Positions 1 through 64,000 of a stretch of 64,000 bases of DNA are shown piece after piece. Under the pieces are notes generated by a model. It had not been told where the DNA came from. It did not search any database and worked only from the letters and a program-made list of their open reading frames with translations. Position 1 is the first letter of the stretch, and the number at the start of each line of letters is the position of its first letter. This DNA is from Hoeflea sp. IMCC20628. Lineage in GTDB: Bacteria; Pseudomonadota; Alphaproteobacteria; Rhizobiales; Rhizobiaceae. Where the stretch lies: the NCBI RefSeq assembly GCF_001011155.1, contig NZ_CP011480.1, positions 1 to 64,000 on the forward strand, written 5' to 3'. A program made the position numbers and the translations under genes.

Positions 1-392
1 GCAATCACCTGCAAATGTTCACCTTCTTCAGGCCTGCGCTGCTTGATATAAGTCCGCGCCTTTGACCCGCCAGGTGCCGCCAAGTGGCGGCGCAGGGCAT
101 TTATGTCGGCAAGCGAGTAAAGCCTTCTTCCGCCAGCGCCAGTTTCGGGCTGTGGGCCGTCACCGGAAATCGACAGTTGCCGCAAATAGCCATCAGACAC
201 GCCAATCAGCTTTGCCGCTTCACCGGAGGTAAACGACCGCATTTGCTTTTGGCTGAGTGGCGGAAACAGCCGCAGGCGCATCGCCGACAACTGCTCCGAC
301 AGCATCTTTGCATCCGCTGCAATCTGTTGATCGGCAGGAAGCAGATGGCTTTTGCCAAGCTTCTCGCTCAAAATTTTTGCCTGCTCGTTCAC
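1..392 (-). CDS. repA: Plasmid partitioning ATPase RepA (ParA family), N-terminal part, cut by window edge
   Basis: Reading the minus strand from a GTG at 392, preceded by GGAGAGA, gives about 130 codons with no stop to the window edge. The residues VNEQAKILSEKLGK, LSAMRLRLFPP, FTSGEAAKLIGVSDGYLRQLS, GAGGRRLYSLADINALR and GEHLQVIA are the typical N-terminal MerR-like DNA-binding region of RepA from repABC replicons. The Walker ATPase domain lies beyond the edge. RepA works with RepB on a parS centromere to segregate the replicon and represses its own operon. repB and repC should follow to the left. An ATG-only gene finder would miss this gene because the start is GTG and the gene is incomplete. 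Confidence 0.93.
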   Translation of the reverse strand, partial: MNEQAKILSEKLGKSHLLPADQQIAADAKMLSEQLSAMRLRLFPPLSQKQMRSFTSGEAAKLIGVSDGYLRQLSISGDGPQPETGAGGRRLYSLADINALRRHLAAPGGSKARTYIKQRRPEEGEHLQVI

Positions 393-689
393 CTAGTCTC
401 TCCATAACCACGCGTGTGGTTCGTACAAAAGGTCTTAACCAGTTGGTTCAAAACGCGCCCACATTCGGGCAGCGTTCCTGAACGCCAATTCCAGACAGAC
501 ATTGCCCGAAACACTATTCAGAGGTTAAGGCCACATCTGCACACACGCACACATATTACGAAATACTTGTAAGCTACGAGATCATCCCGACAACTCCGGC
601 CATAAACATGACTAACGGTATTCATCCACTTCGCCAGCATCAACCGTCACAAAGATGCGTGTCGAAGCGAGTCGTGTCAACAAAAACAA

Positions 690-707
690 GGTTAACGGAA
701 ATTAACC
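690..707. promoter_or_regulatory. Inverted repeat upstream of repA
   Basis: GGTTAA at 690-695 and TTAACC at 702-707 are perfect 6-bp arms around a 6-nt spacer, about 300 bp upstream of the repA start. It could be a RepA or RepB binding site. It does not fit the repABC parS consensus, so the role is uncertain. Confidence 0.3.
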
Positions 708-1090
708 ATTGTGGCAGCAGGAAAACAGGCATGCAAAATAGTGTTTTGAGTTGATTTTCGGTCCATTCCAAGAGGCATCACTTCTCTATTGAGGGTTGGC
801 TCACAACGGCTTTGAAGGGTCTGGATCCCGCATTGCCACATGCCATTAATTTGATTTCGACGAAGCGATGGAATCGGTGTGGATGAAAGCGATCCTGGGG
901 AAGGCGCTTGGCCGTCTCCGTGAGGAACTGCATAGAATGGCGCGAGGGGATGGAGCCCGAGGATCTCCAGATGGCATCTATCAAGGGCCCGTGATCGACA
1001 AGGGGCTAGAAATCATCATGCCCGGACTGATTCCGCTAACGTCATGCGATCCGACACAGCAAGCCTGCGATCGCTGGCACTCCAGCCAAA

Positions 1091-1106
1091 GTTGACAGCT
1101 GTCAAC
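1091..1106. promoter_or_regulatory. parS: Candidate parS centromere of the repABC replicon
   Basis: GTTGACAGCTGTCAAC is a perfect 16-bp palindrome that fits the consensus GTTNNCNGCNGNNAAC known for RepB-binding parS sites of alphaproteobacterial repABC replicons. It lies about 700 bp upstream of repA, near the end of the integrase gene. The palindrome is seen directly; the parS role follows from the consensus and the adjacent repA. Confidence 0.75.
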
Positions 1107-1254
1107 CAGCCCCACACCACTTCAGCCTACCAGCGTCATCTTCAGCAAATTGCAACGAAAGACTGGCGGGAAGGGGACGCTGCGCTGGGAGGCAAACGCT
1201 TTATACAAAACCGCCATCGCAGACATCTCCGGATAGAGCCGGGCAAGGCTCCTT

Positions 1255-2487
1255 CTACAATCCGGCCGCTTTGCTCAAATTCACCCTGAACCGATCCCTT
1301 CGCCGCTGATACCGCCGGGTCATTTCCGCTGAGGCGTGGCCGAGCTGCTTTTGCACATATCTCTCGTCGACTTCGGCGGAGGAGGCCAGGCCGGCGCGGA
1401 GCGAATGGCCGGAGAATTTCAACACCCGTTCGACTTCACCCAGATCGCCGCGGATTCCAGCAGCCTCTACTGTGCGCTTGACCAGCCGGGCGATCTGCTT
1501 GTCGTTGAGCCGGTCGGCGCCGACCTCCTTGCCGCGGCCGGTGACCCGGCGGAACAGCGGACCATGGGCAAGTTTCGCAAACCTGATCCAGGTCTGCACA
1601 GCGACAACAGGGCAGGTGGTGTCAGATGAACCGCGGCCGATTTCAACTTCGCGCCAGCCGGTTTTTCCGCGCAGTGTGATCAGCATACCCTTGTCAAAAA
1701 TTTCGATCCATCCGCGGCCATCTTCAGTTTGTTCAGGCTTGAGGTCGAGACCGACAATTTCGGATCGCCGCAAACCGCCGGCATAGCCGATCAACAACAT
1801 GGCGCGATCACGCAGGCCGCGCAGGCTGCTGCGATCGATTGTCTCCAGCATGGCGATGATATCTTCCGCCATGACCGCTTCCTTCTGGACTGGCGGCTTG
1901 GCATGGCTGTTGCGGATACCGGCCATCACCGTTGCGATATGCCGGTCCTTGCGATCAAGAATTTGTCCGCGCTGCAAATAATTCCACGACAAGGCCGAGA
2001 GACGCCGCTCAATCGTTGCCACCGAGTTGGGCTTTGTGCCTCGCCCGGAACTGCCCGGCACCCGCCTGCCAACGGCAGTGACGAAGTCACTGCCACTGAC
2101 AACGGCAGTGGCACAGGCGGTGATGTACAGCCCGACAGTTTGTGGATTGGCGGGGAGGGCGGCCAGTCCTGAGCGGCGGCACCAGGCGGAAAAATGCTTC
2201 CAGTCGGCGGCGTAGGCCTTGCGGGTGTTGGCAGAACTGGCGGCTTCGACATACCCGCGCGCGCGCTCGGTGAGAGACACGATGTGTGCAAGGTGCGAAG
2301 GATGGGCCGGCAGATCGGCGCCCGAACCAGTACCGGCATCGAGGCCCTCAACAGGGGAGGGCAGGCTCGCCTGTTGACCGACCGGAGACTCGGGCGCCGC
2401 AACACTGTTGCCGGCAGCCGTGCTGTCCTGCGGTGCGGAGTTTTGATCGGGTTGAATATCGGCAGTTTGGTCGATGATTTGGGCCAT
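1255..2487 (-). CDS. Tyrosine-type site-specific recombinase
   Basis: 410 residues. The first 80 are a low-complexity A/P/Q-rich extension. A SAM-like core-binding domain follows (ANTRKAYAADWKHFSAWCRR), then the catalytic domain with Arg in GYAGGLRRSEIVGL, Lys in GKTGWREVEI, His-Arg in HSLRAG, His in LGHASAEM and the probable nucleophile Tyr in TRRYQRRRD. It breaks and joins DNA through a 3'-phosphotyrosine. It is divergent from the DUF1403/ScpB pair, with dif-like inverted repeats in the 124-bp gap. This trio is familiar from alphaproteobacterial plasmids, so dimer resolution or plasmid maintenance is more likely than phage integration. That role is inference. Confidence 0.9.
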   Translation of the reverse strand: MAQIIDQTADIQPDQNSAPQDSTAAGNSVAAPESPVGQQASLPSPVEGLDAGTGSGADLPAHPSHLAHIVSLTERARGYVEAASSANTRKAYAADWKHFSAWCRRSGLAALPANPQTVGLYITACATAVVSGSDFVTAVGRRVPGSSGRGTKPNSVATIERRLSALSWNYLQRGQILDRKDRHIATVMAGIRNSHAKPPVQKEAVMAEDIIAMLETIDRSSLRGLRDRAMLLIGYAGGLRRSEIVGLDLKPEQTEDGRGWIEIFDKGMLITLRGKTGWREVEIGRGSSDTTCPVVAVQTWIRFAKLAHGPLFRRVTGRGKEVGADRLNDKQIARLVKRTVEAAGIRGDLGEVERVLKFSGHSLRAGLASSAEVDERYVQKQLGHASAEMTRRYQRRRDRFRVNLSKAAGL

Positions 2488-2507
2488 TTCTCCATAATGA
2501 GCAAAAC

Positions 2508-2532
2508 GTCGGATAATGCAATCTTATCAGAC
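2508..2532. promoter_or_regulatory. Imperfect inverted repeat upstream of the recombinase gene
   Basis: GTCGGATAA (2508-2516) and TTATCAGAC (2524-2532) are 9-bp arms with one mismatch and a 7-nt spacer, 20 bp upstream of the recombinase start codon. The geometry suits either an operator or a tyrosine-recombinase core site. The motif CGGATAATG recurs at 2557-2565. Confidence 0.45.
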
Positions 2533-2553
2533 ATCAAAAATTAAGGACAGGCC

Positions 2554-2590
2554 GTGCGGATAATGGCATTATCACTGGCATATTCCGCAC
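2554..2590. promoter_or_regulatory. Nested palindromes, dif-like candidate site
   Basis: GTGCGGATAATG (2554-2565) and CATATTCCGCAC (2579-2590) form 12-bp inverted arms with two mismatches around 13 nt. Inside is a perfect palindrome, GATAATGGCATTATC (2559-2573). The site lies between the divergent recombinase and DUF1403 genes. It may be the recombination site used by the recombinase or an operator for both genes. Confidence 0.45.
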
Positions 2591-2611
2591 ATCCGATATA
2601 GCGTCACCAAC

Positions 2612-3568
2612 ATGGATTCGCTGCCGGCTGCCCCTTCTTCATTGCCTTTTCGCTTGTCTGGCCTGCCCGTGTGGGTACGGCCGAACGGTCGTGATGTGAC
2701 CGAGGCGGACGCGGCTTTTGCAGCCGGCATCGCCCTGAAATCGCTTGATGATCTGGTTCGCTCGGACCCCCCCTGGGTCGGTTGCTGGCGCTCGCGTCAG
2801 GCGCTCAAATGCGCCGCTGCGGCCGTCCGGCTGATGGGACGTAACGAGGACGAACACGCGTTGCGTGACGCGGTCTTGTTGACTGCGTCCGGTGATAATC
2901 CTGGCCCGGCTGGGAAGGTGCTTTTGGCGTTCAATAGGGTTTCCACGCAAAAACCGGCGGTTTCCGCGAAACAGGTGGCCGAACTGGCTGATCTTTTGGG
3001 GCTCCCTTGGGATGAGCCGTTTGCGACCATTGCTAGGACCGTGACTGACGACGCGGTTCAGTCGGGTCGGTCGCCACCCTTTGCCGCTGCGGAGCTGGTG
3101 ACAACACTCTGCGCCGCCCGTCTGGATGCCGAGCCGCTCGCCTGGGCGCTAGCCGATGGTCTCATCGCCAAACAACTCAAGTGGCCAAAACCCGTTCCGC
3201 TTTTTCTGTCGGAACGTTATGGTTCTGCCTTCCGCACGGTCGGGGGCAGGGGACGTGTTCGCCCTGGCGAACCCGCATTTGCGGGGGCGGTTTGTTTGGC
3301 CTTGGTCGACGGCGTACAGGCAGCCCTACTGTCAGCGGTGGAGATAGCCCGACGATCTGATCAACTTCTGGCCGTTGCACCAAAACTGCGGACTAAAGGT
3401 GCCGATCCTGTCATTCACAGTCTGCTGAACCAGGATGCGGTTCTAGCCTCGGCCCCGGGCAGCAATCTATCCCGATGGGCGAGTACGCGCATGTTCGAAC
3501 GGTTGGAGGGTTTTGGGGCCGTGCGGGAGCTGTCTGGCCGATCGTCCTTCCGGTTCTATGGATTATGA
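2612..3568 (+). CDS. DUF1403 family protein
   Basis: 318 residues, soluble, no signal peptide and no catalytic motif that I can name. It matches the DUF1403 family of alphaproteobacterial plasmids ([36 protein letters not shown] near the start, [21 protein letters not shown] near the end). Its stop overlaps the next start as ATGA (3565-3568), so it is translationally coupled to the ScpB-like gene. The family has no established function. Coupling to a ScpB homologue and a recombinase suggests a DNA-associated role. Confidence 0.85.
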
Positions 3569-4254
3569 CGATGACCACATCGACTGCGGCAAAACCATCC
3601 CGAAAGAAGACGAACGCTACAGCCGAACGGCTGTTTGATCGGGAGCTGGGGGATTTGCCGGCGGAAATGCGCTGGCGGGAATGGATACTGCGGGTGGAGG
3701 CAGTGATCTTTGCCTCCACCGAGCCAGTGACGCGTGAAACCCTGGCGCGTGTTGTCGGCAAAGACTGCAGCATTGACCTACTCATTGATGACCTGCACGA
3801 GGAACTCCGATCCCGGCCATATGAACTGGTATCGGTTGCCGGCGGCTGGCAGCACCGAAGCCGTACTGCTTACGCGGACGCAATCCGGGCATCGCAGGCG
3901 CCGACAAGGGGCGGGGTTGCGGCTCTGTCCGAATTCGAGGCGATGGTGCTTATGGCGATTGCGTATTCCCAGCCGCTGACGCGCAGCGAGCTGTCGAAGA
4001 TCTTTGGCAAGGAAGTCAGCCGTGACGTGATCGGGTCCCTGCGCGGCGCCGGGTTCATTGCGTCTGGGCCTCGCAGCCCGACGCCGGGGGCTCCCTATAC
4101 CTATGTGACGACGAAACACTTCCTCTCTGCCTTCGGCATGGAGACGTTGCGCGATCTGCCCGACATCGAGGCGCTAGAGGATGCTGGGTTGCTGGATGCC
4201 CGTATACCCTTGGGCAATGGTTTTGCGGAAAAAAGTCCTGATGAAGACGAGTAG
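3565..4254 (+). CDS. ScpB-like protein (SMC-Scp chromosome segregation family), plasmid type
   Basis: 229 residues from the ATG at 3565, chosen because it overlaps the DUF1403 stop; a second ATG at 3571 is also possible. The central part has the paired winged-helix layout of Scp[22 protein letters not shown], then a second helix-turn-helix [48 protein letters not shown]. ScpB normally binds ScpA and SMC to condense chromosomes. No smc or scpA lies nearby, so this copy either borrows chromosomal partners or has a separate plasmid role. The acidic tail ends EKSPDEDE. Confidence 0.85.
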
Positions 4255-4315
4255 TACGATCCACCGCTTTCGGAAACGATGCGCAGCGGACCCAACAATC
4301 GCAAGAGGTCAGAAG

Positions 4316-4675
4316 TCAGTCAGCCAGATCGTCCAGTGTGACCCCAAGGGCATCCGCCAAAGCGCGCAGGGACGCGACCGACCCCTGCTTGCGACCGGTC
4401 TCTATCTCGGCAATGGAGACGCGGTTCACACCGGCCTTTTCCGCCAGCGCCGCCTGGGTCAAGCCGCGCAGATCGCGATAGACGCGCAGTGGGCTTTCGC
4501 CATTCATCAGGCGGTTTGCAAAGCCTTCCGGGATCAGTTCGTCCTCGCCCGCTGCCAGCGCCGCCTTGGAGCGATCATAGGTTTGAAGGTCGGCCAGATC
4601 TTCGGCTGCCGCCTGAAGGCGGTCATATTCTTCGCGGGGAATCGTCACCATCTCGTTCATGTCATACCCTTTCAA
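4316..4675 (-). CDS. XRE-family antitoxin (HigA-like)
   Basis: 119 residues. The N-terminal part is a Phd-like linker (EMVTIPREEYDRLQAAAEDLADLQ) and the C-terminal part a clear Cro/XRE helix-turn-helix (GLTQAALAEKAGVNRVSIAEIETGRKQGSVASLRALADALGV). It should neutralise the toxin encoded just upstream and repress the shared promoter. Its start overlaps the toxin stop by 4 bp. An internal ATG at 4660 (MNEM) is an alternative start. Toxin-first order is typical of higBA-type loci. Confidence 0.9.
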   Translation of the reverse strand: MKGYDMNEMVTIPREEYDRLQAAAEDLADLQTYDRSKAALAAGEDELIPEGFANRLMNGESPLRVYRDLRGLTQAALAEKAGVNRVSIAEIETGRKQGSVASLRALADALGVTLDDLAD

Positions 4676-4923
4676 TCATAAACGCCGCCACGGGGGCCTA
4701 TATCCAGAATGGCCAGGACATTGTCTTGTTCATCCATGATTACCCGCCAATCGCCCACGCGTAGTCGGATCCCATCTCGCCCCTTCAATGCCTTCACATT
4801 GTTCGCCTGCGAGGCTGGGTCTTGTGCATAGGCTTCGATCTTGGACCGGATCAGTTGAGCCTTGTTCACTGGCATCCGGCGCAAGACCCGGATTGCCATC
4901 TTCGTATAACTGATCTGCCTCAT
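4672..4923 (-). CDS. RelE/ParE-family toxin
   Basis: 83 residues from the ATG at 4923 (MRQISYTKMAIRVLRRMP). It has the compact RelE fold signature: an N-terminal helix pair (AIRVLRRMPVNKAQLIRSKIEAYA), NNVKALKGRDGIRLRVGDWRVIMDEQDNVLAILDIGPRGGVYD, with the conserved LRVGDWRV strand and the C-terminal basic/Tyr tail. Such toxins are ribosome-dependent mRNA interferases or gyrase poisons; the sequence does not decide which. An upstream in-frame start at 5007 would run through the operator-like repeat and is less likely. The pair probably stabilises the replicon. Confidence 0.88.
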   Translation of the reverse strand: MRQISYTKMAIRVLRRMPVNKAQLIRSKIEAYAQDPASQANNVKALKGRDGIRLRVGDWRVIMDEQDNVLAILDIGPRGGVYD

Positions 4924-4925
4924 GT

Positions 4926-4942
4926 TGTCGCTATGGGCGACA
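4926..4942. promoter_or_regulatory. Operator-like inverted repeat of the toxin-antitoxin pair
   Basis: TGTCGC (4926-4931) and GCGACA (4937-4942) are perfect 6-bp arms with a 5-nt spacer, directly upstream of the toxin ATG. This is where an XRE antitoxin would be expected to bind for autoregulation. Confidence 0.5.
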
Positions 4943-5257
4943 TTCAAACGAGAGTCAAGAGACGTGTCGCCGAAAGCTACATGTTTACAGCAGATCCGAC
5001 TGCGCAAATGGATTGCTGGGCATCGTCAAGTTAGCCCGTGAATTTCTCTGATTTCGGATTTACGAGGTGATGACATGACTTGCTAATGATCGAAGGGGCG
5101 TTGTCAAGTTAAGTTTGGCAAGCTGAGAGCGGCCGGACGTTCAAGAATTTTTAGGCGATGCAGGCCGCGATTTTCCATGCATCGAACGCTTCGAGGCGAT
5201 GGTAGCGAATTGTTTGTGCGGCACGGCGGCGGTACGGAACTGAAAAGCAATTGCGGG
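4943..5257. other. Intergenic stretch between toxin gene and IS element
   Basis: About 315 bp. Minus-strand frames include a short piece ending KKFLNVRPLSACQT or, in another frame, SMHGKSRPASPKNS, which look like debris of a mobile gene but match no family I recognise. The segment GTCAAGTTA occurs twice (about 5027 and 5103). Confidence 0.3.
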
Positions 5258-6303
5258 GGCCGTGTTGCATAGATCAACGTCAACTGGGAACGCGCCCTTC
5301 CCGAGACGAAATTCAGGCGGTGCGTTCAAAACTTGGGCGGCCAAGTCCGGTCATCCGGTTGAGAACCCGGACGCCAACCTTGGCTTCTGTTTTCTGATTT
5401 TCGAAGTTGCGCGCCTTTAGCTTGGGCCCGATAACGGCTTTCCAGCGGCCCATGAGAGTTTCACCTCGACTGCGTTGATTGTAGCCAGTGGCTTTCTGCC
5501 AGGCCATCCGCCCGCGGGCTGCGATCTCGGCGATATGGCAGTCACGTGCCGTCGGATCTTTGGCCGCATTGGGGCTCAGTATTGCGTTTTTGGGAGGTGG
5601 GATCGTGACATCGATCGCCGATCCGAACCGAGCGGCTAGCAAATCAGATGTTGGTTCTCCGTCGTAAGCTCCATCTGCGAGGAACATATCAACCGGGCCG
5701 TCGACTTGATCCAACAGATCTGGCAGCGCCGTCGGATCGCCGACGTCATCCTTGGTTAGGTCCGCGCATACAATCTCACCGCTGACAAGATCAAGACCGA
5801 GGTGGAGCTTGCGCCAAGAGCGCCGTTTGCGCTTTGTATTATGCTTTTGCTCAAGCCATTCGCCCTCGCCGAAGACCTTCAGGCCGGTACTATCCACCAC
5901 CAGATGGACCGGATCGGATCGGTCGGTTTTACGCGTCGCAGGCAAAGTCAGTCCCTTGCCCCGGCGCGAGAGCGTGGAGAAATCTGGCACCGCGATCTCG
6001 ACACCAAGCAAGGTCGCGATACTACCCATGAAGCCTTGTGTCTGGCGCAACGGTTGCTTGAAGACAGCGCTCAGGGTCAGGCAGATCTTGATCGCCAGGT
6101 CTGAATATGTCCGCTGACCACCCCGCGTCGCCCGGCGCGGTGCCCGCCACAAACCAAGCGCCTCTTCGCTGACCCATCCGTTCCAATCGCGACAAAGGTC
6201 CTTCCACCCTTTGCGGCCGCTCCGCACCGCTGGCCGTACCATCACGATCATTGTCTCGATAAGTCCGTGCTTTGTGAAGTCTCATAGAGCGACGCCGCGA
6301 CAT
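5258..6303 (-). mobile_element. IS5-family insertion sequence (approximate limits)
   Basis: The left end carries GGCCGTGTTGCATAGATC at 5258-5275, which resembles the GGCTTTGTTGAATAAATC-type terminal repeat of IS903-like IS5 elements. A matching right end is only weakly visible near 6284-6301 on the opposite strand, so the right limit is approximate. The element carries one transposase gene on the minus strand. Confidence 0.6.
5313..6251 (-). CDS. IS5-family transposase
   Basis: 312 residues. The family signature WVSEEALGLWRAPRRATRGGQ opens the protein. The DDE triad is visible as Asp in HLVVDSTGLKVFGEGEW, Asp in MFLADGAYDGEPTSDLL and Glu in NQRSRGETLMGRWKAVIG. The first 20 residues (IVMVRPAVRSGRKGWKD) are shorter and less typical than in relatives, so the true N-terminus may be slightly altered. 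The frame is otherwise intact, so the element may be active. Confidence 0.9.
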   Translation of the reverse strand: MIVMVRPAVRSGRKGWKDLCRDWNGWVSEEALGLWRAPRRATRGGQRTYSDLAIKICLTLSAVFKQPLRQTQGFMGSIATLLGVEIAVPDFSTLSRRGKGLTLPATRKTDRSDPVHLVVDSTGLKVFGEGEWLEQKHNTKRKRRSWRKLHLGLDLVSGEIVCADLTKDDVGDPTALPDLLDQVDGPVDMFLADGAYDGEPTSDLLAARFGSAIDVTIPPPKNAILSPNAAKDPTARDCHIAEIAARGRMAWQKATGYNQRSRGETLMGRWKAVIGPKLKARNFENQKTEAKVGVRVLNRMTGLGRPSFERTA

Positions 6304-6472
6304 TGACTACTAAACCATGGTCCGTTGTGCTGTTTTCCGACGATATAGCGTGCCTGTCGGCCAGCAAAAGGTCGGCTCGACACAGGTTTGAACTCGCTGC
6401 GCCTGCCAACGCCAATGGCTGCTCTGTTGGAAGGCCGAGTCCAGTAGAGCGGATTGACATGGATCAATGCGC

Positions 6473-6492
6473 ATATGCGGCAAAGCGCATAT
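6473..6492. promoter_or_regulatory. Candidate ArsR operator
   Basis: ATATGCG (6473-6479) and CGCATAT (6486-6492) are perfect 7-bp arms around a 6-nt spacer, ending 9 bp before the regulator ATG at 6502. The size and AT-rich arms suit ArsR/SmtB repressors. It should control the whole downstream operon and release when metal binds the repressor. Confidence 0.65.
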
Positions 6493-6501
6493 TTACGGAC
6501 C

Positions 6502-6789
6502 ATGCAAGAGATACTTAACGCCCTTTGTGATTCGACCCGCCGCTCCGCCCTCGCCATCGTTTGGGGTGGGGGCGAGCATTGCGTGTGCGAATTGATGGAG
6601 CGGCTTGATGCAAGCCAGAGCCGCATGTCGCGACACATGAAAGTGCTGCGCGAAGCTGGTCTCGTCCTCGACCGACGCGACGCACAATGGGTTCGTTTTC
6701 GCCGAAACCCGGATATTGCACCTGAAATTACGGCGATGATCTCCGCCGTTTTGAACGCAGAAAAACTCTTTGAACAGGCAATGGCATGA
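6502..6789 (+). CDS. ArsR/SmtB-family metal-responsive repressor
   Basis: 95 residues from the ATG at 6502. This start keeps the palindrome at 6473-6492 outside the gene; ATGs at 6454 and 6475 would place it inside or overlap it. The winged helix-turn-helix is clear: MQEILNALCDSTRRSALAIVWGG, then CVCELMERLDASQSRMSRHMKVLREAGLVLDRRDAQWVRFRRNP. The CVC at the start of the recognition unit is the place where arsenic or cadmium-type sensors bind thiophilic metal. The stop overlaps the permease start (ATGA). It is expected to repress the operon until metal or an oxyanion releases it. Confidence 0.9.
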   Translation: MQEILNALCDSTRRSALAIVWGGGEHCVCELMERLDASQSRMSRHMKVLREAGLVLDRRDAQWVRFRRNPDIAPEITAMISAVLNAEKLFEQAMA

Positions 6790-7844
6790 CAACCGCAACT
6801 CATGGAATTGTTCCGAAGCACGAAACGCCAGACTGGGTATGGTATGCGGGCGTTCTTAGTGTTGGTGTTGTTGGCTGGCTGGCATACGGTCAGTTGATGC
6901 CCTTCGCCGAGTGGGTCACAGCCCTGTTCCCCGTTGCACGCGACAGCCACACCGGCGAGGCGATCGCATTCTTCGCCTATGATGTGCCAAAGGTGCTTCT
7001 GCTACTGACGGCAATCGTCTTTGTGACGGGTGTGCTGCGCAGTTGGTTCAGCCCCGAGAAGACCCGGGCACTGCTTGCGGGCAAACGTGAGATTCTTGGC
7101 TATCCGCTGGCGGCTTTACTGGGCGTGCTGACACCGTTCTGTTCTTGCTCGTCAGTCCCGCTTTTCATCGGCTTTGTATCGGCAGGAGTCCCACTCGGCG
7201 TGACGTTCTCGTTCCTGATTGCAGGTCCGATGGTAGGTCCCGTCGGACTTGGGCTGCTTTATGGCCTGGTCGGATGGCAGATCGCCACGATCTATCTTGT
7301 GTTCGGTTTCTCGATTGCCATGGTCGCAGGATACGTGATGGGGAAGATGAAGCTGGAACGCTACCTGCAGGACTGGGTGCGCGAACTAAACGCGGGCCCG
7401 GTTGGCGATCTGCCCGAGGAAAACTTCACATTCGCCGACAGGTTGAAAACTGGCGTAGAGCAAGTCCGCGAGATTGTCGGCAAGGTCTGGATTTGGGTGT
7501 TGGTCGGCATCGGTATCGGCGCATTAATCCACGGCTATGTTCCCGAAACGATGATGCTGAAGATCATGGGTGGTCAGGCGTGGTGGTCGGTCCCCGCAGC
7601 GGTGGTTGTCGGCGTACCGATGTATACCAATGCGGCAGGTGTCATTCCCATTGTGGAGGCGCTACTCGGCAAGGGCGCGGCCCTTGGCACGACACTCGCT
7701 TTCATGATGTCGGTGATCGCGCTGTCGCTTCCGGAAATGATCATTCTCAAACAAGTGCTGACGTTGCGATTGATTGCGATCTTTATCGCCGTTGTCTCGG
7801 CTGGAATCCTAGCCACCGGCTACCTCTTTAACCTCTTATTGTAA
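6786..7844 (+). CDS. DUF318/ArsP-like permease
   Basis: 352 residues with about eight predicted membrane segments. The family motif TPFCSCSSVPLFIGF lies near residue 118, and a second related block (GVPMYTNAAGVIPIVEALLGKG) in the second half shows the internal repeat typical of the family. DUF318 permeases include ArsP, which exports trivalent organoarsenicals, and proteins of unknown substrate. The cysteines in FCSCSS could handle a thiophilic substrate. The ArsR regulator, CxxC protein and metal ATPase in the same operon fit export of metal, metalloid or a sulfur-bound species; the exact substrate is not shown. Confidence 0.87.
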   Translation: MTTATHGIVPKHETPDWVWYAGVLSVGVVGWLAYGQLMPFAEWVTALFPVARDSHTGEAIAFFAYDVPKVLLLLTAIVFVTGVLRSWFSPEKTRALLAGKREILGYPLAALLGVLTPFCSCSSVPLFIGFVSAGVPLGVTFSFLIAGPMVGPVGLGLLYGLVGWQIATIYLVFGFSIAMVAGYVMGKMKLERYLQDWVRELNAGPVGDLPEENFTFADRLKTGVEQVREIVGKVWIWVLVGIGIGALIHGYVPETMMLKIMGGQAWWSVPAAVVVGVPMYTNAAGVIPIVEALLGKGAALGTTLAFMMSVIALSLPEMIILKQVLTLRLIAIFIAVVSAGILATGYLFNLLL

Positions 7845-7882
7845 CCCGATTCATGAACCCGCTCCCCCTGAAAGGACATGCC

Positions 7883-8119
7883 ATGAAGACTGTCACAGTC
7901 TACGGCCCCGGCTGTAAACGCTGCGAAACCACCGAGATCATGATACGCGAGGCTGCCACGAAACTGGGTGTCGAAGTCAATATCGAAAAAGTGTCCGACC
8001 CACGCGCCATTGCAATGGCGGGCGTGATGTCAACACCGGGCATCAGTGTTGATGGCAAGCTGGTCCATGCCGGAGGGCTGCCCGCTGTAGCCAAACTGGA
8101 AGGATGGCTGGTGACATGA
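7883..8119 (+). CDS. Thioredoxin-like small redox protein (CxxC)
   Basis: 78 residues from the ATG at 7883, preceded by GAAAGGA. The fold opens MKTVTVYGPGCKRCETTE with an active-site GCKRC, and later MSTPGISVDGKLVHAGGLP carries the cis-Pro. It belongs to the small redox-active disulfide protein 2 group that commonly sits beside DUF318 permeases and ArsR regulators. It could deliver reducing equivalents or bind metal for the permease. No signal peptide, so cytosolic. Its stop overlaps the next start (8116-8119). Confidence 0.88.
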   Translation: MKTVTVYGPGCKRCETTEIMIREAATKLGVEVNIEKVSDPRAIAMAGVMSTPGISVDGKLVHAGGLPAVAKLEGWLVT

Positions 8120-9036
8120 AGGCTCTCAGGTTCGGGGGGATAGCCTTGGCCCTGGCTTTGGCATCTGCCGCTGCGAGGGCTGACACTCTTGAGATACAGC
8201 CTGTCACAGACGGCATCTTTGCCCTGGTCGGTCCAATGGAACAACGTTCAGCAGAAAACCTGGCCAACAATGCAACATTCGGCGTTGTTGTCACTGATGA
8301 GGGTGTCGTCCTGGTCGATCCTGGCGGAAGCTGGAAAGGTGCCGAAGCAATCCATGCGCGCATTCGCGACATCACAGATCAGCCAGTCAAGTTTGTTATC
8401 GACACTGGCGGGCAGGATCATCGCTGGCTTGGCAACAGCTACTGGCTGGCACAGGGGGCCACAGTCATTGCATCGCAAGACGCTGTTCAGGACCAGAAAG
8501 TGCGCGGTTCGCCACAACTCAGCGCGCTCACTCAACTCCTGGGGGAACAGTTGTCCGGCACAGAACCCGCCTATGCCAATGTGACCTTTGCGAACAATTA
8601 CACACTGGAACTCGGTGGGCTCACATTTGAGATCATGCACGTGGGACAGGCGCACACGCCGGGCGACAGCTTTGTCTGGCTATCGGCAAAGGACACGGTA
8701 TTCACCGGCGACATCGTTTATGTTGATCGCATTCTCGGTAATGGTGCGCAGTCGAATGCCAAAAGCTGGATTGCCGTATTCGAGGCGGTGGCCGCATTGG
8801 ACCCCGCTCATGTGGTGCCCGGCCACGGGCATGCGACGACCTTGCAGAAAGCCACGGCTGACACCTATGACTACCTCATCAATCTGCGCACCCGTATTGG
8901 TACCCTGATTGACGACGGGGGCGACATCATGGATGCGCCGAAGATCGACCAGTCCGCGTTTTCCTATCTTGAGCAATTTGACAGCCTTGCTGGCCGCAAT
9001 GCGCAAACAACATATGAACAGATGGAGTGGGAATGA
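8116..9036 (+). CDS. Exported metallo-beta-lactamase-fold protein with incomplete zinc motif
   Basis: 306 residues. The signal peptide MKALRFGGIALALALASAAARA predicts export. The MBL fold is visible as VVVTDEGVVLVDPG, VIDTGGQDHRWLGN, HVGQAHTPGDSFVWL, FTGDIVY and VPGHGHA. The usual HxHxDH motif reads TGGQDH: the two His of zinc site 1 are missing, while Asp and His of site 2 remain with His/Asp later. A one-metal or non-hydrolytic enzyme is plausible. Related forms are seen in alphaproteobacteria with sulfur or quinoprotein genes. Overlaps both neighbours by 4 bp, so it belongs to the operon. Confidence 0.85.
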   Translation: MKALRFGGIALALALASAAARADTLEIQPVTDGIFALVGPMEQRSAENLANNATFGVVVTDEGVVLVDPGGSWKGAEAIHARIRDITDQPVKFVIDTGGQDHRWLGNSYWLAQGATVIASQDAVQDQKVRGSPQLSALTQLLGEQLSGTEPAYANVTFANNYTLELGGLTFEIMHVGQAHTPGDSFVWLSAKDTVFTGDIVYVDRILGNGAQSNAKSWIAVFEAVAALDPAHVVPGHGHATTLQKATADTYDYLINLRTRIGTLIDDGGDIMDAPKIDQSAFSYLEQFDSLAGRNAQTTYEQMEWE

Positions 9037-9440
9037 TGCTTGAGTATTCCGTTTCAGCCAAGCGGCTGGATGACACCGGTTCCGAGGCATCGGCCAACGA
9101 TGCGCGCATAATCCTTGATACCGGGATGGCTGGGCGACCAGATGCCTTCAATCCGGCTGAACTGCTTCTTGCGTCGGTCGCCGCCTGCATGATCAAGGGC
9201 ATTGAGCGCGTGACACCGATGCTCGACTTTCATCTGCGTGGTGTCGAGGTAACGCTTCACGGCCTCCGGCAGGACAGCCCGCCCAAAATGACCTCCATCA
9301 GCTACGAGTTGATCATCGACACAGATGAAATCGATCAGCGACTCGACCTGCTGCATAAAAATGTCCGCAAATATGGGACGATCTCCAACACCATAGCCGA
9401 AGCCACGAAGCTTCAGGGAACGATCCGCCGAAAGGCATGA
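9033..9440 (+). CDS. OsmC-family protein
   Basis: 135 residues from the ATG at 9033, overlapping the previous stop (GTG at 9027 and ATG at 9036 are alternatives). The OsmC/Ohr fold shows in AFNPAELLLASVAACMIKGIERV with the peroxidatic-type Cys and in LLHKNVRKYGTISNTIAEA. The second conserved Cys of OsmC peroxidases, expected near KYGTIS, is Thr/Ser here. Thiol-peroxidase activity may therefore be altered or depend on another thiol such as the CxxC protein. Cytosolic. Confidence 0.88.
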   Translation: MMLEYSVSAKRLDDTGSEASANDARIILDTGMAGRPDAFNPAELLLASVAACMIKGIERVTPMLDFHLRGVEVTLHGLRQDSPPKMTSISYELIIDTDEIDQRLDLLHKNVRKYGTISNTIAEATKLQGTIRRKA

Positions 9441-9479
9441 AGCTCAACCCGGCTTCCTCCTGGCGAAACGTCCTCCCGA

Positions 9480-11957
9480 ATGAAAGACCTCACTCCAATG
9501 TCGTCATATGATGAAAGCAATCTGCAGCTCGACATTCCTGTCCTGCTTCCCAACATTCCGGATGAACATGATGCTTGCGTCGAACGATTGATCGCGGACC
9601 TTGCCGGGCGCGAAGGCGTATCAAAGGTACATGTCCTTGCCGCTGCCGCAGGTCAACCAGCAAGACTTTGCATCCACTACGATCCCGCCAATATCAGCCT
9701 CGCCAGGATCACGGAGATTGCCGAGAGTTCCGGGGCCAGGCTGACTAAACAGTTTGGCCATGTCTTGTGGGAGGTGAACGGTGTGCAGAATTCGAGCCGC
9801 GCCCGCACGGTCACGGATTATATCCAGCAGATGCCGGGCGTTCTGGAAGCCGTCGCCAATGTTGCCGGTCCGGTGCGCATCGAGTTTGATCGGTCGGTGA
9901 CATCTGAAGCTGCGCTCCGCAAGGGCCTGGAAGACTTGGGCGTCATCTTCCCTTCTGCCTCTCCGGCATTGGCTCCTGAGCATGGCGAGGAAGGCGAAGA
10001 ACACGAGCACGAGCACGGTGGCATCTTTGGCCGCAACACCGAACTGATCTTTTCCTTCCTCTGCGGCGGCTTTCTCGTAGCAGGTTTTGCGTCATCGTTC
10101 ATGGTTTCGGTACCAATTTGGATTCCGCTTGTCCTTTATGTCGCCTCCTATGGTTTTGGTGGATATTACCTTCTTCGCGAGGCCATTGAGTCATTGCTTG
10201 TGGGTCGCTTCGAGATCGACTTCCTGATGCTGGTTGCTGCGGCTGGTGCGGCAGTGCTTGGCCAATGGGCCGAGGGCGCGCTGTTGCTCTTCCTGTTCAG
10301 CATCGGGCATGGGTTGGAGCACTATGCAATGGGACGCGCGCGCCGCGCCATTGCGGCACTTGCGGAGCTCACGCCACCAACGGCCGAAGTCAAGCGAGAC
10401 GGCAACATCCGCGAAGTGCCAGTGGCCGAACTGGTTGTCGGCGATGTTGTTGTCGTCCGACCGAATTCGCGCATCCCAGCTGACGGGTTCGTGACGCTTG
10501 GGACAAGCAGTATCGACCAGGCCCCGGTAACCGGTGAGAGCGTTCCGGTGGATAAAAGGGCGGTGAGCGATATAGCCGAGGCCGCGTCGATGGCCAGCGA
10601 TCTCTCAGCCGAGTTCCGCGTCTATGCCGGGACCATCAATGGCGGCGGAGCTCTTGAGATTCAGGTCTCCAAGCTGGCCAGGGACAGCACGCTTGCTCGC
10701 CTCGTGCAGATGGTTAGTGAGGCCGAAACCCAGAAGTCGCCCACCCAGCGCTTTACAGATCGCTTCGAGCGCATCTTCGTTCCGGTGGTGCTGATATCAG
10801 TTGGTCTCCTCTTGTTCGCATGGCTTGTAATCGACGAGCCTTTCAGCGCCAGCTTCTATCGCGCCATGGCGGTTCTGGTTGCCGCAAGCCCTTGCGCACT
10901 TGCCATCTCCACACCGAGTGCGGTGCTGGCGGGTGTTGCGAGGGCCGCACGCGGTGGGGTCCTGGTAAAGGGTGGTGGCCCGCTCGAAAATCTTGGCACA
11001 CTTGGTGCCATTGCATTTGACAAGACAGGCACGCTGACCGAAGGCACACCACGAATGACCGATGTAGTTCCGGCTTCAGGGGTCACGGAGCAGGAACTGC
11101 TTGAGGCAGCTGTCGCAGTCGAAGCGCTCAGTGATCATCCCCTGGCATCGGCCGTAGTGCGCGATGGAGCCGAGCGGCTTGGTGGCCACACTCATGTGGC
11201 TACGGCTGATAACCTGCAAAGCATCACCGGACGTGGTCTCGTGGCGGAAATAGCAGGCGACAAGGTCTATGTCGGCAAGGCCGCTCTTTTTGCGGAAATT
11301 GATGGGTCACCTATTCCCATCGATGTAGCGGAGACTTCCGAGAACCTTGAAAAACAGGGGCGCACCACCATGGTGGTGCGCATGGCCGACCGCTATCTGG
11401 GGGTCATAGGCCTGATGGATACGCCACGGGCTGCGGCAGCAGGTGTGATCACCAGCCTCCGCACACTTGGCATCAGCCGGATGGTGATGATCTCCGGTGA
11501 CAACAGCCGTGTTGCCGATGCCGTCGCGAAAGAGGTCGGCCTTGATGAGGCAATGGGAGACTTGATGCCTGAAGACAAGGTCGCAACCATAAAGCGGCTG
11601 CGGCTGGAGCAACCGGTTGCCATGGTCGGCGACGGCGTTAATGATGCACCTGCCATGGCCAATGCCACTGTCGGCATTGCAATGGGGGCTGCAGGGTCTG
11701 ACGTGGCGCTTGAGACTGCCGATGTAGCCTTGATGGGTGACGCTCTGGAGCGACTGCCGTTCATCATCGGCCTCAGCCGCAGGACCAGCCGGACGATCAA
11801 GCAAAATCTCTGGATCAGTCTCGGCATGGTCGCCATCCTGGTTCCCGCTACATTGTTCGGGCTGCAGCTCGGCGCGGCGGTTGTATTCCATGAAGGCTCG
11901 ACGGTCATCGTTGTGATCAACGCTTTGCGGCTGCTCGCATACAGGGATGTAATCTGA
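9480..11957 (+). CDS. P1B-4-type heavy-metal translocating ATPase
   Basis: 825 residues. The N-terminus has two HMA-like ferredoxin folds without the usual CxxC, then a His/Glu-rich linker near residue 174 (EEHEHEHGG). The P-type core shows PVTGESVPVDK (actuator), SPCALAIS near 468, phosphorylation site DKTGTLTEG near 513, SDHPLAS, GDGVNDAPAMA near 716 and HEGST followed by NALRLLAYR at the end. SPC in TM6 with HEGxT in TM8 marks subgroup P1B-4, which exports Co2+, Fe2+ or Ni2+/Zn2+. It sits last in the ArsR-controlled operon, 39 bp after osmC. The C-terminus is complete although an IS110 fragment abuts the stop codon. Confidence 0.9.
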   Translation: MKDLTPMSSYDESNLQLDIPVLLPNIPDEHDACVERLIADLAGREGVSKVHVLAAAAGQPARLCIHYDPANISLARITEIAESSGARLTKQFGHVLWEVNGVQNSSRARTVTDYIQQMPGVLEAVANVAGPVRIEFDRSVTSEAALRKGLEDLGVIFPSASPALAPEHGEEGEEHEHEHGGIFGRNTELIFSFLCGGFLVAGFASSFMVSVPIWIPLVLYVASYGFGGYYLLREAIESLLVGRFEIDFLMLVAAAGAAVLGQWAEGALLLFLFSIGHGLEHYAMGRARRAIAALAELTPPTAEVKRDGNIREVPVAELVVGDVVVVRPNSRIPADGFVTLGTSSIDQAPVTGESVPVDKRAVSDIAEAASMASDLSAEFRVYAGTINGGGALEIQVSKLARDSTLARLVQMVSEAETQKSPTQRFTDRFERIFVPVVLISVGLLLFAWLVIDEPFSASFYRAMAVLVAASPCALAISTPSAVLAGVARAARGGVLVKGGGPLENLGTLGAIAFDKTGTLTEGTPRMTDVVPASGVTEQELLEAAVAVEALSDHPLASAVVRDGAERLGGHTHVATADNLQSITGRGLVAEIAGDKVYVGKAALFAEIDGSPIPIDVAETSENLEKQGRTTMVVRMADRYLGVIGLMDTPRAAAAGVITSLRTLGISRMVMISGDNSRVADAVAKEVGLDEAMGDLMPEDKVATIKRLRLEQPVAMVGDGVNDAPAMANATVGIAMGAAGSDVALETADVALMGDALERLPFIIGLSRRTSRTIKQNLWISLGMVAILVPATLFGLQLGAAVVFHEGSTVIVVINALRLLAYRDVI

Positions 11958-11995
11958 CAGATCGCTTCTGCATCTGCTGCGTCGTTCTTTTGCCT
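11958..11995 (-). pseudogene. Fragment of an IS110-family transposase gene
   Basis: The minus strand reads R-Q-K-N-D-A-A-D-A-E-A-I-C, the catalytic DD region of IS110-type RuvC-like transposases. It starts exactly at the junction with the repeat at 11996 and ends at the ATPase stop codon. The DNA is similar to, but not the same as, the IS110 gene resuming at 55010. Confidence 0.75.
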
Positions 11996-12031
11996 TTTGA
12001 CTAATCACGAGTTCCCCATAATGCGGAGGAA
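11996..12031. repeat. Solitary copy of the terminal repeat of the 54.5-kb recombinase element
   Basis: 36 bp from TTTGACTAATCA to GCGGAGGAA, differing at three positions from either end of the element at 54482-55009. It begins at the same point of an IS110 gene (directly before the Arg codon of RQKND) as that element. The rest of the element here has been lost, replaced by an IS1595 remnant. Confidence 0.8.
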
Positions 12032-12034
12032 GGC

Positions 12035-12766
12035 TTATCCCGTTACTTCCGGTTCGATCAATATCTTGTAGGTGACGGGTTTGAGTTGGAGGCTGATGCT
12101 GAGCAAAGTTTTGAATGCGGCATGGCGTGTCCTCCGCCGGTTGAAGCGGAAGGTAAACTCATCGAGATAGGCTTGGATATGCTTGCGTCTGAGCGTCGGT
12201 CCGGAAAGTTGTTCAATTTGAACAAAGTCTTCGCAGCATGAGGCGGATAGACGCCAGTTTGAGGAAGGCGAGTGCGTTGCGCGACAGGTTCTCGAAGTCC
12301 TTGGCCAACCTGCGGCATCGACCCAGCCACGCGAAGGTCCGTTTGACCACCCAGCGCCTCGGCAGAACTTCAAAACCCTTGGCTGTGTCGGATCGCTTGA
12401 CGATCTCTGTCGCCAGTCCGGGCATGGCTTTCTTCTGCCCCTTGCTTTCGTCCACATCGCTTCCACCCCATCGTCGAATCAAATCAACAGCATGGAATCA
12501 CAAGCGATTCATATCATTCAACTTCTTTGTGGACTGACACTGAGACCGTGATAGACGCCCAGAGCCCATGTTTTCAGGTTTGAAAAGACGCGGTGCACCC
12601 ACGGCAGGACAATATGAGCGGCCATGGAGCCAATGACGTGCGGTTCATGCCGGACATTTGGCGTGCCAGGATAGCTTGACCAGCCGTCGGTCTTGATCGT
12701 TGCGCCAGCAGCGACCGATTTACCGACGAAGGAATGCCGGCTGTGGCTTGAGAAATCGTTGAGGGT
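12035..12766 (-). pseudogene. IS1595-family (ISXO2-like) transposase remnant, interrupted
   Basis: Two pieces of one minus-strand frame: 12766-12540 (GATIKTDGWSSYPG, HVIGSMAAHIVLPWVHRVFS, LKTWALGVYHGL) and 12193-12035 (RRKHIQAYLDEFTFRFNRRRTRHAAFKTLL). Removing the insert at 12194-12539 rejoins YHGL and RRKH in frame. The N-terminal half is missing where the remnant meets the decarboxylase gene, so it is inactive. Confidence 0.8.
12194..12539 (-). mobile_element. Internally deleted IS5-family element nested in the IS1595 remnant
   Basis: 346 bp with imperfect inverted ends (CGTCGGTCCGGAAAGTTG at the left; TGTCAGTCCACAAAGAAG at the right, read on the minus strand). A 5-bp direct repeat, CTGAG on the plus strand, flanks it at 12189-12193 and 12540-12544. 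It keeps only the C-terminus of an IS427-type transposase (12213-12482, minus): [43 protein letters not shown]. The helper N-terminus is gone, so it is non-autonomous. Confidence 0.8.
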
Positions 12767-12768
12767 TG

Positions 12769-13671
12769 TTTGCCGGCAAGGTTCTGCCGCTGATAGGCAC
12801 CTATCTTGGCTCGGCAGGCGAGGCGCATATCGCCCATGCTATCGAAAGCGCAGACTGTTTGCTGATGCTGGGCGTCATTGTCAGCGATACCAATTTCGGC
12901 GTGTCTGGCCGCAACATCGACATGCGCACCTCTATCCGGGTGCTGGACCGCACGGTGGTCTTTGGCCATCATCTTTACCCCGAGGTGTCGCTCGAAGCGC
13001 TCATCGACGCGTTGACTGAGCTTGCTGCGCCTCTTGGTCACGCCGCGCCGCACCCTTGACGGAGTTATGCCACCGGCTTGCCCGAGAATGATACTCCACT
13101 GGAACCGTCGCATATCGCCATTGCCATCAATTATCTGTTTGGCGCCCATGGGTCGATGCCGATTGCCTCTGATATTGGCGATTGTCTGTTCACGGCGCTG
13201 GAAATTTCAGACACAGTATTTGTTGCGCCGGGCTATTATGCCTCCATGGGAATGGGCGTACCGGCGGGGCTTGCGCTGGCCGCGGTCACCGGGAAGCGCC
13301 CGATTGTGCTGGTTGGGGACGGTGCGTTCCAGATGACCGGGTGGGAGATTGGGAATTGCCAGAAATACGGCTGGGCACCAATTGTGATTGTGTTCAATAA
13401 CCAAAGCTGGGAGATGCTGCGCGGCTTTCAGCCCGGCCAGAAATATCACGATCTGGATGATTGGCACTATGCCGATATCGCCCCGTCTTTGGGCGGCCGC
13501 GGCATGCGGGTGCAGACCTGCGCCGAATTGAAACGGGCGCTGGATATGGCGATGGCGGACGACAGCGTATTTCAGTTGATCGAGGTGATGTTGCCGCGTG
13601 GAAAAACTTCCAACTCATTGGCACGTTTCACTCATGCAATCCGCGAAATTTCTGCCATGAAGAACGAATAG
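12769..13671 (+). pseudogene. Phenylpyruvate/indolepyruvate decarboxylase, 3' half, with in-frame stop
   Basis: The reading starts abruptly at the IS1595 junction (FAGKVLPLIGTYLGSAGEAH) and gives the middle and C-terminal domains of a thiamine-diphosphate decarboxylase of the Azospirillum PpdC/IpdC type. The ThDP-binding stretch is VGDGAFQMTGWEIGNC through FNNQSWEMLRGFQPGQ. A TGA at 13057-13059 interrupts an otherwise continuous frame before RSYATGLPEND. The N-terminal roughly 240 residues are absent. The intact enzyme would make phenylacetaldehyde or indole-3-acetaldehyde, the latter on the route to auxin. This copy should be dead. Confidence 0.85.
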
Positions 13672-13736
13672 ACTCGCCGAGCTGCGCACCATGGGCAGTG
13701 CCTATGTTGCCCGTGGCGCGCCTGTCGCAACCCGCA

Positions 13737-13970
13737 TTACGTGGCGTCTTTCCAAAAGCCATTTGCCGCTGCGACTGTGGCAAAATGGGTGGCAACGACT
13801 TGGCTGACGGCGATCAGCGAGTTGGCATCTTCGGCATAGTCCGGGCGCATACGATCGCGCGCTGCTGCGTCGGGTTGCGTCAGCTTGACGGCGTAGCGTG
13901 ACAGTTTAACGGCCAAATCATATCCCTCTTGCGGGGTTTCGGTGATGAGACTGGGTAGCCAGGTTGTCAT
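13737..13970 (-). CDS. Hexameric tyrosine-coordinated heme protein (HTHP)
   Basis: 77 residues from the ATG at 13970, preceded by AAAGGAT. The sequence MTTWLPSLITETPQEGYDLAVKLSRYAVKLTQP, then DANSLIAVSQVVATHFATVAAANGFWKD, closely follows the Ruegeria (Silicibacter) pomeroyi HTHP. In that protein six small chains each bind a heme through Tyr and show peroxidase and weak catalase activity. No signal peptide, so cytosolic. It stands alone downstream of the RbbA operon on the same strand. Confidence 0.92.
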   Translation of the reverse strand: MTTWLPSLITETPQEGYDLAVKLSRYAVKLTQPDAAARDRMRPDYAEDANSLIAVSQVVATHFATVAAANGFWKDAT

Positions 13971-14041
13971 GATGTATCCTTTCAATTGTTGGGAAAATTA
14001 CGGCCGGCTACCGCTTGCGGCGCAGACAGGGCAATGTCAGC

Positions 14042-14190
14042 CTATGTCGAACGGTAAAGATCGGCAAGGAACGCATGCTCGGTGTCCCGAAGCCGGGCTT
14101 TAAGGCGGCGTAACCTCTCGATAGTACAGGTTTTGTTGCCGGGACCATAGCATTCAGGTTGAAAGCGGTTGCGTTCGATTCTTTCATTTT
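14042..14190 (-). other. Unidentified open fragment without start codon
   Basis: A minus-strand frame ending at a TAG at 14042-14044 reads NERIERNRFQPECYGPGN, KTCTIERLRRLKARLRD, TEHAFLADLYRST. The basic helical, gene-like composition suggests the C-terminus of a lost gene. No start codon is visible upstream (a TGA precedes it). I do not recognise the family. Confidence 0.3.
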
Positions 14191-14249
14191 TGGTAAGTCA
14201 GCACATGCTGTTTTCCCATTGGCGGCCTCGGTATTGGTTGCGGCCCACA

Positions 14250-15371
14250 TCAATTCAGCGACATTGAGCGCCGGAACAGTGCAAGACTCGCGGCAAAGAA
14301 CACCACACCTAAGCCCATCATCGTAAGTAGCTGCGGCCAGACCGCACTGATGCCCGCGCCGCGAAATGCTACCGCCTTGGCGAAGGACAGAAAATGGCGC
14401 GAAGGTAGCGCCAGCGTCAGTTTCTGCACGAGATCGGGCTGACTTTCGACCGCGCCCATGCCACCCGACAGCATGATCACCGGAATGATGACCATGATCA
14501 CCAGCAGCGCAAATTGCGCCATGCTGCGCGCCAGGGTTCCCAAGAGCATTCCGATTGCGGCGGCAGCCCATAGGTAAACCGCTGCCCCTGACACCAGGAG
14601 CGGCGCCGACCCTGCGACCGGAACCTGCAACACCCCCTGCACAACAAACAGCAGCGAGCCGATGAAAGCCACCAGCACCACCACCATCGTTGCCAGAACC
14701 TTGGAAAGCGCCACTTCAACCGGCGTCAACGGCATCACCATCAGATGCTCGATCGTGCCGTGCTCGCGTTCGCGCAGCATCGCCGCCCCGGTCAGCGCGA
14801 TGGTGAGCAGCGACAGCTGATTGAGCAGCGACGACATTGCCTTGAACCAGACCGGGTTGCCATTGGGGTTGAAGGCACGGCGCAACTCCAACCGCAGTTG
14901 CGGCGTGGGGCCGTCCGGGCTTCCCGTCAGAAAGGCGCGGGCCTCCGATTGTACGATGTTGCGGATGTAATCGGCGCCAAGCTGGGCCTGCGACACCGCG
15001 GTCGCATCGGCCAGAAGCTGCGCAACCGGAGCCTTTCCGGTAATCGTGTCGGCGGCGAAATCCGGTGGGAAGGCCAGCGCGAACATGATCTCGCCACGGT
15101 CCATGGCAGCGCTGGCCTGATCCGCGGTCATGGCGACGGGGACCTGGAACCAAGGTGGCATCAGCGCCGCTTCAATCTGCCGGGTCAGGGGCGATCGATC
15201 CTCGTCGACGATGGCGATGGCAGCGTTGCGTACCGTGTCACCCGCGCCGCTGGCCTCGAGCATCACCGCCGCGACGAAAGACCAAAGGATCAGGATCACC
15301 ATCACCGGGTCGCCGAGAACGCTTTTCAGCTCTTTGCCGACCAGCCAGAAGATGTTTTCCACACGCCGCAA
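14250..15371 (-). CDS. yhhJ: ABC-2 type transporter permease, YhhJ-like
   Basis: 373 residues. One N-terminal membrane helix (VMVILILWSFVAAVMLEAS), a periplasmic domain, then five helices (LTIALTGAAMLREREHGTIEHLMVMPLTPVE is the cytoplasmic coupling region). The best start is TTG at 15371 or GTG at 15362, behind AGGAGAAG that overlaps the rbbA stop. The order HlyD adaptor, RbbA, YhhJ is the same as in the E. coli yhiI-rbbA-yhhJ locus. The three products should form an inner-membrane export complex. Confidence 0.87.
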   Translation of the reverse strand: MRRVENIFWLVGKELKSVLGDPVMVILILWSFVAAVMLEASGAGDTVRNAAIAIVDEDRSPLTRQIEAALMPPWFQVPVAMTADQASAAMDRGEIMFALAFPPDFAADTITGKAPVAQLLADATAVSQAQLGADYIRNIVQSEARAFLTGSPDGPTPQLRLELRRAFNPNGNPVWFKAMSSLLNQLSLLTIALTGAAMLREREHGTIEHLMVMPLTPVEVALSKVLATMVVVLVAFIGSLLFVVQGVLQVPVAGSAPLLVSGAAVYLWAAAAIGMLLGTLARSMAQFALLVIMVIIPVIMLSGGMGAVESQPDLVQKLTLALPSRHFLSFAKAVAFRGAGISAVWPQLLTMMGLGVVFFAASLALFRRSMSLN

Positions 15372-15372
15372 G

Positions 15373-18147
15373 TCACTTCTCCTGTTTGCGCAAGGCCAGG
15401 ATGGCCAACCCGGTGAACACGGGTCCGAACGCCGCCAGCCGTATTAGCGCCCCCGAAAGATCAGCCAGCCCCAGTCCTTTGGTGAATGTGCCGACGCTGA
15501 CCGCCATGTACCAAGTCGTCGGCCAAAGGCTGCCCAGAATCCGTGCTGGTCCCTCCAGCGATGATACCGGGGTCATCATGCCGGAAAACTGCAACGTCGG
15601 CATCACTGACAGGATCGTGCTGGCAAAAACTGCCGTGACTTGCGTGGAGGACATCATTGACACCAGAAGCCCAAACCCGGTAGCCGCCACCGAATACATC
15701 AATGCGGCGAGAAGCAGAACCAGCGGATCGCCGCGCAGTGGCACCCCCAGCACCAGCACCACAAGTGCCGTCAGGATGGCAAAGTTCAAAAGTGTGATGC
15801 CGATATAGACCAATTGCTTGCCGATCAGGAATTCGGCACGCCCGGTCGGGGTTACGTAGAAATTGGTTATCGTCCCGATCTCTTTTTCGCGGGCCACGCT
15901 GACAGCCATCAGGATGGCAGGAAACAGGAGCAACAAAAGCGGCGGGATTGAGGGGCCGATGGAGGGCAAGCTTTCCATCGCCGGATTGTAGCGAAAGCGA
16001 GGGATCATCTGTACCGGGCCCGAGTTGGGCTGCGCCAGCATGGCAAGTGCAGGTGCAGCACCCCCTGCATCGGCCAAGACCGATGTATGATTGCCCTGTA
16101 CATAGCTTTCTACAGTGCCGGCACGCGTGGTGTCGGTGCCGTCGATCAGCGCCGCGACTTCGGTCTCCATACCGCGCCGCAGATCCGCGCCGAAACCGGG
16201 TGGAATCTGCAACGCCAGCGTCAACTCGCCACTGATCATCCGCTGTTTCAACGCATTCGAATCCAGGATCGGTTCCCGGGTGAGAAACCAATGCGAATCC
16301 TCGAATGCCGAAAGATAGGCCCGACTTTCGGGGCTGCGGTCCTGATCCAGGGATGCGAAAGGAATATTGCGCACCTCCTGCGAAATGCCGAACGACATGA
16401 TCAACAGCAGCATGGCAGTGCCGAGGAAGGCAAAGGCCAGCCGCACCGGATCGCGCCGTACCTGCATTGCCTCGCGCGTGGTGTAGGCCAACAACCGGCG
16501 CAGGCTGAAGCCACTCACATTGCCGATGCTTTCGGATGTGGAAACGAGTGCAGCGGTGCTGGCGGGTTCAGGCGGAATTTCGGCCGAAATATAGGCGATG
16601 AACGCTTCTTCCAGCGACGGCGCCTTGCGTGAAGCGATGATTGCGTCCGGGCTGTCGGTGACAAGCACCTTACCCGCATGCATCAGCGAAATACGGTCGC
16701 AGCGCATTGCCTCGTCCATGAAATGGGTCGAGACAAAGATCGTCACCTGATCGTTTCGCGACAGATTCAGCAAGAGCTTCCAGAAATCATCGCGCGCCTG
16801 AGGATCGACGCCCGATGTCGGTTCGTCGAGGATCAGGATTTCGGGCGCATGGATCACCGCCACCGCCAATGAAAGCCGTTGGCGCAGGCCCAGAGGCAAC
16901 GAATCGGCTCGCTGATCGAGATACTCTTCAAGCTCGAAAAGCGGCACCAGATCCAGCATGCGCTGGTCAGTCAGCGCCCGGCCCAGGTGAAACAGCCGCG
17001 CATGCAACAACAGGTTTTCGCGAACGCTCAACTCGCCATAAAGTGAAAACGCCTGCGACATGAAACCGACGCGGCGGCGGGCCTGCGGGTCCTGTGCATC
17101 GACTGGACGACCGAATATCCACGCGTCGCCTTCGGTTGCTGGTAAAAGCCCGGTCAGCATCTTCATTGTGGTGGTCTTGCCACAGCCATTTGAACCGAGA
17201 AAGCCGAAGATCTCGCCGCGAGCGATGTCGAAATTGACCTTGTCAACGGCGGTAAAATCGCCAAAGCGTCGGGTCAGGTTCCGCGCCCGGATTGCGGGTT
17301 CCTCGGTTGGGCGCGGGGTGGTCTGCTGATCTGCCGGCACGGCGGGTTCCGCCGCGGGACTGCCGGTTGCCGTTTCAACATCGTCCTGCAACAGCGCAAC
17401 ATAGGCCGCACCGACTGAATCGGTTGCGGTCTGTTGCATCAGACCGGCGGGGCTGGCGTCGGCCAGAACACGGCCCGCGTTCATCGCAACAAGATGGTCA
17501 AAGCGCGCAGCTTCCTCCATGTAGGCGGTGGAAACCAGTACGCTCATCTGCGGACGATCGGCGCGAATTGCGTCGATCAAATCCCAGAACTGGCGACGCG
17601 ACAACGGATCGACCCCGGTCGTTGGTTCATCCAGCAGCAGGAAGTCGGGATCGTGGATCAACGCCGAACACAGGCCCAGCTTCTGCTTCATCCCCCCCGA
17701 AAGCTTGCCTGCCGGGCGGTCGAGAAAGGGGTGTAATCCAGTGGCTCGGGTCAGCCGCTCGATGCGCCTGGCGCGTTCGGCCCGGTTTAGTCCGAAGAGT
17801 TTGCCGAAAAACTCGAGATTCTCGCGCAATGACAGGTCATGGTAAAGGTTGCGCCCCAGCCCTTGCGGCATGTAGGCAATGCGTCCACCGATGGCAGCAC
17901 GGTGGCCTGCGTCGGCCATGCTGCCCCCAAGGGTCTGGACTGTGCCTTCTTGCAGCCGTTTGGCACCTGCGATCAGTCCCATCAGCGTCGACTTTCCAAC
18001 CCCGTCGGGACCGATCAACCCGATCATCCGCCCGGCGGGCAAGACAAGCGTCACACCGTCCAGCGCCGTGACCTTGCCGAATCGGTGACTGACCTGCTCA
18101 AGCCGAGCGACAGGATCGGTCTGTCCAGCCGTTATTTGAGCTGTCAT
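15373..18147 (-). CDS. rbbA: RbbA-like ABC ATPase-permease fusion
   Basis: 924 residues from the ATG at 18147, which overlaps the adaptor stop. Two ABC domains precede an ABC-2 membrane domain. Domain 1: LIGPDGVGKSTL near 45, LSGGMKQKLGLC, LLLDEPTTGVD. Domain 2: FLGSNGCGKTTTMK near 318, LPLGLRQRLSLAVA, LILDEPTSGVD. Membrane helices follow from about 555. GPDGVGKS is characteristic of RbbA, which in E. coli binds ribosomes and stimulates ATPase-linked steps of elongation, while the family layout is that of an exporter. Both roles remain possible here. Confidence 0.9.
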   Translation of the reverse strand: MTAQITAGQTDPVARLEQVSHRFGKVTALDGVTLVLPAGRMIGLIGPDGVGKSTLMGLIAGAKRLQEGTVQTLGGSMADAGHRAAIGGRIAYMPQGLGRNLYHDLSLRENLEFFGKLFGLNRAERARRIERLTRATGLHPFLDRPAGKLSGGMKQKLGLCSALIHDPDFLLLDEPTTGVDPLSRRQFWDLIDAIRADRPQMSVLVSTAYMEEAARFDHLVAMNAGRVLADASPAGLMQQTATDSVGAAYVALLQDDVETATGSPAAEPAVPADQQTTPRPTEEPAIRARNLTRRFGDFTAVDKVNFDIARGEIFGFLGSNGCGKTTTMKMLTGLLPATEGDAWIFGRPVDAQDPQARRRVGFMSQAFSLYGELSVRENLLLHARLFHLGRALTDQRMLDLVPLFELEEYLDQRADSLPLGLRQRLSLAVAVIHAPEILILDEPTSGVDPQARDDFWKLLLNLSRNDQVTIFVSTHFMDEAMRCDRISLMHAGKVLVTDSPDAIIASRKAPSLEEAFIAYISAEIPPEPASTAALVSTSESIGNVSGFSLRRLLAYTTREAMQVRRDPVRLAFAFLGTAMLLLIMSFGISQEVRNIPFASLDQDRSPESRAYLSAFEDSHWFLTREPILDSNALKQRMISGELTLALQIPPGFGADLRRGMETEVAALIDGTDTTRAGTVESYVQGNHTSVLADAGGAAPALAMLAQPNSGPVQMIPRFRYNPAMESLPSIGPSIPPLLLLLFPAILMAVSVAREKEIGTITNFYVTPTGRAEFLIGKQLVYIGITLLNFAILTALVVLVLGVPLRGDPLVLLLAALMYSVAATGFGLLVSMMSSTQVTAVFASTILSVMPTLQFSGMMTPVSSLEGPARILGSLWPTTWYMAVSVGTFTKGLGLADLSGALIRLAAFGPVFTGLAILALRKQEK

Positions 18148-19178
18148 GGCTTGGTCAGCATTGCTGGGGCAGCGAGCGACACCGTGGCAAGCGGAGGCGT
18201 CAACCCGGCAGGCCACTCTGGCAGACTGCCGTCGGCCTGCACCAACCGCACCCAAGCGAGGCCGCGCACTCCGGTCTTTACCTGATTGATGCGCGAGGCC
18301 ACCAATTCGGGCGGTATGCGCACGCGCACACGGAACATCAGGTTTTCGCGCTCGGTCAGGGTTTCCACCTGCTTGGGGGTGAACTGCGCCTGCGGCGAGA
18401 CAAACACCACCGTTGCCGGGATTGCAATATCGGGCACGATATCGGCCACGATGCGTGCCTCGTCCCCGATACGCACGCGGGGTGCCTCGCTCGCGGGCAG
18501 GAAGAATTCCATGTAGACATCCTCAAGGCTGACAAGCGTCAGAATCTTTCCGCCGCTGCCCAAAACTTCGCCGGGTTGCGCCAAGCGGTACAGTACCCGC
18601 GCGGCGCCACTAGCATAAAGCGTTGCATCTTCGATGCGCGCCGCAATCTCGGTCCGGGAAGCCGCCTCTGCTTCGACGGCGCGCTCCTGCGCGTACTGCG
18701 TGGCCTCGGCTGCGGTCAATCCAGCCTCAGCTACCTGCGTTTCGGTGCGCCGGATATCTCGATCCTGGAGCGAACCCACGTTGCGTTCGGTCAGTGTTTC
18801 GGCGCGGGTCTGTTCGCTTTGCGCCAGCGCCAGCCGAGCGCGGGCTTCGACCACATGGGCGGCGGCGACCCCAACGCCGGCTTTGGCGCTGGCCACTGCT
18901 GCATCGGACCGGGCCAGTTGCGCACGCAACTCCGCCGTATCCATAACGGCCAACACATCACCCGACTGCACAAGATCGCCCTCGCGCACCCGGATTTCCG
19001 CCACCCGTCCCGCCAGCCGCGGCGATATGTCGATCAGATCTGCCTCGATCCGGCCATTGCCGCGAGCAAAACCTTCGGGCGGCAGGTCAGACGGCTTCAG
19101 CAGGACAGTCCAGGCTCCGAAGCCCAGAAACCCGGCAAGTGCAATCAGCACGATTGCTATCGATATCTTGCGTGACAT
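18144..19178 (-). CDS. HlyD-family periplasmic adaptor, YhiI-like
   Basis: 344 residues. A single N-terminal membrane anchor (ISIAIVLIALAGFLGFGAWTVLL), a biotinyl-lipoyl half-motif (PRLAGRVAEIRVREGDLVQSGDVLA), a long Ala/Arg/Glu coiled coil at about 80-185, then a beta-barrel domain. It would link the RbbA/YhhJ inner-membrane parts to the envelope. AAAAGGAGA precedes the ATG. Its stop overlaps the rbbA start by 4 bp and the LOG gene lies 41 bp upstream. Confidence 0.88.
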   Translation of the reverse strand: MSRKISIAIVLIALAGFLGFGAWTVLLKPSDLPPEGFARGNGRIEADLIDISPRLAGRVAEIRVREGDLVQSGDVLAVMDTAELRAQLARSDAAVASAKAGVGVAAAHVVEARARLALAQSEQTRAETLTERNVGSLQDRDIRRTETQVAEAGLTAAEATQYAQERAVEAEAASRTEIAARIEDATLYASGAARVLYRLAQPGEVLGSGGKILTLVSLEDVYMEFFLPASEAPRVRIGDEARIVADIVPDIAIPATVVFVSPQAQFTPKQVETLTERENLMFRVRVRIPPELVASRINQVKTGVRGLAWVRLVQADGSLPEWPAGLTPPLATVSLAAPAMLTKP

Positions 19179-19218
19179 CAGTCATGTCTCCTTTTGGTCC
19201 TTTCACAGTCGGGCGCAG

Positions 19219-20001
19219 TCATTCCGGTGGCCGTCCGTGATAGAATTCCTGTAGTGCCGTTACCGCTTCCTCAGCGGTCTCGACCAGGGTGAACAAAGCT
19301 TTGTCGGCCGGCGAAATCATGCCTTCCTCAATCAGGAAGTCGAAATTGATTGCCTGTCGCCAGAACGCGGCTCCGAGCAATACTATAGGGATCGCTGGCA
19401 TCTTGCCGGTCTGCACGAGAGTCAGAATCTCGAACAGTTCATCGAGTGTGCCGAAACCGCCGGGAAAGGCCACCATCGCTTTTGCTCGCAACGCGAAATG
19501 CATCTTGCGGATCGCAAAATAGCGAAAGCGGAAAGCCAGATCGGGGGTGATAAAGGGATTGGGCTCTTGTTCATGCGGCAAGGTGATGTTGAGCCCGATT
19601 GAGCGCGCACCAACCTCCCAGGCCCCGCGGTTCGCCGCCTCCATGATGCCGGGGCCGCCGCCCGTGACGACAACAAAATCCTGTCGCTGCTCTTTCTGAA
19701 ACCTTTGCGACACCAGCGCAGCGAAACGCCGGGCTTCCTCAAGATAGCCGGCCTGGCGCTGGCAGCAGTCACTGTTGGGGTCCCCAAAATCCTGTCGGAT
19801 ACGAGCGCTGCCGAATACCACAACGGTGGAGCCTATGCCGTGTCGACGCATTGCTCGCTCGGCTTTGATCAACTCAAGCTGAAGGCGCAGAGGGCGCAAA
19901 TCGTCTTCGTCCAATAGTGCAAGATCTTCCTCTGCCAGCCGGTAGGACGGGTTGGAAATTATTTCCGCCAACATCTCTGCACGCTCGGATCCGGTTGTCA
20001 T
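19219..20001 (-). CDS. LOG-family (TIGR00730) Rossmann protein
   Basis: 260 residues from the ATG at 20001 behind AAGGTGG; it overlaps the preceding stop. The nucleotide-binding Rossmann fold shows as VVVFGSARIRQD, VVVTGGGPGIMEAANRGAWE and the LOG motif FPGGFGTLDELFEILTLVQTGK. Family members hydrolyse nucleoside 5'-monophosphates (cytokinin-riboside or AMP/IMP phosphoribohydrolase). The long N-terminal helical part is typical of the bacterial AMP-nucleosidase-like group. Cytosolic; its substrate in this operon is unknown. Confidence 0.88.
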   Translation of the reverse strand: MTTGSERAEMLAEIISNPSYRLAEEDLALLDEDDLRPLRLQLELIKAERAMRRHGIGSTVVVFGSARIRQDFGDPNSDCCQRQAGYLEEARRFAALVSQRFQKEQRQDFVVVTGGGPGIMEAANRGAWEVGARSIGLNITLPHEQEPNPFITPDLAFRFRYFAIRKMHFALRAKAMVAFPGGFGTLDELFEILTLVQTGKMPAIPIVLLGAAFWRQAINFDFLIEEGMISPADKALFTLVETAEEAVTALQEFYHGRPPE

Positions 20002-21428
20002 TTGTCCACCTTTCGGGAAGCGTCCAAAGGCCAGTCGAAGGTATCTCCAAGGCTGGGGACCGAGACCGTCCACCCAAACTCGGTACCCAATGCCTCGGCA
20101 AAGAAATTGGCGGCATGCTCTTCGCCGTGCGTAATGAAGACCTGCCCCGGAGGGGCCCTAAACCCGGACGCCCAATCCAGCAATGCGGGTCGGTCGGCAT
20201 GGGCGGAAAATCCGTTGAGCGTATGCACAGAAGCGCGCACCGGGACGTCTTCGCCGAAAATCCGCACCCGCTTCACGCCGTCAACCAGGCGACGGCCAAG
20301 CGTCCCCTGCGCCTGAAACCCTGTTATCAGAACAGCACATTCCGGACGCGGCAGGTTTTGAAGAAGATGATGTCGGATACGCCCGGCAGTGCACATGCCG
20401 CTTGCCGAAATGATGATTGCGCCAGAACGGATCCTGTTAATCGCTTTTGACTCATCAACACTGGCAGTGAAATGCATCATGGGCAGGTTGACGCCCTTGT
20501 TGTGCCAGCCCGCAAGTCCGCGCGCCTGTTCATCAAACAGATCTAGATGCTGTTTGGTAATCTGGGTGGCGCGGTCAGCCATCGGCGAATCGATGAAAAT
20601 CGACAAATCGTGCAGGCGTCCCTGTCTAGTCAGGTTGTTCAGGTGATAAAGGATTTCCTGGGTTCGCCCGACAGCAAAGGCCGGTATGATCACATTGCCG
20701 CCACGTTGGTGGGTCTCATTGATGATCGTAACCATTTCGTCGATTGTGGCGACCTGATCGCGGTGGGCCCTGTCCCCGTAAGTCGATTCCATCACCAGAA
20801 TATCGGCTTCGGCGATGCGGGTAGGGTCGCGCAATATGGCCCGGCCCGGCTGGCCAACATCGCCGCTGAATACCAGCTTCACCGGGCTGCCCGCTTCATC
20901 TATCAACAGCTCAAGTATTGCCGAACCAAGAATATGGCCAGCATCGCGGAAAGTGCATGCGACATTGGAGTGAAGGGTGATTTTTTCATCGTAGTTGACG
21001 CGTCGAATCTGGCGCAAGCAGTTTTTGGCATCTTCCATCGTATAGATCGGCGGGGCCGGTGTCGCACGCGCTGGTTTCCGTTTGCGGTTACTGCGCGCTG
21101 CCCGTTCAGCTTCCGCCTCTTGGATGTGGGCGCTGTCCGGCAGCATTACCTCCAGCAGATCACCGGTGGCCGCAGTCGTGAATATAGGGCCGCTGAATCC
21201 CTTGCGCGTCAGCTTTGGCAAGAGCCCGCTGTGGTCAATATGGGCGTGGGTCAGCAGCACGAAATCCAGCGTTTTTGGATCAAACGCGAAGGATTGGCGA
21301 TTGCGTGCCTCGGCAGTACGCCCACCCTGCACCATGCCGCAATCGACGAGAAAGCACAGTGTCCCGGTCTCGATCAGATAGCACGATCCCGTTACTTCTC
21401 GCGCAGCGCCTAAGAACGTCAGTTTCAT
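19998..21428 (-). CDS. Beta-CASP metallo-beta-lactamase (RNA-processing nuclease type)
   Basis: 476 residues. MBL domain motifs: FLGAAREVTGSCYLIE, VDCGMVQGG, LLTHAHIDHSGLLPKL, DAGHILGSA, FSGDVGQP. Beta-CASP motifs: VMESTYGDR, IPAFAVGRTQEIL and the C-terminal SASGMCTAGRIRHHL with NGFSAHADRPALL and FITHGEE. All zinc ligands are present. Relatives are 3'-end processing endonucleases or 5'-exonucleases acting on RNA. It is second in the operon after TetR, overlapping by 4 bp, and precedes LOG. Co-transcription with RbbA hints at RNA or ribosome-linked stress, which is inference. Confidence 0.9.
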   Translation of the reverse strand: MKLTFLGAAREVTGSCYLIETGTLCFLVDCGMVQGGRTAEARNRQSFAFDPKTLDFVLLTHAHIDHSGLLPKLTRKGFSGPIFTTAATGDLLEVMLPDSAHIQEAEAERAARSNRKRKPARATPAPPIYTMEDAKNCLRQIRRVNYDEKITLHSNVACTFRDAGHILGSAILELLIDEAGSPVKLVFSGDVGQPGRAILRDPTRIAEADILVMESTYGDRAHRDQVATIDEMVTIINETHQRGGNVIIPAFAVGRTQEILYHLNNLTRQGRLHDLSIFIDSPMADRATQITKQHLDLFDEQARGLAGWHNKGVNLPMMHFTASVDESKAINRIRSGAIIISASGMCTAGRIRHHLLQNLPRPECAVLITGFQAQGTLGRRLVDGVKRVRIFGEDVPVRASVHTLNGFSAHADRPALLDWASGFRAPPGQVFITHGEEHAANFFAEALGTEFGWTVSVPSLGDTFDWPLDASRKVDK

Positions 21429-22051
21429 CCTCTTTCCTCCGTCCTGGTCTCATCGTGCAGGATGCCGGCGCGATAAATAGCAAAGACCCGCGGCGCATCG
21501 GTCCGCATCTGGTCCTGGTCGCCACTGATCAGGGCCTGCACCACCAGGCCCTGAATCATGCCGAGAAAAAGGGTCGCAGCGGCAGCCTCGTCGAGACCGG
21601 CCGGTAGGGCGCCGGAACTTCGGCCTGCGGCCAATATGCGGCGAAGCCGGGTGGCGTAGTTGGAGGTCAGGGCATGCGCGGCTAGTTTGGCAGGGGTTGT
21701 CCCGGTGCGCTGGAGCTGCCCCATCAGGATCCGCGGGGCACCGGGGTGTTCGGCCACAAAGGCAATATGCGCCATGAACATCGCCTCCAGGGCGGCGACC
21801 GGATCGGACTCACCGCCGGCAACCTTGTCGATGCGCTCAAACAGGCGATCAGAAACCCAGTTCATAACGTCTCGCCAAATGGCATCCTTGGTCGGAAAAT
21901 GCCGAAACAGGGCACCTTGGCTGAGTTTCATCCGCCCCGCGATTGCGGTGGTGGTGATGTCCTCGGGGCTCTTTATGGCAGCGAGATCTATGACCGCCTC
22001 GACAGCTTCGTTGCGTCGTTTTTCGGTTGGTAGGTGTTTTGCGCGGGGCAT
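21425..22051 (-). CDS. TetR-family repressor
   Basis: 208 residues. The N-terminal helix-turn-helix reads EAVIDLAAIKSPEDITTTAIAGRMKLSQGALFRHFPTKDAIW, followed by the helical ligand domain. First gene of the minus-strand operon. A palindromic site lies just upstream (22067-22082) and the divergent gene at 22236 starts 184 bp away, so both directions may be controlled. Confidence 0.9.
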   Translation of the reverse strand: MPRAKHLPTEKRRNEAVEAVIDLAAIKSPEDITTTAIAGRMKLSQGALFRHFPTKDAIWRDVMNWVSDRLFERIDKVAGGESDPVAALEAMFMAHIAFVAEHPGAPRILMGQLQRTGTTPAKLAAHALTSNYATRLRRILAAGRSSGALPAGLDEAAAATLFLGMIQGLVVQALISGDQDQMRTDAPRVFAIYRAGILHDETRTEERG

Positions 22052-22066
22052 ATGAAGAATCCAAAA

Positions 22067-22082
22067 AAGTGAACGCTCACTT
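22067..22082. promoter_or_regulatory. Candidate TetR operator
   Basis: AAGTGA (22067-22072) and TCACTT (22077-22082) are perfect 6-bp arms around ACGC, 15 bp before the tetR start. AAGTGAG recurs at 22169-22175, near the divergent promoter, as a possible second half-site. Confidence 0.6.
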
Positions 22083-22235
22083 ACTAAACCAGTTTATTGA
22101 CTTTTCAAACCATTTTCTCTAGAATTCTACGAAATTCGACACTTATCAGACGAAATTGACGCTTTACAAAGTGAGTGAGCTATTACATATATGACGATGT
22201 AAATATGCAGACCCATATGATCTAGGTATTCCACA

Positions 22236-22592
22236 ATGAGCTATGTCGCCAACTTCCCCCGAATTTTACTGCTGACCGCGGGCATACTTGCTGCCGGCCC
22301 GGTTCTGGCTGACACACTGACCCAGGCACAGATCGCCGATCAGATTATTGGCAAGGATCTGGCTGGCCAACGCAACGGCATGACCGTGCGGCTGCGCTAC
22401 AATGCCGATGGCAGTGTAGCAATGAAGGCGGCCTTCATAACTGGCGCCGGCACATGGACTTTCGCGGGCGACGGGCTCTGCATGACGATGACGAAAGGGC
22501 CGAAGCGCGGCAAAACCTGCACCGCCTTCGAGAATCTGGGAGGCGGGGCCTTTCGCAATTCAGAAGGGGTGACCCTGCGGGTCGGTAAGTGA
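22236..22592 (+). CDS. Small secreted protein of unknown function
   Basis: 118 residues with a clear signal peptide ending GPVLA-D (about residue 25). The mature part reads QIIGKDLAGQRNGMTVRLRYNADGSVAMKA, then WTFAGDGLCMTMTKGPKRGKTCTAFENLGGG with two Cys that may form a disulfide. It looks like a small beta-rich periplasmic domain. Divergent from tetR and possibly under its control. No family name recognised. Confidence 0.75.
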   Translation: MSYVANFPRILLLTAGILAAGPVLADTLTQAQIADQIIGKDLAGQRNGMTVRLRYNADGSVAMKAAFITGAGTWTFAGDGLCMTMTKGPKRGKTCTAFENLGGGAFRNSEGVTLRVGK

Positions 22593-22699
22593 CGCACGGC
22601 GGAAAATAGACCGGGTGCGGCGACAACGCCGGACATTGGTTTGCGCGATGCCGTATCGACCATTTCGTAATTTGACAGAGGCTGTTGGAGGTAATGGAA

Positions 22700-23092
22700 A
22701 TGACACGCAATCGACTGATTGGCACAGTGGCGATCGCTTTTGGCGTCTTGACACTGTGGTCCGGCGGAATGGTGCTTTTTGGGCCTGATGCAGTGCGTAC
22801 CGCTGCGGGGCGGGTTGTGCCCTTTGTGCTCTGGTTTAATTTCCTGTCGGGCGCCGTCTACATCGCCGCCGGGTTCGGTATTCTTCAGGGGCGCCGCTTC
22901 GGCAAGATGCTGGCAGGTGCTCTGGCCTTGGCATTGGCCGTGCTGTTTGCTGCTTTTCTTGCAAGAATCGCCGTTGGCCAGGAATGGGAAACCCGGACCT
23001 TGGGGGCGCTCACTCTGCGTTTCCTATTTTGGTGCCTGGCTGCTTGGGCGAGCGTGACCACGACAAAAATGAGCAGAACCGCCCGAAGCTGA
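22700..23092 (+). CDS. Small integral membrane protein
   Basis: 130 residues with four predicted membrane helices (IGTVAIAFGVLTLWSGGMVLF, VVPFVLWFNFLSGAVYIAAGFGIL, MLAGALALALAVLFAAFLA, FLFWCLAAWASVT). The ATG at 22700 is chosen because GGAGGT at 22687-22692 is spaced best for it; an ATG at 22694 is possible. No family recognised. It lies between the secreted protein and the RND operon on the same strand and may be co-transcribed. Confidence 0.75.
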   Translation: MTRNRLIGTVAIAFGVLTLWSGGMVLFGPDAVRTAAGRVVPFVLWFNFLSGAVYIAAGFGILQGRRFGKMLAGALALALAVLFAAFLARIAVGQEWETRTLGALTLRFLFWCLAAWASVTTTKMSRTARS

Positions 23093-23174
23093 GGCCGGGC
23101 TGCTTTCGCCGCCCTTCGCCCGACGGTTTGACGTGCCCCGACGCACGGGGTGCTGATTGAAAAGGAGACCGATC

Positions 23175-24476
23175 TTGCGTCGCAGTTCCGCTTTCTGGTT
23201 TCTCCCGCCGGTCGCGCTGGGAATAGCCGTTGCCGCTATCTTCATCATCCGGGCAGAGGGACCGGCACGCGTCGAGGAACCCGTCATGGGCCGCGCGGTG
23301 CGCACGGTGACACTGCAAACGGCCAACATCGCCCCGGTGGCGATGGGTTGGGGCAATGTGCAGGCGGCGGAAACCTGGACGGCTGTATCGGAAGTCAAGG
23401 GTCAGGTGATCTGGCGTCATCCAGATCTGGATAGCGGCAAGCTAATCGCCGGTGGCACAAAGGTGCTTGAGATCGATCCGACCGATTACCGTTTGGCCAT
23501 TGTCCAGGCGGAAGCCGACTTGGCCGCCTATGCCGCCGAAGCAGCGCAGATCGACGCTGAAGCGGAGAACACCGGCCGTATACTTGATCTGGAAGAAGCG
23601 CGACTGACGCTGTCGGAGGCCGAACTTGTGCGCAATCGCGATCTTCTGAAACGGGGAGTGGCGGCGCCGACCCGTGTCGACGAGGCCGAACGCGCAACCC
23701 TTCTGGCACGGCGCAGTGTCGTCGAGTTGAAAAACACGCTTGCGCTGATCGGGCCACGCCGTGACGCCCTGGCTGCGCAGAACGCCCGCACCAAAGCTGC
23801 CCTGGCCCGCAATCAACGTGACCTCGACCACACCACAATCACTACACCCTATGAAGTCAGGGTCACTAAGGTCGCAGTTGAACGTTTCCAGTATGTCAAT
23901 ATAGGACAGATTCTGGTGGCAACGGATGGTGTTTCGCAAGTTGAAGTGGTGGCGCAGCTGCCATTTGTCGCATTTCGGCGCCTGCTCTACGGCACAGACT
24001 TGATTGAGGATACGCTTGTTGCGATCCGCACAGGTCCGTCAAGCCGGATGTCGGCCAGCGTTCGGCTGGTGTCCGATCCAACCCAGACATGGCCTGCGAC
24101 CGTGACCCGCGTCGAAGGTGCGCTAGATGCGCGAGCGCGAACCATACCGGTTGTGGTGACGGTCGACGACCCCTATGGCAATTCCAATCCACCGCTGCGA
24201 CCGCCATTGTTGCCCAACATGCAAGTTGAGATAACACTCACCGGCGAAACCATTCCCGGCTCCCTCGTCATCCCGGAATACGCGCTGCATGGCGATCTGG
24301 TCTATCTTGCCAATGAACAGGATCAGCTCGAGCTGCGTCCGGTAACCGAAGCCTTTCGCCAGGGTGGACTTGTTGTGATCACCGAAGGCCTGGCAGCATC
24401 AGACCGCCTGATCCTTGATGATATCTCACCCGCTATTCCCGGCACCAAACTGTTGCCGGTCGAGGAGCAGCCATGA
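23175..24476 (+). CDS. RND efflux periplasmic adaptor (membrane fusion protein)
   Basis: 433 residues. The start is taken as TTG at 23175 because AAGGAGA at 23161-23167 is ideally spaced; the TTG at 23157 has no such site. An N-terminal signal/anchor (FWFLPPVALGIAVAAIFII) is followed by a lipoyl half (SEVKGQVIWRHPDLDSGKLIAGGTKVLEIDP), an Ala/Glu-rich coiled coil at about 110-210 and a beta-barrel. The stop overlaps the pump start by 4 bp. It links the pump to an outer-membrane channel, which is not encoded here. Confidence 0.88.
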   Translation: MRRSSAFWFLPPVALGIAVAAIFIIRAEGPARVEEPVMGRAVRTVTLQTANIAPVAMGWGNVQAAETWTAVSEVKGQVIWRHPDLDSGKLIAGGTKVLEIDPTDYRLAIVQAEADLAAYAAEAAQIDAEAENTGRILDLEEARLTLSEAELVRNRDLLKRGVAAPTRVDEAERATLLARRSVVELKNTLALIGPRRDALAAQNARTKAALARNQRDLDHTTITTPYEVRVTKVAVERFQYVNIGQILVATDGVSQVEVVAQLPFVAFRRLLYGTDLIEDTLVAIRTGPSSRMSASVRLVSDPTQTWPATVTRVEGALDARARTIPVVVTVDDPYGNSNPPLRPPLLPNMQVEITLTGETIPGSLVIPEYALHGDLVYLANEQDQLELRPVTEAFRQGGLVVITEGLAASDRLILDDISPAIPGTKLLPVEEQP

Positions 24477-27400
24477 TCCGCTGGTTTGCCGGGCATCCGA
24501 CGGCATCGAACCTGTTGCTGCTGTTCTTCATTGCTGCCGGATTGTTTGCGTTCCCGACCCTGAAACGTGAGACTTTTCCTGATTTCCGCTCCGTCGAGGC
24601 AGAAGTCAGCATCGTTTATCGGGGCGCCACAGCGGAAGATGTGGAAACCGCGATTTGCCGTCCGCTCTGGGATGCGTTGCAATCGGTTGAGGGCCTTGAT
24701 GAACTTGTCTGTGTCGCCCAGGATAACAATGCCCGCGCTGTCGCCACACTGGCCGTGGGCGGTGACGCGCTCCGTTTCGTCAATGAGGTGCGGACCGAGG
24801 TCGGCGCTACCGACAGTTTTCCCGACCGGGCCGATCCTGCGGTGGTCCGCGAACTGCATCGCACTGATCTGGTGACGTCAGTCGCGGTATCGGGCGATCT
24901 GCCAGAGCGGGAGCTGGAGTTGTTTTCCGACGGCCTGTCGGACCGGATCGCAGCACTTCCGGAAGTGGCCAAGGTTATCACGTCGGGCTTCGGTGACCGT
25001 CAGTTCCGTATTGAAGTTCCGCGCGCAGTGCTGTCTCAGCACGGACTTACCGCGCAAACCCTGGCTACCATTCTCGGCACGCAAAGTCTAGATCGACCGC
25101 TGGGTACGCTGGAGACATCGGGTGGCGATCTGAGCCTGCGCTTTACCGAAGAGCGACGAAGCGCGTTGGACCTCGCGGCAATTCCGGTACTGACGCTGGC
25201 CAACGGCGCCAAGTTGACACTGGGGGAAATCGCCCGGATCAGCGATCATTACAGCCCCAATCAGGAACGGGCGCAGCTCAATGGCACCAGGGCGGCGCTG
25301 CTGGCGGTGCACAAGTCGCTCGATGCCGACGCTCTGCGTGCGCTCGACAAGGTCAAGGAGCTGGTGGCGACCGAGAATGCCAGTCTGCCCCCGGCGATCC
25401 GCGTCGAGGTGGTGCAGGACGTGACCTCGATCATCCGCGACCGGCTGGCGATGCTGGTCAGCAACGGCATCATCGGACTGGGGCTGGTAATTCTGGTGAT
25501 GAGCCTTTTCTTCCGGCCCGGATATGCGATCTGGGTGGCAATGGGTCTACCGGTGGCATTCCTCGGTGCCTTCATCTGGATGGCGTTGTCGGGTCTGTCG
25601 CTGAACATGATCACGCTTGTGGCGCTGCTGATGTCAATTGGTATCGTGATGGATGATTCCATCGTGATCTCCGATTCGATCGCCACAACTGCTGCCGAAA
25701 GCGGCAGCAGTCTGGAGTCCGTAACCCGGGGCGTTAAGGCGGTCACGCCGGGCGTGTTGTCATCCTTCCTGACCACTTTTGCGGTCTTCGCACCGCTGTC
25801 GTTTCTTGCCGGCGATTTGGGCAAAGTGCTTGAAGTGTTGCCGGTGGTGCTGCTGGCCGCGCTGGCCGCCAGCCTGATCGAAGCCTTCGTCATATTGCCG
25901 CACCATCTCAAGCACGCGCTGTCGGGCAGCACAAAGGCGCCCTCGAAGTTCCGCCAGAGATTTGATGCCGGGTTCGACGTACTTCGGGATCGATGGGTTG
26001 GACGAGCAGCTGACCGCGCCATCGACCGGCGGTATCTGGTAGTTGGAATTGCGATTGCCGCGCTGATCATCACGGCCGGCGCCATGGCCGGTGGTCTGGT
26101 CAAACGCGAGGCGATGCCGGAAATTGATGGCGATGTGCTGGAAGCGCGGATCATGCTGGCGCAGGGCACGCCGTTGAGCCGTACCGAAGCCGTGGTGGCG
26201 CAGGTGGAGGCCGCTCTAAGCCGGGTGAATGACCGGTTCGCTCCAGCACAACCCGAGGGCCAGGCGCTGGTCCAGCGCACCATCTCCCGCTTCAACCACA
26301 ATATCTCGGCGTCGCAAAGCGGTGCGCATCTTGCCACGGTTTCCGCAGATCTTTTGAATGCGGAGACACGCAGCACGACACTGGATGAAATCATTTCCGC
26401 CTGGCGCGAGGAGGCCGGTCCGCTGCCTGGCGTAACGTCGCTGATTCTGGCCGAGCCTGGGATCGGGCCGCAGGGAGTTGCCGTGGAGTTGCGCCTGTCG
26501 CATCCAGATCTGGATGTTCTGCTGCAGGTCGGTGAAACGACCCGGCGGGAAATGGAAAGTTACGAGGGCGTCCTTAACGCAATGGTCGATCTGCGTCCGG
26601 GCAAGACGGAATTGCATTTCCAGTTGGCGCCCGGCGCCCATGCCCTGGGACTGACGTCGGCCGAAGTGGCGGCGCAGATCAGCTCGGCCTATCTGGGCAC
26701 ACAGCTTGTCGAAGTGCGACAGGGCCGGATTGCCCATGAGATCGAGGTGCTGCTGTCAGAAGATGATCGCGACAGCCGATCGGATCTGGAGAGTTTCACC
26801 CTCACGATGCCTGACGGCGGTGAAATACCCTTGGCAACCGTTGCCGACTGGCAGGAAGCGCGCGGCTGGGGCAGTATCACCCAGGTGAATGGTATGCGCA
26901 CACTCACCGTGCAGGCCGATGTCGATGGCCGCTACGGCAATGCCGATGCGATCACCTCACGCCTGGCCAAGGGATTTTTGCCGGACCTGGTTGCGGCCAC
27001 CCCCGGTTTAACCTTCGCAATCCTCGGCCAGGCCGCCAATTCGGCGGAAACCGTGGGCTCGATCATGGTTGGATTTCTGATCGGCCTGGTTGGCATCTAT
27101 CTGGTGTTATCGTTTCAATTCCGCAGTTATGTCGAACCGGTGATAGTGATGTTGACCATCCCGCTGGCTTTCCTCGGTGTGATCTGGGGTCACGCGGCGA
27201 TGGACTACAACATCTCGATGCCTTCACTGGTGGGGGCCGCCTCGTTGGCTGGAATCGTGGTCAACAATGCCATTTTGTTGATCGAGGTGATCAAGGAAAA
27301 GGCCGGGCCCGAGATACCAGTGGCCGAAGCTGCAGGGCTGGCGGTGCGAGCGCGTTTCCGGCCGATTTTTGTATCGGTGACAACGACGATTCTCGGAATG

Positions 27401-27577
27401 GCGCCCTTATTGCTCGAAACGTCGACCCAGGCACAGACGCTCAAACCGCTGGTAATCTCGGTTGTGTTTGGCCTTCTAACGTCCACCACCCTTGTTTTGC
27501 TGGTCCTACCCGCACTCTATGCCATTCTGGCGGAACTCGGGCTGGCGCGGGCAGGTCGTGGATCAACGGAGGCATGA
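24473..27577 (+). CDS. RND-family efflux pump (AcrB/MdtB-like)
   Basis: 1034 residues, the usual length. The first helix is followed by LKRETFPDFRSVEAEVSIVYRGATAEDVE, the typical porter start. The TM4 proton-relay region GIVMDDSIVISDSIA holds the Asp pair, and the twin second half ends with SLAGIVVNNAILLIEV and FRPIFVSVTTTILGMAPLLLE. It should export hydrophobic compounds driven by the proton gradient. The short REXFPD type is closer to the HAE-1-like pumps of unknown substrate than to heavy-metal CzcA. The patatin lipoprotein gene follows. Confidence 0.9.
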   Translation: MIRWFAGHPTASNLLLLFFIAAGLFAFPTLKRETFPDFRSVEAEVSIVYRGATAEDVETAICRPLWDALQSVEGLDELVCVAQDNNARAVATLAVGGDALRFVNEVRTEVGATDSFPDRADPAVVRELHRTDLVTSVAVSGDLPERELELFSDGLSDRIAALPEVAKVITSGFGDRQFRIEVPRAVLSQHGLTAQTLATILGTQSLDRPLGTLETSGGDLSLRFTEERRSALDLAAIPVLTLANGAKLTLGEIARISDHYSPNQERAQLNGTRAALLAVHKSLDADALRALDKVKELVATENASLPPAIRVEVVQDVTSIIRDRLAMLVSNGIIGLGLVILVMSLFFRPGYAIWVAMGLPVAFLGAFIWMALSGLSLNMITLVALLMSIGIVMDDSIVISDSIATTAAESGSSLESVTRGVKAVTPGVLSSFLTTFAVFAPLSFLAGDLGKVLEVLPVVLLAALAASLIEAFVILPHHLKHALSGSTKAPSKFRQRFDAGFDVLRDRWVGRAADRAIDRRYLVVGIAIAALIITAGAMAGGLVKREAMPEIDGDVLEARIMLAQGTPLSRTEAVVAQVEAALSRVNDRFAPAQPEGQALVQRTISRFNHNISASQSGAHLATVSADLLNAETRSTTLDEIISAWREEAGPLPGVTSLILAEPGIGPQGVAVELRLSHPDLDVLLQVGETTRREMESYEGVLNAMVDLRPGKTELHFQLAPGAHALGLTSAEVAAQISSAYLGTQLVEVRQGRIAHEIEVLLSEDDRDSRSDLESFTLTMPDGGEIPLATVADWQEARGWGSITQVNGMRTLTVQADVDGRYGNADAITSRLAKGFLPDLVAATPGLTFAILGQAANSAETVGSIMVGFLIGLVGIYLVLSFQFRSYVEPVIVMLTIPLAFLGVIWGHAAMDYNISMPSLVGAASLAGIVVNNAILLIEVIKEKAGPEIPVAEAAGLAVRARFRPIFVSVTTTILGMAPLLLETSTQAQTLKPLVISVVFGLLTSTTLVLLVLPALYAILAELGLARAGRGSTEA

Positions 27578-27689
27578 GCTGGTGCGGGCTAAAATCCGTG
27601 AACGGTTATGCCACCGCCGCCGAGCGGAGGCGGTCCTCAGCCAGCAAGCAGGGAGCTACAGAGTCTCCGGCCATACGGGAGAATTGCAT

Positions 27690-28892
27690 ATGATTGGGCA
27701 GCTTACAGGGCCGGCAGGAAGAAGCGTGAGTTTACTCCGATCTGCGCTGGGCGTTGCCATGGTGATCATGCTTTCGCTGGCCTTGAACGGCTGCGCCAGC
27801 CTGCCGCGCACGGCGCTGGCGGAGCCGGATCAGGACGCGGCCCAGGTCGAGGGTTTCTCCGGCATCCGGTTTTGGGGCGATGGCTCGGCGGATGAACGGG
27901 CATCCTCCGGACCCATATTCCAGCCGCAGGCTGGCGCTGGTCGCATTAGCTACCTGGCGATTTCCGGCGGCGGGTCCGGCGGGGCGTTCGGTGCAGGGTT
28001 TCTGACCGGCTGGTCGGAATCGGGAATGCGGCCGGAATTTGACGTTGTCAGCGGTGTGAGTACCGGCGCGTTGATTGCTCCATTTGCATTTCTTGGCCGC
28101 TCCCATGATCCCGTTCTTGCCGAATTGTACACGAGCGGTATAGCCGAGACGCTGATCCGGCCGCGACCGGTTTCATTGCTGTTTGGTGCCGGGTTGTCGG
28201 ACCCGACAGCCTTGCGACGTCTTGTGGGCCATTACGTCACCGAAGACATGCTCCGTAAGATCGCTTCCGAGCATCTCAAGGGACGCCGGCTTTTTGTGGC
28301 GACCACCAATCTTGATGCCCAGCGAACGGTGATTTGGGATATGGGCGCAATTGCTGCAAGCGGCGACACCAGGGCATTGACGCTGTTTCGCGATGTGCTG
28401 ATCGCCTCCGCCAGTATTCCGGCCGTGTTTCCGCCAGTGATGATCGATGTGAGCGTGAATGGCAGACGTTTTCAGGAGATGCATTCCGATGGCGGTGCCA
28501 CCACTCAATTGTTCACCGCGCCCGAATCATTTCTGGCCTCAACCGATCTCACGCCACCGATCCGTCCGGGCAGGGCCGATCTCTATATACTTCTCAACAA
28601 CATGCTGGATCCGGAGTTCGAGGTAGTGAAACCGTCGACATTGGCGATTGCCGGCAGAGCCTATTCCACGCTCGTCAAAACCCATGCCCGCGCCACCGTC
28701 AACGCCACATACACGCTCACACGGCGGGCCGGAATCAGCTTCAATCTCGCCTATCTCGATCAAGTTGTACCTTATGACATTAGTGACCCATTCAACACCG
28801 ACTATATGCGCCGCCTGTTCAAGATCGGTCGCGAGAAGGCGTTGTCAACAAATGGATGGAGGAAAAGACCGCCGGCGGCGAGCAGTGACTGA
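27690..28892 (+). CDS. Patatin-like phospholipase lipoprotein
   Basis: 400 residues from the ATG at 27690 behind GGGAGA; a GTG at 27726 behind AGGAAGA would give a more classical 23-residue lipoprotein signal. The lipobox is ALNGC. Patatin motifs: oxyanion loop SGGGSGGAFGAGFL, nucleophile elbow GVSTG, catalytic Asp in SDGGA. The enzyme should hydrolyse acyl lipids at the outer envelope. It begins 112 bp after the RND pump on the same strand, so pump and lipase may act together on lipophilic substrates or membrane lipids; that link is inference. Confidence 0.88.
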   Translation: MIGQLTGPAGRSVSLLRSALGVAMVIMLSLALNGCASLPRTALAEPDQDAAQVEGFSGIRFWGDGSADERASSGPIFQPQAGAGRISYLAISGGGSGGAFGAGFLTGWSESGMRPEFDVVSGVSTGALIAPFAFLGRSHDPVLAELYTSGIAETLIRPRPVSLLFGAGLSDPTALRRLVGHYVTEDMLRKIASEHLKGRRLFVATTNLDAQRTVIWDMGAIAASGDTRALTLFRDVLIASASIPAVFPPVMIDVSVNGRRFQEMHSDGGATTQLFTAPESFLASTDLTPPIRPGRADLYILLNNMLDPEFEVVKPSTLAIAGRAYSTLVKTHARATVNATYTLTRRAGISFNLAYLDQVVPYDISDPFNTDYMRRLFKIGREKALSTNGWRKRPPAASSD

Positions 28893-29090
28893 TCGGACTC
28901 ACCCGTCTGATCAACGTTGATTGTTCGTGCATGACCGGTGTGTAGCGTGAATGGGTATCGATGATAGTCAGGATGCCTTGCCAGAAGGCAGGTGCCAGAG
29001 CGTCGAATTGCTCAGCAAGCGATGGTCTAGGGTTGTAGATATATCGGTTGCAGGCATGTGTCCGGCCTCTGATTGCGGCCTTTCACAGTC

Positions 29091-29423
29091 GGGCATTATG
29101 TCGATCCACCCGCGCACGCCAGCGTGCTGTCATTCGACGAGAAAAGCCAGATTCAGGCGCTCGACCGGACCCAGCCGGCGCTTCCGCTCAAGAAAGGTAG
29201 GCTCGGCACCATGATCGGGCGGAACATGCAGCAACACAGACATCAGGAGTTCATCCGCTTCCTGAACACAATCAATACCAGCGTGCCTTCCACTGAATCG
29301 TCGACCTCCAGGCCGCCATCAACCGTTTCGTCGTAGAGCATAATGAAAAGCCCAAGCCATTCACATGGACCGCCGATCCCAACAAAATCTTCGTCACTGT
29401 AAAAGAGGGCACCAAACGGTAGA
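29091..29423 (+). pseudogene. IS630-family transposase remnant
   Basis: Pieces of the family sequence in order: [58 protein letters not shown], and after a frame change [18 protein letters not shown] with FTWTADPNKI. The first catalytic Asp (FDEKSQ) is present, but about 26 codons and the middle region with the second Asp are deleted. It cannot be active. Confidence 0.8.
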
Positions 29424-29425
29424 TT

Positions 29426-30772
29426 CTATCCAGCTACCTGCAGCGACACCGTGGGAAGAACGACGGCCGCCTCAATACCACGTGTCTGGCCGACAATCGG
29501 CGAGGTAAGTTTAAACGTGCAATCCGCGCGATCTGCAATAGTGTGGACAATAGCCAATCCCAAACCGCTCCCCTCACCGGACCCTGATCCACGTTCAAAC
29601 CTTCGGGTCAATCGGGCGAGAATTTCTGGCTTGATCACCGGGCCGTCGTTCTCGATGGAAAGTTTCCCCGGTGCCGAAAGCCTGATCTTGACCAGCGAGC
29701 CCGGTGACCCGTGCTTGAGCGCGTTCTCAATCAGGTTACGGCACACTATGCCGAAGGCATCGGGATCGATGTCGGACATCACCGGATGCTCTGGCGAGAT
29801 GAAATCGATCTGGCTGCCCCATGGCGTCCGTTCGAAATCCGAAACGATCAGGCGCAACACCGTGCGCAGATCCTGAGGCTTGCCTGTGCGGAGCCGCCCG
29901 CCTTCAGCGCGGGCAAGCTGGATCAGTTTTTCCGACAGCCGCATGAGCCGTTTGAGCGTTGTCTCGATGTCAGCGGCGCGATTTGCAGCGACAGGGTCGG
30001 ATGTTTCGCTTTGCAGTCTCTGCGCCTGGGCTATGGCACCCGCCACCGGGGTGCGCAGCTCGTGGGCGGCATTGGCGGCGAAGCTGCGTTCAGCCTCGAA
30101 GGCTGCGTTCAGCCGTGCGAGAAGCTCGTTCGTTGCCACCGCGATGGGCGCAAGCTCGCTAGGCAAATCAAGATTGGAGGTTGGCGAGAGATCATGCGCG
30201 CCGCGGCTTGCGAGCGCGTTACGAAGCTGCCTGACCGGTCGGAAACTGAAGCCCACCGCACCGAAAATTGCTACCAGACAGAGCGGTATGACGGCCAGCA
30301 GTGGCAGACCGAGGCCAAGCTGCATCTCGCGCGCCATCAGCGCCCGGTGATCGAGCGGCTCGGCCACGGCAATGGTGATGGAATCCTGCAGCGCGGAATC
30401 ATAATACAGCCTGTGGGTGGCCGACTGTCGGAATCCGACGCCGTCATAGGGCGGAAACACCGATGGATCAGCGGCATGAGACGATATCAGCACGCGCCCC
30501 TGCGCATCGCGCACGATGTAGGTCAGAAACTCGCTGTGCTCCCTCAGGTTGGCGATACGCTGCGAAACACCTTCTTCTTCGCGGTCGATGATGTCGACAA
30601 CAGCAAGCGGAAGCAGCCTTTGTGCGGTCTCCTGCAAGGCGGAATCAAAAACTTCGTCCATTTCCTTGCTCAGTAGGGTCGCCGTCACCGTGGCAGCGAT
30701 GATCCAGAGTACGGTCACACCGAGGCCGATGAGAATCGCCAGCCTTGCCTGAAGTGAACGCGGCACCCTCAT
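29426..30772 (-). CDS. Two-component sensor histidine kinase (QseC/TctE-like)
   Basis: 448 residues. Two membrane helices (LAILIGLGVTVLWIIAATVTATLL near 12-35 and LGLPLLAVIPLCLVAIFGAVGF near 155) bracket a periplasmic sensor of about 120 residues, which carries no visible metal-binding motif. HAMP is followed by the H-box AANAAHELRTPVAG, N-box CRNLIENALKHG and G-boxes GSGSGEGSGLGLAIV. It should phosphorylate the regulator encoded immediately upstream (4-bp overlap). The stimulus is probably envelope redox state or a cation, judged only from the divergent electron-transfer genes. Confidence 0.9.
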   Translation of the reverse strand: MRVPRSLQARLAILIGLGVTVLWIIAATVTATLLSKEMDEVFDSALQETAQRLLPLAVVDIIDREEEGVSQRIANLREHSEFLTYIVRDAQGRVLISSHAADPSVFPPYDGVGFRQSATHRLYYDSALQDSITIAVAEPLDHRALMAREMQLGLGLPLLAVIPLCLVAIFGAVGFSFRPVRQLRNALASRGAHDLSPTSNLDLPSELAPIAVATNELLARLNAAFEAERSFAANAAHELRTPVAGAIAQAQRLQSETSDPVAANRAADIETTLKRLMRLSEKLIQLARAEGGRLRTGKPQDLRTVLRLIVSDFERTPWGSQIDFISPEHPVMSDIDPDAFGIVCRNLIENALKHGSPGSLVKIRLSAPGKLSIENDGPVIKPEILARLTRRFERGSGSGEGSGLGLAIVHTIADRADCTFKLTSPIVGQTRGIEAAVVLPTVSLQVAG

Positions 30773-31428
30773 GCGGTTCCCAGCCGGTAGCCGAGGCCCC
30801 GTTCCGTCTCGATCACCTTGTGGCCAAGCTTCTTGCGCAAGCGGCTCACATGCACCTCGATCGCATTGCTGTCGATTTCAGTATCGAAGGAATAGAGCCG
30901 TTCCTCAAGCTGCGCCTTGGACAGAAGCTGCCCTGGACGCTGCACGAAGGCTTCGAAAAGCACCCATTCACGCGCAGTCAGTGGCACCATGCGGCCATCC
31001 TTGCGCAGGCTGCGGGCGGCGAGATCAATCTCGAGGTCGCCGAGTTTGATGATAGGGTTTGGATTGCCCGAGTATCGGCGCGCGACCGATCCGATGCGGG
31101 CGGACAGCTCGGCAAGGTCAAAGGGCTTAACCAGATAATCATCCGCGCCGGCGTTCAATCCCTCGATCCGGTCGGAGACCTGGTCAAGCGCCGTCAGAAT
31201 GATAACCGGGGTGACGTCACCCTTGGCGCGGAAGGCCCTTAGAAACGGAATGCCCAGCCCGTCGGGCAGCATTAGGTCAAGCAACACGAGGTCGTAGGCC
31301 GCAACGGCGACGGCGTCTCTTGCCTCGTCAAGCCGTTTGGCCCAATCCAGCGAATGGCCGTCAGCCGCGATCTGGTCACGCACGGCCGAACCCAGAACCA
31401 TGTCGTCTTCAATGAGGAGTATGCGCAT
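30769..31428 (-). CDS. OmpR-family response regulator
   Basis: 219 residues from the ATG at 31428 (MRILLIEDDMVLG). Receiver: acidic pair ED in IEDD, phospho-acceptor Asp in DLVLLDLMLPDGLG, Thr in PVIILTALD, Lys in YLVKPFDLAEL. C-terminal winged helix: LTAREWVLFEAFVQRPGQLLSKAQLEERLY, then SNAIEVHVSRLRKKLG. It should bind paired direct repeats with 11-bp periodicity, which is the structure of the box seen at 31471, 31902 and 32431. Confidence 0.92.
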   Translation of the reverse strand: MRILLIEDDMVLGSAVRDQIAADGHSLDWAKRLDEARDAVAVAAYDLVLLDLMLPDGLGIPFLRAFRAKGDVTPVIILTALDQVSDRIEGLNAGADDYLVKPFDLAELSARIGSVARRYSGNPNPIIKLGDLEIDLAARSLRKDGRMVPLTAREWVLFEAFVQRPGQLLSKAQLEERLYSFDTEIDSNAIEVHVSRLRKKLGHKVIETERGLGYRLGTA

Positions 31429-31470
31429 GCTGTTCGCCCGTGTTGTTCGTGCACTGTCTCGCATTGCCAA

Positions 31471-31490
31471 CTGACGGCAAACTGAAGCGC
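31471..31490. promoter_or_regulatory. Response-regulator box 1
   Basis: CTGACGGCAAACTGAAGC, in the divergent region between the regulator and the PepSY gene. It contains two CTGA half-sites 11 bp apart, the spacing of OmpR-family dimers. Near-identical boxes lie upstream of two further genes. Here it may serve autoregulation as well as the PepSY gene. Confidence 0.6.
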
Positions 31491-31569
31491 CCTGCTGGTC
31501 ATGTTCAGCCAGCCGTCAGCTTCAGGGCGCAGATCACACTTCAAATGTTTACTACAGGGAGTATGGGGT

Positions 31570-31845
31570 ATGAGAAAGTCACTGGCCATTCTGTTTCTTT
31601 TCGCAACTCTCGGTGCCACGGGTCTGGCCCGGGCCGACGAGGATGATTGCACCGTGCCGATGGCGCAATGGCAGCCGCGTGAAGCAGTTCAACGCGTCGC
31701 CGCCGAGCAGGGCGTCACCGTTCGCAGGATCAAGATTGATGACGGCTGCTACCAGATCAATGGTCGCGACGCGTCAGGACGGAAAGTCGAGATCAAGGTC
31801 AATCCGCAGACATTGGAAGTCATTGACATCGAATATGACGATTGA
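31570..31845 (+). CDS. Small PepSY-domain exported protein
   Basis: 91 residues from the ATG at 31570 behind GGGAG. Signal peptide MRKSLAILFLFATLGATGLARA-D. The mature part is one PepSY domain (PREAVQRVAAEQGVTVRRIKIDDGCYQINGRDASGRKVEIKVNP, ending with TLEVIDIEYDD). It is periplasmic. Such proteins often accompany PepSY-type membrane reductases and two-component systems. It is divergent from the regulator, with a response-regulator box about 80 bp upstream. Confidence 0.85.
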   Translation: MRKSLAILFLFATLGATGLARADEDDCTVPMAQWQPREAVQRVAAEQGVTVRRIKIDDGCYQINGRDASGRKVEIKVNPQTLEVIDIEYDD

Positions 31846-31901
31846 GGGTGTGAGAAGTGCTGGCACCTTTGCGCCGCACTCCTTGATCCGCGGGTTGGTT
31901 C

Positions 31902-31927
31902 CTGACGCCAAGCTGAAGCAAATAGTT
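31902..31927. promoter_or_regulatory. Response-regulator box 2
   Basis: CTGACGCCAAGCTGAAGC followed by AAATAGTT, about 70 bp upstream of the Asp-rich protein gene. It has two CTGA half-sites 11 bp apart. It shares the same downstream AAAT(A/T)GTT with box 3, which suggests one regulator and one promoter layout. Confidence 0.6.
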
Positions 31928-31997
31928 CTGAGACGTCAGTAAACGATAAGGCTCAGGGGTGAGGTTCCAGGTGTCGATCAAATCAAAGGAGACACCC

Positions 31998-32336
31998 ATG
32001 AAGACCACACTTGCCATCCTGACTGCAACCACGGCGCTCGCCGCTTTCCTAGCGATGCCTGCGGTCGGCGCGGTCCATTCCGTTTGGACCGGCGATTCCG
32101 GCCAGTTCACCGGGATGCACCACGCGTCATCGAAGGTCACAAGCTTCCTGCTCGCCAGCAATGACGACGATGATTACAAATCCAAAGCCGGTTACCGCTC
32201 GGATCACGATGGCGAAGATGACGATGACGATGATGACGGCCAGGCAAGTGCAAGTCCTGCCCCTGCCGGTTCCGTAGCGCCTCCTGCCAATGGCCTGTTT
32301 GATACCGGCGCAGGGTCCAAAGTTCAGGTGAACTGA
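31998..32336 (+). CDS. Asp-rich exported protein
   Basis: 112 residues from the ATG at 31998 behind AAAGGAGA. A signal peptide (about 25 residues, ending AVGA) is followed by short acidic tracts: NDDDDYKSK and DHDGEDDDDDDDGQ. The rest is Ser/Ala/Pro-rich linker. No catalytic domain. The acidic runs could bind Ca2+, Mg2+ or other cations. It stands between the PepSY and DUF2271 genes with its own box upstream and a terminator downstream, so it is probably a separate member of the same regulon. Confidence 0.75.
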   Translation: MKTTLAILTATTALAAFLAMPAVGAVHSVWTGDSGQFTGMHHASSKVTSFLLASNDDDDYKSKAGYRSDHDGEDDDDDDDGQASASPAPAGSVAPPANGLFDTGAGSKVQVN

Positions 32337-32362
32337 CCCAAATCTCGTCCTCCCTGCCTTTT

Positions 32363-32393
32363 AGCCCCGTCATCGACCATCGATGGCGGGGCT
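32363..32393 (+). terminator. Hairpin terminator after the Asp-rich gene
   Basis: AGCCCCGTCATCGA (32363-32376) pairs with TCGATGGCGGGGCT (32380-32393) with one G-T pair and a 3-nt loop, a 14-bp stem. The tail TTGTCTCGTT is only moderately U-rich. Confidence 0.6.
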
Positions 32394-32430
32394 TGTCTCG
32401 TTGTGCCGTCGGTCAACCGTTCCCGGAAAG

Positions 32431-32456
32431 CTGACGGCAAGCTGAAGCAAATTGTT
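32431..32456. promoter_or_regulatory. Response-regulator box 3
   Basis: CTGACGGCAAGCTGAAGC followed by AAATTGTT, about 70 bp upstream of the DUF2271 gene start. It is nearly identical to box 2, including the half-site repeat CTGA with 11-bp spacing. It should drive the DUF2271 / PepSY-reductase / ApbE operon. Confidence 0.6.
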
Positions 32457-32524
32457 GTGGTTGTTAAGGAAGGCATCAGGCGCACGGCCCATTGAAGCTG
32501 CACCTGATCAACCCGTGGAGAAAA

Positions 32525-32998
32525 ATGATGAAATCAATCCTGGCTGCACTGGCCATCACCACCGCGCTGACACTTCCCGCGACCGCCTGGGCAAGACCGG
32601 TCACCATCGACACAACGCTGAAAAACTACAGTGGCAACGGCGCCTATCTGGCTGTCTATGTGACCGATGCCAACGGTGTCTACAAAGGCAGCCTCTGGAT
32701 GGCTGGTGGCAAGTCGAAATATTATCAGCATCTGAGCGACTGGCAGCGCGCCACTGGCGGAAGCCTGTCCGAAATCAACGGAATCACCGGTGCCAGTGTC
32801 GGGTCTGGCCGCAAACTTTCGATCACGCTCAACCTCGCAGACGCGCTCTTTGATGCCGGCTACCAGGTGCATGTCGATGCCGCCGTAGAAGACATGCGCG
32901 AAAGCCCCTCCGAAGTGGTCGTGCCGCTCACGACCGCTGGCACCGGCAAGGCAACACCGGGCCGCCGATATATCGAGTCATTTTCTTACAACATGTGA
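32525..32998 (+). CDS. DUF2271 exported protein, candidate flavinylated protein
   Basis: 157 residues from the ATG at 32525 (or 32528) behind GGAGAA. Signal peptide ends ATAWA-R. The DUF2271 body has YLAVYVTDANGVYKGSLWMAGG, YYQHLSDWQRAT and NGITGASVGSGRKLSITL. The T88-G-A-S91 segment resembles the S/T-G-A-T/S motif to which ApbE links FMN in flavinylated proteins, so Ser91 is the candidate site. It is first of an operon with a membrane flavin reductase and ApbE. A role as periplasmic FMN electron carrier follows from family knowledge and context and is not proven here. Confidence 0.82.
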   Translation: MMKSILAALAITTALTLPATAWARPVTIDTTLKNYSGNGAYLAVYVTDANGVYKGSLWMAGGKSKYYQHLSDWQRATGGSLSEINGITGASVGSGRKLSITLNLADALFDAGYQVHVDAAVEDMRESPSEVVVPLTTAGTGKATPGRRYIESFSYNM

Positions 32999-33009
32999 GA
33001 GCAACAAGC

Positions 33010-35220
33010 ATGATCCGCTCCCTACACAGATGGCCCGGCCTCATCGCCGCCGCCCTTCTTCTTGTCCTCAGCCTTTCCGGCGCCGGGCTGTCGGTTTTTC
33101 CGGCACTCGAGACCGTGACAGTGCCTGCACAGACGGAGGTCGGTCTCAGTATCGCTGACCTGACAGCGCGGGTTCTGGTCACTCATCCGGGGGTCGAGCA
33201 GATCAAGCGTGCCCCCTCGGGGCGGATCACTGCCTACTGGTTTGACAACGGCACGCCTGGGGCTGCCGTCGTCGACCCGGTGACCGGTCTCGATGCCGGT
33301 TCCGCCGACGCATCTCCCGTAGAGCGGTGGCTGAAAACGCTGCATCGCTCGTTGTTTCTCGATGATTCAGGGCGAATTGTGGCCGCCATTGGCGCCGCCG
33401 CCATGCTCGTTCTTTCGATTTCCGGTACAGCACTCGTTGTCCGCCGCACAGGCGGCTGGCGCCGGGTGTTCACGTCCCTGAAAGGGCCGCTGCCGGGTCG
33501 GTTGCACGTCGAGATCGCCCGTTTTTCAATCGTCGGACTTTTGCTGTCATCGGTGACCGCCTTGTGGATGACCGCCTCGACATTCGGCTATCTGCCTGAA
33601 AGCAATGTAACGCCTCCGATTCCGGATACGGTCAGCGGTGAGAGCGGGTTCTCGGTAGTACACATGCAGGCTCTGCGCACCACGCCGCTGGCTTCGTTGA
33701 GGGAACTGACGTTTCCATATCCTGATGATCCAACCGACGTCTTCACGCTGAAAACCGATGCCGGACAGGGCTATATCGATCAGGGAACCGGTGCGCTTCT
33801 GGCCTGGGTCGAACCCGGCATGTGGGACCGGATATCGGAAACCATTTACATGCTTCACACCGGCCAGGGTGCCGCGACACTCGGCCTTCTGCTTGGACTG
33901 ATGGCGCTCGGAGTCCCATTGATGGCGGTGACCGGAATTATCGTATGGATTGCAGGGCGGCGCGCCCGGCCGAAGCTGCGCGGTAACGTGGCGGCAGGTC
34001 ATGCTGACACGGTCCTGCTCGTGGGCAGCGAGGGCGGCAATGTCTGGGGCTTTGCGGCAACGCTGCAGGCGGCTCTGACAGCAGCAGGTCAAAAGGTTCA
34101 TGCGGCGCCGATGTCGGCATTCGCGCCTGATCGTTACACAAATGCTGAACGTATCATCGTTCTCGCCTCGACCTATGGCGATGGCGTAGCGCCGGCCTCG
34201 GCGAAGGGGTTTCTTGATCGCCTTGCTGCCTTGCCCACGCCTCCGGCCATGCCGCTCGCTATCCTGGGTTTTGGCGACCGCAGCTTTCCGGATTTTTGCG
34301 GTTTCGCAAAGCAGGTGGCCTGCGCCGCCGAAGCAAAGGGCTGGACCGCTTTTCTGCCGATGGACACCGTAAACCGGCAGTCTCCGCAAGATTTCGCCCG
34401 TTGGGGCCATTTGCTCGGTGCAGCGATGGACCTGCCTCTGGAACTCGATCACCAGCCAGTGGCACCCCGGACATCCGCATTCACGCTGATTTCGCGTCGC
34501 GACTACGGCGCCGAGGTGCAGGCGCCGATGGCAATCCTGCGCTTCGCCTTGCCGCATATCCCCGTTTGGCGTCGGATAACCGGGCTCGGCGTCTCCCGTT
34601 TCGCTGCAGGAGATCTGATCGGAATTGTGCCTGAGGGATCACCGTCGCCGCGTTTTTATTCGCTGGCCTCTGGTGCCAAGGACGGCTTTGTAGAAATCTG
34701 CGTGCGCAAGCATCCCGGCGGCCTGTGTTCGGGACAACTTCTCGCACTAAACCCAGGGGCCGCTATTCATGGCTTCATTCGTCCCAATCCGGGGTTCAGG
34801 CCGGCGCGTGGCAAAAAGCCGGTTATCCTGATCGGTGCTGGTACCGGTATCGGTCCGCTGGTTGGATTTGCGCGGGCGAACACGCGGCGTCAGCCTATGC
34901 ACTTGTGGTTTGGCGCCCGCCATCCCGACAATGATCTTCTCTATCGCCCTGAGCTTATCGACTGGCACACAGATGGAAGGCTCACTTCGGTCGCGGCAGC
35001 CTTTTCCCGGACAGAAACCCGCACCTATGTGCAGGACATTCTGCGCCGTGACCGGGCCCGGGTCGCACGGCTGATCGCCAATGGCGCACAGGTTCTGGTC
35101 TGTGGTGGACGCGATATGGCAGCAGGCGTCGCCGAAGCAATGACCGACATCTTGGCTTCACAGGGCCTGACCCCTGCAATGCTGAAATCGGAGGGACGAT
35201 ATGCCGAAGACGTTTACTGA
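33010..35220 (+). CDS. PepSY transmembrane / flavodoxin / FAD-NAD(P)H reductase fusion
   Basis: 736 residues. The N-terminal half is a PepSY membrane module: SLHRWPGLIAAALLLVLSLSG, LKTLHRSLFLDD, then helices near 130, 180 and 290 with a conserved LHTGQ. A flavodoxin domain follows from about 335 (VLLVGSEGGNVWGFA, STYGDG, LGFGDRSFPDFCGF), then the FAD domain (RFYSLAS near 547, GLCSGQL) and the NAD(P)H domain (LIGAGTGIGPLVGFA near 610, FGARHPDNDLLY). Electrons should run from NAD(P)H through FAD and FMN to membrane heme or flavin and out to a periplasmic acceptor. ATG at 33010 preferred; a GTG at 32995 overlaps the previous stop. Confidence 0.88.
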   Translation: MIRSLHRWPGLIAAALLLVLSLSGAGLSVFPALETVTVPAQTEVGLSIADLTARVLVTHPGVEQIKRAPSGRITAYWFDNGTPGAAVVDPVTGLDAGSADASPVERWLKTLHRSLFLDDSGRIVAAIGAAAMLVLSISGTALVVRRTGGWRRVFTSLKGPLPGRLHVEIARFSIVGLLLSSVTALWMTASTFGYLPESNVTPPIPDTVSGESGFSVVHMQALRTTPLASLRELTFPYPDDPTDVFTLKTDAGQGYIDQGTGALLAWVEPGMWDRISETIYMLHTGQGAATLGLLLGLMALGVPLMAVTGIIVWIAGRRARPKLRGNVAAGHADTVLLVGSEGGNVWGFAATLQAALTAAGQKVHAAPMSAFAPDRYTNAERIIVLASTYGDGVAPASAKGFLDRLAALPTPPAMPLAILGFGDRSFPDFCGFAKQVACAAEAKGWTAFLPMDTVNRQSPQDFARWGHLLGAAMDLPLELDHQPVAPRTSAFTLISRRDYGAEVQAPMAILRFALPHIPVWRRITGLGVSRFAAGDLIGIVPEGSPSPRFYSLASGAKDGFVEICVRKHPGGLCSGQLLALNPGAAIHGFIRPNPGFRPARGKKPVILIGAGTGIGPLVGFARANTRRQPMHLWFGARHPDNDLLYRPELIDWHTDGRLTSVAAAFSRTETRTYVQDILRRDRARVARLIANGAQVLVCGGRDMAAGVAEAMTDILASQGLTPAMLKSEGRYAEDVY

Positions 35221-36166
35221 TCTCAAGCGCCACGTGCTCAATGGCGAGACCATGGGTACCCGCTGGTCCGCGTTGTTTCATAAGCCAGTCGATTTTGATG
35301 TGGTCCCGGTTGCCGCAGCCATGGCGGCTGCCGTGACCGAGGTGGATCAGCAGATGTCCACCTGGAAGCCCGACAGCGATCTGATGCGGTTGAACTCCGC
35401 GCTACCGGGTGTCTGGGTCCATTGTCCCGAACATCTGATGATCGTACTGGAAATGGCGGTTTCGATTGGTCGGGCTTCGGGCGGCGCCTTCGACATTGGC
35501 GTGGGCGATGCGGTTTCGGCCTGGGGCTTTGGCTCTGCCACGGCAGATCCTGCCCGTATTCAGGCAGCCCTATCTGAAGCCCGACGCCCGACACATGATG
35601 TGCTCGAACTCGATATGTCCGGACGGCGAGTGCGAAAAAGCGCTTCGGTGACGCTGGACCTGTCAGGGATTGCAAAGGGCTACGGCGTGGACCGCCTGAC
35701 AGATGTGGCGAGGAGATTCCACATTTCGGACGCGCTGCTCTCGATCGACGGCGAACTGCGCGGGATCGGACTCCAGCCCGATAATACTCCCTGGGCGATC
35801 GCAATTGAGGACCCGGACTACGCGGCGCGTAAACCATTGACTATTGTGACCCTGCACGATGCCGCTGTTGCCACCTCGGGTGACTACCGGCATTGGATCG
35901 ACGTCGGCCCAAAACGATTGTCCCACACCATGGATCCGGGGCGAGGCGGGCCGTTGGCGCAGTCGCCCGCTTCGGTCACGGTCATTGCCGAAACCTGCAT
36001 GGCTGCCGATGCCTGGGCAACCGCGCTTATAGTGAAAGGCAGCTCGGAAGGGGCAGAATTGGCCCGTCAAATGGGCTTAAACGCCCTGTTTGTCGAGCGC
36101 GAAGGCAATCGTCTGCGTCAAACAGCCGTCGGCTCGCTTTTTAATTCCGGTTCGGTAGAAATGTAG
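35201..36166 (+). CDS. apbE: FAD:protein FMN transferase (ApbE)
   Basis: 321 residues. Motifs: NGETMGTRW at the start, DQQMSTWKPDSDLMRLN, ASVTLDLSGIAKGYGVD, SIDGELRGIG, HTMDPGRGGPL and the Mg-binding ETCMAADAWATALI. The enzyme moves FMN from FAD to Ser/Thr of target proteins. The start overlaps the reductase gene by 20 bp, so they are co-transcribed. Unlike most ApbE proteins it shows no signal peptide or lipobox, so it may act in the cytosol before export, or its N-terminus may be misassigned. The obvious target is the DUF2271 protein. Confidence 0.92.
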   Translation: MPKTFTDLKRHVLNGETMGTRWSALFHKPVDFDVVPVAAAMAAAVTEVDQQMSTWKPDSDLMRLNSALPGVWVHCPEHLMIVLEMAVSIGRASGGAFDIGVGDAVSAWGFGSATADPARIQAALSEARRPTHDVLELDMSGRRVRKSASVTLDLSGIAKGYGVDRLTDVARRFHISDALLSIDGELRGIGLQPDNTPWAIAIEDPDYAARKPLTIVTLHDAAVATSGDYRHWIDVGPKRLSHTMDPGRGGPLAQSPASVTVIAETCMAADAWATALIVKGSSEGAELARQMGLNALFVEREGNRLRQTAVGSLFNSGSVEM

Positions 36167-36795
36167 GATCCAGGGAGGATCTATCGCAAACGAAATGGCG
36201 CTGGATTCACATTTCAAGTGCGCCACCGAGTTGGTGAGCGCAAGCCGAGGTATTTTCGCGGGGTTGAGTTAAGCATCCAGACGATGTCTTCGATGTCGGT
36301 TTCGCGATTCGGAAAGCCTTGTCGATCGGGGCAGTTCGCGCCTAATCCGTCCATTTTGTTCATCTCCACTCCATGAAAGTTTCGATGACCAGAAATCCTC
36401 CTTTGTTCAAACCCCTTAATCTGTCCCACGTGCGCTGACGTCAGACACTCAAGCGAGACCTGGCGGCAAAATGGCAACGGGTGTTTCTGGTTCGCCGGGC
36501 GCGATGAGGGGTTGCGTACGAGCGCGGATATCTGGCCTGGACGTTCGAGATAGAAGGTGGCTGACGGCGAGCGCCGCCACGACCGAAGCCAGCGAAAAGC
36601 GAAAACTCCAATTGATGAAAGTCAATGCCAGTTACGATTGTCGTCGTTAAGGTCACTTCAGCATGGATGGTTTGCCGGTTGCCAGAATCCCGCCATCAAA
36701 ACAGTCCATAGACAATATGCAGAATCAATCCAGGCTCCAGGCAGCCGAACGAAGCTCCAGTTTCTAAGCGTTTACCTTTTCAAGGAGGCCGGATT
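36167..36795. other. Intergenic region with an IS30-like remnant
   Basis: About 630 bp between apbE and the stress-protein gene. Apart from the IS30-like fragment at 36214-36324, nothing recognisable is seen. The promoter of the usp-ndvB pair should lie near the right end, before the AAGGAGG at about 36780-36786. Confidence 0.4.
36214..36324 (-). pseudogene. IS30-like transposase C-terminal remnant
   Basis: The minus strand reads RQGFPNRETDIEDIVWML, then NSTPRKYLGLRSPTRWRT. The N-x-x-P-R-K-x-L-G-x-x-(S/T)-P pattern is the C-terminal signature of IS30-type DDE transposases. Only about 36 codons remain. Confidence 0.55.
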
Positions 36796-37788
36796 ATGCA
36801 GGACGATTCCATAGCCGCTAATGGGTGCAAGACGCCGCGCGTCTTGGTGTGTATCGATTTGGCAAAGGAAACGCAGGAAATCATTCCACCCGCCAAGGCT
36901 ATTGCCAGGGCATTGAGTGCCGAACTGGCCTTTGTCCATGTCATCAAGGCGCACGGTCGCGCCGAGAACGGATCACCCATTGATCCGGTTGAATGGGAGA
37001 TCATGCGCCGTGAGGCCAAAGCCCATATGGAACGGTTTGCTCAAGAGCACGCAGACGGTGACGAAATGCCGACCACGCACGTGCTCGAGGGAAACTGCAC
37101 CGACCAGATATGCGATGTGATGGCCAGCAGGCCACAGGATATTGCTGTACTCGGACGGGAGCATGACGAAACAGGCGCGCATATTGGCGAAACGGCGCGT
37201 GAGATGCTGGAAAGCGGAACCAATTCTCTTTTTCTGGTGCCGCTTGGTGTCGAGCCAAAGCAGAAGTTTTCCAGAATCCTCGTACCTCTCGACTGCTCGA
37301 GGCGATCAGAACGCATCATACCGTTGGTCGAAAAGATCGCCCGGTCAGAAAATGCCGAGGTCGTGCTAGTCCATGCGGTACCGGAGCCTGGTCTCACCGA
37401 CGCAGGGCTTGGCGAGCCCAACGACAAAGAGCTGATTTCCCAGTTCAACAAGCGCAATGAACGTGTCGCCAAGAAGTATCTCGATCATCTGTCTGGACGC
37501 ATTCGCACGGGCGGAGTGCGTGTCAGAAGTCTGGTTCTCAGCGGCGGCGACGTCCGTCGTCAATTGGCTGCTGCAATCGGGGAGCAGGCGATAGACCTTC
37601 TGGTTCTGGCCTCGCATGGACAGAGCGGTTTCGCCGATGTGCCATTCGGCGATGTAGCCAACTACCTGATCAAAAGTTCGAACGTTCCGACCATGGTCAT
37701 TCGGTTTGGCGGAAATGCCACCGAGAAGCATGCCTTTTCGGAGGCCCGGTCGAAAGGCGCTCGCAGTCCCGGTACGCTGGCACAATGA
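36796..37788 (+). CDS. Tandem universal stress protein (UspA family)
   Basis: 330 residues with two Usp domains, about 15-145 and 155-310. Each opens with RVLVCIDLA or RILVPLDCS. The second ends with the ATP-binding pattern ASHGQSGFADVPFGDVANYLIKSS; the first is more degenerate (GREHDETGAHIGETAREMLES). AAGGAGG lies just upstream. The stop overlaps the ndvB start (ATGA), which couples it to glucan synthesis. A stress or osmotic signal feeding into glucan production is a reasonable inference. Confidence 0.88.
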   Translation: MQDDSIAANGCKTPRVLVCIDLAKETQEIIPPAKAIARALSAELAFVHVIKAHGRAENGSPIDPVEWEIMRREAKAHMERFAQEHADGDEMPTTHVLEGNCTDQICDVMASRPQDIAVLGREHDETGAHIGETAREMLESGTNSLFLVPLGVEPKQKFSRILVPLDCSRRSERIIPLVEKIARSENAEVVLVHAVPEPGLTDAGLGEPNDKELISQFNKRNERVAKKYLDHLSGRIRTGGVRVRSLVLSGGDVRRQLAAAIGEQAIDLLVLASHGQSGFADVPFGDVANYLIKSSNVPTMVIRFGGNATEKHAFSEARSKGARSPGTLAQ

Positions 37789-40700
37789 TACAGGAAGAAC
37801 CACAGTCTCAACCCGATCCTCTGGTTCTGGAGGCCCACGCTCTGGCCAAGTCCGCCAGATATGGGCCGCCACCGCCAATGCCGCTTGATCTCCTGCAAAA
37901 GATCGATGCGCTTCCGGACTGGCTGGAAAACCTCAGGCGCTTCTGCGCAGAGCCCAAGCCCGATCAGGCCCGTGCCGCTGACTGGTTGCTCGATAATGAT
38001 TACCAGATTTCACGGGCCATCCGCGAAGTAGATCACGATATGCCTGCTGCATTTTACAACCGGCTGCATGTCATGGCAGATGGCGGATCTGCGCTTCCGC
38101 GCATCTTCAGGATCGCATATGCGATCCTCACAGCCACGCGGTTTCAGCTCTCCGTTCCAAGTCTCGTCGATTTTCTCGTCGCATACCAGAAAACCGTACC
38201 GCTGACGACGGCTGAACTCTGGGCGCTGCCCTCGATGTTGCGCATTGCCGGTCTGGAAATACTGGCGAACGGCTTCAAAACGCTTGACGAGAGCCTCGAA
38301 CCGCCATTCGAACTCAGTCGTTTCGCTGCCGAGAACCTGCCACTGGATCCAACTGGCTGTATATCCCAGGCGATCACCGCGATCATCGCGGTACGCGGGA
38401 TTGAATGGCGCGATGTTGTCGACAAGACCAGCATGTCAGAGGCACTGTTGCGCTCGGATCCCGCCAATGTTTACGCACGGATGGATTTCGAGACACGCGA
38501 CAGGTACCGGCAGGCTGTTGAAATGCTCAGCACCGGCTCGGGCATGGACGAAATCGCGATTATTGAAGCCGCCCTCGACCTTGCACGCGCAGCGCCCGAT
38601 GATCCCCGCCGCTTTCATGTGGGATACTGGCTGATTGATGACGGCCGCCCGGAGCTTGAACGCAAACTGGGCTTTCGTGTTTCCATTCGTGAACGGTTCC
38701 GCCGTTTGGCTTTGCGACATGCTGGCAAGACCTACGCGACCACTCTTGCGGTCTTTGTGGCGCTGGCGTTGGTGTGGCCTTTGCTGCTTATCGCCGGAAC
38801 GGGGGGCGGCCTGCTGGCGCAAACAGGGGGCTTGCTGTTGTCGTTGCTGCCAGCAACGCTTCTCAGTGTTACAGTCCTGCACTGGCTCATAACGCGCATC
38901 GCGCAGCCTCGCCTTCTTCCAATGATGGATTTCCGCAAGAAAATTCCCGAGGACTGTCCGACCTGCGTGGTGGTGCCGGTTATCATTAAACACGCCGAAG
39001 AGATCGCCGACATCGTCGAACGGCTGGAAATCCGTTACCTTTCCAACCGCGATCCGATGCTCAGCTTTGTTCTGCTTTCTGACTATGCTGACGCGCCAAC
39101 CGAGCACCTTCCGCAAGATGAAGACATCAGAAAAGCGCTGATTGACGTGATCCGGACGCTGAATGTGCGTTACGCCGATGAAAGGGGCGATTCATTTTTC
39201 TTGCTGCATCGGTCTCGCCAGTACAATCCATCGGAAAACTGCTGGATGGGATGGGAAAGAAAGCGCGGCAAGCTGGAGCAGTTCAATGCATTCCTTTTCG
39301 ATGGGAATGCAGATGCGTTCGAATGCCATGAAGGTGAGATCAGCCGGCTGCAAGATACGCGTTTTGTGATCACGCTCGATGCGGACACCACCCTGTCTCC
39401 AGGCTCAGCAGCCAAGTTGATTGGCACGCTCGCGCATCCGTTGAACCAGGCAGTGATCGATCCCCATACAGGCAAGGTTGTCTCCGGATACGCCATTGTC
39501 CAACCAAGAATCGAGATCTTGCCGATCAAGGGGCCTGCCACGCTGTTCTGCCGTCTCTATGCCGGCGATACGGCAATTGACATTTATTCCCGAGCTGTCT
39601 CGGACGTCTATCAGGATCTGTTCGGTACAGGAATTTTTGTCGGCAAAGGCATCTATGATGTTGCGGCTTTCAGAAAGAGCCTTGCCGGCCGTGTGCCGGA
39701 AAACACTGTGCTCAGTCACGATCTTTTCGAAGGACTTTACGGACGTACGGCGCTGGCAACCAATATTGTCCTCTATGAGGAATTTCCCGCGACCTATACC
39801 GAATATTCAGTCCGCCAGCACCGGTGGACCCGCGGCGACTGGCAGCTATTACCCTGGCTTGGGCGCAAGGTGCCAAGTGCGGACGGACAATCGGTTCCCA
39901 ATGTTCTCTCCAGCCTCGACCGCTGGAAGATCATCGACAATCTTCGCCGCAGCCTGATTCCGCCGGCGCTACTTCTTTTCTTCGTTGCCGGGTGGCTGCT
40001 GCTGCCGGGCAGTGCCTGGGTGTGGACGGCGTTGGCAACACTGGCACCAGGCACCTACCTCATCGGCCAATTGCAATCGATCGTCATGGGTGATCCGCGG
40101 CGGGGATTTTTTGACGATCTCGCATTCCGGTTCGGAGAACGCTTCGGCCGCTGGTTTCTCGCAATTGTCTTCCTGGTCAGCAATACGCTGATTTCGCTCG
40201 ATGCGATCGGGCGAACACTCTGGCGACTGGGTGTGAGAAGGGGCCGCTTGCTGGAATGGCGGTCTGCCGCACACGCAAGGTCTCTGCTCGGGAACGGCAG
40301 TTTGCGACTTAACACCTGGCGCATGATGTGGCCATCGACCGCTGTTGCCGCGCTACTTGCCGTGGATCTGGCGATTTACAAGGCGTCGGCTCTGCCGTCG
40401 GCGGCGCCGATCTTGGTGCTTTGGATACTCGCGCCGGAGATCGCGGTATGGATCGGCAAACCGCGCAAGTTTCGTCAGGAAACCTTGCACGACCGCGACC
40501 GAACCTTTCTCAGGCACATCGCCCGTCGTACCTGGTTGTTTTTCGAGACCTTTGCAGGCCCCGAGGACAACTGGCTACCGCCGGATAATTTTCAGGAAAC
40601 ACCAAAGAGCGAAATCGCTCATCGGACTTCGCCGACCAATATCGGGCTGTATCTAGTCTCGGCAAACGCCGCGCTTGATTTCGGTTTCGTGGGGAGTTCC

Positions 40701-43700
40701 GATTTCGCAGTCCGTGTCCGCAACGCGATTGCAACGACCGAGAGGTTGGAATCCTATCGCGGCCATATCCTAAATTGGTTTGACACACGCAGCTTGACGC
40801 CGCTTGAACCGCGCTATGTCTCGACCGTCGACAGTGGCAATCTCGCTGTCAGCCTGATCGCGTTACGCAAGGGATGTCACGAAGCTGCAGAAGCGCCGGC
40901 AGTCAGCAAAGTGGTGTGGGATGGCCTGAAAAGCACTTTTGAATTGCTCTTCGAATCCGTCCGGGCGCTGCCGACGTCCAATCTGAGTGCCATCGACCGA
41001 TGCGAAGCAGAAATTGAACGCGAGCTGGATCGTGTAAGTGGCTTGGACACGAACTCGTACACCTCTCTCAAGCTTCTCGCAGATACGCACTGGCCTGCTC
41101 TCGAACGGTCGGTCGCTGAATGCATTTCTGCTTCCCCTGATGCAACCGACAAGCGTCTTGGCGAAGTTCATGCCTGGCTTGAGCGCACCCACCATCATAT
41201 CCGGGCATTGACGCGCGAGGTTGAAACTCTTCTGCCTTGGTGCGCTGCGGCAGCGGAGACACCGCAAGGAATGGAAAAGGTTGGCAGGGATCTGCTTGCC
41301 GTGCTGTCGCCGTTGATGCCGATGACAGAGCTTGCAGAACATAAACAGCGTGCCATCTCGCTTCTCGAAAAAGCTGATGCGGACGAAACTTTGAGCAAGG
41401 TTCACCGCGACTGGCTTGAGCAGGCAGGTGTCGCGATCGAGAGCGGTATCGGGGCGCAGCAGGCCCTTCGCGCAGACTTGCTGGATCTCGCCTCACGATG
41501 CGAGGCAATCGCCTACCGCATGGATTTCACGTTTCTCTACGATCCCGAAGCGCGATTGTTCCGGATTGGCTACAATGTCAGCACCGGCCAGCTCGATGCC
41601 AATCATTATGATCTTCTGGCGACCGAAGCTCGCATCGCCAGCTACTTCGCTATCGCCAAGCACGACGTACCGATCGAACACTGGTTCGCGCTTGGACGAC
41701 CCGTCACGCGCCTCAAGAACCGTCCGGTAGTGTTGTCCTGGAACGGCTCGATGTTTGAATACCTCATGCCGCCGATATTCTTGCCCGGCCAGCGGGATAC
41801 CTTGTTGGGCGAGAGCGAGTTGGCGGCGGTTGCATTCCAGCGCGCCTATTCGCGCGAGCGCGGCGTGCCGTGGGGAATATCGGAATCGGCATTTGCCACC
41901 ACGGATTCGGCAGGCAACTACCAGTATCGCGCTTTTGGCGTTCCCGGGCTCGGGCTGCGCCGTGGCCTGACAGATGACCTGGTAATTGCACCCTATGCCA
42001 GCGCCTTGGCATTGTGCTGCTGGCCCGGTGCTGCCGTGAAAAACATGCGGCATCTGCAAGAACTCGGGGCCGTCGGTCTCTACGGTTTCCATGACGCAAT
42101 CGACTATACGCCAAGCCGGGTAGCGGAGGGGAGGAGCTTCAGCATCGTCGGCAACTACATGGCGCACCACCACGGCATGACCATGGCCGCGATCGCCAAC
42201 GCACTTTATGGCGATATCTTTGTGCGCCGGACGTTGTCGGGACGACGGATGCAAACGGTCGAACAGCTGCTGCTAGAACGTGTGCCTTGGGATGCGCCGA
42301 TTGAAAAGGGGCGCCTCGATGAGGAGCTGCTTGCGGCCAAGAAGGAACACGTGGTGCAGGCGCTTCCTTCCTGGGTGCCATCACGTCGGGCCATGGTGCC
42401 GCAGATGCAGATGCTCGGCAATGGGCGGATGGCGTCGTGGATAACGGCGTCCGGAGCTGGCGGTTTGATGCTGGCCGACACCAGTCTGACCCGCTGGCGG
42501 CCTGATGCCACCAGCGACGGCTTCGGCTATTGGATCTACATCCGTGACACGCAGAACGGCGATTTCTGGTCGGCAGGGCGGTTGCCGACCGGTGTGACAA
42601 GTCCGGATTCGACGGTCATATTCCATCAGCACATGATCGAATTCTTTCAGCGGACCAACGGCATTGCCGTACGCATGGAGGTGTCGGTATCGCCCGCTGA
42701 CGATGCCGACATTCGCGAGATTTCAGTCACCAATGAAAGCGGCAGACCGCGCGTGATCGAGTTCACCAGCTACGCGGAAGTAGTTCTGGCTCCGCCGCTC
42801 GACGATGAACGCCACCCCGCTTTCAGCAAGCTCTTCGTGGAGAGTGACTATCTCGGGCCGCAGAAGGGCCTGTTGTTCACACGCCGGCCGCGACGGCCGG
42901 AAATGAAACCTCCGGTTCTGCTGCACACGCTGGTGAGCGACGGCCCGGACATCGCCATTACTGGCCACGAAACCGACCGGGCGCGCTTTATTGGACGTCT
43001 GGGCAACCAGCGCCGGCCGGCGGGACTAGACGCCGGATTGAGCGGAACGGTGGGATCCACGCTCGATCCGGTGATGAGCCTGCAAACGGAGGTTACTCTC
43101 AAGCCGGGGGAAACCAGGCGCTTTGCATTTGTCACGGTCGCTGGAACCGCGCGCGGCGAAGTGCTCGACATCGCCCAACGTCATGCGATGGGGACCCTCG
43201 AACAGGTCAAGCGTGATGCCGGCCGGGCAATGGCACGTGAGGTCGACCGTCTGGGTATCGCGCCGGCGCGCTTGCCGGAGCTGCAGGTGCTTGCATCGCT
43301 CCTGCAGACGCCACACCCGAATTTCCGCGAGACGCCTGCTGAAATCGACGGCAACGATGCGCGCCAGCCGGATCTGTGGCAATTCGGTATTTCCGGCGAC
43401 CATCCCATTCTGCTGTTGCGCATCACCGGCGAGACACCCTCGCAACTGCTCGAGCTGCTGGTCAAAGCACAAAACCTGTGGCTGCGAAGCGCCATGCGGT
43501 GTGATCTGGTGGTGCTGCGCAGCGAGCCGGCGGGCTATGAAGCTCCGCTGCGCGAGCGGATCATGGCAATTTTGCGCGAAACCGGGACATACGCCAATCT
43601 GGGGGCGGCCGGTGGCATTCACCTGCTCAGCACTGCTGCCATGACACCGGCAACTCTTCAGCGTCTGGCCGCTGCGGCAACGGTTATCCTCAATGATGAT

Positions 43701-46235
43701 GATGTCGAGCTAGCGAGCAAGCTCGACCAGGTTCTGGAGCGCCGCGCCGTGCCGACGCAGTTCATGCCGGTCGACGCGATCAGCTATCCCGAAATTCCAC
43801 AAATCCCCCGGCCGGATGAGCTCATCTTCGACAACGAAATCGGCGGTTTCGATCCGGAAAACAGCGATTACGTCATCCATCTCGGCGCAGGGGAGAAAAC
43901 GCCGGCACCCTGGTGCAATGTAATCGCCAATGAGGCGTTCGGCACCATCGTCAGTGAAGCCGGACTCGGTTTCACCTGGGCTCTCAACAGCGGCGAAAAT
44001 CGGGTAACGCCATGGTCAAACGACCCAGTCAGCGACACGCCCGGAGAAGTCCTCTACCTGCGCGACGAACAGGATGGCGCGGTGTGGACGCCAACACCTG
44101 CGCCGCTGGGAAGCGACAGCGCCTGTCAGGTTCGCCACGGCGCGGGATGGACAGAATGGAGGCGCAACAGCCGCGGTCTCGAGCAGACCATTCGGACATT
44201 CGTACCGAATGATGATCCCGTGAAAATTGTCACCTTGAAACTGGTCAACCGCACCGGTGCCGTCCGGCGTATCACGGCGACATATTATGCAGAATGGCTG
44301 CTGGGTGCGATGGCGAGCCGCACCAAACCCTTCACCACCTGTGTATATGACACTGAAAGCCATGCCATCCTGGCCGAAAACGGATGGAACCCTGAATTTG
44401 CCGGTCGCGTCGCCTTTCTGACGGCCAGCCTGCCAGCGCACAGCGTCACCGGCAGCCGCAATGATTTTCTTGGCAGTGAGGGGGATGTCGCTGACCCCGC
44501 GGGATTGCGGCATTGGGATCTCGGCGGACGCTTTGCGCCGGGCGGCGATGCCTGCGCGGCCTATCAGGTGCATCTCGATATCGATCCAGGTGCGACCAGC
44601 GAAGTCACCTTCATACTGGGGCAGGGCGCGAGCTACGCCGAGACGCTCGCACTGGTGAAGAAGTGGCGTGTGCCAGCGCAGGCCACTCAGGCCTTGGCCG
44701 ATGTTGAAGCCCTTTGGGACAAGCGCCTCAACGCGGTAGAGGTCAAGACGCCTGATGCGGCGTTCGACCTGATGGTGAACCGCTGGCTGCTGTACCAGAC
44801 AATCGCTTCGCGGCTATTGGCACGCGCCGGGTTTTATCAGGCGGGCGGTGCTTTTGGCTATCGAGACCAGCTTCAGGATGTGCTCGCGGTACTGGTGAGT
44901 GAGCCAAAGCGGGCTCGCGCCCAGATCCTGCTTGCCGCTGCGCATCAGTTCGAGGATGGAGATGCCCAGCATTGGTGGCATCCGCCGTTGGGACGTGGCG
45001 TGCGCACGCGCTGCTCGGATGACTTCATCTGGCTCGCCTTCGTCACAGCCCGCTACATCGAGGTGACCGGTGACAACAAGATCCTGACCGAAGCTGTGCC
45101 GTTCCTCAAGGCGGAGCTGCTGAAAGAGGAGGAACAGGACCGTTATGCGCTTTTTGATGCCGGGGTGACGGCCACGCTGCTTGACCATTGCAAGCGCGCG
45201 CTCGACAGGATGAGGAGCACCGGTTCGCATGGATTGCCGCTTATTGGCACCGGTGACTGGAATGACGGCATGGACCGGGTTGGCGACGAGGGGCGCGGTG
45301 AAAGCGTTTGGCTGGCATGGTTCCAGATCGCAACGATCAAGCGCTTCGTGCCGATTCTGGAAGCACATGGCGACCAGCACCACGCGGCGGAGCTGAAAAC
45401 CTACGCCGAAAGCCTTGCAAAAGCCGTTGAGGCCAGCGCTTGGGACGGCAACTGGTATGTCCGGGCCTTTGATGATGAAGGCATGCCCTGGGGCTCGCAT
45501 GAGAACGACGAATGCCAGATCGACTCCATCGCGCAATCCTGGTCGGTTATCTCGGGTGCCGCACCGGAGGACCGGGCGCGGGCTGCAATGGCCTCGGCCA
45601 GGTCACGATTGGTGCATCAGGATATACGGCTGGTGCAGCTGCTTGATCCGCCGTTCCATGTCACCGCGCGCAATCCTGGCTATATTCGGGCCTATCCGCC
45701 TGGTATCCGCGAAAACGGCGGGCAATACACCCATTCGGCCGCGTGGTTCGGGCATGCCCTGGCCGGGCTCGGCGACGGCGATGGGGCCTGGCAGGTGTTC
45801 GATATCATCAACCCTGTTCGCCGCACCCGGAGCAACAGCGGCGCACTCCACTATGAGCGCGAGCCCTATGTGCTGCCGGGTGATGTTTATGGCCCGGGAC
45901 AAAATCTCGGGCTTGGTGGCTGGTCCTGGTACACAGGTGCGGCTGGCTGGACCTGGCAGCTCGGCGTCGAGGCCATCCTTGGTCTGCGGATCATGAACGG
46001 GCGCCTGGCGATTGAGCCGTGCCTGCCGCGTGACTGGGGAGGGTTTACGGCTACAATCCGCACCGGGAAGGGCAGCATCGAGGTGACGGTGGAAGACCCC
46101 GACAGGCTAGGTCACGGAGACCTGGAGCTTTCCGTTGATGGCCGATCACGCAAGACGCTAGCCCCGATCCCGTTCCCGGGCGCTGGCAAAACCCGGAAGG
46201 TCAGGGCAAGGTTGTGTCAGAGGAAACGGTTCTGA
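37785..46235 (+). CDS. ndvB: Cyclic beta-1,2-glucan synthase
   Basis: 2816 residues, normal length. N-terminal helical region, membrane helices near 320-370, a GT84 glycosyltransferase at about 385-600 with VITLDADTTL and QHRWTRGDWQ, then helices near 730-890. Next come the glucoamylase-like domain (about 1240-1490: GLRRGLTDDLVIAPYASALAL, GLYGFHDAIDYTPSR, GNYMAHHHGMT), two GH94-type beta-sandwiches and the GH94 (alpha/alpha)6 domain (about 2345-2770: AFGYRDQLQD, IGTGDWNDGMDRVG). The single inner-membrane protein initiates, elongates, trims and cyclises glucans used in osmoadaptation and host contact. The last codons and stop lie inside the end of the IS6 element. Confidence 0.95.
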   Translation: MIQEEPQSQPDPLVLEAHALAKSARYGPPPPMPLDLLQKIDALPDWLENLRRFCAEPKPDQARAADWLLDNDYQISRAIREVDHDMPAAFYNRLHVMADGGSALPRIFRIAYAILTATRFQLSVPSLVDFLVAYQKTVPLTTAELWALPSMLRIAGLEILANGFKTLDESLEPPFELSRFAAENLPLDPTGCISQAITAIIAVRGIEWRDVVDKTSMSEALLRSDPANVYARMDFETRDRYRQAVEMLSTGSGMDEIAIIEAALDLARAAPDDPRRFHVGYWLIDDGRPELERKLGFRVSIRERFRRLALRHAGKTYATTLAVFVALALVWPLLLIAGTGGGLLAQTGGLLLSLLPATLLSVTVLHWLITRIAQPRLLPMMDFRKKIPEDCPTCVVVPVIIKHAEEIADIVERLEIRYLSNRDPMLSFVLLSDYADAPTEHLPQDEDIRKALIDVIRTLNVRYADERGDSFFLLHRSRQYNPSENCWMGWERKRGKLEQFNAFLFDGNADAFECHEGEISRLQDTRFVITLDADTTLSPGSAAKLIGTLAHPLNQAVIDPHTGKVVSGYAIVQPRIEILPIKGPATLFCRLYAGDTAIDIYSRAVSDVYQDLFGTGIFVGKGIYDVAAFRKSLAGRVPENTVLSHDLFEGLYGRTALATNIVLYEEFPATYTEYSVRQHRWTRGDWQLLPWLGRKVPSADGQSVPNVLSSLDRWKIIDNLRRSLIPPALLLFFVAGWLLLPGSAWVWTALATLAPGTYLIGQLQSIVMGDPRRGFFDDLAFRFGERFGRWFLAIVFLVSNTLISLDAIGRTLWRLGVRRGRLLEWRSAAHARSLLGNGSLRLNTWRMMWPSTAVAALLAVDLAIYKASALPSAAPILVLWILAPEIAVWIGKPRKFRQETLHDRDRTFLRHIARRTWLFFETFAGPEDNWLPPDNFQETPKSEIAHRTSPTNIGLYLVSANAALDFGFVGSSDFAVRVRNAIATTERLESYRGHILNWFDTRSLTPLEPRYVSTVDSGNLAVSLIALRKGCHEAAEAPAVSKVVWDGLKSTFELLFESVRALPTSNLSAIDRCEAEIERELDRVSGLDTNSYTSLKLLADTHWPALERSVAECISASPDATDKRLGEVHAWLERTHHHIRALTREVETLLPWCAAAAETPQGMEKVGRDLLAVLSPLMPMTELAEHKQRAISLLEKADADETLSKVHRDWLEQAGVAIESGIGAQQALRADLLDLASRCEAIAYRMDFTFLYDPEARLFRIGYNVSTGQLDANHYDLLATEARIASYFAIAKHDVPIEHWFALGRPVTRLKNRPVVLSWNGSMFEYLMPPIFLPGQRDTLLGESELAAVAFQRAYSRERGVPWGISESAFATTDSAGNYQYRAFGVPGLGLRRGLTDDLVIAPYASALALCCWPGAAVKNMRHLQELGAVGLYGFHDAIDYTPSRVAEGRSFSIVGNYMAHHHGMTMAAIANALYGDIFVRRTLSGRRMQTVEQLLLERVPWDAPIEKGRLDEELLAAKKEHVVQALPSWVPSRRAMVPQMQMLGNGRMASWITASGAGGLMLADTSLTRWRPDATSDGFGYWIYIRDTQNGDFWSAGRLPTGVTSPDSTVIFHQHMIEFFQRTNGIAVRMEVSVSPADDADIREISVTNESGRPRVIEFTSYAEVVLAPPLDDERHPAFSKLFVESDYLGPQKGLLFTRRPRRPEMKPPVLLHTLVSDGPDIAITGHETDRARFIGRLGNQRRPAGLDAGLSGTVGSTLDPVMSLQTEVTLKPGETRRFAFVTVAGTARGEVLDIAQRHAMGTLEQVKRDAGRAMAREVDRLGIAPARLPELQVLASLLQTPHPNFRETPAEIDGNDARQPDLWQFGISGDHPILLLRITGETPSQLLELLVKAQNLWLRSAMRCDLVVLRSEPAGYEAPLRERIMAILRETGTYANLGAAGGIHLLSTAAMTPATLQRLAAAATVILNDDDVELASKLDQVLERRAVPTQFMPVDAISYPEIPQIPRPDELIFDNEIGGFDPENSDYVIHLGAGEKTPAPWCNVIANEAFGTIVSEAGLGFTWALNSGENRVTPWSNDPVSDTPGEVLYLRDEQDGAVWTPTPAPLGSDSACQVRHGAGWTEWRRNSRGLEQTIRTFVPNDDPVKIVTLKLVNRTGAVRRITATYYAEWLLGAMASRTKPFTTCVYDTESHAILAENGWNPEFAGRVAFLTASLPAHSVTGSRNDFLGSEGDVADPAGLRHWDLGGRFAPGGDACAAYQVHLDIDPGATSEVTFILGQGASYAETLALVKKWRVPAQATQALADVEALWDKRLNAVEVKTPDAAFDLMVNRWLLYQTIASRLLARAGFYQAGGAFGYRDQLQDVLAVLVSEPKRARAQILLAAAHQFEDGDAQHWWHPPLGRGVRTRCSDDFIWLAFVTARYIEVTGDNKILTEAVPFLKAELLKEEEQDRYALFDAGVTATLLDHCKRALDRMRSTGSHGLPLIGTGDWNDGMDRVGDEGRGESVWLAWFQIATIKRFVPILEAHGDQHHAAELKTYAESLAKAVEASAWDGNWYVRAFDDEGMPWGSHENDECQIDSIAQSWSVISGAAPEDRARAAMASARSRLVHQDIRLVQLLDPPFHVTARNPGYIRAYPPGIRENGGQYTHSAAWFGHALAGLGDGDGAWQVFDIINPVRRTRSNSGALHYEREPYVLPGDVYGPGQNLGLGGWSWYTGAAGWTWQLGVEAILGLRIMNGRLAIEPCLPRDWGGFTATIRTGKGSIEVTVEDPDRLGHGDLELSVDGRSRKTLAPIPFPGAGKTRKVRARLCQRKRF

Positions 46236-47051
46236 TGTCGCAAACTCTTCGCTAACCGGCGACCGATAATGATCTCTCGATATTTTCGGGAGCTTTCCAT
46301 GTTCAAAGGTCGCCATTTCGACCGATCGGTAATATTGCTGTGCGTACGCTGGTACCTCTCTTACAATCTCAGCCTGCGTGATCTCGAAGAGATGATGGCC
46401 GAACGCGGCCTGAGCGTCGATCATTCGACAGTGCACCGCTGGGCCGTACACTTCTCGCCCCAGTTGCTGAAGTGTTTTCAGCAGCGCAAGCGCGCCGTCA
46501 CTGGCAGGTGGCACCTTGACGAGACCTATATCAAGGTGCGCGGGCAGTGGATGTATCTTTACCGTGCCATCGACAGTGTTGGTGACACGGTCGAGTTCTT
46601 CTTCAGCGAACACCGTGACCTGTCGGCTGCAAAGCGCTTCCTTCGAAAGGCAATTGCGCGCCATGGTCGCCCGGATCGCATCATCATCGATGGCAGCCAG
46701 ACAAATCACGAGGCAATTGTTTCCTGCGATCTTGAAGACCGCCTCCGCGACAGGACGCGACGCTCCCTGAAACAAATTCGCATATGCAAGAGCAAGTATC
46801 TCAATAACCGGATAGAGCAGGACCATCGGCGCATCAAGCGCCGGGTCCGCTCAATGCTCGGCTTCAAGTCGATAGCGAGCGCCCGGATCATACTCGACGG
46901 CATCGAAATGATCCATATGATGCGTAAGCGGCAGGCGAGGTTTGCCTATTTTCCGCGTCCCTCAATCGCCGAGCAATTCGAGATATTGGCAGCTTGATCG
47001 TCAGCACGGAAGCGTCCCATCGCGGCCAGGATTACGGTTTGCGACAGAACC
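46228..47051 (+). mobile_element. IS6-family insertion sequence, complete
   Basis: 824 bp. The left end GGTTCTGATGTCGCAAAC and the right end (read inward on the minus strand) GGTTCTGTCGCAAACC are inverted, except that the left end has 2-3 extra bases. It carries one intact transposase. The flanks (GAGGAAAC; TGTGAGGA) are not a clean 8-bp duplication, so the insertion is old or rearranged. Confidence 0.82.
46269..46997 (+). CDS. IS6-family transposase (IS26-like)
   Basis: 242 residues (alternative ATG at 46299, behind GGGAG). Helix-turn-helix LSLRDLEEMMAERGLSVDHSTVHRW, then the DDE triad: GRWHLDETYIKVRG, DRIIIDGSQTNHEAI and YLNNRIEQDHRRIKRRV. Complete, and probably able to form cointegrates. 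Confidence 0.92.
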   Translation: MISRYFRELSMFKGRHFDRSVILLCVRWYLSYNLSLRDLEEMMAERGLSVDHSTVHRWAVHFSPQLLKCFQQRKRAVTGRWHLDETYIKVRGQWMYLYRAIDSVGDTVEFFFSEHRDLSAAKRFLRKAIARHGRPDRIIIDGSQTNHEAIVSCDLEDRLRDRTRRSLKQIRICKSKYLNNRIEQDHRRIKRRVRSMLGFKSIASARIILDGIEMIHMMRKRQARFAYFPRPSIAEQFEILAA

Positions 47052-47097
47052 TGTGAGGAAGCCTTGTCTTTGAGTGACGGGCATATGTATCCAATTC

Positions 47098-47126
47098 TTG
47101 ACTTTTGCGTCACGTACTTTGATTAA
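47098..47126 (+). promoter_or_regulatory. Candidate promoter of the TRAP permease genes
   Basis: TTGACT at 47098-47103, a 17-nt spacer and GATTAA at 47121-47126, 38 bp before the dctQ start. The -10 is weak. It lies between the IS6 right end and dctQ, outside the IS. Confidence 0.35.
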
Positions 47127-47164
47127 AGTCCAGACAACAATAATGATTAGAAAAGGGGCAAAAG

Positions 47165-47743
47165 GTGCGTCATCTAGCTGGGGTTGCCTCATTGATATGC
47201 GCGGTCAATTTGTTCATCGGGCGAACTTTCGCCTGGCTGTCACTGGCTATCGTCGTCGTCTGCTTCACCGTTGTCGTTCAACGTTATTTGTTCTCGGTCA
47301 GCTATCTCTGGATGCAGGATCTTTATATTTGGCTGAACGGCGCGATGTTTACCGCAGTGGCAGGGTTTGCCCTGCTTCGCGACGATCATGTCCGGGTTGA
47401 TATCTTCTACCGTCCGGCACGTGCGCGAACACGGGCGCTGGCCGATCTGATCGGCGTGTTTCTCTTTCTGCTGCCCTTTACCTGGGTGGTTTACCAGTAC
47501 TCGATGCCGTTTGTGGTTCGGGCCTGGAGCTATCGTGAGGCATCGGCGAATGTTGGCGGAATGCCCGGCCTTTTCATTCTCAAGACCTTCATCATCGCCT
47601 TTGCGGCACTGATCGCGCTTCAGGGATTGGCCATGGCCATCCGCTCGATCCTCGTTCTTTCGGGCAATGAGCAACTGGTGCCCACTTCAATCCAATACAA
47701 GTCTGACCAGCGGCTGACTGATCTGGCCAAGGGAGACGCCTGA
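47165..47743 (+). CDS. dctQ: TRAP transporter small permease (DctQ)
   Basis: 192 residues from the GTG at 47165, behind AAAAGGGG. Four membrane helices; the typical LWMQDLYIWLNGAMFTAVAGFALLRDDHVRVDIFY marks the DctQ family of the 2-oxoacid/TakQ type. It joins DctM to form the sodium-driven membrane part. The stop overlaps the dctM start by one base. Confidence 0.9.
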   Translation: MRHLAGVASLICAVNLFIGRTFAWLSLAIVVVCFTVVVQRYLFSVSYLWMQDLYIWLNGAMFTAVAGFALLRDDHVRVDIFYRPARARTRALADLIGVFLFLLPFTWVVYQYSMPFVVRAWSYREASANVGGMPGLFILKTFIIAFAALIALQGLAMAIRSILVLSGNEQLVPTSIQYKSDQRLTDLAKGDA

Positions 47744-49134
47744 TGGATCCGGTGATGATGGGCGAAATCCTCGCTGCACTGATGTTTTTTGGCGTGATCG
47801 GATTCCTGCTGATCGGCTTTCCTGTTGCCTTCACTCTGGCCGGTGTCTCGCTGTTGTTCGGCGGCGTCGGCATGGCCCTTGGTGTCTTTGATCCTTCCAA
47901 TTTCGGATCCCTCCCCAACCGCTATATCGGCTTCATGACAAATGAGGTTCTGGTGGCCGTGCCGCTGTTTATCTTCATGGGGGTGATGCTGGAACGAAGC
48001 CAGATTGCAGAACAGCTTTTGCTGACCATGAGCAAACTTTTCGGCAACCTTCGCGGCGGGCTCGGATTTTCGGTGATCATTGTCGGTGCGATGCTCGCCG
48101 CCTCCACCGGCGTGGTCGGCGCGACAGTGGTGACCATGGGTTTGATCTCGCTGCCGGCAATGCTGCGCGCCGGCTACGATCCGAAGTTGGCCACCGGCGT
48201 GATCTGCGCCAGCGGCACGTTGGGCCAGATCATCCCGCCGTCAACCGTGCTGATCTTCATGGGCGACATGCTCTCGGGCATCAACAGCCAGGTGCAGATG
48301 GCCAAGGGCAATTTCGCCCCGGTTCCGGTTTCGGTCGGCGATCTGTTCGCCGGGGCGCTGCTGCCCGGGATGCTGCTTGTTTCGCTTTACCTGCTCTGGG
48401 TCATTTTCAAGGCGGTCACCGATCCTGCCTCCTGCCCGGCCACACCGGTGCCGCCGGAAGAACGCGCTGACCTGTTCAAAGAGGTTCTCGTGGCACTGGT
48501 TCCGCCGCTGCTGCTGATCCTTGCCGTTCTGGGGTCAATCCTGGGGGGAATTGCCACCCCGACCGAGGCTGCCTCTGTCGGGGCTGTCGGGGCGATGGTT
48601 CTGGCAGCCTTACGCTGGCGTCTGTCCTTTTCCATCCTCAAGGAAACGGTTGTTACCACTGCGACCATCACCAGCATGGTCTTTGTCATCCTGCTCGGAG
48701 CGTCGGTCTTCTCGGTGGTGTTCCGGATGATGGGCGGCGACAATCTGGTTCATGAATTCCTGACCAATCTGCCCGGCGGGCCCATGGCTGCGGTTGCCAT
48801 GGTGATGCTGATCATGTTCTTTCTGGGCTTCATCCTGGACACCTTCGAGATCATCTTCATCGTCATTCCGATCACCGCTCCGGTGCTACTGGCGCTGGAT
48901 GTCGATCCGGTCTGGCTGGGCGTTATGGTCGGTGTGAACCTGCAGACATCGTTCCTGACACCTCCGTTCGGCTTTGCCCTGTTTTACCTGCGCGGGGTGG
49001 CGCCTGCCGGTCTGCCCACCAGTGCAATCTACCGCGGTGTCGTGCCTTTCGTGGTGTTGCAGATCGTGGCGATTGCCATCCTGTTCATCTTCCCCGAAAT
49101 CGTCACCTGGTTGCCCCGTCTGGTGGCGGGGTAG
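47743..49134 (+). CDS. dctM: TRAP transporter large permease (DctM)
   Basis: 463 residues with about twelve membrane helices. Family signatures: IGFPVAFTLAGVSLLFGG, FIFMGVMLERSQIAEQLL, GTLGQIIPPSTVLIFMGDML, GGIATPTEAASVGAVGA. It carries substrate in with Na+ when the periplasmic binding protein docks. The partner binding protein is encoded convergently at 49509-50603. Confidence 0.92.
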   Translation: MDPVMMGEILAALMFFGVIGFLLIGFPVAFTLAGVSLLFGGVGMALGVFDPSNFGSLPNRYIGFMTNEVLVAVPLFIFMGVMLERSQIAEQLLLTMSKLFGNLRGGLGFSVIIVGAMLAASTGVVGATVVTMGLISLPAMLRAGYDPKLATGVICASGTLGQIIPPSTVLIFMGDMLSGINSQVQMAKGNFAPVPVSVGDLFAGALLPGMLLVSLYLLWVIFKAVTDPASCPATPVPPEERADLFKEVLVALVPPLLLILAVLGSILGGIATPTEAASVGAVGAMVLAALRWRLSFSILKETVVTTATITSMVFVILLGASVFSVVFRMMGGDNLVHEFLTNLPGGPMAAVAMVMLIMFFLGFILDTFEIIFIVIPITAPVLLALDVDPVWLGVMVGVNLQTSFLTPPFGFALFYLRGVAPAGLPTSAIYRGVVPFVVLQIVAIAILFIFPEIVTWLPRLVAG

Positions 49135-49460
49135 AGCCGTTCAGCTTTTAAATGGAAGCCGTTTGACGGAAGGGGTTTTTCGCGTCAGCTAGGAAAACAC
49201 CGCAGCCACGATGCAGCGCATCGTGCGAGGATTGTGACGACGCTGGCGCGGAAAAGACATCCAGGCGAGGCAGTGAGATATTCCGGTGATCGCAGCGACA
49301 GGCCAAGAGGTAATCGTGTGAGCTTGCTCTTTCGCACTCTGGACTGTGTCGCGCACGGCTAAACAGCACTCACGCCGCCTCGCCGCATGCTCCTTGCCAG
49401 ATCAAGAAATCCCGGCGCTCAAACGATTCCATTTCAAGGTGAACGGCTCTCAGCAACGAA
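49135..49460. other. Gap between convergent TRAP genes
   Basis: About 325 bp with no gene or clear repeat seen. The shared terminator lies at its right end (49461-49488). Confidence 0.4.
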
Positions 49461-49488
49461 AAAGGCCCGGCGTTTCCACCGGGCCTTT
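49461..49488 (-). terminator. Rho-independent terminator of dctP
   Basis: AAAGGCCCGG (49461-49470) pairs perfectly with CCGGGCCTTT (49479-49488) around an 8-nt loop. On the minus strand the stem runs into TTTTTCG, right after the dctP stop. Confidence 0.85.
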
Positions 49489-49508
49489 CATCTCGATTGA
49501 ATGCGGTT

Positions 49509-50603
49509 TTAGTACTTGAGGTACTTTTCGCGTGCCGCCACATAAGGCGAATCGATCTTCTCGGTGCGGGTGCGCACAAGGTTCAGCGCCTCGATGAAGC
49601 TCTCGGTGGTCTTCTTGACCAGCGGGTCAGAGCTGTTGCGCAGTTCCTCAACCACTTCGATCGACGCCTTGGCGCCGGCTTCCATGATATCGTCCGGGAA
49701 GTTGCGAACGATCACGCCGTGATCCTCGACCAGCGTCTTGAGTGCGCGCGGATCGTTGGCGATGAAGTCGGCAGAGACCTGGTCATATTCCGCTTGGGAT
49801 ATGTCACGGATGATCGCCTGCAGATCGGCCGGCAGCTCCTGATACTTCTTCTTGTCCACAACCAGTTCGGTCGCCAGACCCGATTCCACGAAGGACGGCA
49901 TGTAGTAGTTCTTGGCGACCTGGTAGAAGCCGAGTGCGAGATCGTTGTAGGGGCCGACAAATTCAGCAGCATCAAGCGTGCCGGACTGCAGCGCCTGGAA
50001 AATCTCGCCAGCGGCCATGTTGGTGACCGTTGCGCCCAGTTTCTCCCAGACCTGACCGCCCAGACCCGGTGTGCGGAAACGAATGCCCTTGACGTCCTCG
50101 AGGCTTTTCAACTCGTCGCGGAACCAGCCGCCGGTCTGCGTGCCGGTGTTGCCGGACAGGAAGCCTTGCACGCCGAACTGGTCATAGATCTCGTCCCAGA
50201 TTTCCTGACCGCCCATATAGCGGACCCAGGCCGTCAATTCAGGCGTGGTCATGCCATAGGGAACGCCGGTGAAAAAAGACAGCGCAGGCGACTTGTTCTG
50301 CCAGTAATAGGCTGCGCCATGGCTCATTTCGGCGGTGCCGTCGATCACCGCATCCAGCGACTGAAGCGGCGGAACCAGTTCGCCTGCGGAGTAGACCTGA
50401 ATGGTCAGGCGGCCGCCTGATGCAGCCGTGATGCGGTCTGCCAGCCGCTGTGCGCCAACTCCGAGGCCGGGGAAATTTTTTGGCCAGGTTGTCACCATAC
50501 GCCAGGTGATGTTGCCTTGCGCAATTGCAGGCGTAGCGAGGCCCGTGGCAACAGCGCCCGCCCCCACGATCCCTGCATTGCGAATAAATGAACGACGATC
50601 CAT
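49509..50603 (-). CDS. dctP: TRAP transporter substrate-binding protein (DctP, TakP-like)
   Basis: 364 residues from the ATG at 50603. The twin-arginine-like signal MDRRSFIRNAGIVGAGAVATGLATPAIA predicts Tat export. The mature part, WRMVTTWPKNFPGLGVGAQRLADRI, GTAEMSHGAAYYWQNKSP, GIRFRTPGLGGQVWEKLG and LDAAEFVGPYNDLALGF, follows TakP of Rhodobacter, which binds pyruvate and other 2-oxoacids with Na+. It is convergent with dctQM instead of leading them, so it has its own promoter. Confidence 0.9.
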   Translation of the reverse strand: MDRRSFIRNAGIVGAGAVATGLATPAIAQGNITWRMVTTWPKNFPGLGVGAQRLADRITAASGGRLTIQVYSAGELVPPLQSLDAVIDGTAEMSHGAAYYWQNKSPALSFFTGVPYGMTTPELTAWVRYMGGQEIWDEIYDQFGVQGFLSGNTGTQTGGWFRDELKSLEDVKGIRFRTPGLGGQVWEKLGATVTNMAAGEIFQALQSGTLDAAEFVGPYNDLALGFYQVAKNYYMPSFVESGLATELVVDKKKYQELPADLQAIIRDISQAEYDQVSADFIANDPRALKTLVEDHGVIVRNFPDDIMEAGAKASIEVVEELRNSSDPLVKKTTESFIEALNLVRTRTEKIDSPYVAAREKYLKY

Positions 50604-50782
50604 TAGGTTTCCTCCAAAATCGAAAAGGCTCGCGAATAGAGTGCCTGACAATCAGAAGCCGAGCCTCATTACAATCATAATCTGCCGTTTGGGGAAATGT
50701 CTATGCCGCAAAATGATATGTGTCGTATGACTAAACCACACTGAGAGAGGACCCTGTATCAAACTCGGTCCGGAAGAATTAT

Positions 50783-52198
50783 TCAGTTTGAGATCGACAG
50801 AAAGCCGCACGGATCCTGGGAGCGTAGGGCATCAAGGGCTCGCAAATAGGCACCGACGCCAGCTCCACTGTAGCGATAGATCGCGTATTTGGGATCACCT
50901 ACCAAGAAGAGCGCACCAGCCCGTATCTGGAAGCGGGTCCAGTCGCTGTCGTCATCTGTAGGATCGCCGCAAAGTCTCCAGAAGATCTCGGTCTGAAGTG
51001 GATCGGCGTCTTGGAAATCATCAACCAGCACATGGGCAAACCTCTTTCCCAGCGCACGTCGAACATCGTCGTTATCGCGCAGCAGGTTACGCGCGGCAAA
51101 GACCAGGTCGTCGAAGTCAAGCAGCGCGTTTGCTCGTTTGTGGTCACGATAGCGCTCAAGGATTGGATGCATAAGCTCAAACAGGGCTGACAGAACTTGG
51201 TTGGTTGCAGCCCGAAGAACAGATTCCCAAGCCTCGCAACACGCCCGGTAATGCCCATGGGCTGCATCGTTGAGTCTCTCACCATCAGCCCTCGAGAGAC
51301 CCGCAAGCTTCGCTGCGGCAGCCCATTTGTTTTTCTTTCGGTACGAGGCGAAGGCACCCGTCTTGGTGCGGAGGTCCGTGTGCGGACGCAAGACCAGAAG
51401 CCCAACAAGACCCGAGGGTGTCGCGGGATCAGGTTCAGCCGCCAGCGCGGACACCATTTCGACCAGCCGTGCGGCAATGTCTTTTGTCTCCGGTTCGCAG
51501 GCAGCCGCCCCGGTTACGAAAGCTGCGAAATGCGCTGTAGCATTGTGGAAATCCATCAGATGGCTATCGAGGGGCAGCACCGCCGGGGCTGTAACAGTGC
51601 GGCGACGGCTGAGGTTTTCTGCAATCTTTTGAATGAGAGCCAAAGTTTTGGCGGGGCTTTGCAGAACCAACGCAGCGAGGATGCCGTCCTGATCGTCACG
51701 TAAGCGCTCGCGCAGCCAGCTGTTGGCGATCCTAAGAAAGGTAAGATCGGCCTGCTCGCGGTCCAACAAACGTGCGTCGGGGTCGATAGCGGTCTCTGCT
51801 AGATAGGGCATAATCAGCCGTTGGCAGAAGCCATCGATGGTAGAGCATGTGATTTCGTCGATTGCTTCGTTGGCAGCGGCAAGATTTTCGCTGTGCACCT
51901 GCGAAAGACCAACGGGCAAAGCCACGCTCAAATCGGTTGCAGTATTGCGGGCAGTGAGGTCAGCGACAAATTCACGGACACGTGCAAGAAGTTCGCTCGC
52001 AGCCGCCTCGGTGAAGGTGACGGCTGCGATGGATCGTGGTGGAACGCCTTCGGCAAACATGAAAGCGATGCGTCTCGCCATGACGTCGGGCTTGCCCGAT
52101 CCGGCATCAGCCTCGACCAGATTTAACCAATCGTAGAGGCTGATCGCGTCGCGGCGGGCACCATCATCCTTGAGAACTTTGGACACGTTGCTTATCAT
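50783..52198 (-). pseudogene. UvrD/RecB-like helicase N-terminal half with decayed motifs
   Basis: 471 residues from the ATG at 52198 (an upstream start at 52249 is possible). The family body is clear (VPPRSIAAVTFTEAAASELLARVREF, FAARNLLRDNDDVRRALGKRF), but the motifs are altered. Walker A reads AGSGKP in place of GKT/S, Walker B reads VDDFQD in place of DEFQD, and motif III reads GDPKYAIYR in place of GDPKQAIYR. It stops at LSISN, where intact relatives continue for several hundred residues with motifs IV-VI. ATP-driven helicase activity is unlikely. The frame is still open for 470 codons, so decay is recent or a regulatory role is kept. Confidence 0.8.
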
Positions 52199-52291
52199 TC
52201 CTACTCTCAGGCAACCGTCATCGTGCATGGCAGTGAAGTGGCCCACCAAAGAGTGAAGCGTGGGGCCGCCATTCTTGCTTCATGCCCTGTC

Positions 52292-52894
52292 CTAGTCGCG
52301 TCCAGCAGTTACAGTAAGGCCTAGAACGCGCCAGCTCTGCATACCGCCGCGATAGTAGAAGATGCGCTCCGCCGGATAGCCTGCGGCGATCATCGCGCGA
52401 ATGGCGGTCGGCGATTGGCCGCACCACAGACCGTTGCAGAATAAGGCTACGCGCTTGGCCTTGGCGCAGTCCCAGCCGTCGAAATCCGGTTCGCAGCCGA
52501 GTAGGGTCAGCCGGTCGCCGACCTGCGTATATGGAAGGCTGATTGCGCCTGGAATTGAGCCTCCCTGGAACCAATCGACCGTACGGCTATCGACGACAAG
52601 CGCGTCCGGGTCCTTGAGCATTTCGATCAGTTCAACTTCTCCGATCGTGGTCACGCCTTCCGCCGGGACAATCGGCTGGATACAGAATGGGGGGCACGCC
52701 CGCGAAGTCTTAGCGTAGTCGCCTGTGATCTCGTGTTTCTGATCCTGGATCCGGCGTATTTCAATCGGCCCGTCCGTTGTCTCCACCGTGACGCTCTGCA
52801 TCTCCGACGTTATCCCGACCATCAGCTCATCGGCCACTCCCGTTCCGACGAGTACCAGTAGTGCAACTACAACGGCGACAAAATATCTAATCAT
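52292..52894 (-). CDS. Exported rhodanese-domain protein
   Basis: 200 residues from the ATG at 52894 behind GAAGGAGA. Signal peptide MIRYFVAVVVALLVLVGTGVA-D. A CPPFC motif precedes the rhodanese domain (LVVDSRTVDWFQGGSIPGAISLPY), and the active-site loop is ALFCNGLWCGQSPTAIRAM with a Cys pair (CNGLWC). It would transfer sulfane sulfur or act in thiol redox chemistry in the periplasm. The type with CNGLWCGQSP is known beside sulfur-oxidation and quinoprotein genes, but none lies here. Confidence 0.87.
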   Translation of the reverse strand: MIRYFVAVVVALLVLVGTGVADELMVGITSEMQSVTVETTDGPIEIRRIQDQKHEITGDYAKTSRACPPFCIQPIVPAEGVTTIGEVELIEMLKDPDALVVDSRTVDWFQGGSIPGAISLPYTQVGDRLTLLGCEPDFDGWDCAKAKRVALFCNGLWCGQSPTAIRAMIAAGYPAERIFYYRGGMQSWRVLGLTVTAGRD

Positions 52895-53070
52895 GTGTTT
52901 CTCCTTCAGATGCTTAACACATCGCAAATTTTAAATATGAACAAGTCGACTGAACGGTGCAAGGGCAATCAAGACTAAGAATAGAGAAAACAGCCCGGTA
53001 GCGTCTGTCATATGTGGACGGACCGTAATTACCCACCCCCGAATTTGTGATTTCCGGCCTTGATGTCGGC

Positions 53071-53262
53071 CTATGCCAGGACGGATTTAATGACCTGGAA
53101 GGGATTTACGCCTTTGAGGCGTGCGGTATCGACGGTCGTGCGTATGTTCGCCTCGGCTTGGGCGGCCCACATGGCTCGATATCCGTTTGTCACCTTTCGC
53201 TGGATGACCCATGGACGAAGCTTTCGCTCTGATTTGTTGTTGGTGACATCGACCTCCGCTTC
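53071..53262 (-). pseudogene. IS66-family transposase C-terminal remnant
   Basis: The minus strand reads EVDVTNNKSERKLRPWVIQR, KVTNGYRAMWAAQAEANIRT, TVDTARLKGVNPFQVIKSV. The TNN-x-x-ER-x-LRP and DTARL patterns are those of IS66-like TnpC C-termini. The rest of the gene is missing. Confidence 0.7.
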
Positions 53263-53270
53263 GGCAACGC

Positions 53271-53400
53271 CTGATCGATGACATGAACCTGCTCCACTTC
53301 GGGCACGAGACCCAACGCAATTACCTGCGCGATGTCGGACGCCTCGCGAGCTTTCTGGGGCGGTCTCCCGATACCGCGACCGCAGATGACCTGCGCCTTC
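53271..53400 (+). pseudogene. Tyrosine recombinase N-terminal fragment
   Basis: The frame from 53271 reads LIDDMNLLHFGHETQRNYL, RDVGRLASFLGRSPDTATA, DDLRLQ. This is the SAM-like core-binding domain of the integrases found with IS91-type elements. It is fused at its 3' end to the IS6 transposase gene, which has replaced the catalytic domain. Confidence 0.7.
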
Positions 53401-54084
53401 AAAGGTCACCGTTTCCCGCCTGAGTTCAGTGCCTATGCGGTCTGGTCTTATTTTCGGTTTCCCTTGAGCCTGCGCGATGTCGAGGATCTACTTGCGACGC
53501 GCGGCATCGTCGTGAGCTACGAGACGATCCGGAAGTGGGTTGGCAAATTTGGTACAATGTATGCTGCTTCCATTCGGCGGGATCGGCCTGCGCCGTCTGA
53601 TAAATGGCACCTTGATGAAGTGGTCATTCCTATCCGCGGGCGCAAATTCTGGCTTTGGCGCGCGATCGACAGAAATGGTGACGTTCTGGATATTCTGGTT
53701 CAATCTCGGCGCAACACTCGCGCAGCGAAACGCTTTTTCCTCAAGCTATTCAAGCAGTACGGGCAGCCGCGGGTTGTGATCACGGACAAACTCGGCAGCT
53801 ATAGTGCGGCTTTGAAAAGCCTCGCGCCCGGCATCGACCACCGCAGGCATAAGGGCTTAAACAACAGATCTGAAGGTTCGCATCGACCGACGCAGCGCCG
53901 AGAAAAGATCATGGCCCGCTTCAAATCGCCCGGCCAAGCACAGCTCTTTTTGTCTGTCCACGATCAAGTCCAAACCGTATTTCGCCCTCGCCGCCACAAA
54001 CTATCCGCCCCTGCCTATCGACAATCTCGCTCAGATTCCCGCAGCATTTGGGACGGCATCACCGGTGAGTTGAAGGCCGCTTGA
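53386..54084 (+). CDS. IS6-family transposase, 5' end fused to integrase fragment
   Basis: 232 residues from an ATG at 53386 that lies inside the integrase fragment. FKGHRFPPEFSAYAVWSYFRFPLSLRDVEDLLATRGIVVSYETIRKWV is the family start, then WHLDEVVIPIRG, RVVITDKLGSYSAAL and GLNNRSEGSHRPTQRRE give the DDE residues. No terminal repeat is seen before it, so the left end of the IS is lost, although the protein is nearly full length. Confidence 0.83.
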   Translation: MTCAFKGHRFPPEFSAYAVWSYFRFPLSLRDVEDLLATRGIVVSYETIRKWVGKFGTMYAASIRRDRPAPSDKWHLDEVVIPIRGRKFWLWRAIDRNGDVLDILVQSRRNTRAAKRFFLKLFKQYGQPRVVITDKLGSYSAALKSLAPGIDHRRHKGLNNRSEGSHRPTQRREKIMARFKSPGQAQLFLSVHDQVQTVFRPRRHKLSAPAYRQSRSDSRSIWDGITGELKAA

Positions 54085-54206
54085 CCAGCGGTGTGGAGCT
54101 CCTTTTCGGCAAAACCCGATAAGTTGATGTGGTGGATGGCGCCCTCCGACGTCATCGAATGTGCCAAGATGGTTTTTTGCAAAACCCAAGAGAGGAGCCA
54201 CCCACC

Positions 54207-54461
54207 ATGGACGATATTACGACAATCGGGCTTGATATCGCAAAGAATGTTTTCCAATTGCACTGTGTCGATGCCCAGGGGCAGGTCGTCCTGCGCAAAG
54301 CCTTGCGCCGTGCCAACATGATCGCTTTTTTCACAAAACTGCCGCCCTGCCTGATCGGCATGGAAGCCTGCGCGACAGCCCATCATTGGGCTCGCACACT
54401 GATGGAATTGGGACATGAGGTCAGGTTGATCTCGCCGGCTTACGTCAAGCCTTTCGTAAAG
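54207..54461 (+). pseudogene. IS110-family transposase, 5' part (interrupted)
   Basis: From MDDITTIGLDIAKNVFQLHC through IGMEACATAHHWARTL to SPAYVKPFVK. This is the RuvC-like DEDD domain with the first Asp (GLDIAK) and Glu (MEAC). The reading stops where the 528-bp recombinase element has inserted, and resumes in frame at 55010. Confidence 0.85.
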
Positions 54462-54481
54462 TTATGCTCACCTCACCATAA

Positions 54482-54528
54482 CTTGACTAATCATAAGTTC
54501 CCCATAATGCGGAGGAACGCGGCCTGAT
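54482..54528. repeat. Left terminal inverted repeat of the 528-bp element
   Basis: 47 bp, pairs with 54963-55009 at 44 of 47 positions. A third, shorter copy lies at 11996-12031. Confidence 0.88.
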
Positions 54529-54571
54529 CGGCGGATTTCCACCGTTCTTGTCCATTTTCCTTCGCATTATT

Positions 54572-54847
54572 TCAGAGAGTGTCGAGCCAGGCGAGCACGT
54601 TGGCATCTCGCTTCCAGGATGGCTGGCCGCCGGGTATGGCTGGAACGGCGACCTTTTCCAGGGCTTTCCGCTTCGTTTCCAGATTGGCCCTGGCATAGTG
54701 GTTGGTCGTGTCGAGGCTGACATGACCGAGCCAACTGCGGATGACCGTTACGTCGACGCCGGCCGAGATGAGGTGTACGGCGGTGGCATGCCGGAAGGCG
54801 TGTGGCGTTATGTGCTTGGCCCGCAGCGTTGGCATTGAGTGCGGCAA
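54572..54847 (-). pseudogene. Tyrosine recombinase C-terminal fragment
   Basis: 91 codons: AKHITPHAFRHATAVHLISAG, VDVTVIRSWLGHVSLDTTNH and the Tyr of NHYARANLETKRKALEKV. His-x-x-Arg, Leu-Gly-His and the catalytic Tyr are present; the N-terminal domain and first Arg are missing. It is wholly inside the 528-bp element, close to one end, as for the last gene of a RIT trio. Confidence 0.8.
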
Positions 54848-54962
54848 TTAGTTCGTGAATGTTATCGGGCATTGGCTGGTCCTTTGTTGGTCGATTGACC
54901 CGCAAAGGTTCGGCACAGAATAATGCAAAGCAAGCCGGTCCAAAAATGCCGGAATTCAGCCA

Positions 54963-55009
54963 ATCAGGCCACGCTCCTCCGCATTATGGGGAACTCATGA
55001 TTAGTCAAG
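54963..55009. repeat. Right terminal inverted repeat of the 528-bp element
   Basis: 47 bp, inverted relative to 54482-54528. It ends directly before the AGG codon where the IS110 frame resumes. Confidence 0.88.
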
Positions 55010-55813
55010 AGGCATAAGAACGATGCCGCCGATGCGGCAGCAATCTGCGAAGCGGTGGTTCGTCCTTCGATGCGGTTCGTGTCGGTGAAGAGCAAGCAGC
55101 AGCAGGCGACTTTGATGTTGCATAGTGCACGGGAATTGCTGATCTCGCACCGAACGGCATTGATGAACGCCCTACGTGGGCATTTCGCCGAGCTCGGAAT
55201 CGTCGTCGCGCAGGGAGCCCGCAATGTTGCAGAGCTTCTTCTCATCCTGGAAGGAAACGGCCAAGGTTCTAATGAGGAGGGTCTTCCGGAAACCATGCGG
55301 CTCGCATTGCAGCCGCTGGCGACCGCGCTGATTGGAGTTGAAGCTGAGATAGCCAAGCTCGATAAGGAGATCCTCGCCATACACCGCAGAAACGACGTCA
55401 GTCTTCGTCTTGCCACAATACCTGGTGTTGGGCCAATTACGGCATCGTTTCTGTCGGCCAGCATTCCGGATCCCGGTCTATTCGAGGGCGGACGAGAGTT
55501 CGCGGCATTCCTCGGATTGGTGCCTCGACAATATTCGAGCGGAGGCAAGCCAAGGCTTGGAAGGATTTCCAAAATGGGCAACCGGCATTTACGAAAATTG
55601 CTGGTGGTTGGAGCACATGCCGCGCTCTACAGCATCAAGAATGGCAAGACCAGTTCGTCACTGGCGGACTGGGCGAGAGCCCTGCTTGCAAAGAAGTCCT
55701 TTAAGCTCGTGGCTGTTGCTCTGGCCAACAAAATGGCTCGCATTGCATGGGCGATCATGACCAGAACCGGGCATTACCAACCAAACCTCGCGACCCAATA
55801 CAACCGGCATTAA
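55010..55813 (+). pseudogene. IS110-family transposase, 3' part
   Basis: Resumes with RHKNDAADAAAICEAV, the last catalytic Asp pair of the DEDD domain, then the Tnp2 domain with IPGVGPITASFLSA, GGREFAAFLGLVPRQYSSGGK and RLGRISKMGNRHLRKLLV. With the 5' part it makes a gene of about 350 codons. An internal start could give a truncated product, but it would lack the first Asp and Glu. Confidence 0.85.
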
Positions 55814-56468
55814 TCGAACTGCCCGTAGGGCAAAATCGTTGGCGGAGTGACGAAGGAGTGATGTGAAGGCAAAAGCGGAATGGACCGCACGAACCGAAGA
55901 ACCCGTGGCATCGTATAGCGCATCAAAGCGCGGTAAGTTGATAGGGATCGGTTCGAGCGCAAAACATCAGGGCCAGCGGTCATATCAAACCGCGCTTACA
56001 GGCCGGAGACATGACTGCACCCGCCCCGCCAAGCTCAAACATCGCCGAAATCACCTTGCCAAACGGGCGCCATCCAGACATGACGATGCCATCCGTTCGT
56101 TGCCGAGCCTCGGCGGGAGCAACCAAATGTGCCAGCCCATTAAAGACCAAATTCCGCAAATTTGCCGATCCCCGCACCATCGCTTGCAAAATGTTGAAAT
56201 TTGATCCCTGCACCGACGCTACGATGACCGAGAAAGACTGTACTTCATCCGAGTCCGTTCTGGCTGCAATCGATTAAAGTAGTCGTAATCATGCAGGAAC
56301 GCGCGCCCCTCTAATTTGGCTGAGTTGGATTGCTCCGAAAGTGTTTGTGGATTTCGGCTGCACTGCGTATGCTTCATCTCACGATGTTTGAAAAGCGGAA
56401 CCTGATAATTCAAAAAATAGCCGCTGGTTGAGTCGTGCACTGACTTGAGTTGCATAACGTCCAGAGAC
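55814..56468. other. Unassigned region after the IS110 remnant
   Basis: About 655 bp. Short frames occur on both strands (for example 55980-56213 minus, with NLRNLVFNGLAHLVAPAE), but none matches a family I know. The first part probably belongs to the IS110 end. The promoter of the amino acid operon should lie near the right end. Confidence 0.35.
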
Positions 56469-57401
56469 ATGGACCGGAGTGACACCAAGCCGATCAAACC
56501 GGGGGATGCACTTCTGTCGACGATAAGCTGGGCCAAGCTTGCACCACCACGGGGCCGGCCATTCATCAAGATGCAGGGGCTGGAAAACCACTTTGTGATC
56601 GTTGATGGCCGCGAAACAGGTTTTTCGCCCGACCCCGATGAATCCGCTCACATCTGCAACCCTCGAACCGGCGTGGGCGCTGATCAACTCTTGATTGTTC
56701 AGGCACCGACCGCAGCAGGGGTAAAAGCCGGCGCCCATGCGTTCATGCGGATCATCAACATTGATGGAAAAGACGCCGGAGCCTGCGGAAATGCCACGCG
56801 CTGTTTTGCCTGGTTGATGCTGGAGGAAACCGGACAGGATGAGATCATTCTGGAAACGGTCGTCGGGCCGCTGCGCTGCGCGCGCGTTGGCGACAAGATC
56901 GTAAGTGTGGAAATGGGCCCTATCACAACCGAGTGGGACAGTATCCCGCTGGCCCGCCCCGTGGATACATTGCATCTCGATGTTGGAAGCGGGCCGTTGT
57001 CTGACGGGATAGCGCTGAATATCGGCAACCCGCACGTGGTCTATTTTGTCGATGATCTAGATGCTGTCGACATGGCTTCAGTTGGCCCCAAGATTCACAA
57101 TGACCCGCTATTTCCGAACCAGGTCAATGTCGGTGCGGCGCAAATGGTGCGTGACGATTACATCCGTTCGAGTGTTTATGAACGTCCGGGATTGTTGACC
57201 AGGGCATGTGGCAGTGGCGCTTGCGTCGCCGTGCGGGCCGCGCAATTGCGCGGATTGACCAGAAGCAGCCGGGTCACAGTCGAGATGGCCGCAGGCTCGG
57301 TCGACGTCGAGATCCACATCGACAATTCCGCCACGCTGACAGGGCCGGTGGAATATTGTTTCAGTGGGGCACTGCCAAGACGAGAACGGGATACAGCATG
57401 A
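56469..57401 (+). CDS. DapF-like amino acid racemase/epimerase
   Basis: 310 residues from the ATG at 56469. The two catalytic Cys of the diaminopimelate epimerase fold are present in [13 protein letters not shown] and [14 protein letters not shown]. The N-terminal motif usually GLGNDF reads GLENHF, and the N-terminus is about 30 residues longer than in DapF. It is coupled by ATGA to an ABC transporter ATPase and followed by two FAD amino-acid oxidases. A catabolic racemase acting on an imported amino acid is therefore more likely than lysine or peptidoglycan synthesis. The substrate is unknown. Confidence 0.85.
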
Positions 57402-58150
57402 ACGACGTCATGATAAGCATCGACAAGGTATGCAAAACATACCACGTGAAAACCCGCCCTGAGCCGGTTCGCGCGCTGGACAACGTGACAAACCACATTG
57501 CTCGCGGCGAGGTTGTCGTGATCATCGGCCCGTCAGGATCGGGGAAATCAACGCTGTTGCGATCTTTGAACGGACTGCAGCCCATAGACAGCGGCACCAT
57601 CATTATCGATGGCGTCAGCGTGACCGACAAGAAAACCAATCTCAACCTGCTCCGCTCGCAGGTCGGCATGGTGTTCCAGCATTTCAATTTGTACCAGCAT
57701 AAAACCGCCATGGAAAATATCGTGCTGCCGCAGACAGTGGTGCTCAAGCGCAACCGTGTCGAAGCAGAATCAATTGCCAATGATCTGTTGAACAAGGTCG
57801 GCATTCCGACCCTCGGCGGCAATTATCCCTCGATGTTGTCGGGCGGACAGCAGCAGCGTGTGGCGATTGCGCGATCTTTGGCGATGAAGCCTAAGGTCAT
57901 GCTGTTTGACGAGGCCACATCAGCACTTGACCCCGAAACCGTCGGCGGCGTGCTGGAACTGATGCGGGGTCTTGCCGCAGACGGAATGACCATGGCCGTC
58001 GTCACCCACGAAATGGGTTTCGCGCGCGAGGCCGCGGACCGGGTGATATTCATGGATGCCGGTGCGGTCATCGAAGAAAACACCCCCGACCAGTTTTTCG
58101 ACAATCCCCAGTCAGATCGAGCCCAGGATTTCCTGCGGCAGATCCTCTAA
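57398..58150 (+). CDS. Polar amino acid ABC transporter ATPase (GlnQ/HisP-like)
   Basis: 250 residues from the ATG at 57398, overlapping the racemase stop. Walker [14 protein letters not shown]-loop [17 protein letters not shown], signature [16 protein letters not shown], Walker [15 protein letters not shown], His switch VVTHEMGFA. It powers uptake with the two permeases at 59081 and 59784. Confidence 0.95.
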
Positions 58151-58179
58151 CGAGCCGAAACTACAACAAGGAGAGAGAA

Positions 58180-58980
58180 ATGAAGAAATTTACCAAACTC
58201 GCAGTCGCCGCTGTCAGCGGTGCCTGGCTGGCCATGATGACGACGGCATCCTTTGCCGAATCCACGATGGAGAAAATCGTCAGAACCGGAGAGATGACGA
58301 TTGCCGTCCAGACGCAGGGCCCACCTGTCAGCTTTATCGACAAGGACGGCAAGAGAACCGGTCTTGCCGTCGAGCTCGCCCAGATGATGGCCGACGACAT
58401 GGGAGTCACGCTGATCGTTCAGGATTACGACTGGAAAGGTCTTATTCCGTCGCTTCTTTCCGGCAAAGCCGATTTCATCGCCGCGGACATGACCCCGACG
58501 GCCAAGCGCAGCATGCAGGTCGTCTTTACCGAGCCGGTTTTTTACTCGGAGACCATTGCCTTTGCGATGAAGGATTCAGGTTACACATCCTGGAAAGACC
58601 TCAATGTCGCCGGAATCTCAGTTGGTGCGACCCAGGCCTCGTCCTGGGCTGATATCGCGCGCGACAAGATCTCCAATGCCGAACTGAAGGAATTCGCCGG
58701 CGGTACCGCGCAAACGGTGCAGGCGCTTACCTCGGGCCGTATCAACGCCGGCGTGTCCGACAAGGCCACGATCGCCGGTTTCATGTCCTCCATTGAAGGC
58801 CTGGTTGTCCTTGATGGTGATATCAGCCGCGAACCGCTTGGTTTTGCTGTCCGTCCTGACTCCACTCATCTGCTGTTCGCGCTGGACAACTATATGGGCC
58901 TGATCCGTGCTGACGGTCGCCTTGATGAGAAGCTGGAATACTGGTGGAACACCACCAACTGGGAAGCGGATCACAAGTAG
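58180..58980 (+). CDS. Polar amino acid-binding periplasmic protein
   Basis: 266 residues behind AGGAGAGA. Signal peptide ends ASFA-E. The SBP_bac_3 fold shows VRTGEMTIAVQTQGPPVSF, ELAQMMADDMGVTLIVQDYDWKGLIPSLLSGKADF, the ligand-binding MTPTAKR (Arg for the alpha-carboxylate) and GATQASSW. Third gene of the operon; the stable hairpin at 59005-59028 follows. Confidence 0.93.
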   Translation: MKKFTKLAVAAVSGAWLAMMTTASFAESTMEKIVRTGEMTIAVQTQGPPVSFIDKDGKRTGLAVELAQMMADDMGVTLIVQDYDWKGLIPSLLSGKADFIAADMTPTAKRSMQVVFTEPVFYSETIAFAMKDSGYTSWKDLNVAGISVGATQASSWADIARDKISNAELKEFAGGTAQTVQALTSGRINAGVSDKATIAGFMSSIEGLVVLDGDISREPLGFAVRPDSTHLLFALDNYMGLIRADGRLDEKLEYWWNTTNWEADHK

Positions 58981-59004
58981 GATCCTGCCTGCCAATATGA
59001 ATTT

Positions 59005-59028
59005 CACGGCGGCGTTCGCGCCGTCGTG
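59005..59028 (+). promoter_or_regulatory. Stem-loop with TTCG loop after the binding-protein gene
   Basis: CACGGCGGCG (59005-59014), TTCG, CGCCGTCGTG (59019-59028): a 10-bp stem with one wobble or mismatch and a TTCG loop, no T-run. Such hairpins between a binding-protein gene and its permeases usually stabilise the upstream mRNA and lower permease expression. Confidence 0.7.
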
Positions 59029-59080
59029 ATGCAAACTGGAAAATCGTAAATCATCAAGTCGATAGATACCGGATGTTTTA

Positions 59081-59773
59081 ATGGAGTGGCTTCAAAGTAT
59101 CTTTAACTTTCGGATCGTCTTTCAGTATTGGGAGGTCTTTGCGCAAGGCATTGTCAATACGATTCTGATCTCGGCGATCTGTCTGGCTTTGTCCTTGATG
59201 TTCGGGATTCTCATCGCCCTGGCGCGGCGGTCAAGCAATCCGCTGATTTGGCGGCCTGTCGCGGTTTATATCCAGGCGATACGTTCAACTCCGCTGCTGA
59301 TTCAGATCTACCTGATCTATTACGGCCTTCCCTCCATTCTTCCGTTTGGCAATTTTTTGGATGAAACCCAAACCGGTATCATCGCGCTGACCATACATAC
59401 CTCGCCCTACATGGGTGAAATCATCAGGGCCGGTCTTGAATCGATCGATCGCGGCCAGATCGAGGGCGCGTTATCTGTCGGCATGACCCCCAGGCAAACC
59501 ACGACAAATGTTGTCCTGCCGCAGGCGATTGCAAACGTCGTGCCGCCCTTGCTGGGCCAGACCGCAGTTTTGATCAAGGACACGTCCCTTCTCAGCATCA
59601 TCGCCGTGTTCGAATTGATGGGCGCCGGGTTGCGGATGTTTTCGGAAACGGTCATCGCCACGGAAAGCTATGTGACGACTGCAGTCTGTTACCTGGCCAT
59701 ATATTTCATGATGCTGGGGATTTCCGGCGTGGTCCAACGAAAGCTGGGCGGTTCCGCCTGGCAGGCAAACTAG
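59081..59773 (+). CDS. Polar amino acid ABC transporter permease 1
   Basis: 230 residues with five membrane helices of the HisMQ type. Signature EAA-like loop: EIIRAGLESIDRGQIEGALSVGMTPRQTTTNVVLPQAIANVVPPL. It pairs with the following permease as a heterodimer. Confidence 0.93.
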   Translation: MEWLQSIFNFRIVFQYWEVFAQGIVNTILISAICLALSLMFGILIALARRSSNPLIWRPVAVYIQAIRSTPLLIQIYLIYYGLPSILPFGNFLDETQTGIIALTIHTSPYMGEIIRAGLESIDRGQIEGALSVGMTPRQTTTNVVLPQAIANVVPPLLGQTAVLIKDTSLLSIIAVFELMGAGLRMFSETVIATESYVTTAVCYLAIYFMMLGISGVVQRKLGGSAWQAN

Positions 59774-59783
59774 GAAACAGTCC

Positions 59784-60473
59784 ATGGAATGGTTTGCACA
59801 TAAGTGGGGTATCATCGACCAGCTTTCGCCCTTTATGATCGAAGGGCTCTGGATCACGTTCAAGATCTCGATTATCGCGATTTTCTGTGGCTCGACGCTG
59901 GGGTTTGTTCTGGGTGTTCTCAAGACACTCCGGATCTATGCGCTGGAAAAGCTGATCAACACATATCTGCATATCTTGCGCGGATCGCCCTATCTGGTTC
60001 AGCTTTACATCGTCTATTTTGTCTTTCCCTCCCTCAACATCGAATGGCTGAAATTCGACAGTTTTACTGCTGCTGTGGTTTCGCTGTCGCTTTACACATC
60101 AAGTTACGTTACGGAAATTGTCGCATCGGCCATCTTCGCCGTGCCAACTGGGCAAAGTGAAGCTTCGCGATCAGTGGGCATGAACAAAGCCCAGGCCTAC
60201 AGGTATGTGATCCTGCCTCAGGCCTTGAAGATGACCATTCCGCCGATGGCTAGTGTCTATGTGATCGTGATCAAGAGCACCGCAGTGCTTTCGGTGATCG
60301 GTATTGCCGAACTGACCCGTCAGGGTGAAGTGGCGATCATGCGAATGCCGGGCGACATCATGTTCATCTACGGCCTGATCGCGGTCTTCTATTTCTTCTA
60401 TTGCTATCCGGTGCTTCGGTTTTCAAAATGGGCCGAAACCCGTTTCGGCTCCATTGGGGTTGAATTGGAGTGA
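59784..60473 (+). CDS. Polar amino acid ABC transporter permease 2
   Basis: 229 residues, five helices. EAA loop: EIVASAIFAVPTGQSEASRSVGMNKAQAYRYVILPQALKMTIPPM. It starts 11 bp after permease 1. With the binding protein and ATPase it completes the transporter. Confidence 0.93.
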   Translation: MEWFAHKWGIIDQLSPFMIEGLWITFKISIIAIFCGSTLGFVLGVLKTLRIYALEKLINTYLHILRGSPYLVQLYIVYFVFPSLNIEWLKFDSFTAAVVSLSLYTSSYVTEIVASAIFAVPTGQSEASRSVGMNKAQAYRYVILPQALKMTIPPMASVYVIVIKSTAVLSVIGIAELTRQGEVAIMRMPGDIMFIYGLIAVFYFFYCYPVLRFSKWAETRFGSIGVELE

Positions 60474-60580
60474 TCTCGCCGTCGCAGCAGGCAATGGCCG
60501 GAGGCTAAACGCGAATTGAGGCGGGCAGGGCGGTTTTGGCAATAAGCCATAATCAGCGGCACTTTTGAACGGATACATCG

Positions 60581-61852
60581 ATGTTACAGCGTTTGAAAGG
60601 CGGCGAACTGCTCTCTGTCGCTATCGTCGGCGCAGGGATTGTTGGCTGCGCGACGGCTCTGGCGCTTGCTCTGGATGGGCACCAGGTCACGCTGTTTGAT
60701 CCGGATGCGCCAGGGGCAGGGACTTCGTCGGGCAACGCCGGCGGCATCGTCACGGGTTCAGTGACCCCCACGGCCACACCCGAAGTGTTGCGCGCTTTGC
60801 CGTTCTACCTATTCGACAAGTCATCGCCGGCAGTGCTTCGTTTGCGCCATTCGCTGAAGGTGTTGCCGTGGCTGTTTCGCTTTGCCCGCGCAGGCTTACC
60901 CAACGAAGTGGACAGGATCGCGGCGGCATTGCATCCGATCCTTTCAGGCTCTCTGACCGCCCATGGCGCCCTTGCAGCCCACGCGGGCGCTCAAGCAATG
61001 ATCACGCAGGAGGGCTGGTTGAAGGTTTTTGCATCAGAGCAGGCGTTTACGGCAACGGCGCAGGATCGGCGGCTGATGGACCGGTTCGGGGTAAACTATG
61101 CGATCCTCGATCATAAGGCCGTGACCGATCTTGAACCGAACCTCAATCCCGACCTCTGCGCGGTCGGGTTTTATCAGCCCGACTGCGGTTTCGTTCGAAA
61201 CCCCAAGGGACTGGCGCAGGCTTATTTCGATGCCGCTGCGCGGTTTGGCGCGATCCATCTGCGCCAGCGTGTTGGCGGGGTCGCCCGGCGCAGTGAAGGG
61301 GGTGTGGCCGTTCATGCCGATGGCGTTACCCACAGGTTCGATCGTCTGGTGGTGGCGGCAGGGGCCTGGTCAGCCAGCCTGGTGAAGCAGTTGGGCGACC
61401 GGGTTAGTCTGGATACAGAGCGCGGCTATCACATCAGCTTCGGGCCGCAAACGGCCGGGCTGTTGCGCGGGCCGCTGGTCTTGCCGGGCATGTCGATGGT
61501 TCTCTCTCCCATGCATGATGGCTTGCGGCTTGTCAGCGGCGATGAACTGGCAGGCCTTGCTGCCCCCCCTAATTACAACCGTATCCGTGCGCTGATCCCT
61601 GCGGCCCGCCGCGCCGTGCCTGCGTTGCACGATATATCGTTCCGATCGGAATGGATGGGATTTCGGCCTTCCACGCCGGATTCATTGCCGGTGATCGGTC
61701 CCTCGCCGCAGGGCAATGACGTGATCTACGCCTTCGGCCATGGCCATCTTGGCCTGACGCTTTCAGCAATCACGGCGCAGATGGTCGCCGACACCGTGGC
61801 CGCTCGGGTCTTGTCGGTTGATCCTGCTCCTTATCTCATCTCAAGGTTCTGA
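60581..61852 (+). CDS. FAD-dependent amino acid dehydrogenase, DadA-like
   Basis: 423 residues. Dinucleotide motif VAIVGAGIVGCATALALALDGHQVTLFD, then GTSSGNAGGIVTGS and C-terminal DSLPVIGPSPQGNDVIYAFGHGHLGLTLS, which is the DadA pattern. It should oxidise D-amino acids to 2-oxoacids, passing electrons to the respiratory chain. It lies 107 bp after the permeases and 6 bp before the second oxidoreductase. Confidence 0.9.
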   Translation: MLQRLKGGELLSVAIVGAGIVGCATALALALDGHQVTLFDPDAPGAGTSSGNAGGIVTGSVTPTATPEVLRALPFYLFDKSSPAVLRLRHSLKVLPWLFRFARAGLPNEVDRIAAALHPILSGSLTAHGALAAHAGAQAMITQEGWLKVFASEQAFTATAQDRRLMDRFGVNYAILDHKAVTDLEPNLNPDLCAVGFYQPDCGFVRNPKGLAQAYFDAAARFGAIHLRQRVGGVARRSEGGVAVHADGVTHRFDRLVVAAGAWSASLVKQLGDRVSLDTERGYHISFGPQTAGLLRGPLVLPGMSMVLSPMHDGLRLVSGDELAGLAAPPNYNRIRALIPAARRAVPALHDISFRSEWMGFRPSTPDSLPVIGPSPQGNDVIYAFGHGHLGLTLSAITAQMVADTVAARVLSVDPAPYLISRF

Positions 61853-61858
61853 TCCACC

Positions 61859-63202
61859 ATGCATGGTTTTCCAATTACCCTTGGCATACCAGCGGACCAT
61901 ACCGGTCCGTTGCCGGAAGCTGTGGATGTCACGGTTATCGGTGGCGGCATCATCGGGCTTATGACCGCTTGGGAACTTTCCCGCGATGGACTTCGCGTTT
62001 TGCTGTGCGAGAAGGGCAAGCTGGCGGGCGAACAGTCCGGGCGCAACTGGGGCTGGCTGCGTCAGCAGGGCAGGGACCTGACCGAGTTACCGATCGCGAT
62101 GGATGCAATGTGCATCTGGCGTGAACTGCCACAAAACCTGCGCGCGGCGATCGGGTTCAGACAGACCGGCGTCACATATCTGGCCCGTGACGCGTCCCGC
62201 ATGGCCGCCTTCGAGAACTGGCTGGCCCAGGCGCGGCCACACGGGGTTGATACGCGGCTTCTCTCTCGCCGCGAGACCGAGGCAATGTTTCCGAACGCGG
62301 CTGGCTGGATCGGTGCGCTGCACACTCCGTCCGATGGTCAGGCGGAACCCTTCGTCACCGTTCCACTGCTGGCGCGTGCGGCAGTTGAAGAAGGGGTTGT
62401 CATTCGTGAACGATGCGCCGTGCGCGGATTGGAGCTTTCCGCTGGACAGGTCTCTGGGGTCGTGACCGAGGCTGGCACGGTTCGCTGTGCGCGCGTTGTT
62501 CTGGCAGGTGGTGCGTGGTCGTCCTTGTTTCTGGGGGCCCATGGAGTTCGGCTTCGTCAATTGTCTGTGCTCTCCAGTGTTTCGACCACGGAGGCCCTGC
62601 CAGAGGGATTTTCGCGTGCTGCGGCGGCTGACGAGCGTTTTGCGATCAGGGGCAGGGCAGATGGCGGCTACAACCTGACGGCATGGTCATCGCACAAGTT
62701 CTTCATCGGCCCTGATGCGGTGCGCAATCTGGGCGCCTTCCTGCCGCAATTTCTTGCCGATATTCGCAGTACAAAGCTTCGGCCTTTCGCGCCGCAGGGA
62801 TATCCCGACGCGTGGCGGACTCCGCGCCGTTGGAGCAGCGCCGAGAAATCGCCATTCGAGCGCTGCCGCATCCTGAACCCGAACCCCGATATGGCCGACA
62901 TTGCGCGACTGCAGCATCAATTTGCCCTTGCCTTCCCAAGTATCGGCAAACCGGCGATCACGGCCAGTTGGGCCGGCATGATCGACGTAACCCCAGACAT
63001 GCTGCCCGTTGTGGATCACGCCCCGATCCCCGGGCTGATCGTTGCCACCGGCATGAGCGGCCACGGTTTTGGAATTGCGCCGGGCATGGCGAAGGTGATC
63101 GCTGACCTGGTTCAGGGGCGCGCGCCGCAGCACGAAATGTCGCCATTCCGGTACAAGCGGTTTTTCGATGGAACGCCGACAAAGGCGTCCTCCGCCATCT
63201 GA
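61859..63202 (+). CDS. FAD-binding DAO-family oxidoreductase
   Basis: 447 residues. VTVIGGGIIGLMTAWELSRDGLRVLLCEKGKLAGEQSGRNWGW is the FAD-binding start; the C-terminus has WAGMIDVTPDMLPVVDHAPIPGLIVATGMSGHGFGIAPGMAKV. The SGRNWGW and GHGFG motifs place it with the sarcosine/glycine-oxidase-like and PuuB-like DAO enzymes, not with DadA. It may oxidise the other enantiomer or an N-substituted product of the same substrate. Last gene of the operon. Confidence 0.9.
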   Translation: MHGFPITLGIPADHTGPLPEAVDVTVIGGGIIGLMTAWELSRDGLRVLLCEKGKLAGEQSGRNWGWLRQQGRDLTELPIAMDAMCIWRELPQNLRAAIGFRQTGVTYLARDASRMAAFENWLAQARPHGVDTRLLSRRETEAMFPNAAGWIGALHTPSDGQAEPFVTVPLLARAAVEEGVVIRERCAVRGLELSAGQVSGVVTEAGTVRCARVVLAGGAWSSLFLGAHGVRLRQLSVLSSVSTTEALPEGFSRAAAADERFAIRGRADGGYNLTAWSSHKFFIGPDAVRNLGAFLPQFLADIRSTKLRPFAPQGYPDAWRTPRRWSSAEKSPFERCRILNPNPDMADIARLQHQFALAFPSIGKPAITASWAGMIDVTPDMLPVVDHAPIPGLIVATGMSGHGFGIAPGMAKVIADLVQGRAPQHEMSPFRYKRFFDGTPTKASSAI

Positions 63203-63554
63203 TCGGATAGGGAATGTCCAGGGCCGCGCATCGTGGGGAAATCTGCGATCTCTTTTCCGTCACAGAATGTAGAAATTATTTCAAAGCATCTGGACATGAA
63301 TAAATGCACCACACTTTATGCAAAAAAGTAGATTCTCGTGGCACTTCGGTCAATCATCGGAGCGTCTTGGGTTGGAGGATGTCCGCGCTTTTTCAGATGA
63401 ATCTGAAGCGGGACTATCCCGCCGCTACCGTGGACTAATTTTGCACCGCCGCTCTCGGCGCGGCGTTACTATTTCGAAGCGAATTCTCGCCTGCGGACAA
63501 CCGACATCCGTTCGTTGAGAGGTGTCGCGGGAGGAACCAAATAAGCCGTCGATC
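63203..63554. other. Region between the oxidoreductase and the right-edge IS
   Basis: About 350 bp. Besides the integrase fragment at 63327-63396, nothing recognisable is seen. Confidence 0.4.
63327..63396 (+). pseudogene. Tyrosine recombinase N-terminal fragment
   Basis: The frame reads SRFSWHFGQSSERLGLEDVRAF, a piece of the SAM-like domain of the integrases that accompany IS91-type elements. It is a different subtype from the fragment at 53271. Both sides are broken. Confidence 0.5.
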
Positions 63555-63606
63555 GGCACTGTAAACTTAACGCCTTGAAACCAACATTTGGGCGTGAAGC
63601 ACTGGT

Positions 63607-64000
63607 TCATGCGGCGTGAAGGCGCGCAATTTGGTGCCACGTTTTCATGGCTGCTTTTCGCAGTTCGCGATGGTGGGCGGATAGAATATCGTGGCGGGGA
63701 ATGTGAAAGAGGTTTGCGATCGGGTCGTGGATGGACACGAAACACTGAAGCTGTCGCGCTGACTTGAAGCGCTTCATGATCCTCTCCCGTCGTCGGACGG
63801 GCTGATGAGAGTTCTCCGCCCGATTGTTCAATCCCTTGTGAGAGCGATGCTCGACGCCGGGCATGATCTCCCGCTTCGCCGCGCCATAGGAGCGCAGCTT
63901 GTCGGTGATCATCACACGCGGCGAACGGCCTTGCCCTTTCAGGATCTTGCGCATCAAACGTTTCGCAGCCTTGGCATTGCGGCGACTTTGCACCAGCACG
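63607..64000 (-). CDS. IS6-family transposase, C-terminal part, cut by window edge
   Basis: The minus strand is open from the edge to a stop at 63607. LVQSRRNAKAAKRLMRKIL, SPRVMITDKLRSYGAAKREI (second Asp) and GLNNRAENSHQPVRRRERIMKRF (Glu) are present; the first Asp lies beyond the edge. The terminal repeat GGCACTGTAAACTT begins at about 63555. It is a different IS6 subgroup from the copies at 46269 and 53386. Confidence 0.88.
   Translation of the reverse strand, partial: VLVQSRRNAKAAKRLMRKILKGQGRSPRVMITDKLRSYGAAKREIMPGVEHRSHKGLNNRAENSHQPVRRRERIMKRFKSARQLQCFVSIHDPIANLFHIPRHDILSAHHRELRKAAMKTWHQIARLHAA

Follow-up and report, generated by a model that had tools for sequence, protein, structure and literature searches.

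Within the 64,000-nucleotide stretch of Hoeflea sp. IMCC20628 DNA analysed here (contig NZ_CP011480.1; "the window"), a seven-gene module is best explained as a PepSY/DUF2271/ApbE flavin electron-export system, likely switched by a two-component system, and this full explanation, mechanism included, appears somewhat probable from sequence comparison. Its electron circuit is a member of a published kind (PMC8238504), to which the locus adds a predicted leaderless ApbE, a two-component module of its own, and a shared, putatively regulatory repeat. A preliminary description had reported an exported DUF2271 protein, a PepSY fusion protein, and ApbE. All three genes are present where it placed them, and their identities, the export of DUF2271, and its TGAS site were borne out, but not the view that the fusion is unusual. 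These genes form a three-gene operon, and the module further comprises a divergent two-component system, a PepSY_2 protein, and an Asp-rich secreted protein; these four additional genes (29426-32336) lie upstream and were absent from that description, whose first position, 32431, falls on the opening base of a regulatory-type repeat rather than on a gene start. The operon genes are overlapping or closely spaced, as described: ApbE overlaps the fusion by 20 bases, and the fusion starts at 33010, after the end of DUF2271 at 32998. The features are as follows.

29426..30772, minus strand: sensor histidine kinase (2CSK_N, HisKA, HATPase_c; Pfam); most fusion-type loci have a homologue at this position
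30769..31428, minus strand: OmpR-type response regulator, nearest to PmrA and QseB, both under cut-offs
31471..31487, plus strand: exact repeat, 82 nt 5' of the PepSY_2 start codon
31503..31519, minus strand: second repeat, mismatched at one position and oriented towards the response regulator gene
31570..31845, plus strand: small PepSY_2 protein, predicted to be exported, 91 aa (Pfam PepSY_2, 2.3e-26)
31902..31918, plus strand: exact repeat, 79 nt 5' of the acidic protein start at 31998
31998..32336, plus strand: predicted secreted Asp-rich protein with a conserved C-terminal tail (PPxNGLF...VQVN; alignment)
32431..32447, plus strand: exact repeat, 80 nt 5' of the DUF2271 start
32528..32998, plus strand: DUF2271 protein with a Sec-type signal and TGAS at T87-S90, FMN predicted on Ser90 (Pfam, signal rule, alignment)
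33010..35220, plus strand: PepSY_TM (four modelled TM helices, His6/112/166/283) joined to a flavodoxin-FAD-NADPH reductase (Pfam, alignment, model)
35201..36166, plus strand: leaderless ApbE (FAD:protein FMN transferase) with Ser226-His242-Asp270 (Pfam, alignment)

Proposed mechanism and survey of related loci

In the mechanism that we propose, cytosolic ApbE would move FMN from FAD onto Ser90 of the unfolded DUF2271 precursor, and the flavin-bearing protein would then exit by Sec. Electrons would run from NADPH through FAD and the FMN of the flavodoxin domain to an inner heme b (His6/His166), on to an outer heme b (His112/His283), and to the FMN on DUF2271, which may hand them to an acceptor in the periplasm; an oxidised metal, for example Fe(III), is the likeliest candidate. 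On a signal from the envelope or from metal, the response regulator would act on the repeats to switch the set on, with the PepSY_2 protein tuning the regulator's switching.

PepSY flavinylation clusters are recognized by PF03929 or PF16357 together with ApbE or DUF2271, and Pfam detected here PF03929 (E-value 9.8e-33), DUF2271 (PF10029, 4.9e-34), and ApbE (PF02424, 8.5e-74); the DUF2271 leader, identified by eye and by a hydrophobicity rule, provides at least one target gene with a signal peptide. We surveyed 112 fusion-type loci, of which six were duplicates, leaving 106 distinct. Since the named loci were taken as the best 80 among 543 matches, the sample leans to close relatives, and ten matches from the phylum under the Pfam cut-off lie outside it. 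All loci were found through DUF2271, whose presence is therefore given by construction, so that only the conservation of its motif counts. Signal-peptide calls were made with our own hydrophobicity rule, not SignalP; in controls it scored as signal-like none of 106 response regulators, 101 of 102 PepSY_2 proteins, and 44 of 47 acidic proteins. The sets used in structure modelling, for alignment and for model, each held 33 of 81 sequences. Kinase, regulator, and PepSY_2 protein occur together in 93 of the 106 distinct loci.

A conserved candidate flavinylation motif on DUF2271

The reported export of DUF2271 agrees with its Sec-type signal and with signal-like N-termini in 106/112 fusion-type homologues; export by Tat was discarded, no twin arginine being present in 14 aligned leaders. 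The protein starts at 32528, or at 32525 from an upstream ATG, and has a single [S/T]GA[S/T] site, whose serine codon (32795-32797) encodes the Ser91 of the earlier numbering when counted from the first of the two ATGs, but Ser90 from the second. This site is kept in all 112 fusion-type loci (TGAS in 109, SGAS in 3), and in another species DUF2271 has been shown to be flavinylated by its cognate ApbE at [S/T]GA[S/T] (PMC8238504). A scan of the seven module proteins for [ST]G[AP][ST] gave no match besides DUF2271, and a second ApbE target within the module was set aside by that motif scan. The residue three positions before the first S/T is Asn rather than Asp (N in 76, D in 25, and S in 11 of the 112 loci). 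According to a 2025 review (PMC12052999), the Asp of D-x-x-[S/T]-G-A-[S/T] is strictly conserved, its replacement by Ala has a minor reported effect, Ser replacing Thr in the motif lowers flavinylation, and short tags bearing the motif serve well as ApbE substrates, best of all when placed at a terminus. The structure predicted for DUF2271 is of modest confidence (pLDDT 74); among solved structures, the sequence search gave a single match, at E 0.87, and the fold search none in the PDB at E<=0.001.

An ApbE without a leader

The identity of the third gene as an FMN transferase was confirmed by the Pfam match and by a complete catalytic triad: Ser226, His242, and Asp270 are each found in 109 of 110 fusion-type ApbEs, spaced as residues 241/257/285 of the Vibrio enzyme, as given in the review (PMC12052999). 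The operon ApbE bears neither the lipoprotein nor any other export signal of a typical ApbE. Because an in-frame stop lies six codons 5' of its ATG, it cannot carry a signal peptide, which also rules out a leader missed through a wrong start. Among the 110 homologues, 75 have <=25 residues between stop and MGT motif and none has a signal-like N-terminus by the hydrophobicity rule; 28/35 ApbEs from non-fusion loci score without a signal too.

A simple model in which ApbE and the partner it acts on are both exported thus fails. In the sections of the review that were available (PMC12052999), ApbE is typically membrane-anchored in the periplasm, cytosolic ApbEs are described only with intracellular targets, and the periplasmic ApbE of Salmonella is not replaceable by a cytosolic one; our literature search found no example of an ApbE-modified protein exported by Sec. 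For DUF2271, flavinylation before Sec export is nevertheless our favoured route. Its specific form, in which leaderless ApbE would flavinylate the unfolded Sec precursor in the cytosol and the covalent FMN would pass SecYEG, with use across alphaproteobacteria and probably beyond, we hold tentatively, as falling a little short of an even chance. If true, this would be a maturation route needing neither FAD export nor a periplasmic ApbE.

A rather unlikely alternative is that a Tat-exported ApbE paralogue flavinylates DUF2271 in the periplasm after export, leaving the operon ApbE to a different, cytosolic substrate or to flavin handling. The genome does encode two further ApbEs with twin-arginine-like leaders, their neighbours being nqr- and nos-like by eye, and there are single-chain ApbE-DUF2271 proteins that carry one leader (L082, L090, L091, L139). 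However, in all four of these the DUF2271 motif is degenerate and lacks GA, so that they may not be flavinylated at that site, whereas ApbE is kept beside the fusion in 110/112 loci, and DUF2271 is the only module protein with the motif. A cytosolic-type ApbE and a Sec-exported target are paired in about 100 distinct loci, so the site of flavinylation of an extracytosolic flavoprotein could be tested with two genes in E. coli.

A membrane protein fused to a diflavin reductase

The 736-aa fusion matches PepSY_TM, Flavodoxin_1 (3.7e-11), and NAD_binding_1 (5.7e-11), in line with the domains first proposed, except that FAD_binding_6 stays under its cut-off (13.8 vs 21.1 bits). Its diflavin module is P450-reductase-like in sequence and fold, as judged from a sequence search and the model. 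A conserved Ser666-Arg667 aligns to the "SR" of cytochrome P450 reductase, which points to NADPH as the probable donor and is consistent with the outward route from NAD(P)H predicted earlier. The SEGG flavodoxin loop differs from what we take to be the FMN loop of P450 reductase. The claim that a one-protein fusion is unusual was rejected: Meheust 2021 (eLife, PMC8238504) counted 3220 PepSY flavinylation clusters and 1077 PepSY genes that include a NAD-binding domain, and in a draw from the phylum the fusion was present in 12 of 67 loci.

His6, His112, His166, and His283 are invariant in 33/33 aligned fusions. Three of the four align with His of FoxB (7abw), with weak per-domain matches (0.25 and 0.73) in a profile of the TM part. 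FoxB was retrieved by that profile alone; the 50 matches listed for the whole fusion model do not contain it and are filled by P450 reductase-type proteins. The resemblance of the putative heme histidines, and the known PepSY_TM members being ferri-siderophore reductases in the available part of PMC13038864, fit a reading in which the fusion itself is a FoxB-like metal or ferri-siderophore reductase and DUF2271 a side branch instead of the terminal carrier. We consider this quite unlikely: the DUF2271 motif is kept beside every fusion (112/112, in loci found via DUF2271).

A shared repeat and a two-component system

The direct repeat CTGAC-N6-CTGAAG occurs exactly five times in the genome, and three of these copies are at the locus, each some 80 nt upstream of a start codon. 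It precedes the acidic protein gene in 53/90 loci and DUF2271 in 37/112, with 0.4 expected in each case; for the other 75 DUF2271 genes, 260 bases held no repeat belonging to the gene itself, with up to one mismatch allowed. Between the regulator and PepSY_2 genes it is found in 102/105 loci, a count partly given by construction, since the repeat was derived from these intergenic sequences. Only exact copies were counted, because one-mismatch copies in the genome (64+47) barely exceed a reversed-pattern control (45+47) and two-mismatch copies in the window (20 vs 15.6 expected) are not above chance. At the two other exact genome copies, inspection of the open frames revealed no link to a regulon beyond the locus.

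We infer that the response regulator binds these repeats and that the PepSY_2 protein is a DbfQ-like partner of the kinase, whose nearest NCBIfam models are QseC, a heavy-metal sensor, and PmrB, all under cut-offs. The Asp-rich protein matched no family in a Pfam search; its alignment held 20 of the 23 sequences sought, the window's included, several rows being tail only. Together, the shared repeat and the two-component system offer a handle on the inducing signal and, through it, on the acceptor.

The electron acceptor

A metal is the favoured acceptor, probably Fe(III). In Caulobacter, related PepSY/DUF2271 genes are targeted by Fur and are important when cells are stressed by chelation (PMC11870441). 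Neighbour clusters over the 112 loci include VIT1 in 12 and a heavy-metal P-type ATPase in 18, leaving 100 and 94 loci, respectively, without these genes in the stretch examined; four of 14 listed clusters were identified, and the largest, with 79 loci, was left out because by eye it is probably an antisense frame. It is possible, though doubtful, that the acceptor is instead copper or a damaged envelope protein, as in MsrPQ-like repair, in which case the two-component system would sense envelope stress. The similarity of the kinase to QseC, metal sensors, and PmrB would suit this reading, as would the response of DbfQRS to outer-membrane stress, with a reporter silent to Fe(II) or Fe(III) (PMC12714742), and the tie to copper of CrpH, a PepSY_TM protein, in the part of PMC13038864 available; the Caulobacter Fur targets and the VIT1 neighbours argue against it.

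Comparison with known systems

The locus shares PepSY_TM, DUF2271 with [S/T]GA[S/T], ApbE, and, as in some members, a NAD-binding domain with the PepSY-like flavinylation systems of PMC8238504. It differs in joining a PepSY_TM of four modelled helices to a full diflavin reductase, in having its own two-component system and acidic secreted protein, and in that none of its seven proteins matches DUF4198 in Pfam; its ApbE is leaderless, whereas the A. ursilacus ApbE was expressed there after removal of its signal peptide. The cytosolic ApbE of Klebsiella fumarate reductase likewise has no signal peptide, but its target is cytosolic according to PMC12052999, and the target here has a Sec-type signal. 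With FoxB and the PepSY_TM ferri-siderophore reductases, the fusion has in common TM helices and conserved, putatively heme-ligating His on both faces; the 7abw FoxB chain, however, has 382 residues and no fused reductase, and in the literature examined FoxB is linked to siderophore iron and not to DUF2271 or ApbE. Finally, as in DbfQRS/BqsRS-type modules (PMC12714742), a small exported PepSY protein adjoins a kinase and regulator (<=4 genes away), but here this module adjoins a putative flavin electron-export operon with which it has a repeat in common.

Gene content and proposed electron path

The DUF2271, fusion and ApbE genes are present as the preliminary description reported, preceded by a divergent kinase and OmpR-type regulator, a PepSY_2 gene and a gene for a secreted Asp-rich (acidic) protein.

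Features of the module
31998-32336, unannotated protein, secreted and rich in Asp; C-terminal tail conserved (PPxNGLF...VQVN); no Pfam family
32528-32998 (or start 32525), DUF2271 protein
33010-35220, PepSY_TM-flavodoxin-FAD-NAD(P)H fusion
35201-36166, ApbE

Across the seven module proteins scanned, T87-S90 of DUF2271 is the sole [S/T]G[A/P][S/T] site; the residue previously given as Ser91 becomes Ser90 if numbering starts at the second ATG. The preliminary observation is thus confirmed. Its interpretation, in which electrons pass from NAD(P)H through the fusion to FMN on DUF2271 and an outside acceptor, is partly right and largely published, since this circuit, including PepSY proteins joined to an NAD-binding domain, is already in print. 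Portions of Meheust et al. 2021 (PMC8238504) report 3220 PepSY flavinylation clusters, with DUF2271 in 2833 and an NAD-binding domain on 1077 PepSY genes, show by co-expression that a cognate ApbE flavinylates a DUF2271 at an [S/T]GA[S/T] site, and argue for iron reduction. Excerpts of Huang et al. 2024 (PMC11334425) describe a FoxB-like PepSY core with two hemes, and a flavoproteome study of Brucella ovis (PMC9045290, in part) includes a related cluster that is split into pieces and has an ApbE.

The fusion model has four transmembrane helices (7-37, 118-147, 161-191 and 289-319; pLDDT 84, pTM 0.58), and His6, His112, His166 and His283 are kept in 33/33 aligned fusions. Judging from helix order, His6 and His166 would lie at the inner face and His112 and His283 at the outer face. 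A profile match to FoxB (7abw) sets histidines opposite His6, His112 and His283, with an overall E of 1.5e-5 and single domains at 0.25 and 0.73. The cytosolic half resembles cytochrome P450 reductase and CysJ in sequence, and P450 reductase in fold. Ser666-Arg667, unchanged in 33/33 fusions, aligns with the SR of P450 reductase that binds the 2'-phosphate of NADPH, which points to NADPH as the likely electron donor.

A leaderless ApbE and an exported substrate

We surveyed 167 DUF2271 loci: that of the window, 19 from a family sample (DUF2271 in 19/151 genomes, source genome included), 67 from a phylum sample (70/398 genomes, 65 above cut-off; ten sub-cut-off places left out) and 80 named loci, the best 80 of 543. 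The fusion occurs at 112 of these (fusion-type loci), six being duplicates and 106 distinct. Each residue of the ApbE triad Ser226, His242 and Asp270 is found in 109 of 110 fusion-type ApbEs, and the spacing equals that of the Vibrio triad in the cited part of a review (PMC12052999). An in-frame stop six codons 5' of the ApbE ATG, together with the conserved MGT motif starting at residue 18, means that a signal peptide cannot fit. By our own hydrophobicity test for signal-like N-termini, DUF2271 scored positive in 106/112 fusion-type loci and ApbE in 0/110, ApbE being missing from the stretch examined at L111 and L201; for distinct loci the counts were 100/106 and 0/104. Of the six DUF2271s that failed, three or more (L069, L070, L080) resemble signal peptides by eye, and the controls gave 0/106 response regulators, 101/102 PepSY_2 proteins and 44/47 acidic proteins.

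Among the 55 non-fusion loci, 7/35 ApbEs were signal-like, four of them single-chain ApbE-DUF2271 proteins (L082, L090, L091, L139). A single leader serves both parts of these chains, and their DUF2271 motifs (SGPT, TRPT, SRPT and ARET) all lack GA. The genome's other two ApbEs (L002 and L003, contig C1), which adjoin nqr- and nos-like genes (neighbours judged by eye), bear the twin-arginine-like leaders TRRNFLV and SRRRFIG; the host is therefore able to export ApbE, yet leaves that of the module untagged.

The leaderless ApbE would flavinylate DUF2271 in the cytosol, where FAD would be at hand, and Sec export would follow. The Sec channel lets chemically labelled preproteins through. According to portions of the review, ApbE accepts a seven-residue motif, preferably at a terminus (PMC12052999), which makes an unfolded DUF2271 precursor a plausible substrate. 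Because so short a motif is accepted and FAD is available in the cytosol, flavinylation before Sec export is favoured over flavinylation outside by a Tat-exported paralogue. Against the pre-export order counts Salmonella, where a periplasmic ApbE is not replaceable by a cytosolic one; the same portions give cytosolic ApbEs intracellular targets only (PMC12052999). Taken as a single step, flavinylation before export is a tentative reading, its probability a little short of even. We found no published leaderless ApbE with an exported target in the open-licence literature searched, including excerpts of PMC12052999 and PMC8238504.

Two further results speak against the reading. At the motif position described as strictly Asp in the cited part of the review, 76 of the 112 fusion-type loci have Asn, 25 have Asp and 11 have Ser, though Asp replacement in the ApbE motif is described there as having little effect (PMC12052999). 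For DUF2271, the model is of modest quality and found no counterpart among solved folds at E<=0.001. At some non-fusion loci, among them L099, L103 and L125, relaxed motifs (SAAT, TSAT, SSAT) go with no ApbE in the stretch examined, suggesting that some DUF2271s may go unflavinylated.

Genomic setting and electron acceptor

A search for RepC found its gene at 151101-151568 of the window's 154,071-base contig (C2), which makes a repABC-type plasmid the probable home of the locus; contig C3 of the same genome holds a second RepC. The closest named relatives, among the best 80 of 543 named matches, are Hoeflea (DUF2271 identity 95 and 93%). Two other genomes of the genus in the family sample lack a DUF2271 match, and the locus is therefore patchy, which also counts against the reading. 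Just downstream of the module, beyond a universal stress protein (36796-37788), lies a 2816-aa protein with GH94 domains (37785-46235), similar to cyclic beta-glucan synthase.

A VIT1 cluster accompanies at least 12/112 fusion-type loci and a heavy-metal P-type ATPase cluster at least 18/112, both lower bounds because the examined stretches vary in length, with cluster identity taken from Pfam on two examples each and ATPase subfamily on one. A good part of these genes lie directly 3' of apbE. Related PepSY/DUF2271 genes of Caulobacter are Fur-controlled and matter under chelation stress, according to part of one study (PMC11870441). Together, these neighbours and the chelation role favour a metal acceptor, most likely Fe(III). 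Copper may be the acceptor instead, for which an excerpt on CrpH speaks (PMC13038864), or the system may serve envelope repair.

A conserved two-component module

The kinase is nearest QseC and the regulator nearest PmrA, both below family cut-offs. All three of kinase, regulator and PepSY_2 are present in 93/106 distinct fusion-type loci, and 85/106 have the acidic protein or at least its tail; in some genomes this tail is fused to the PepSY_2 protein.

Upstream of three start codons stands the direct repeat CTGAC-N6-CTGAAG, at 82 nt from that of PepSY_2, 79 nt from that of the acidic protein (31998) and 80 nt from that of DUF2271; a further copy, with one mismatch, is directed towards the regulator gene. 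Three of the five exact copies in the 5.12-Mb genome are at the module. The other two, on contig C1 (15794-15810, L220; 1070231-1070247, L221), apparently both fall within long open frames. Allowing <=1 mismatch and <=260 bases upstream, with expectations from mononucleotide shuffles, the repeat precedes PepSY_2 in 102/105 fusion-type loci when both strands are counted (91 of them on the forward strand; 0.2 expected), a count partly by construction because the repeat was first derived from PepSY_2 promoters. It precedes the acidic protein in 53/90 (0.4 expected), one promoter entering both this and the PepSY_2 count wherever PepSY_2 and the tail form one protein, and DUF2271 in 37/112 (0.4 expected), as well as 1/55 DUF2271s of non-fusion loci.

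For Vibrio cholerae DbfQRS, portions of one paper (PMC12714742) establish that the PepSY protein binds the kinase and controls it. In Pseudomonas, the counterpart BqsS responds to iron according to these portions, whereas the Vibrio reporter does not. The literature searched contained no published tie between a DbfQRS-type module and flavinylation. This two-component module, and the leaderless ApbE with its Sec-exported substrate, are the parts worth following. As a whole, with flavin, heme and electron flow all predicted, the locus would represent an electron-export circuit of the published type.
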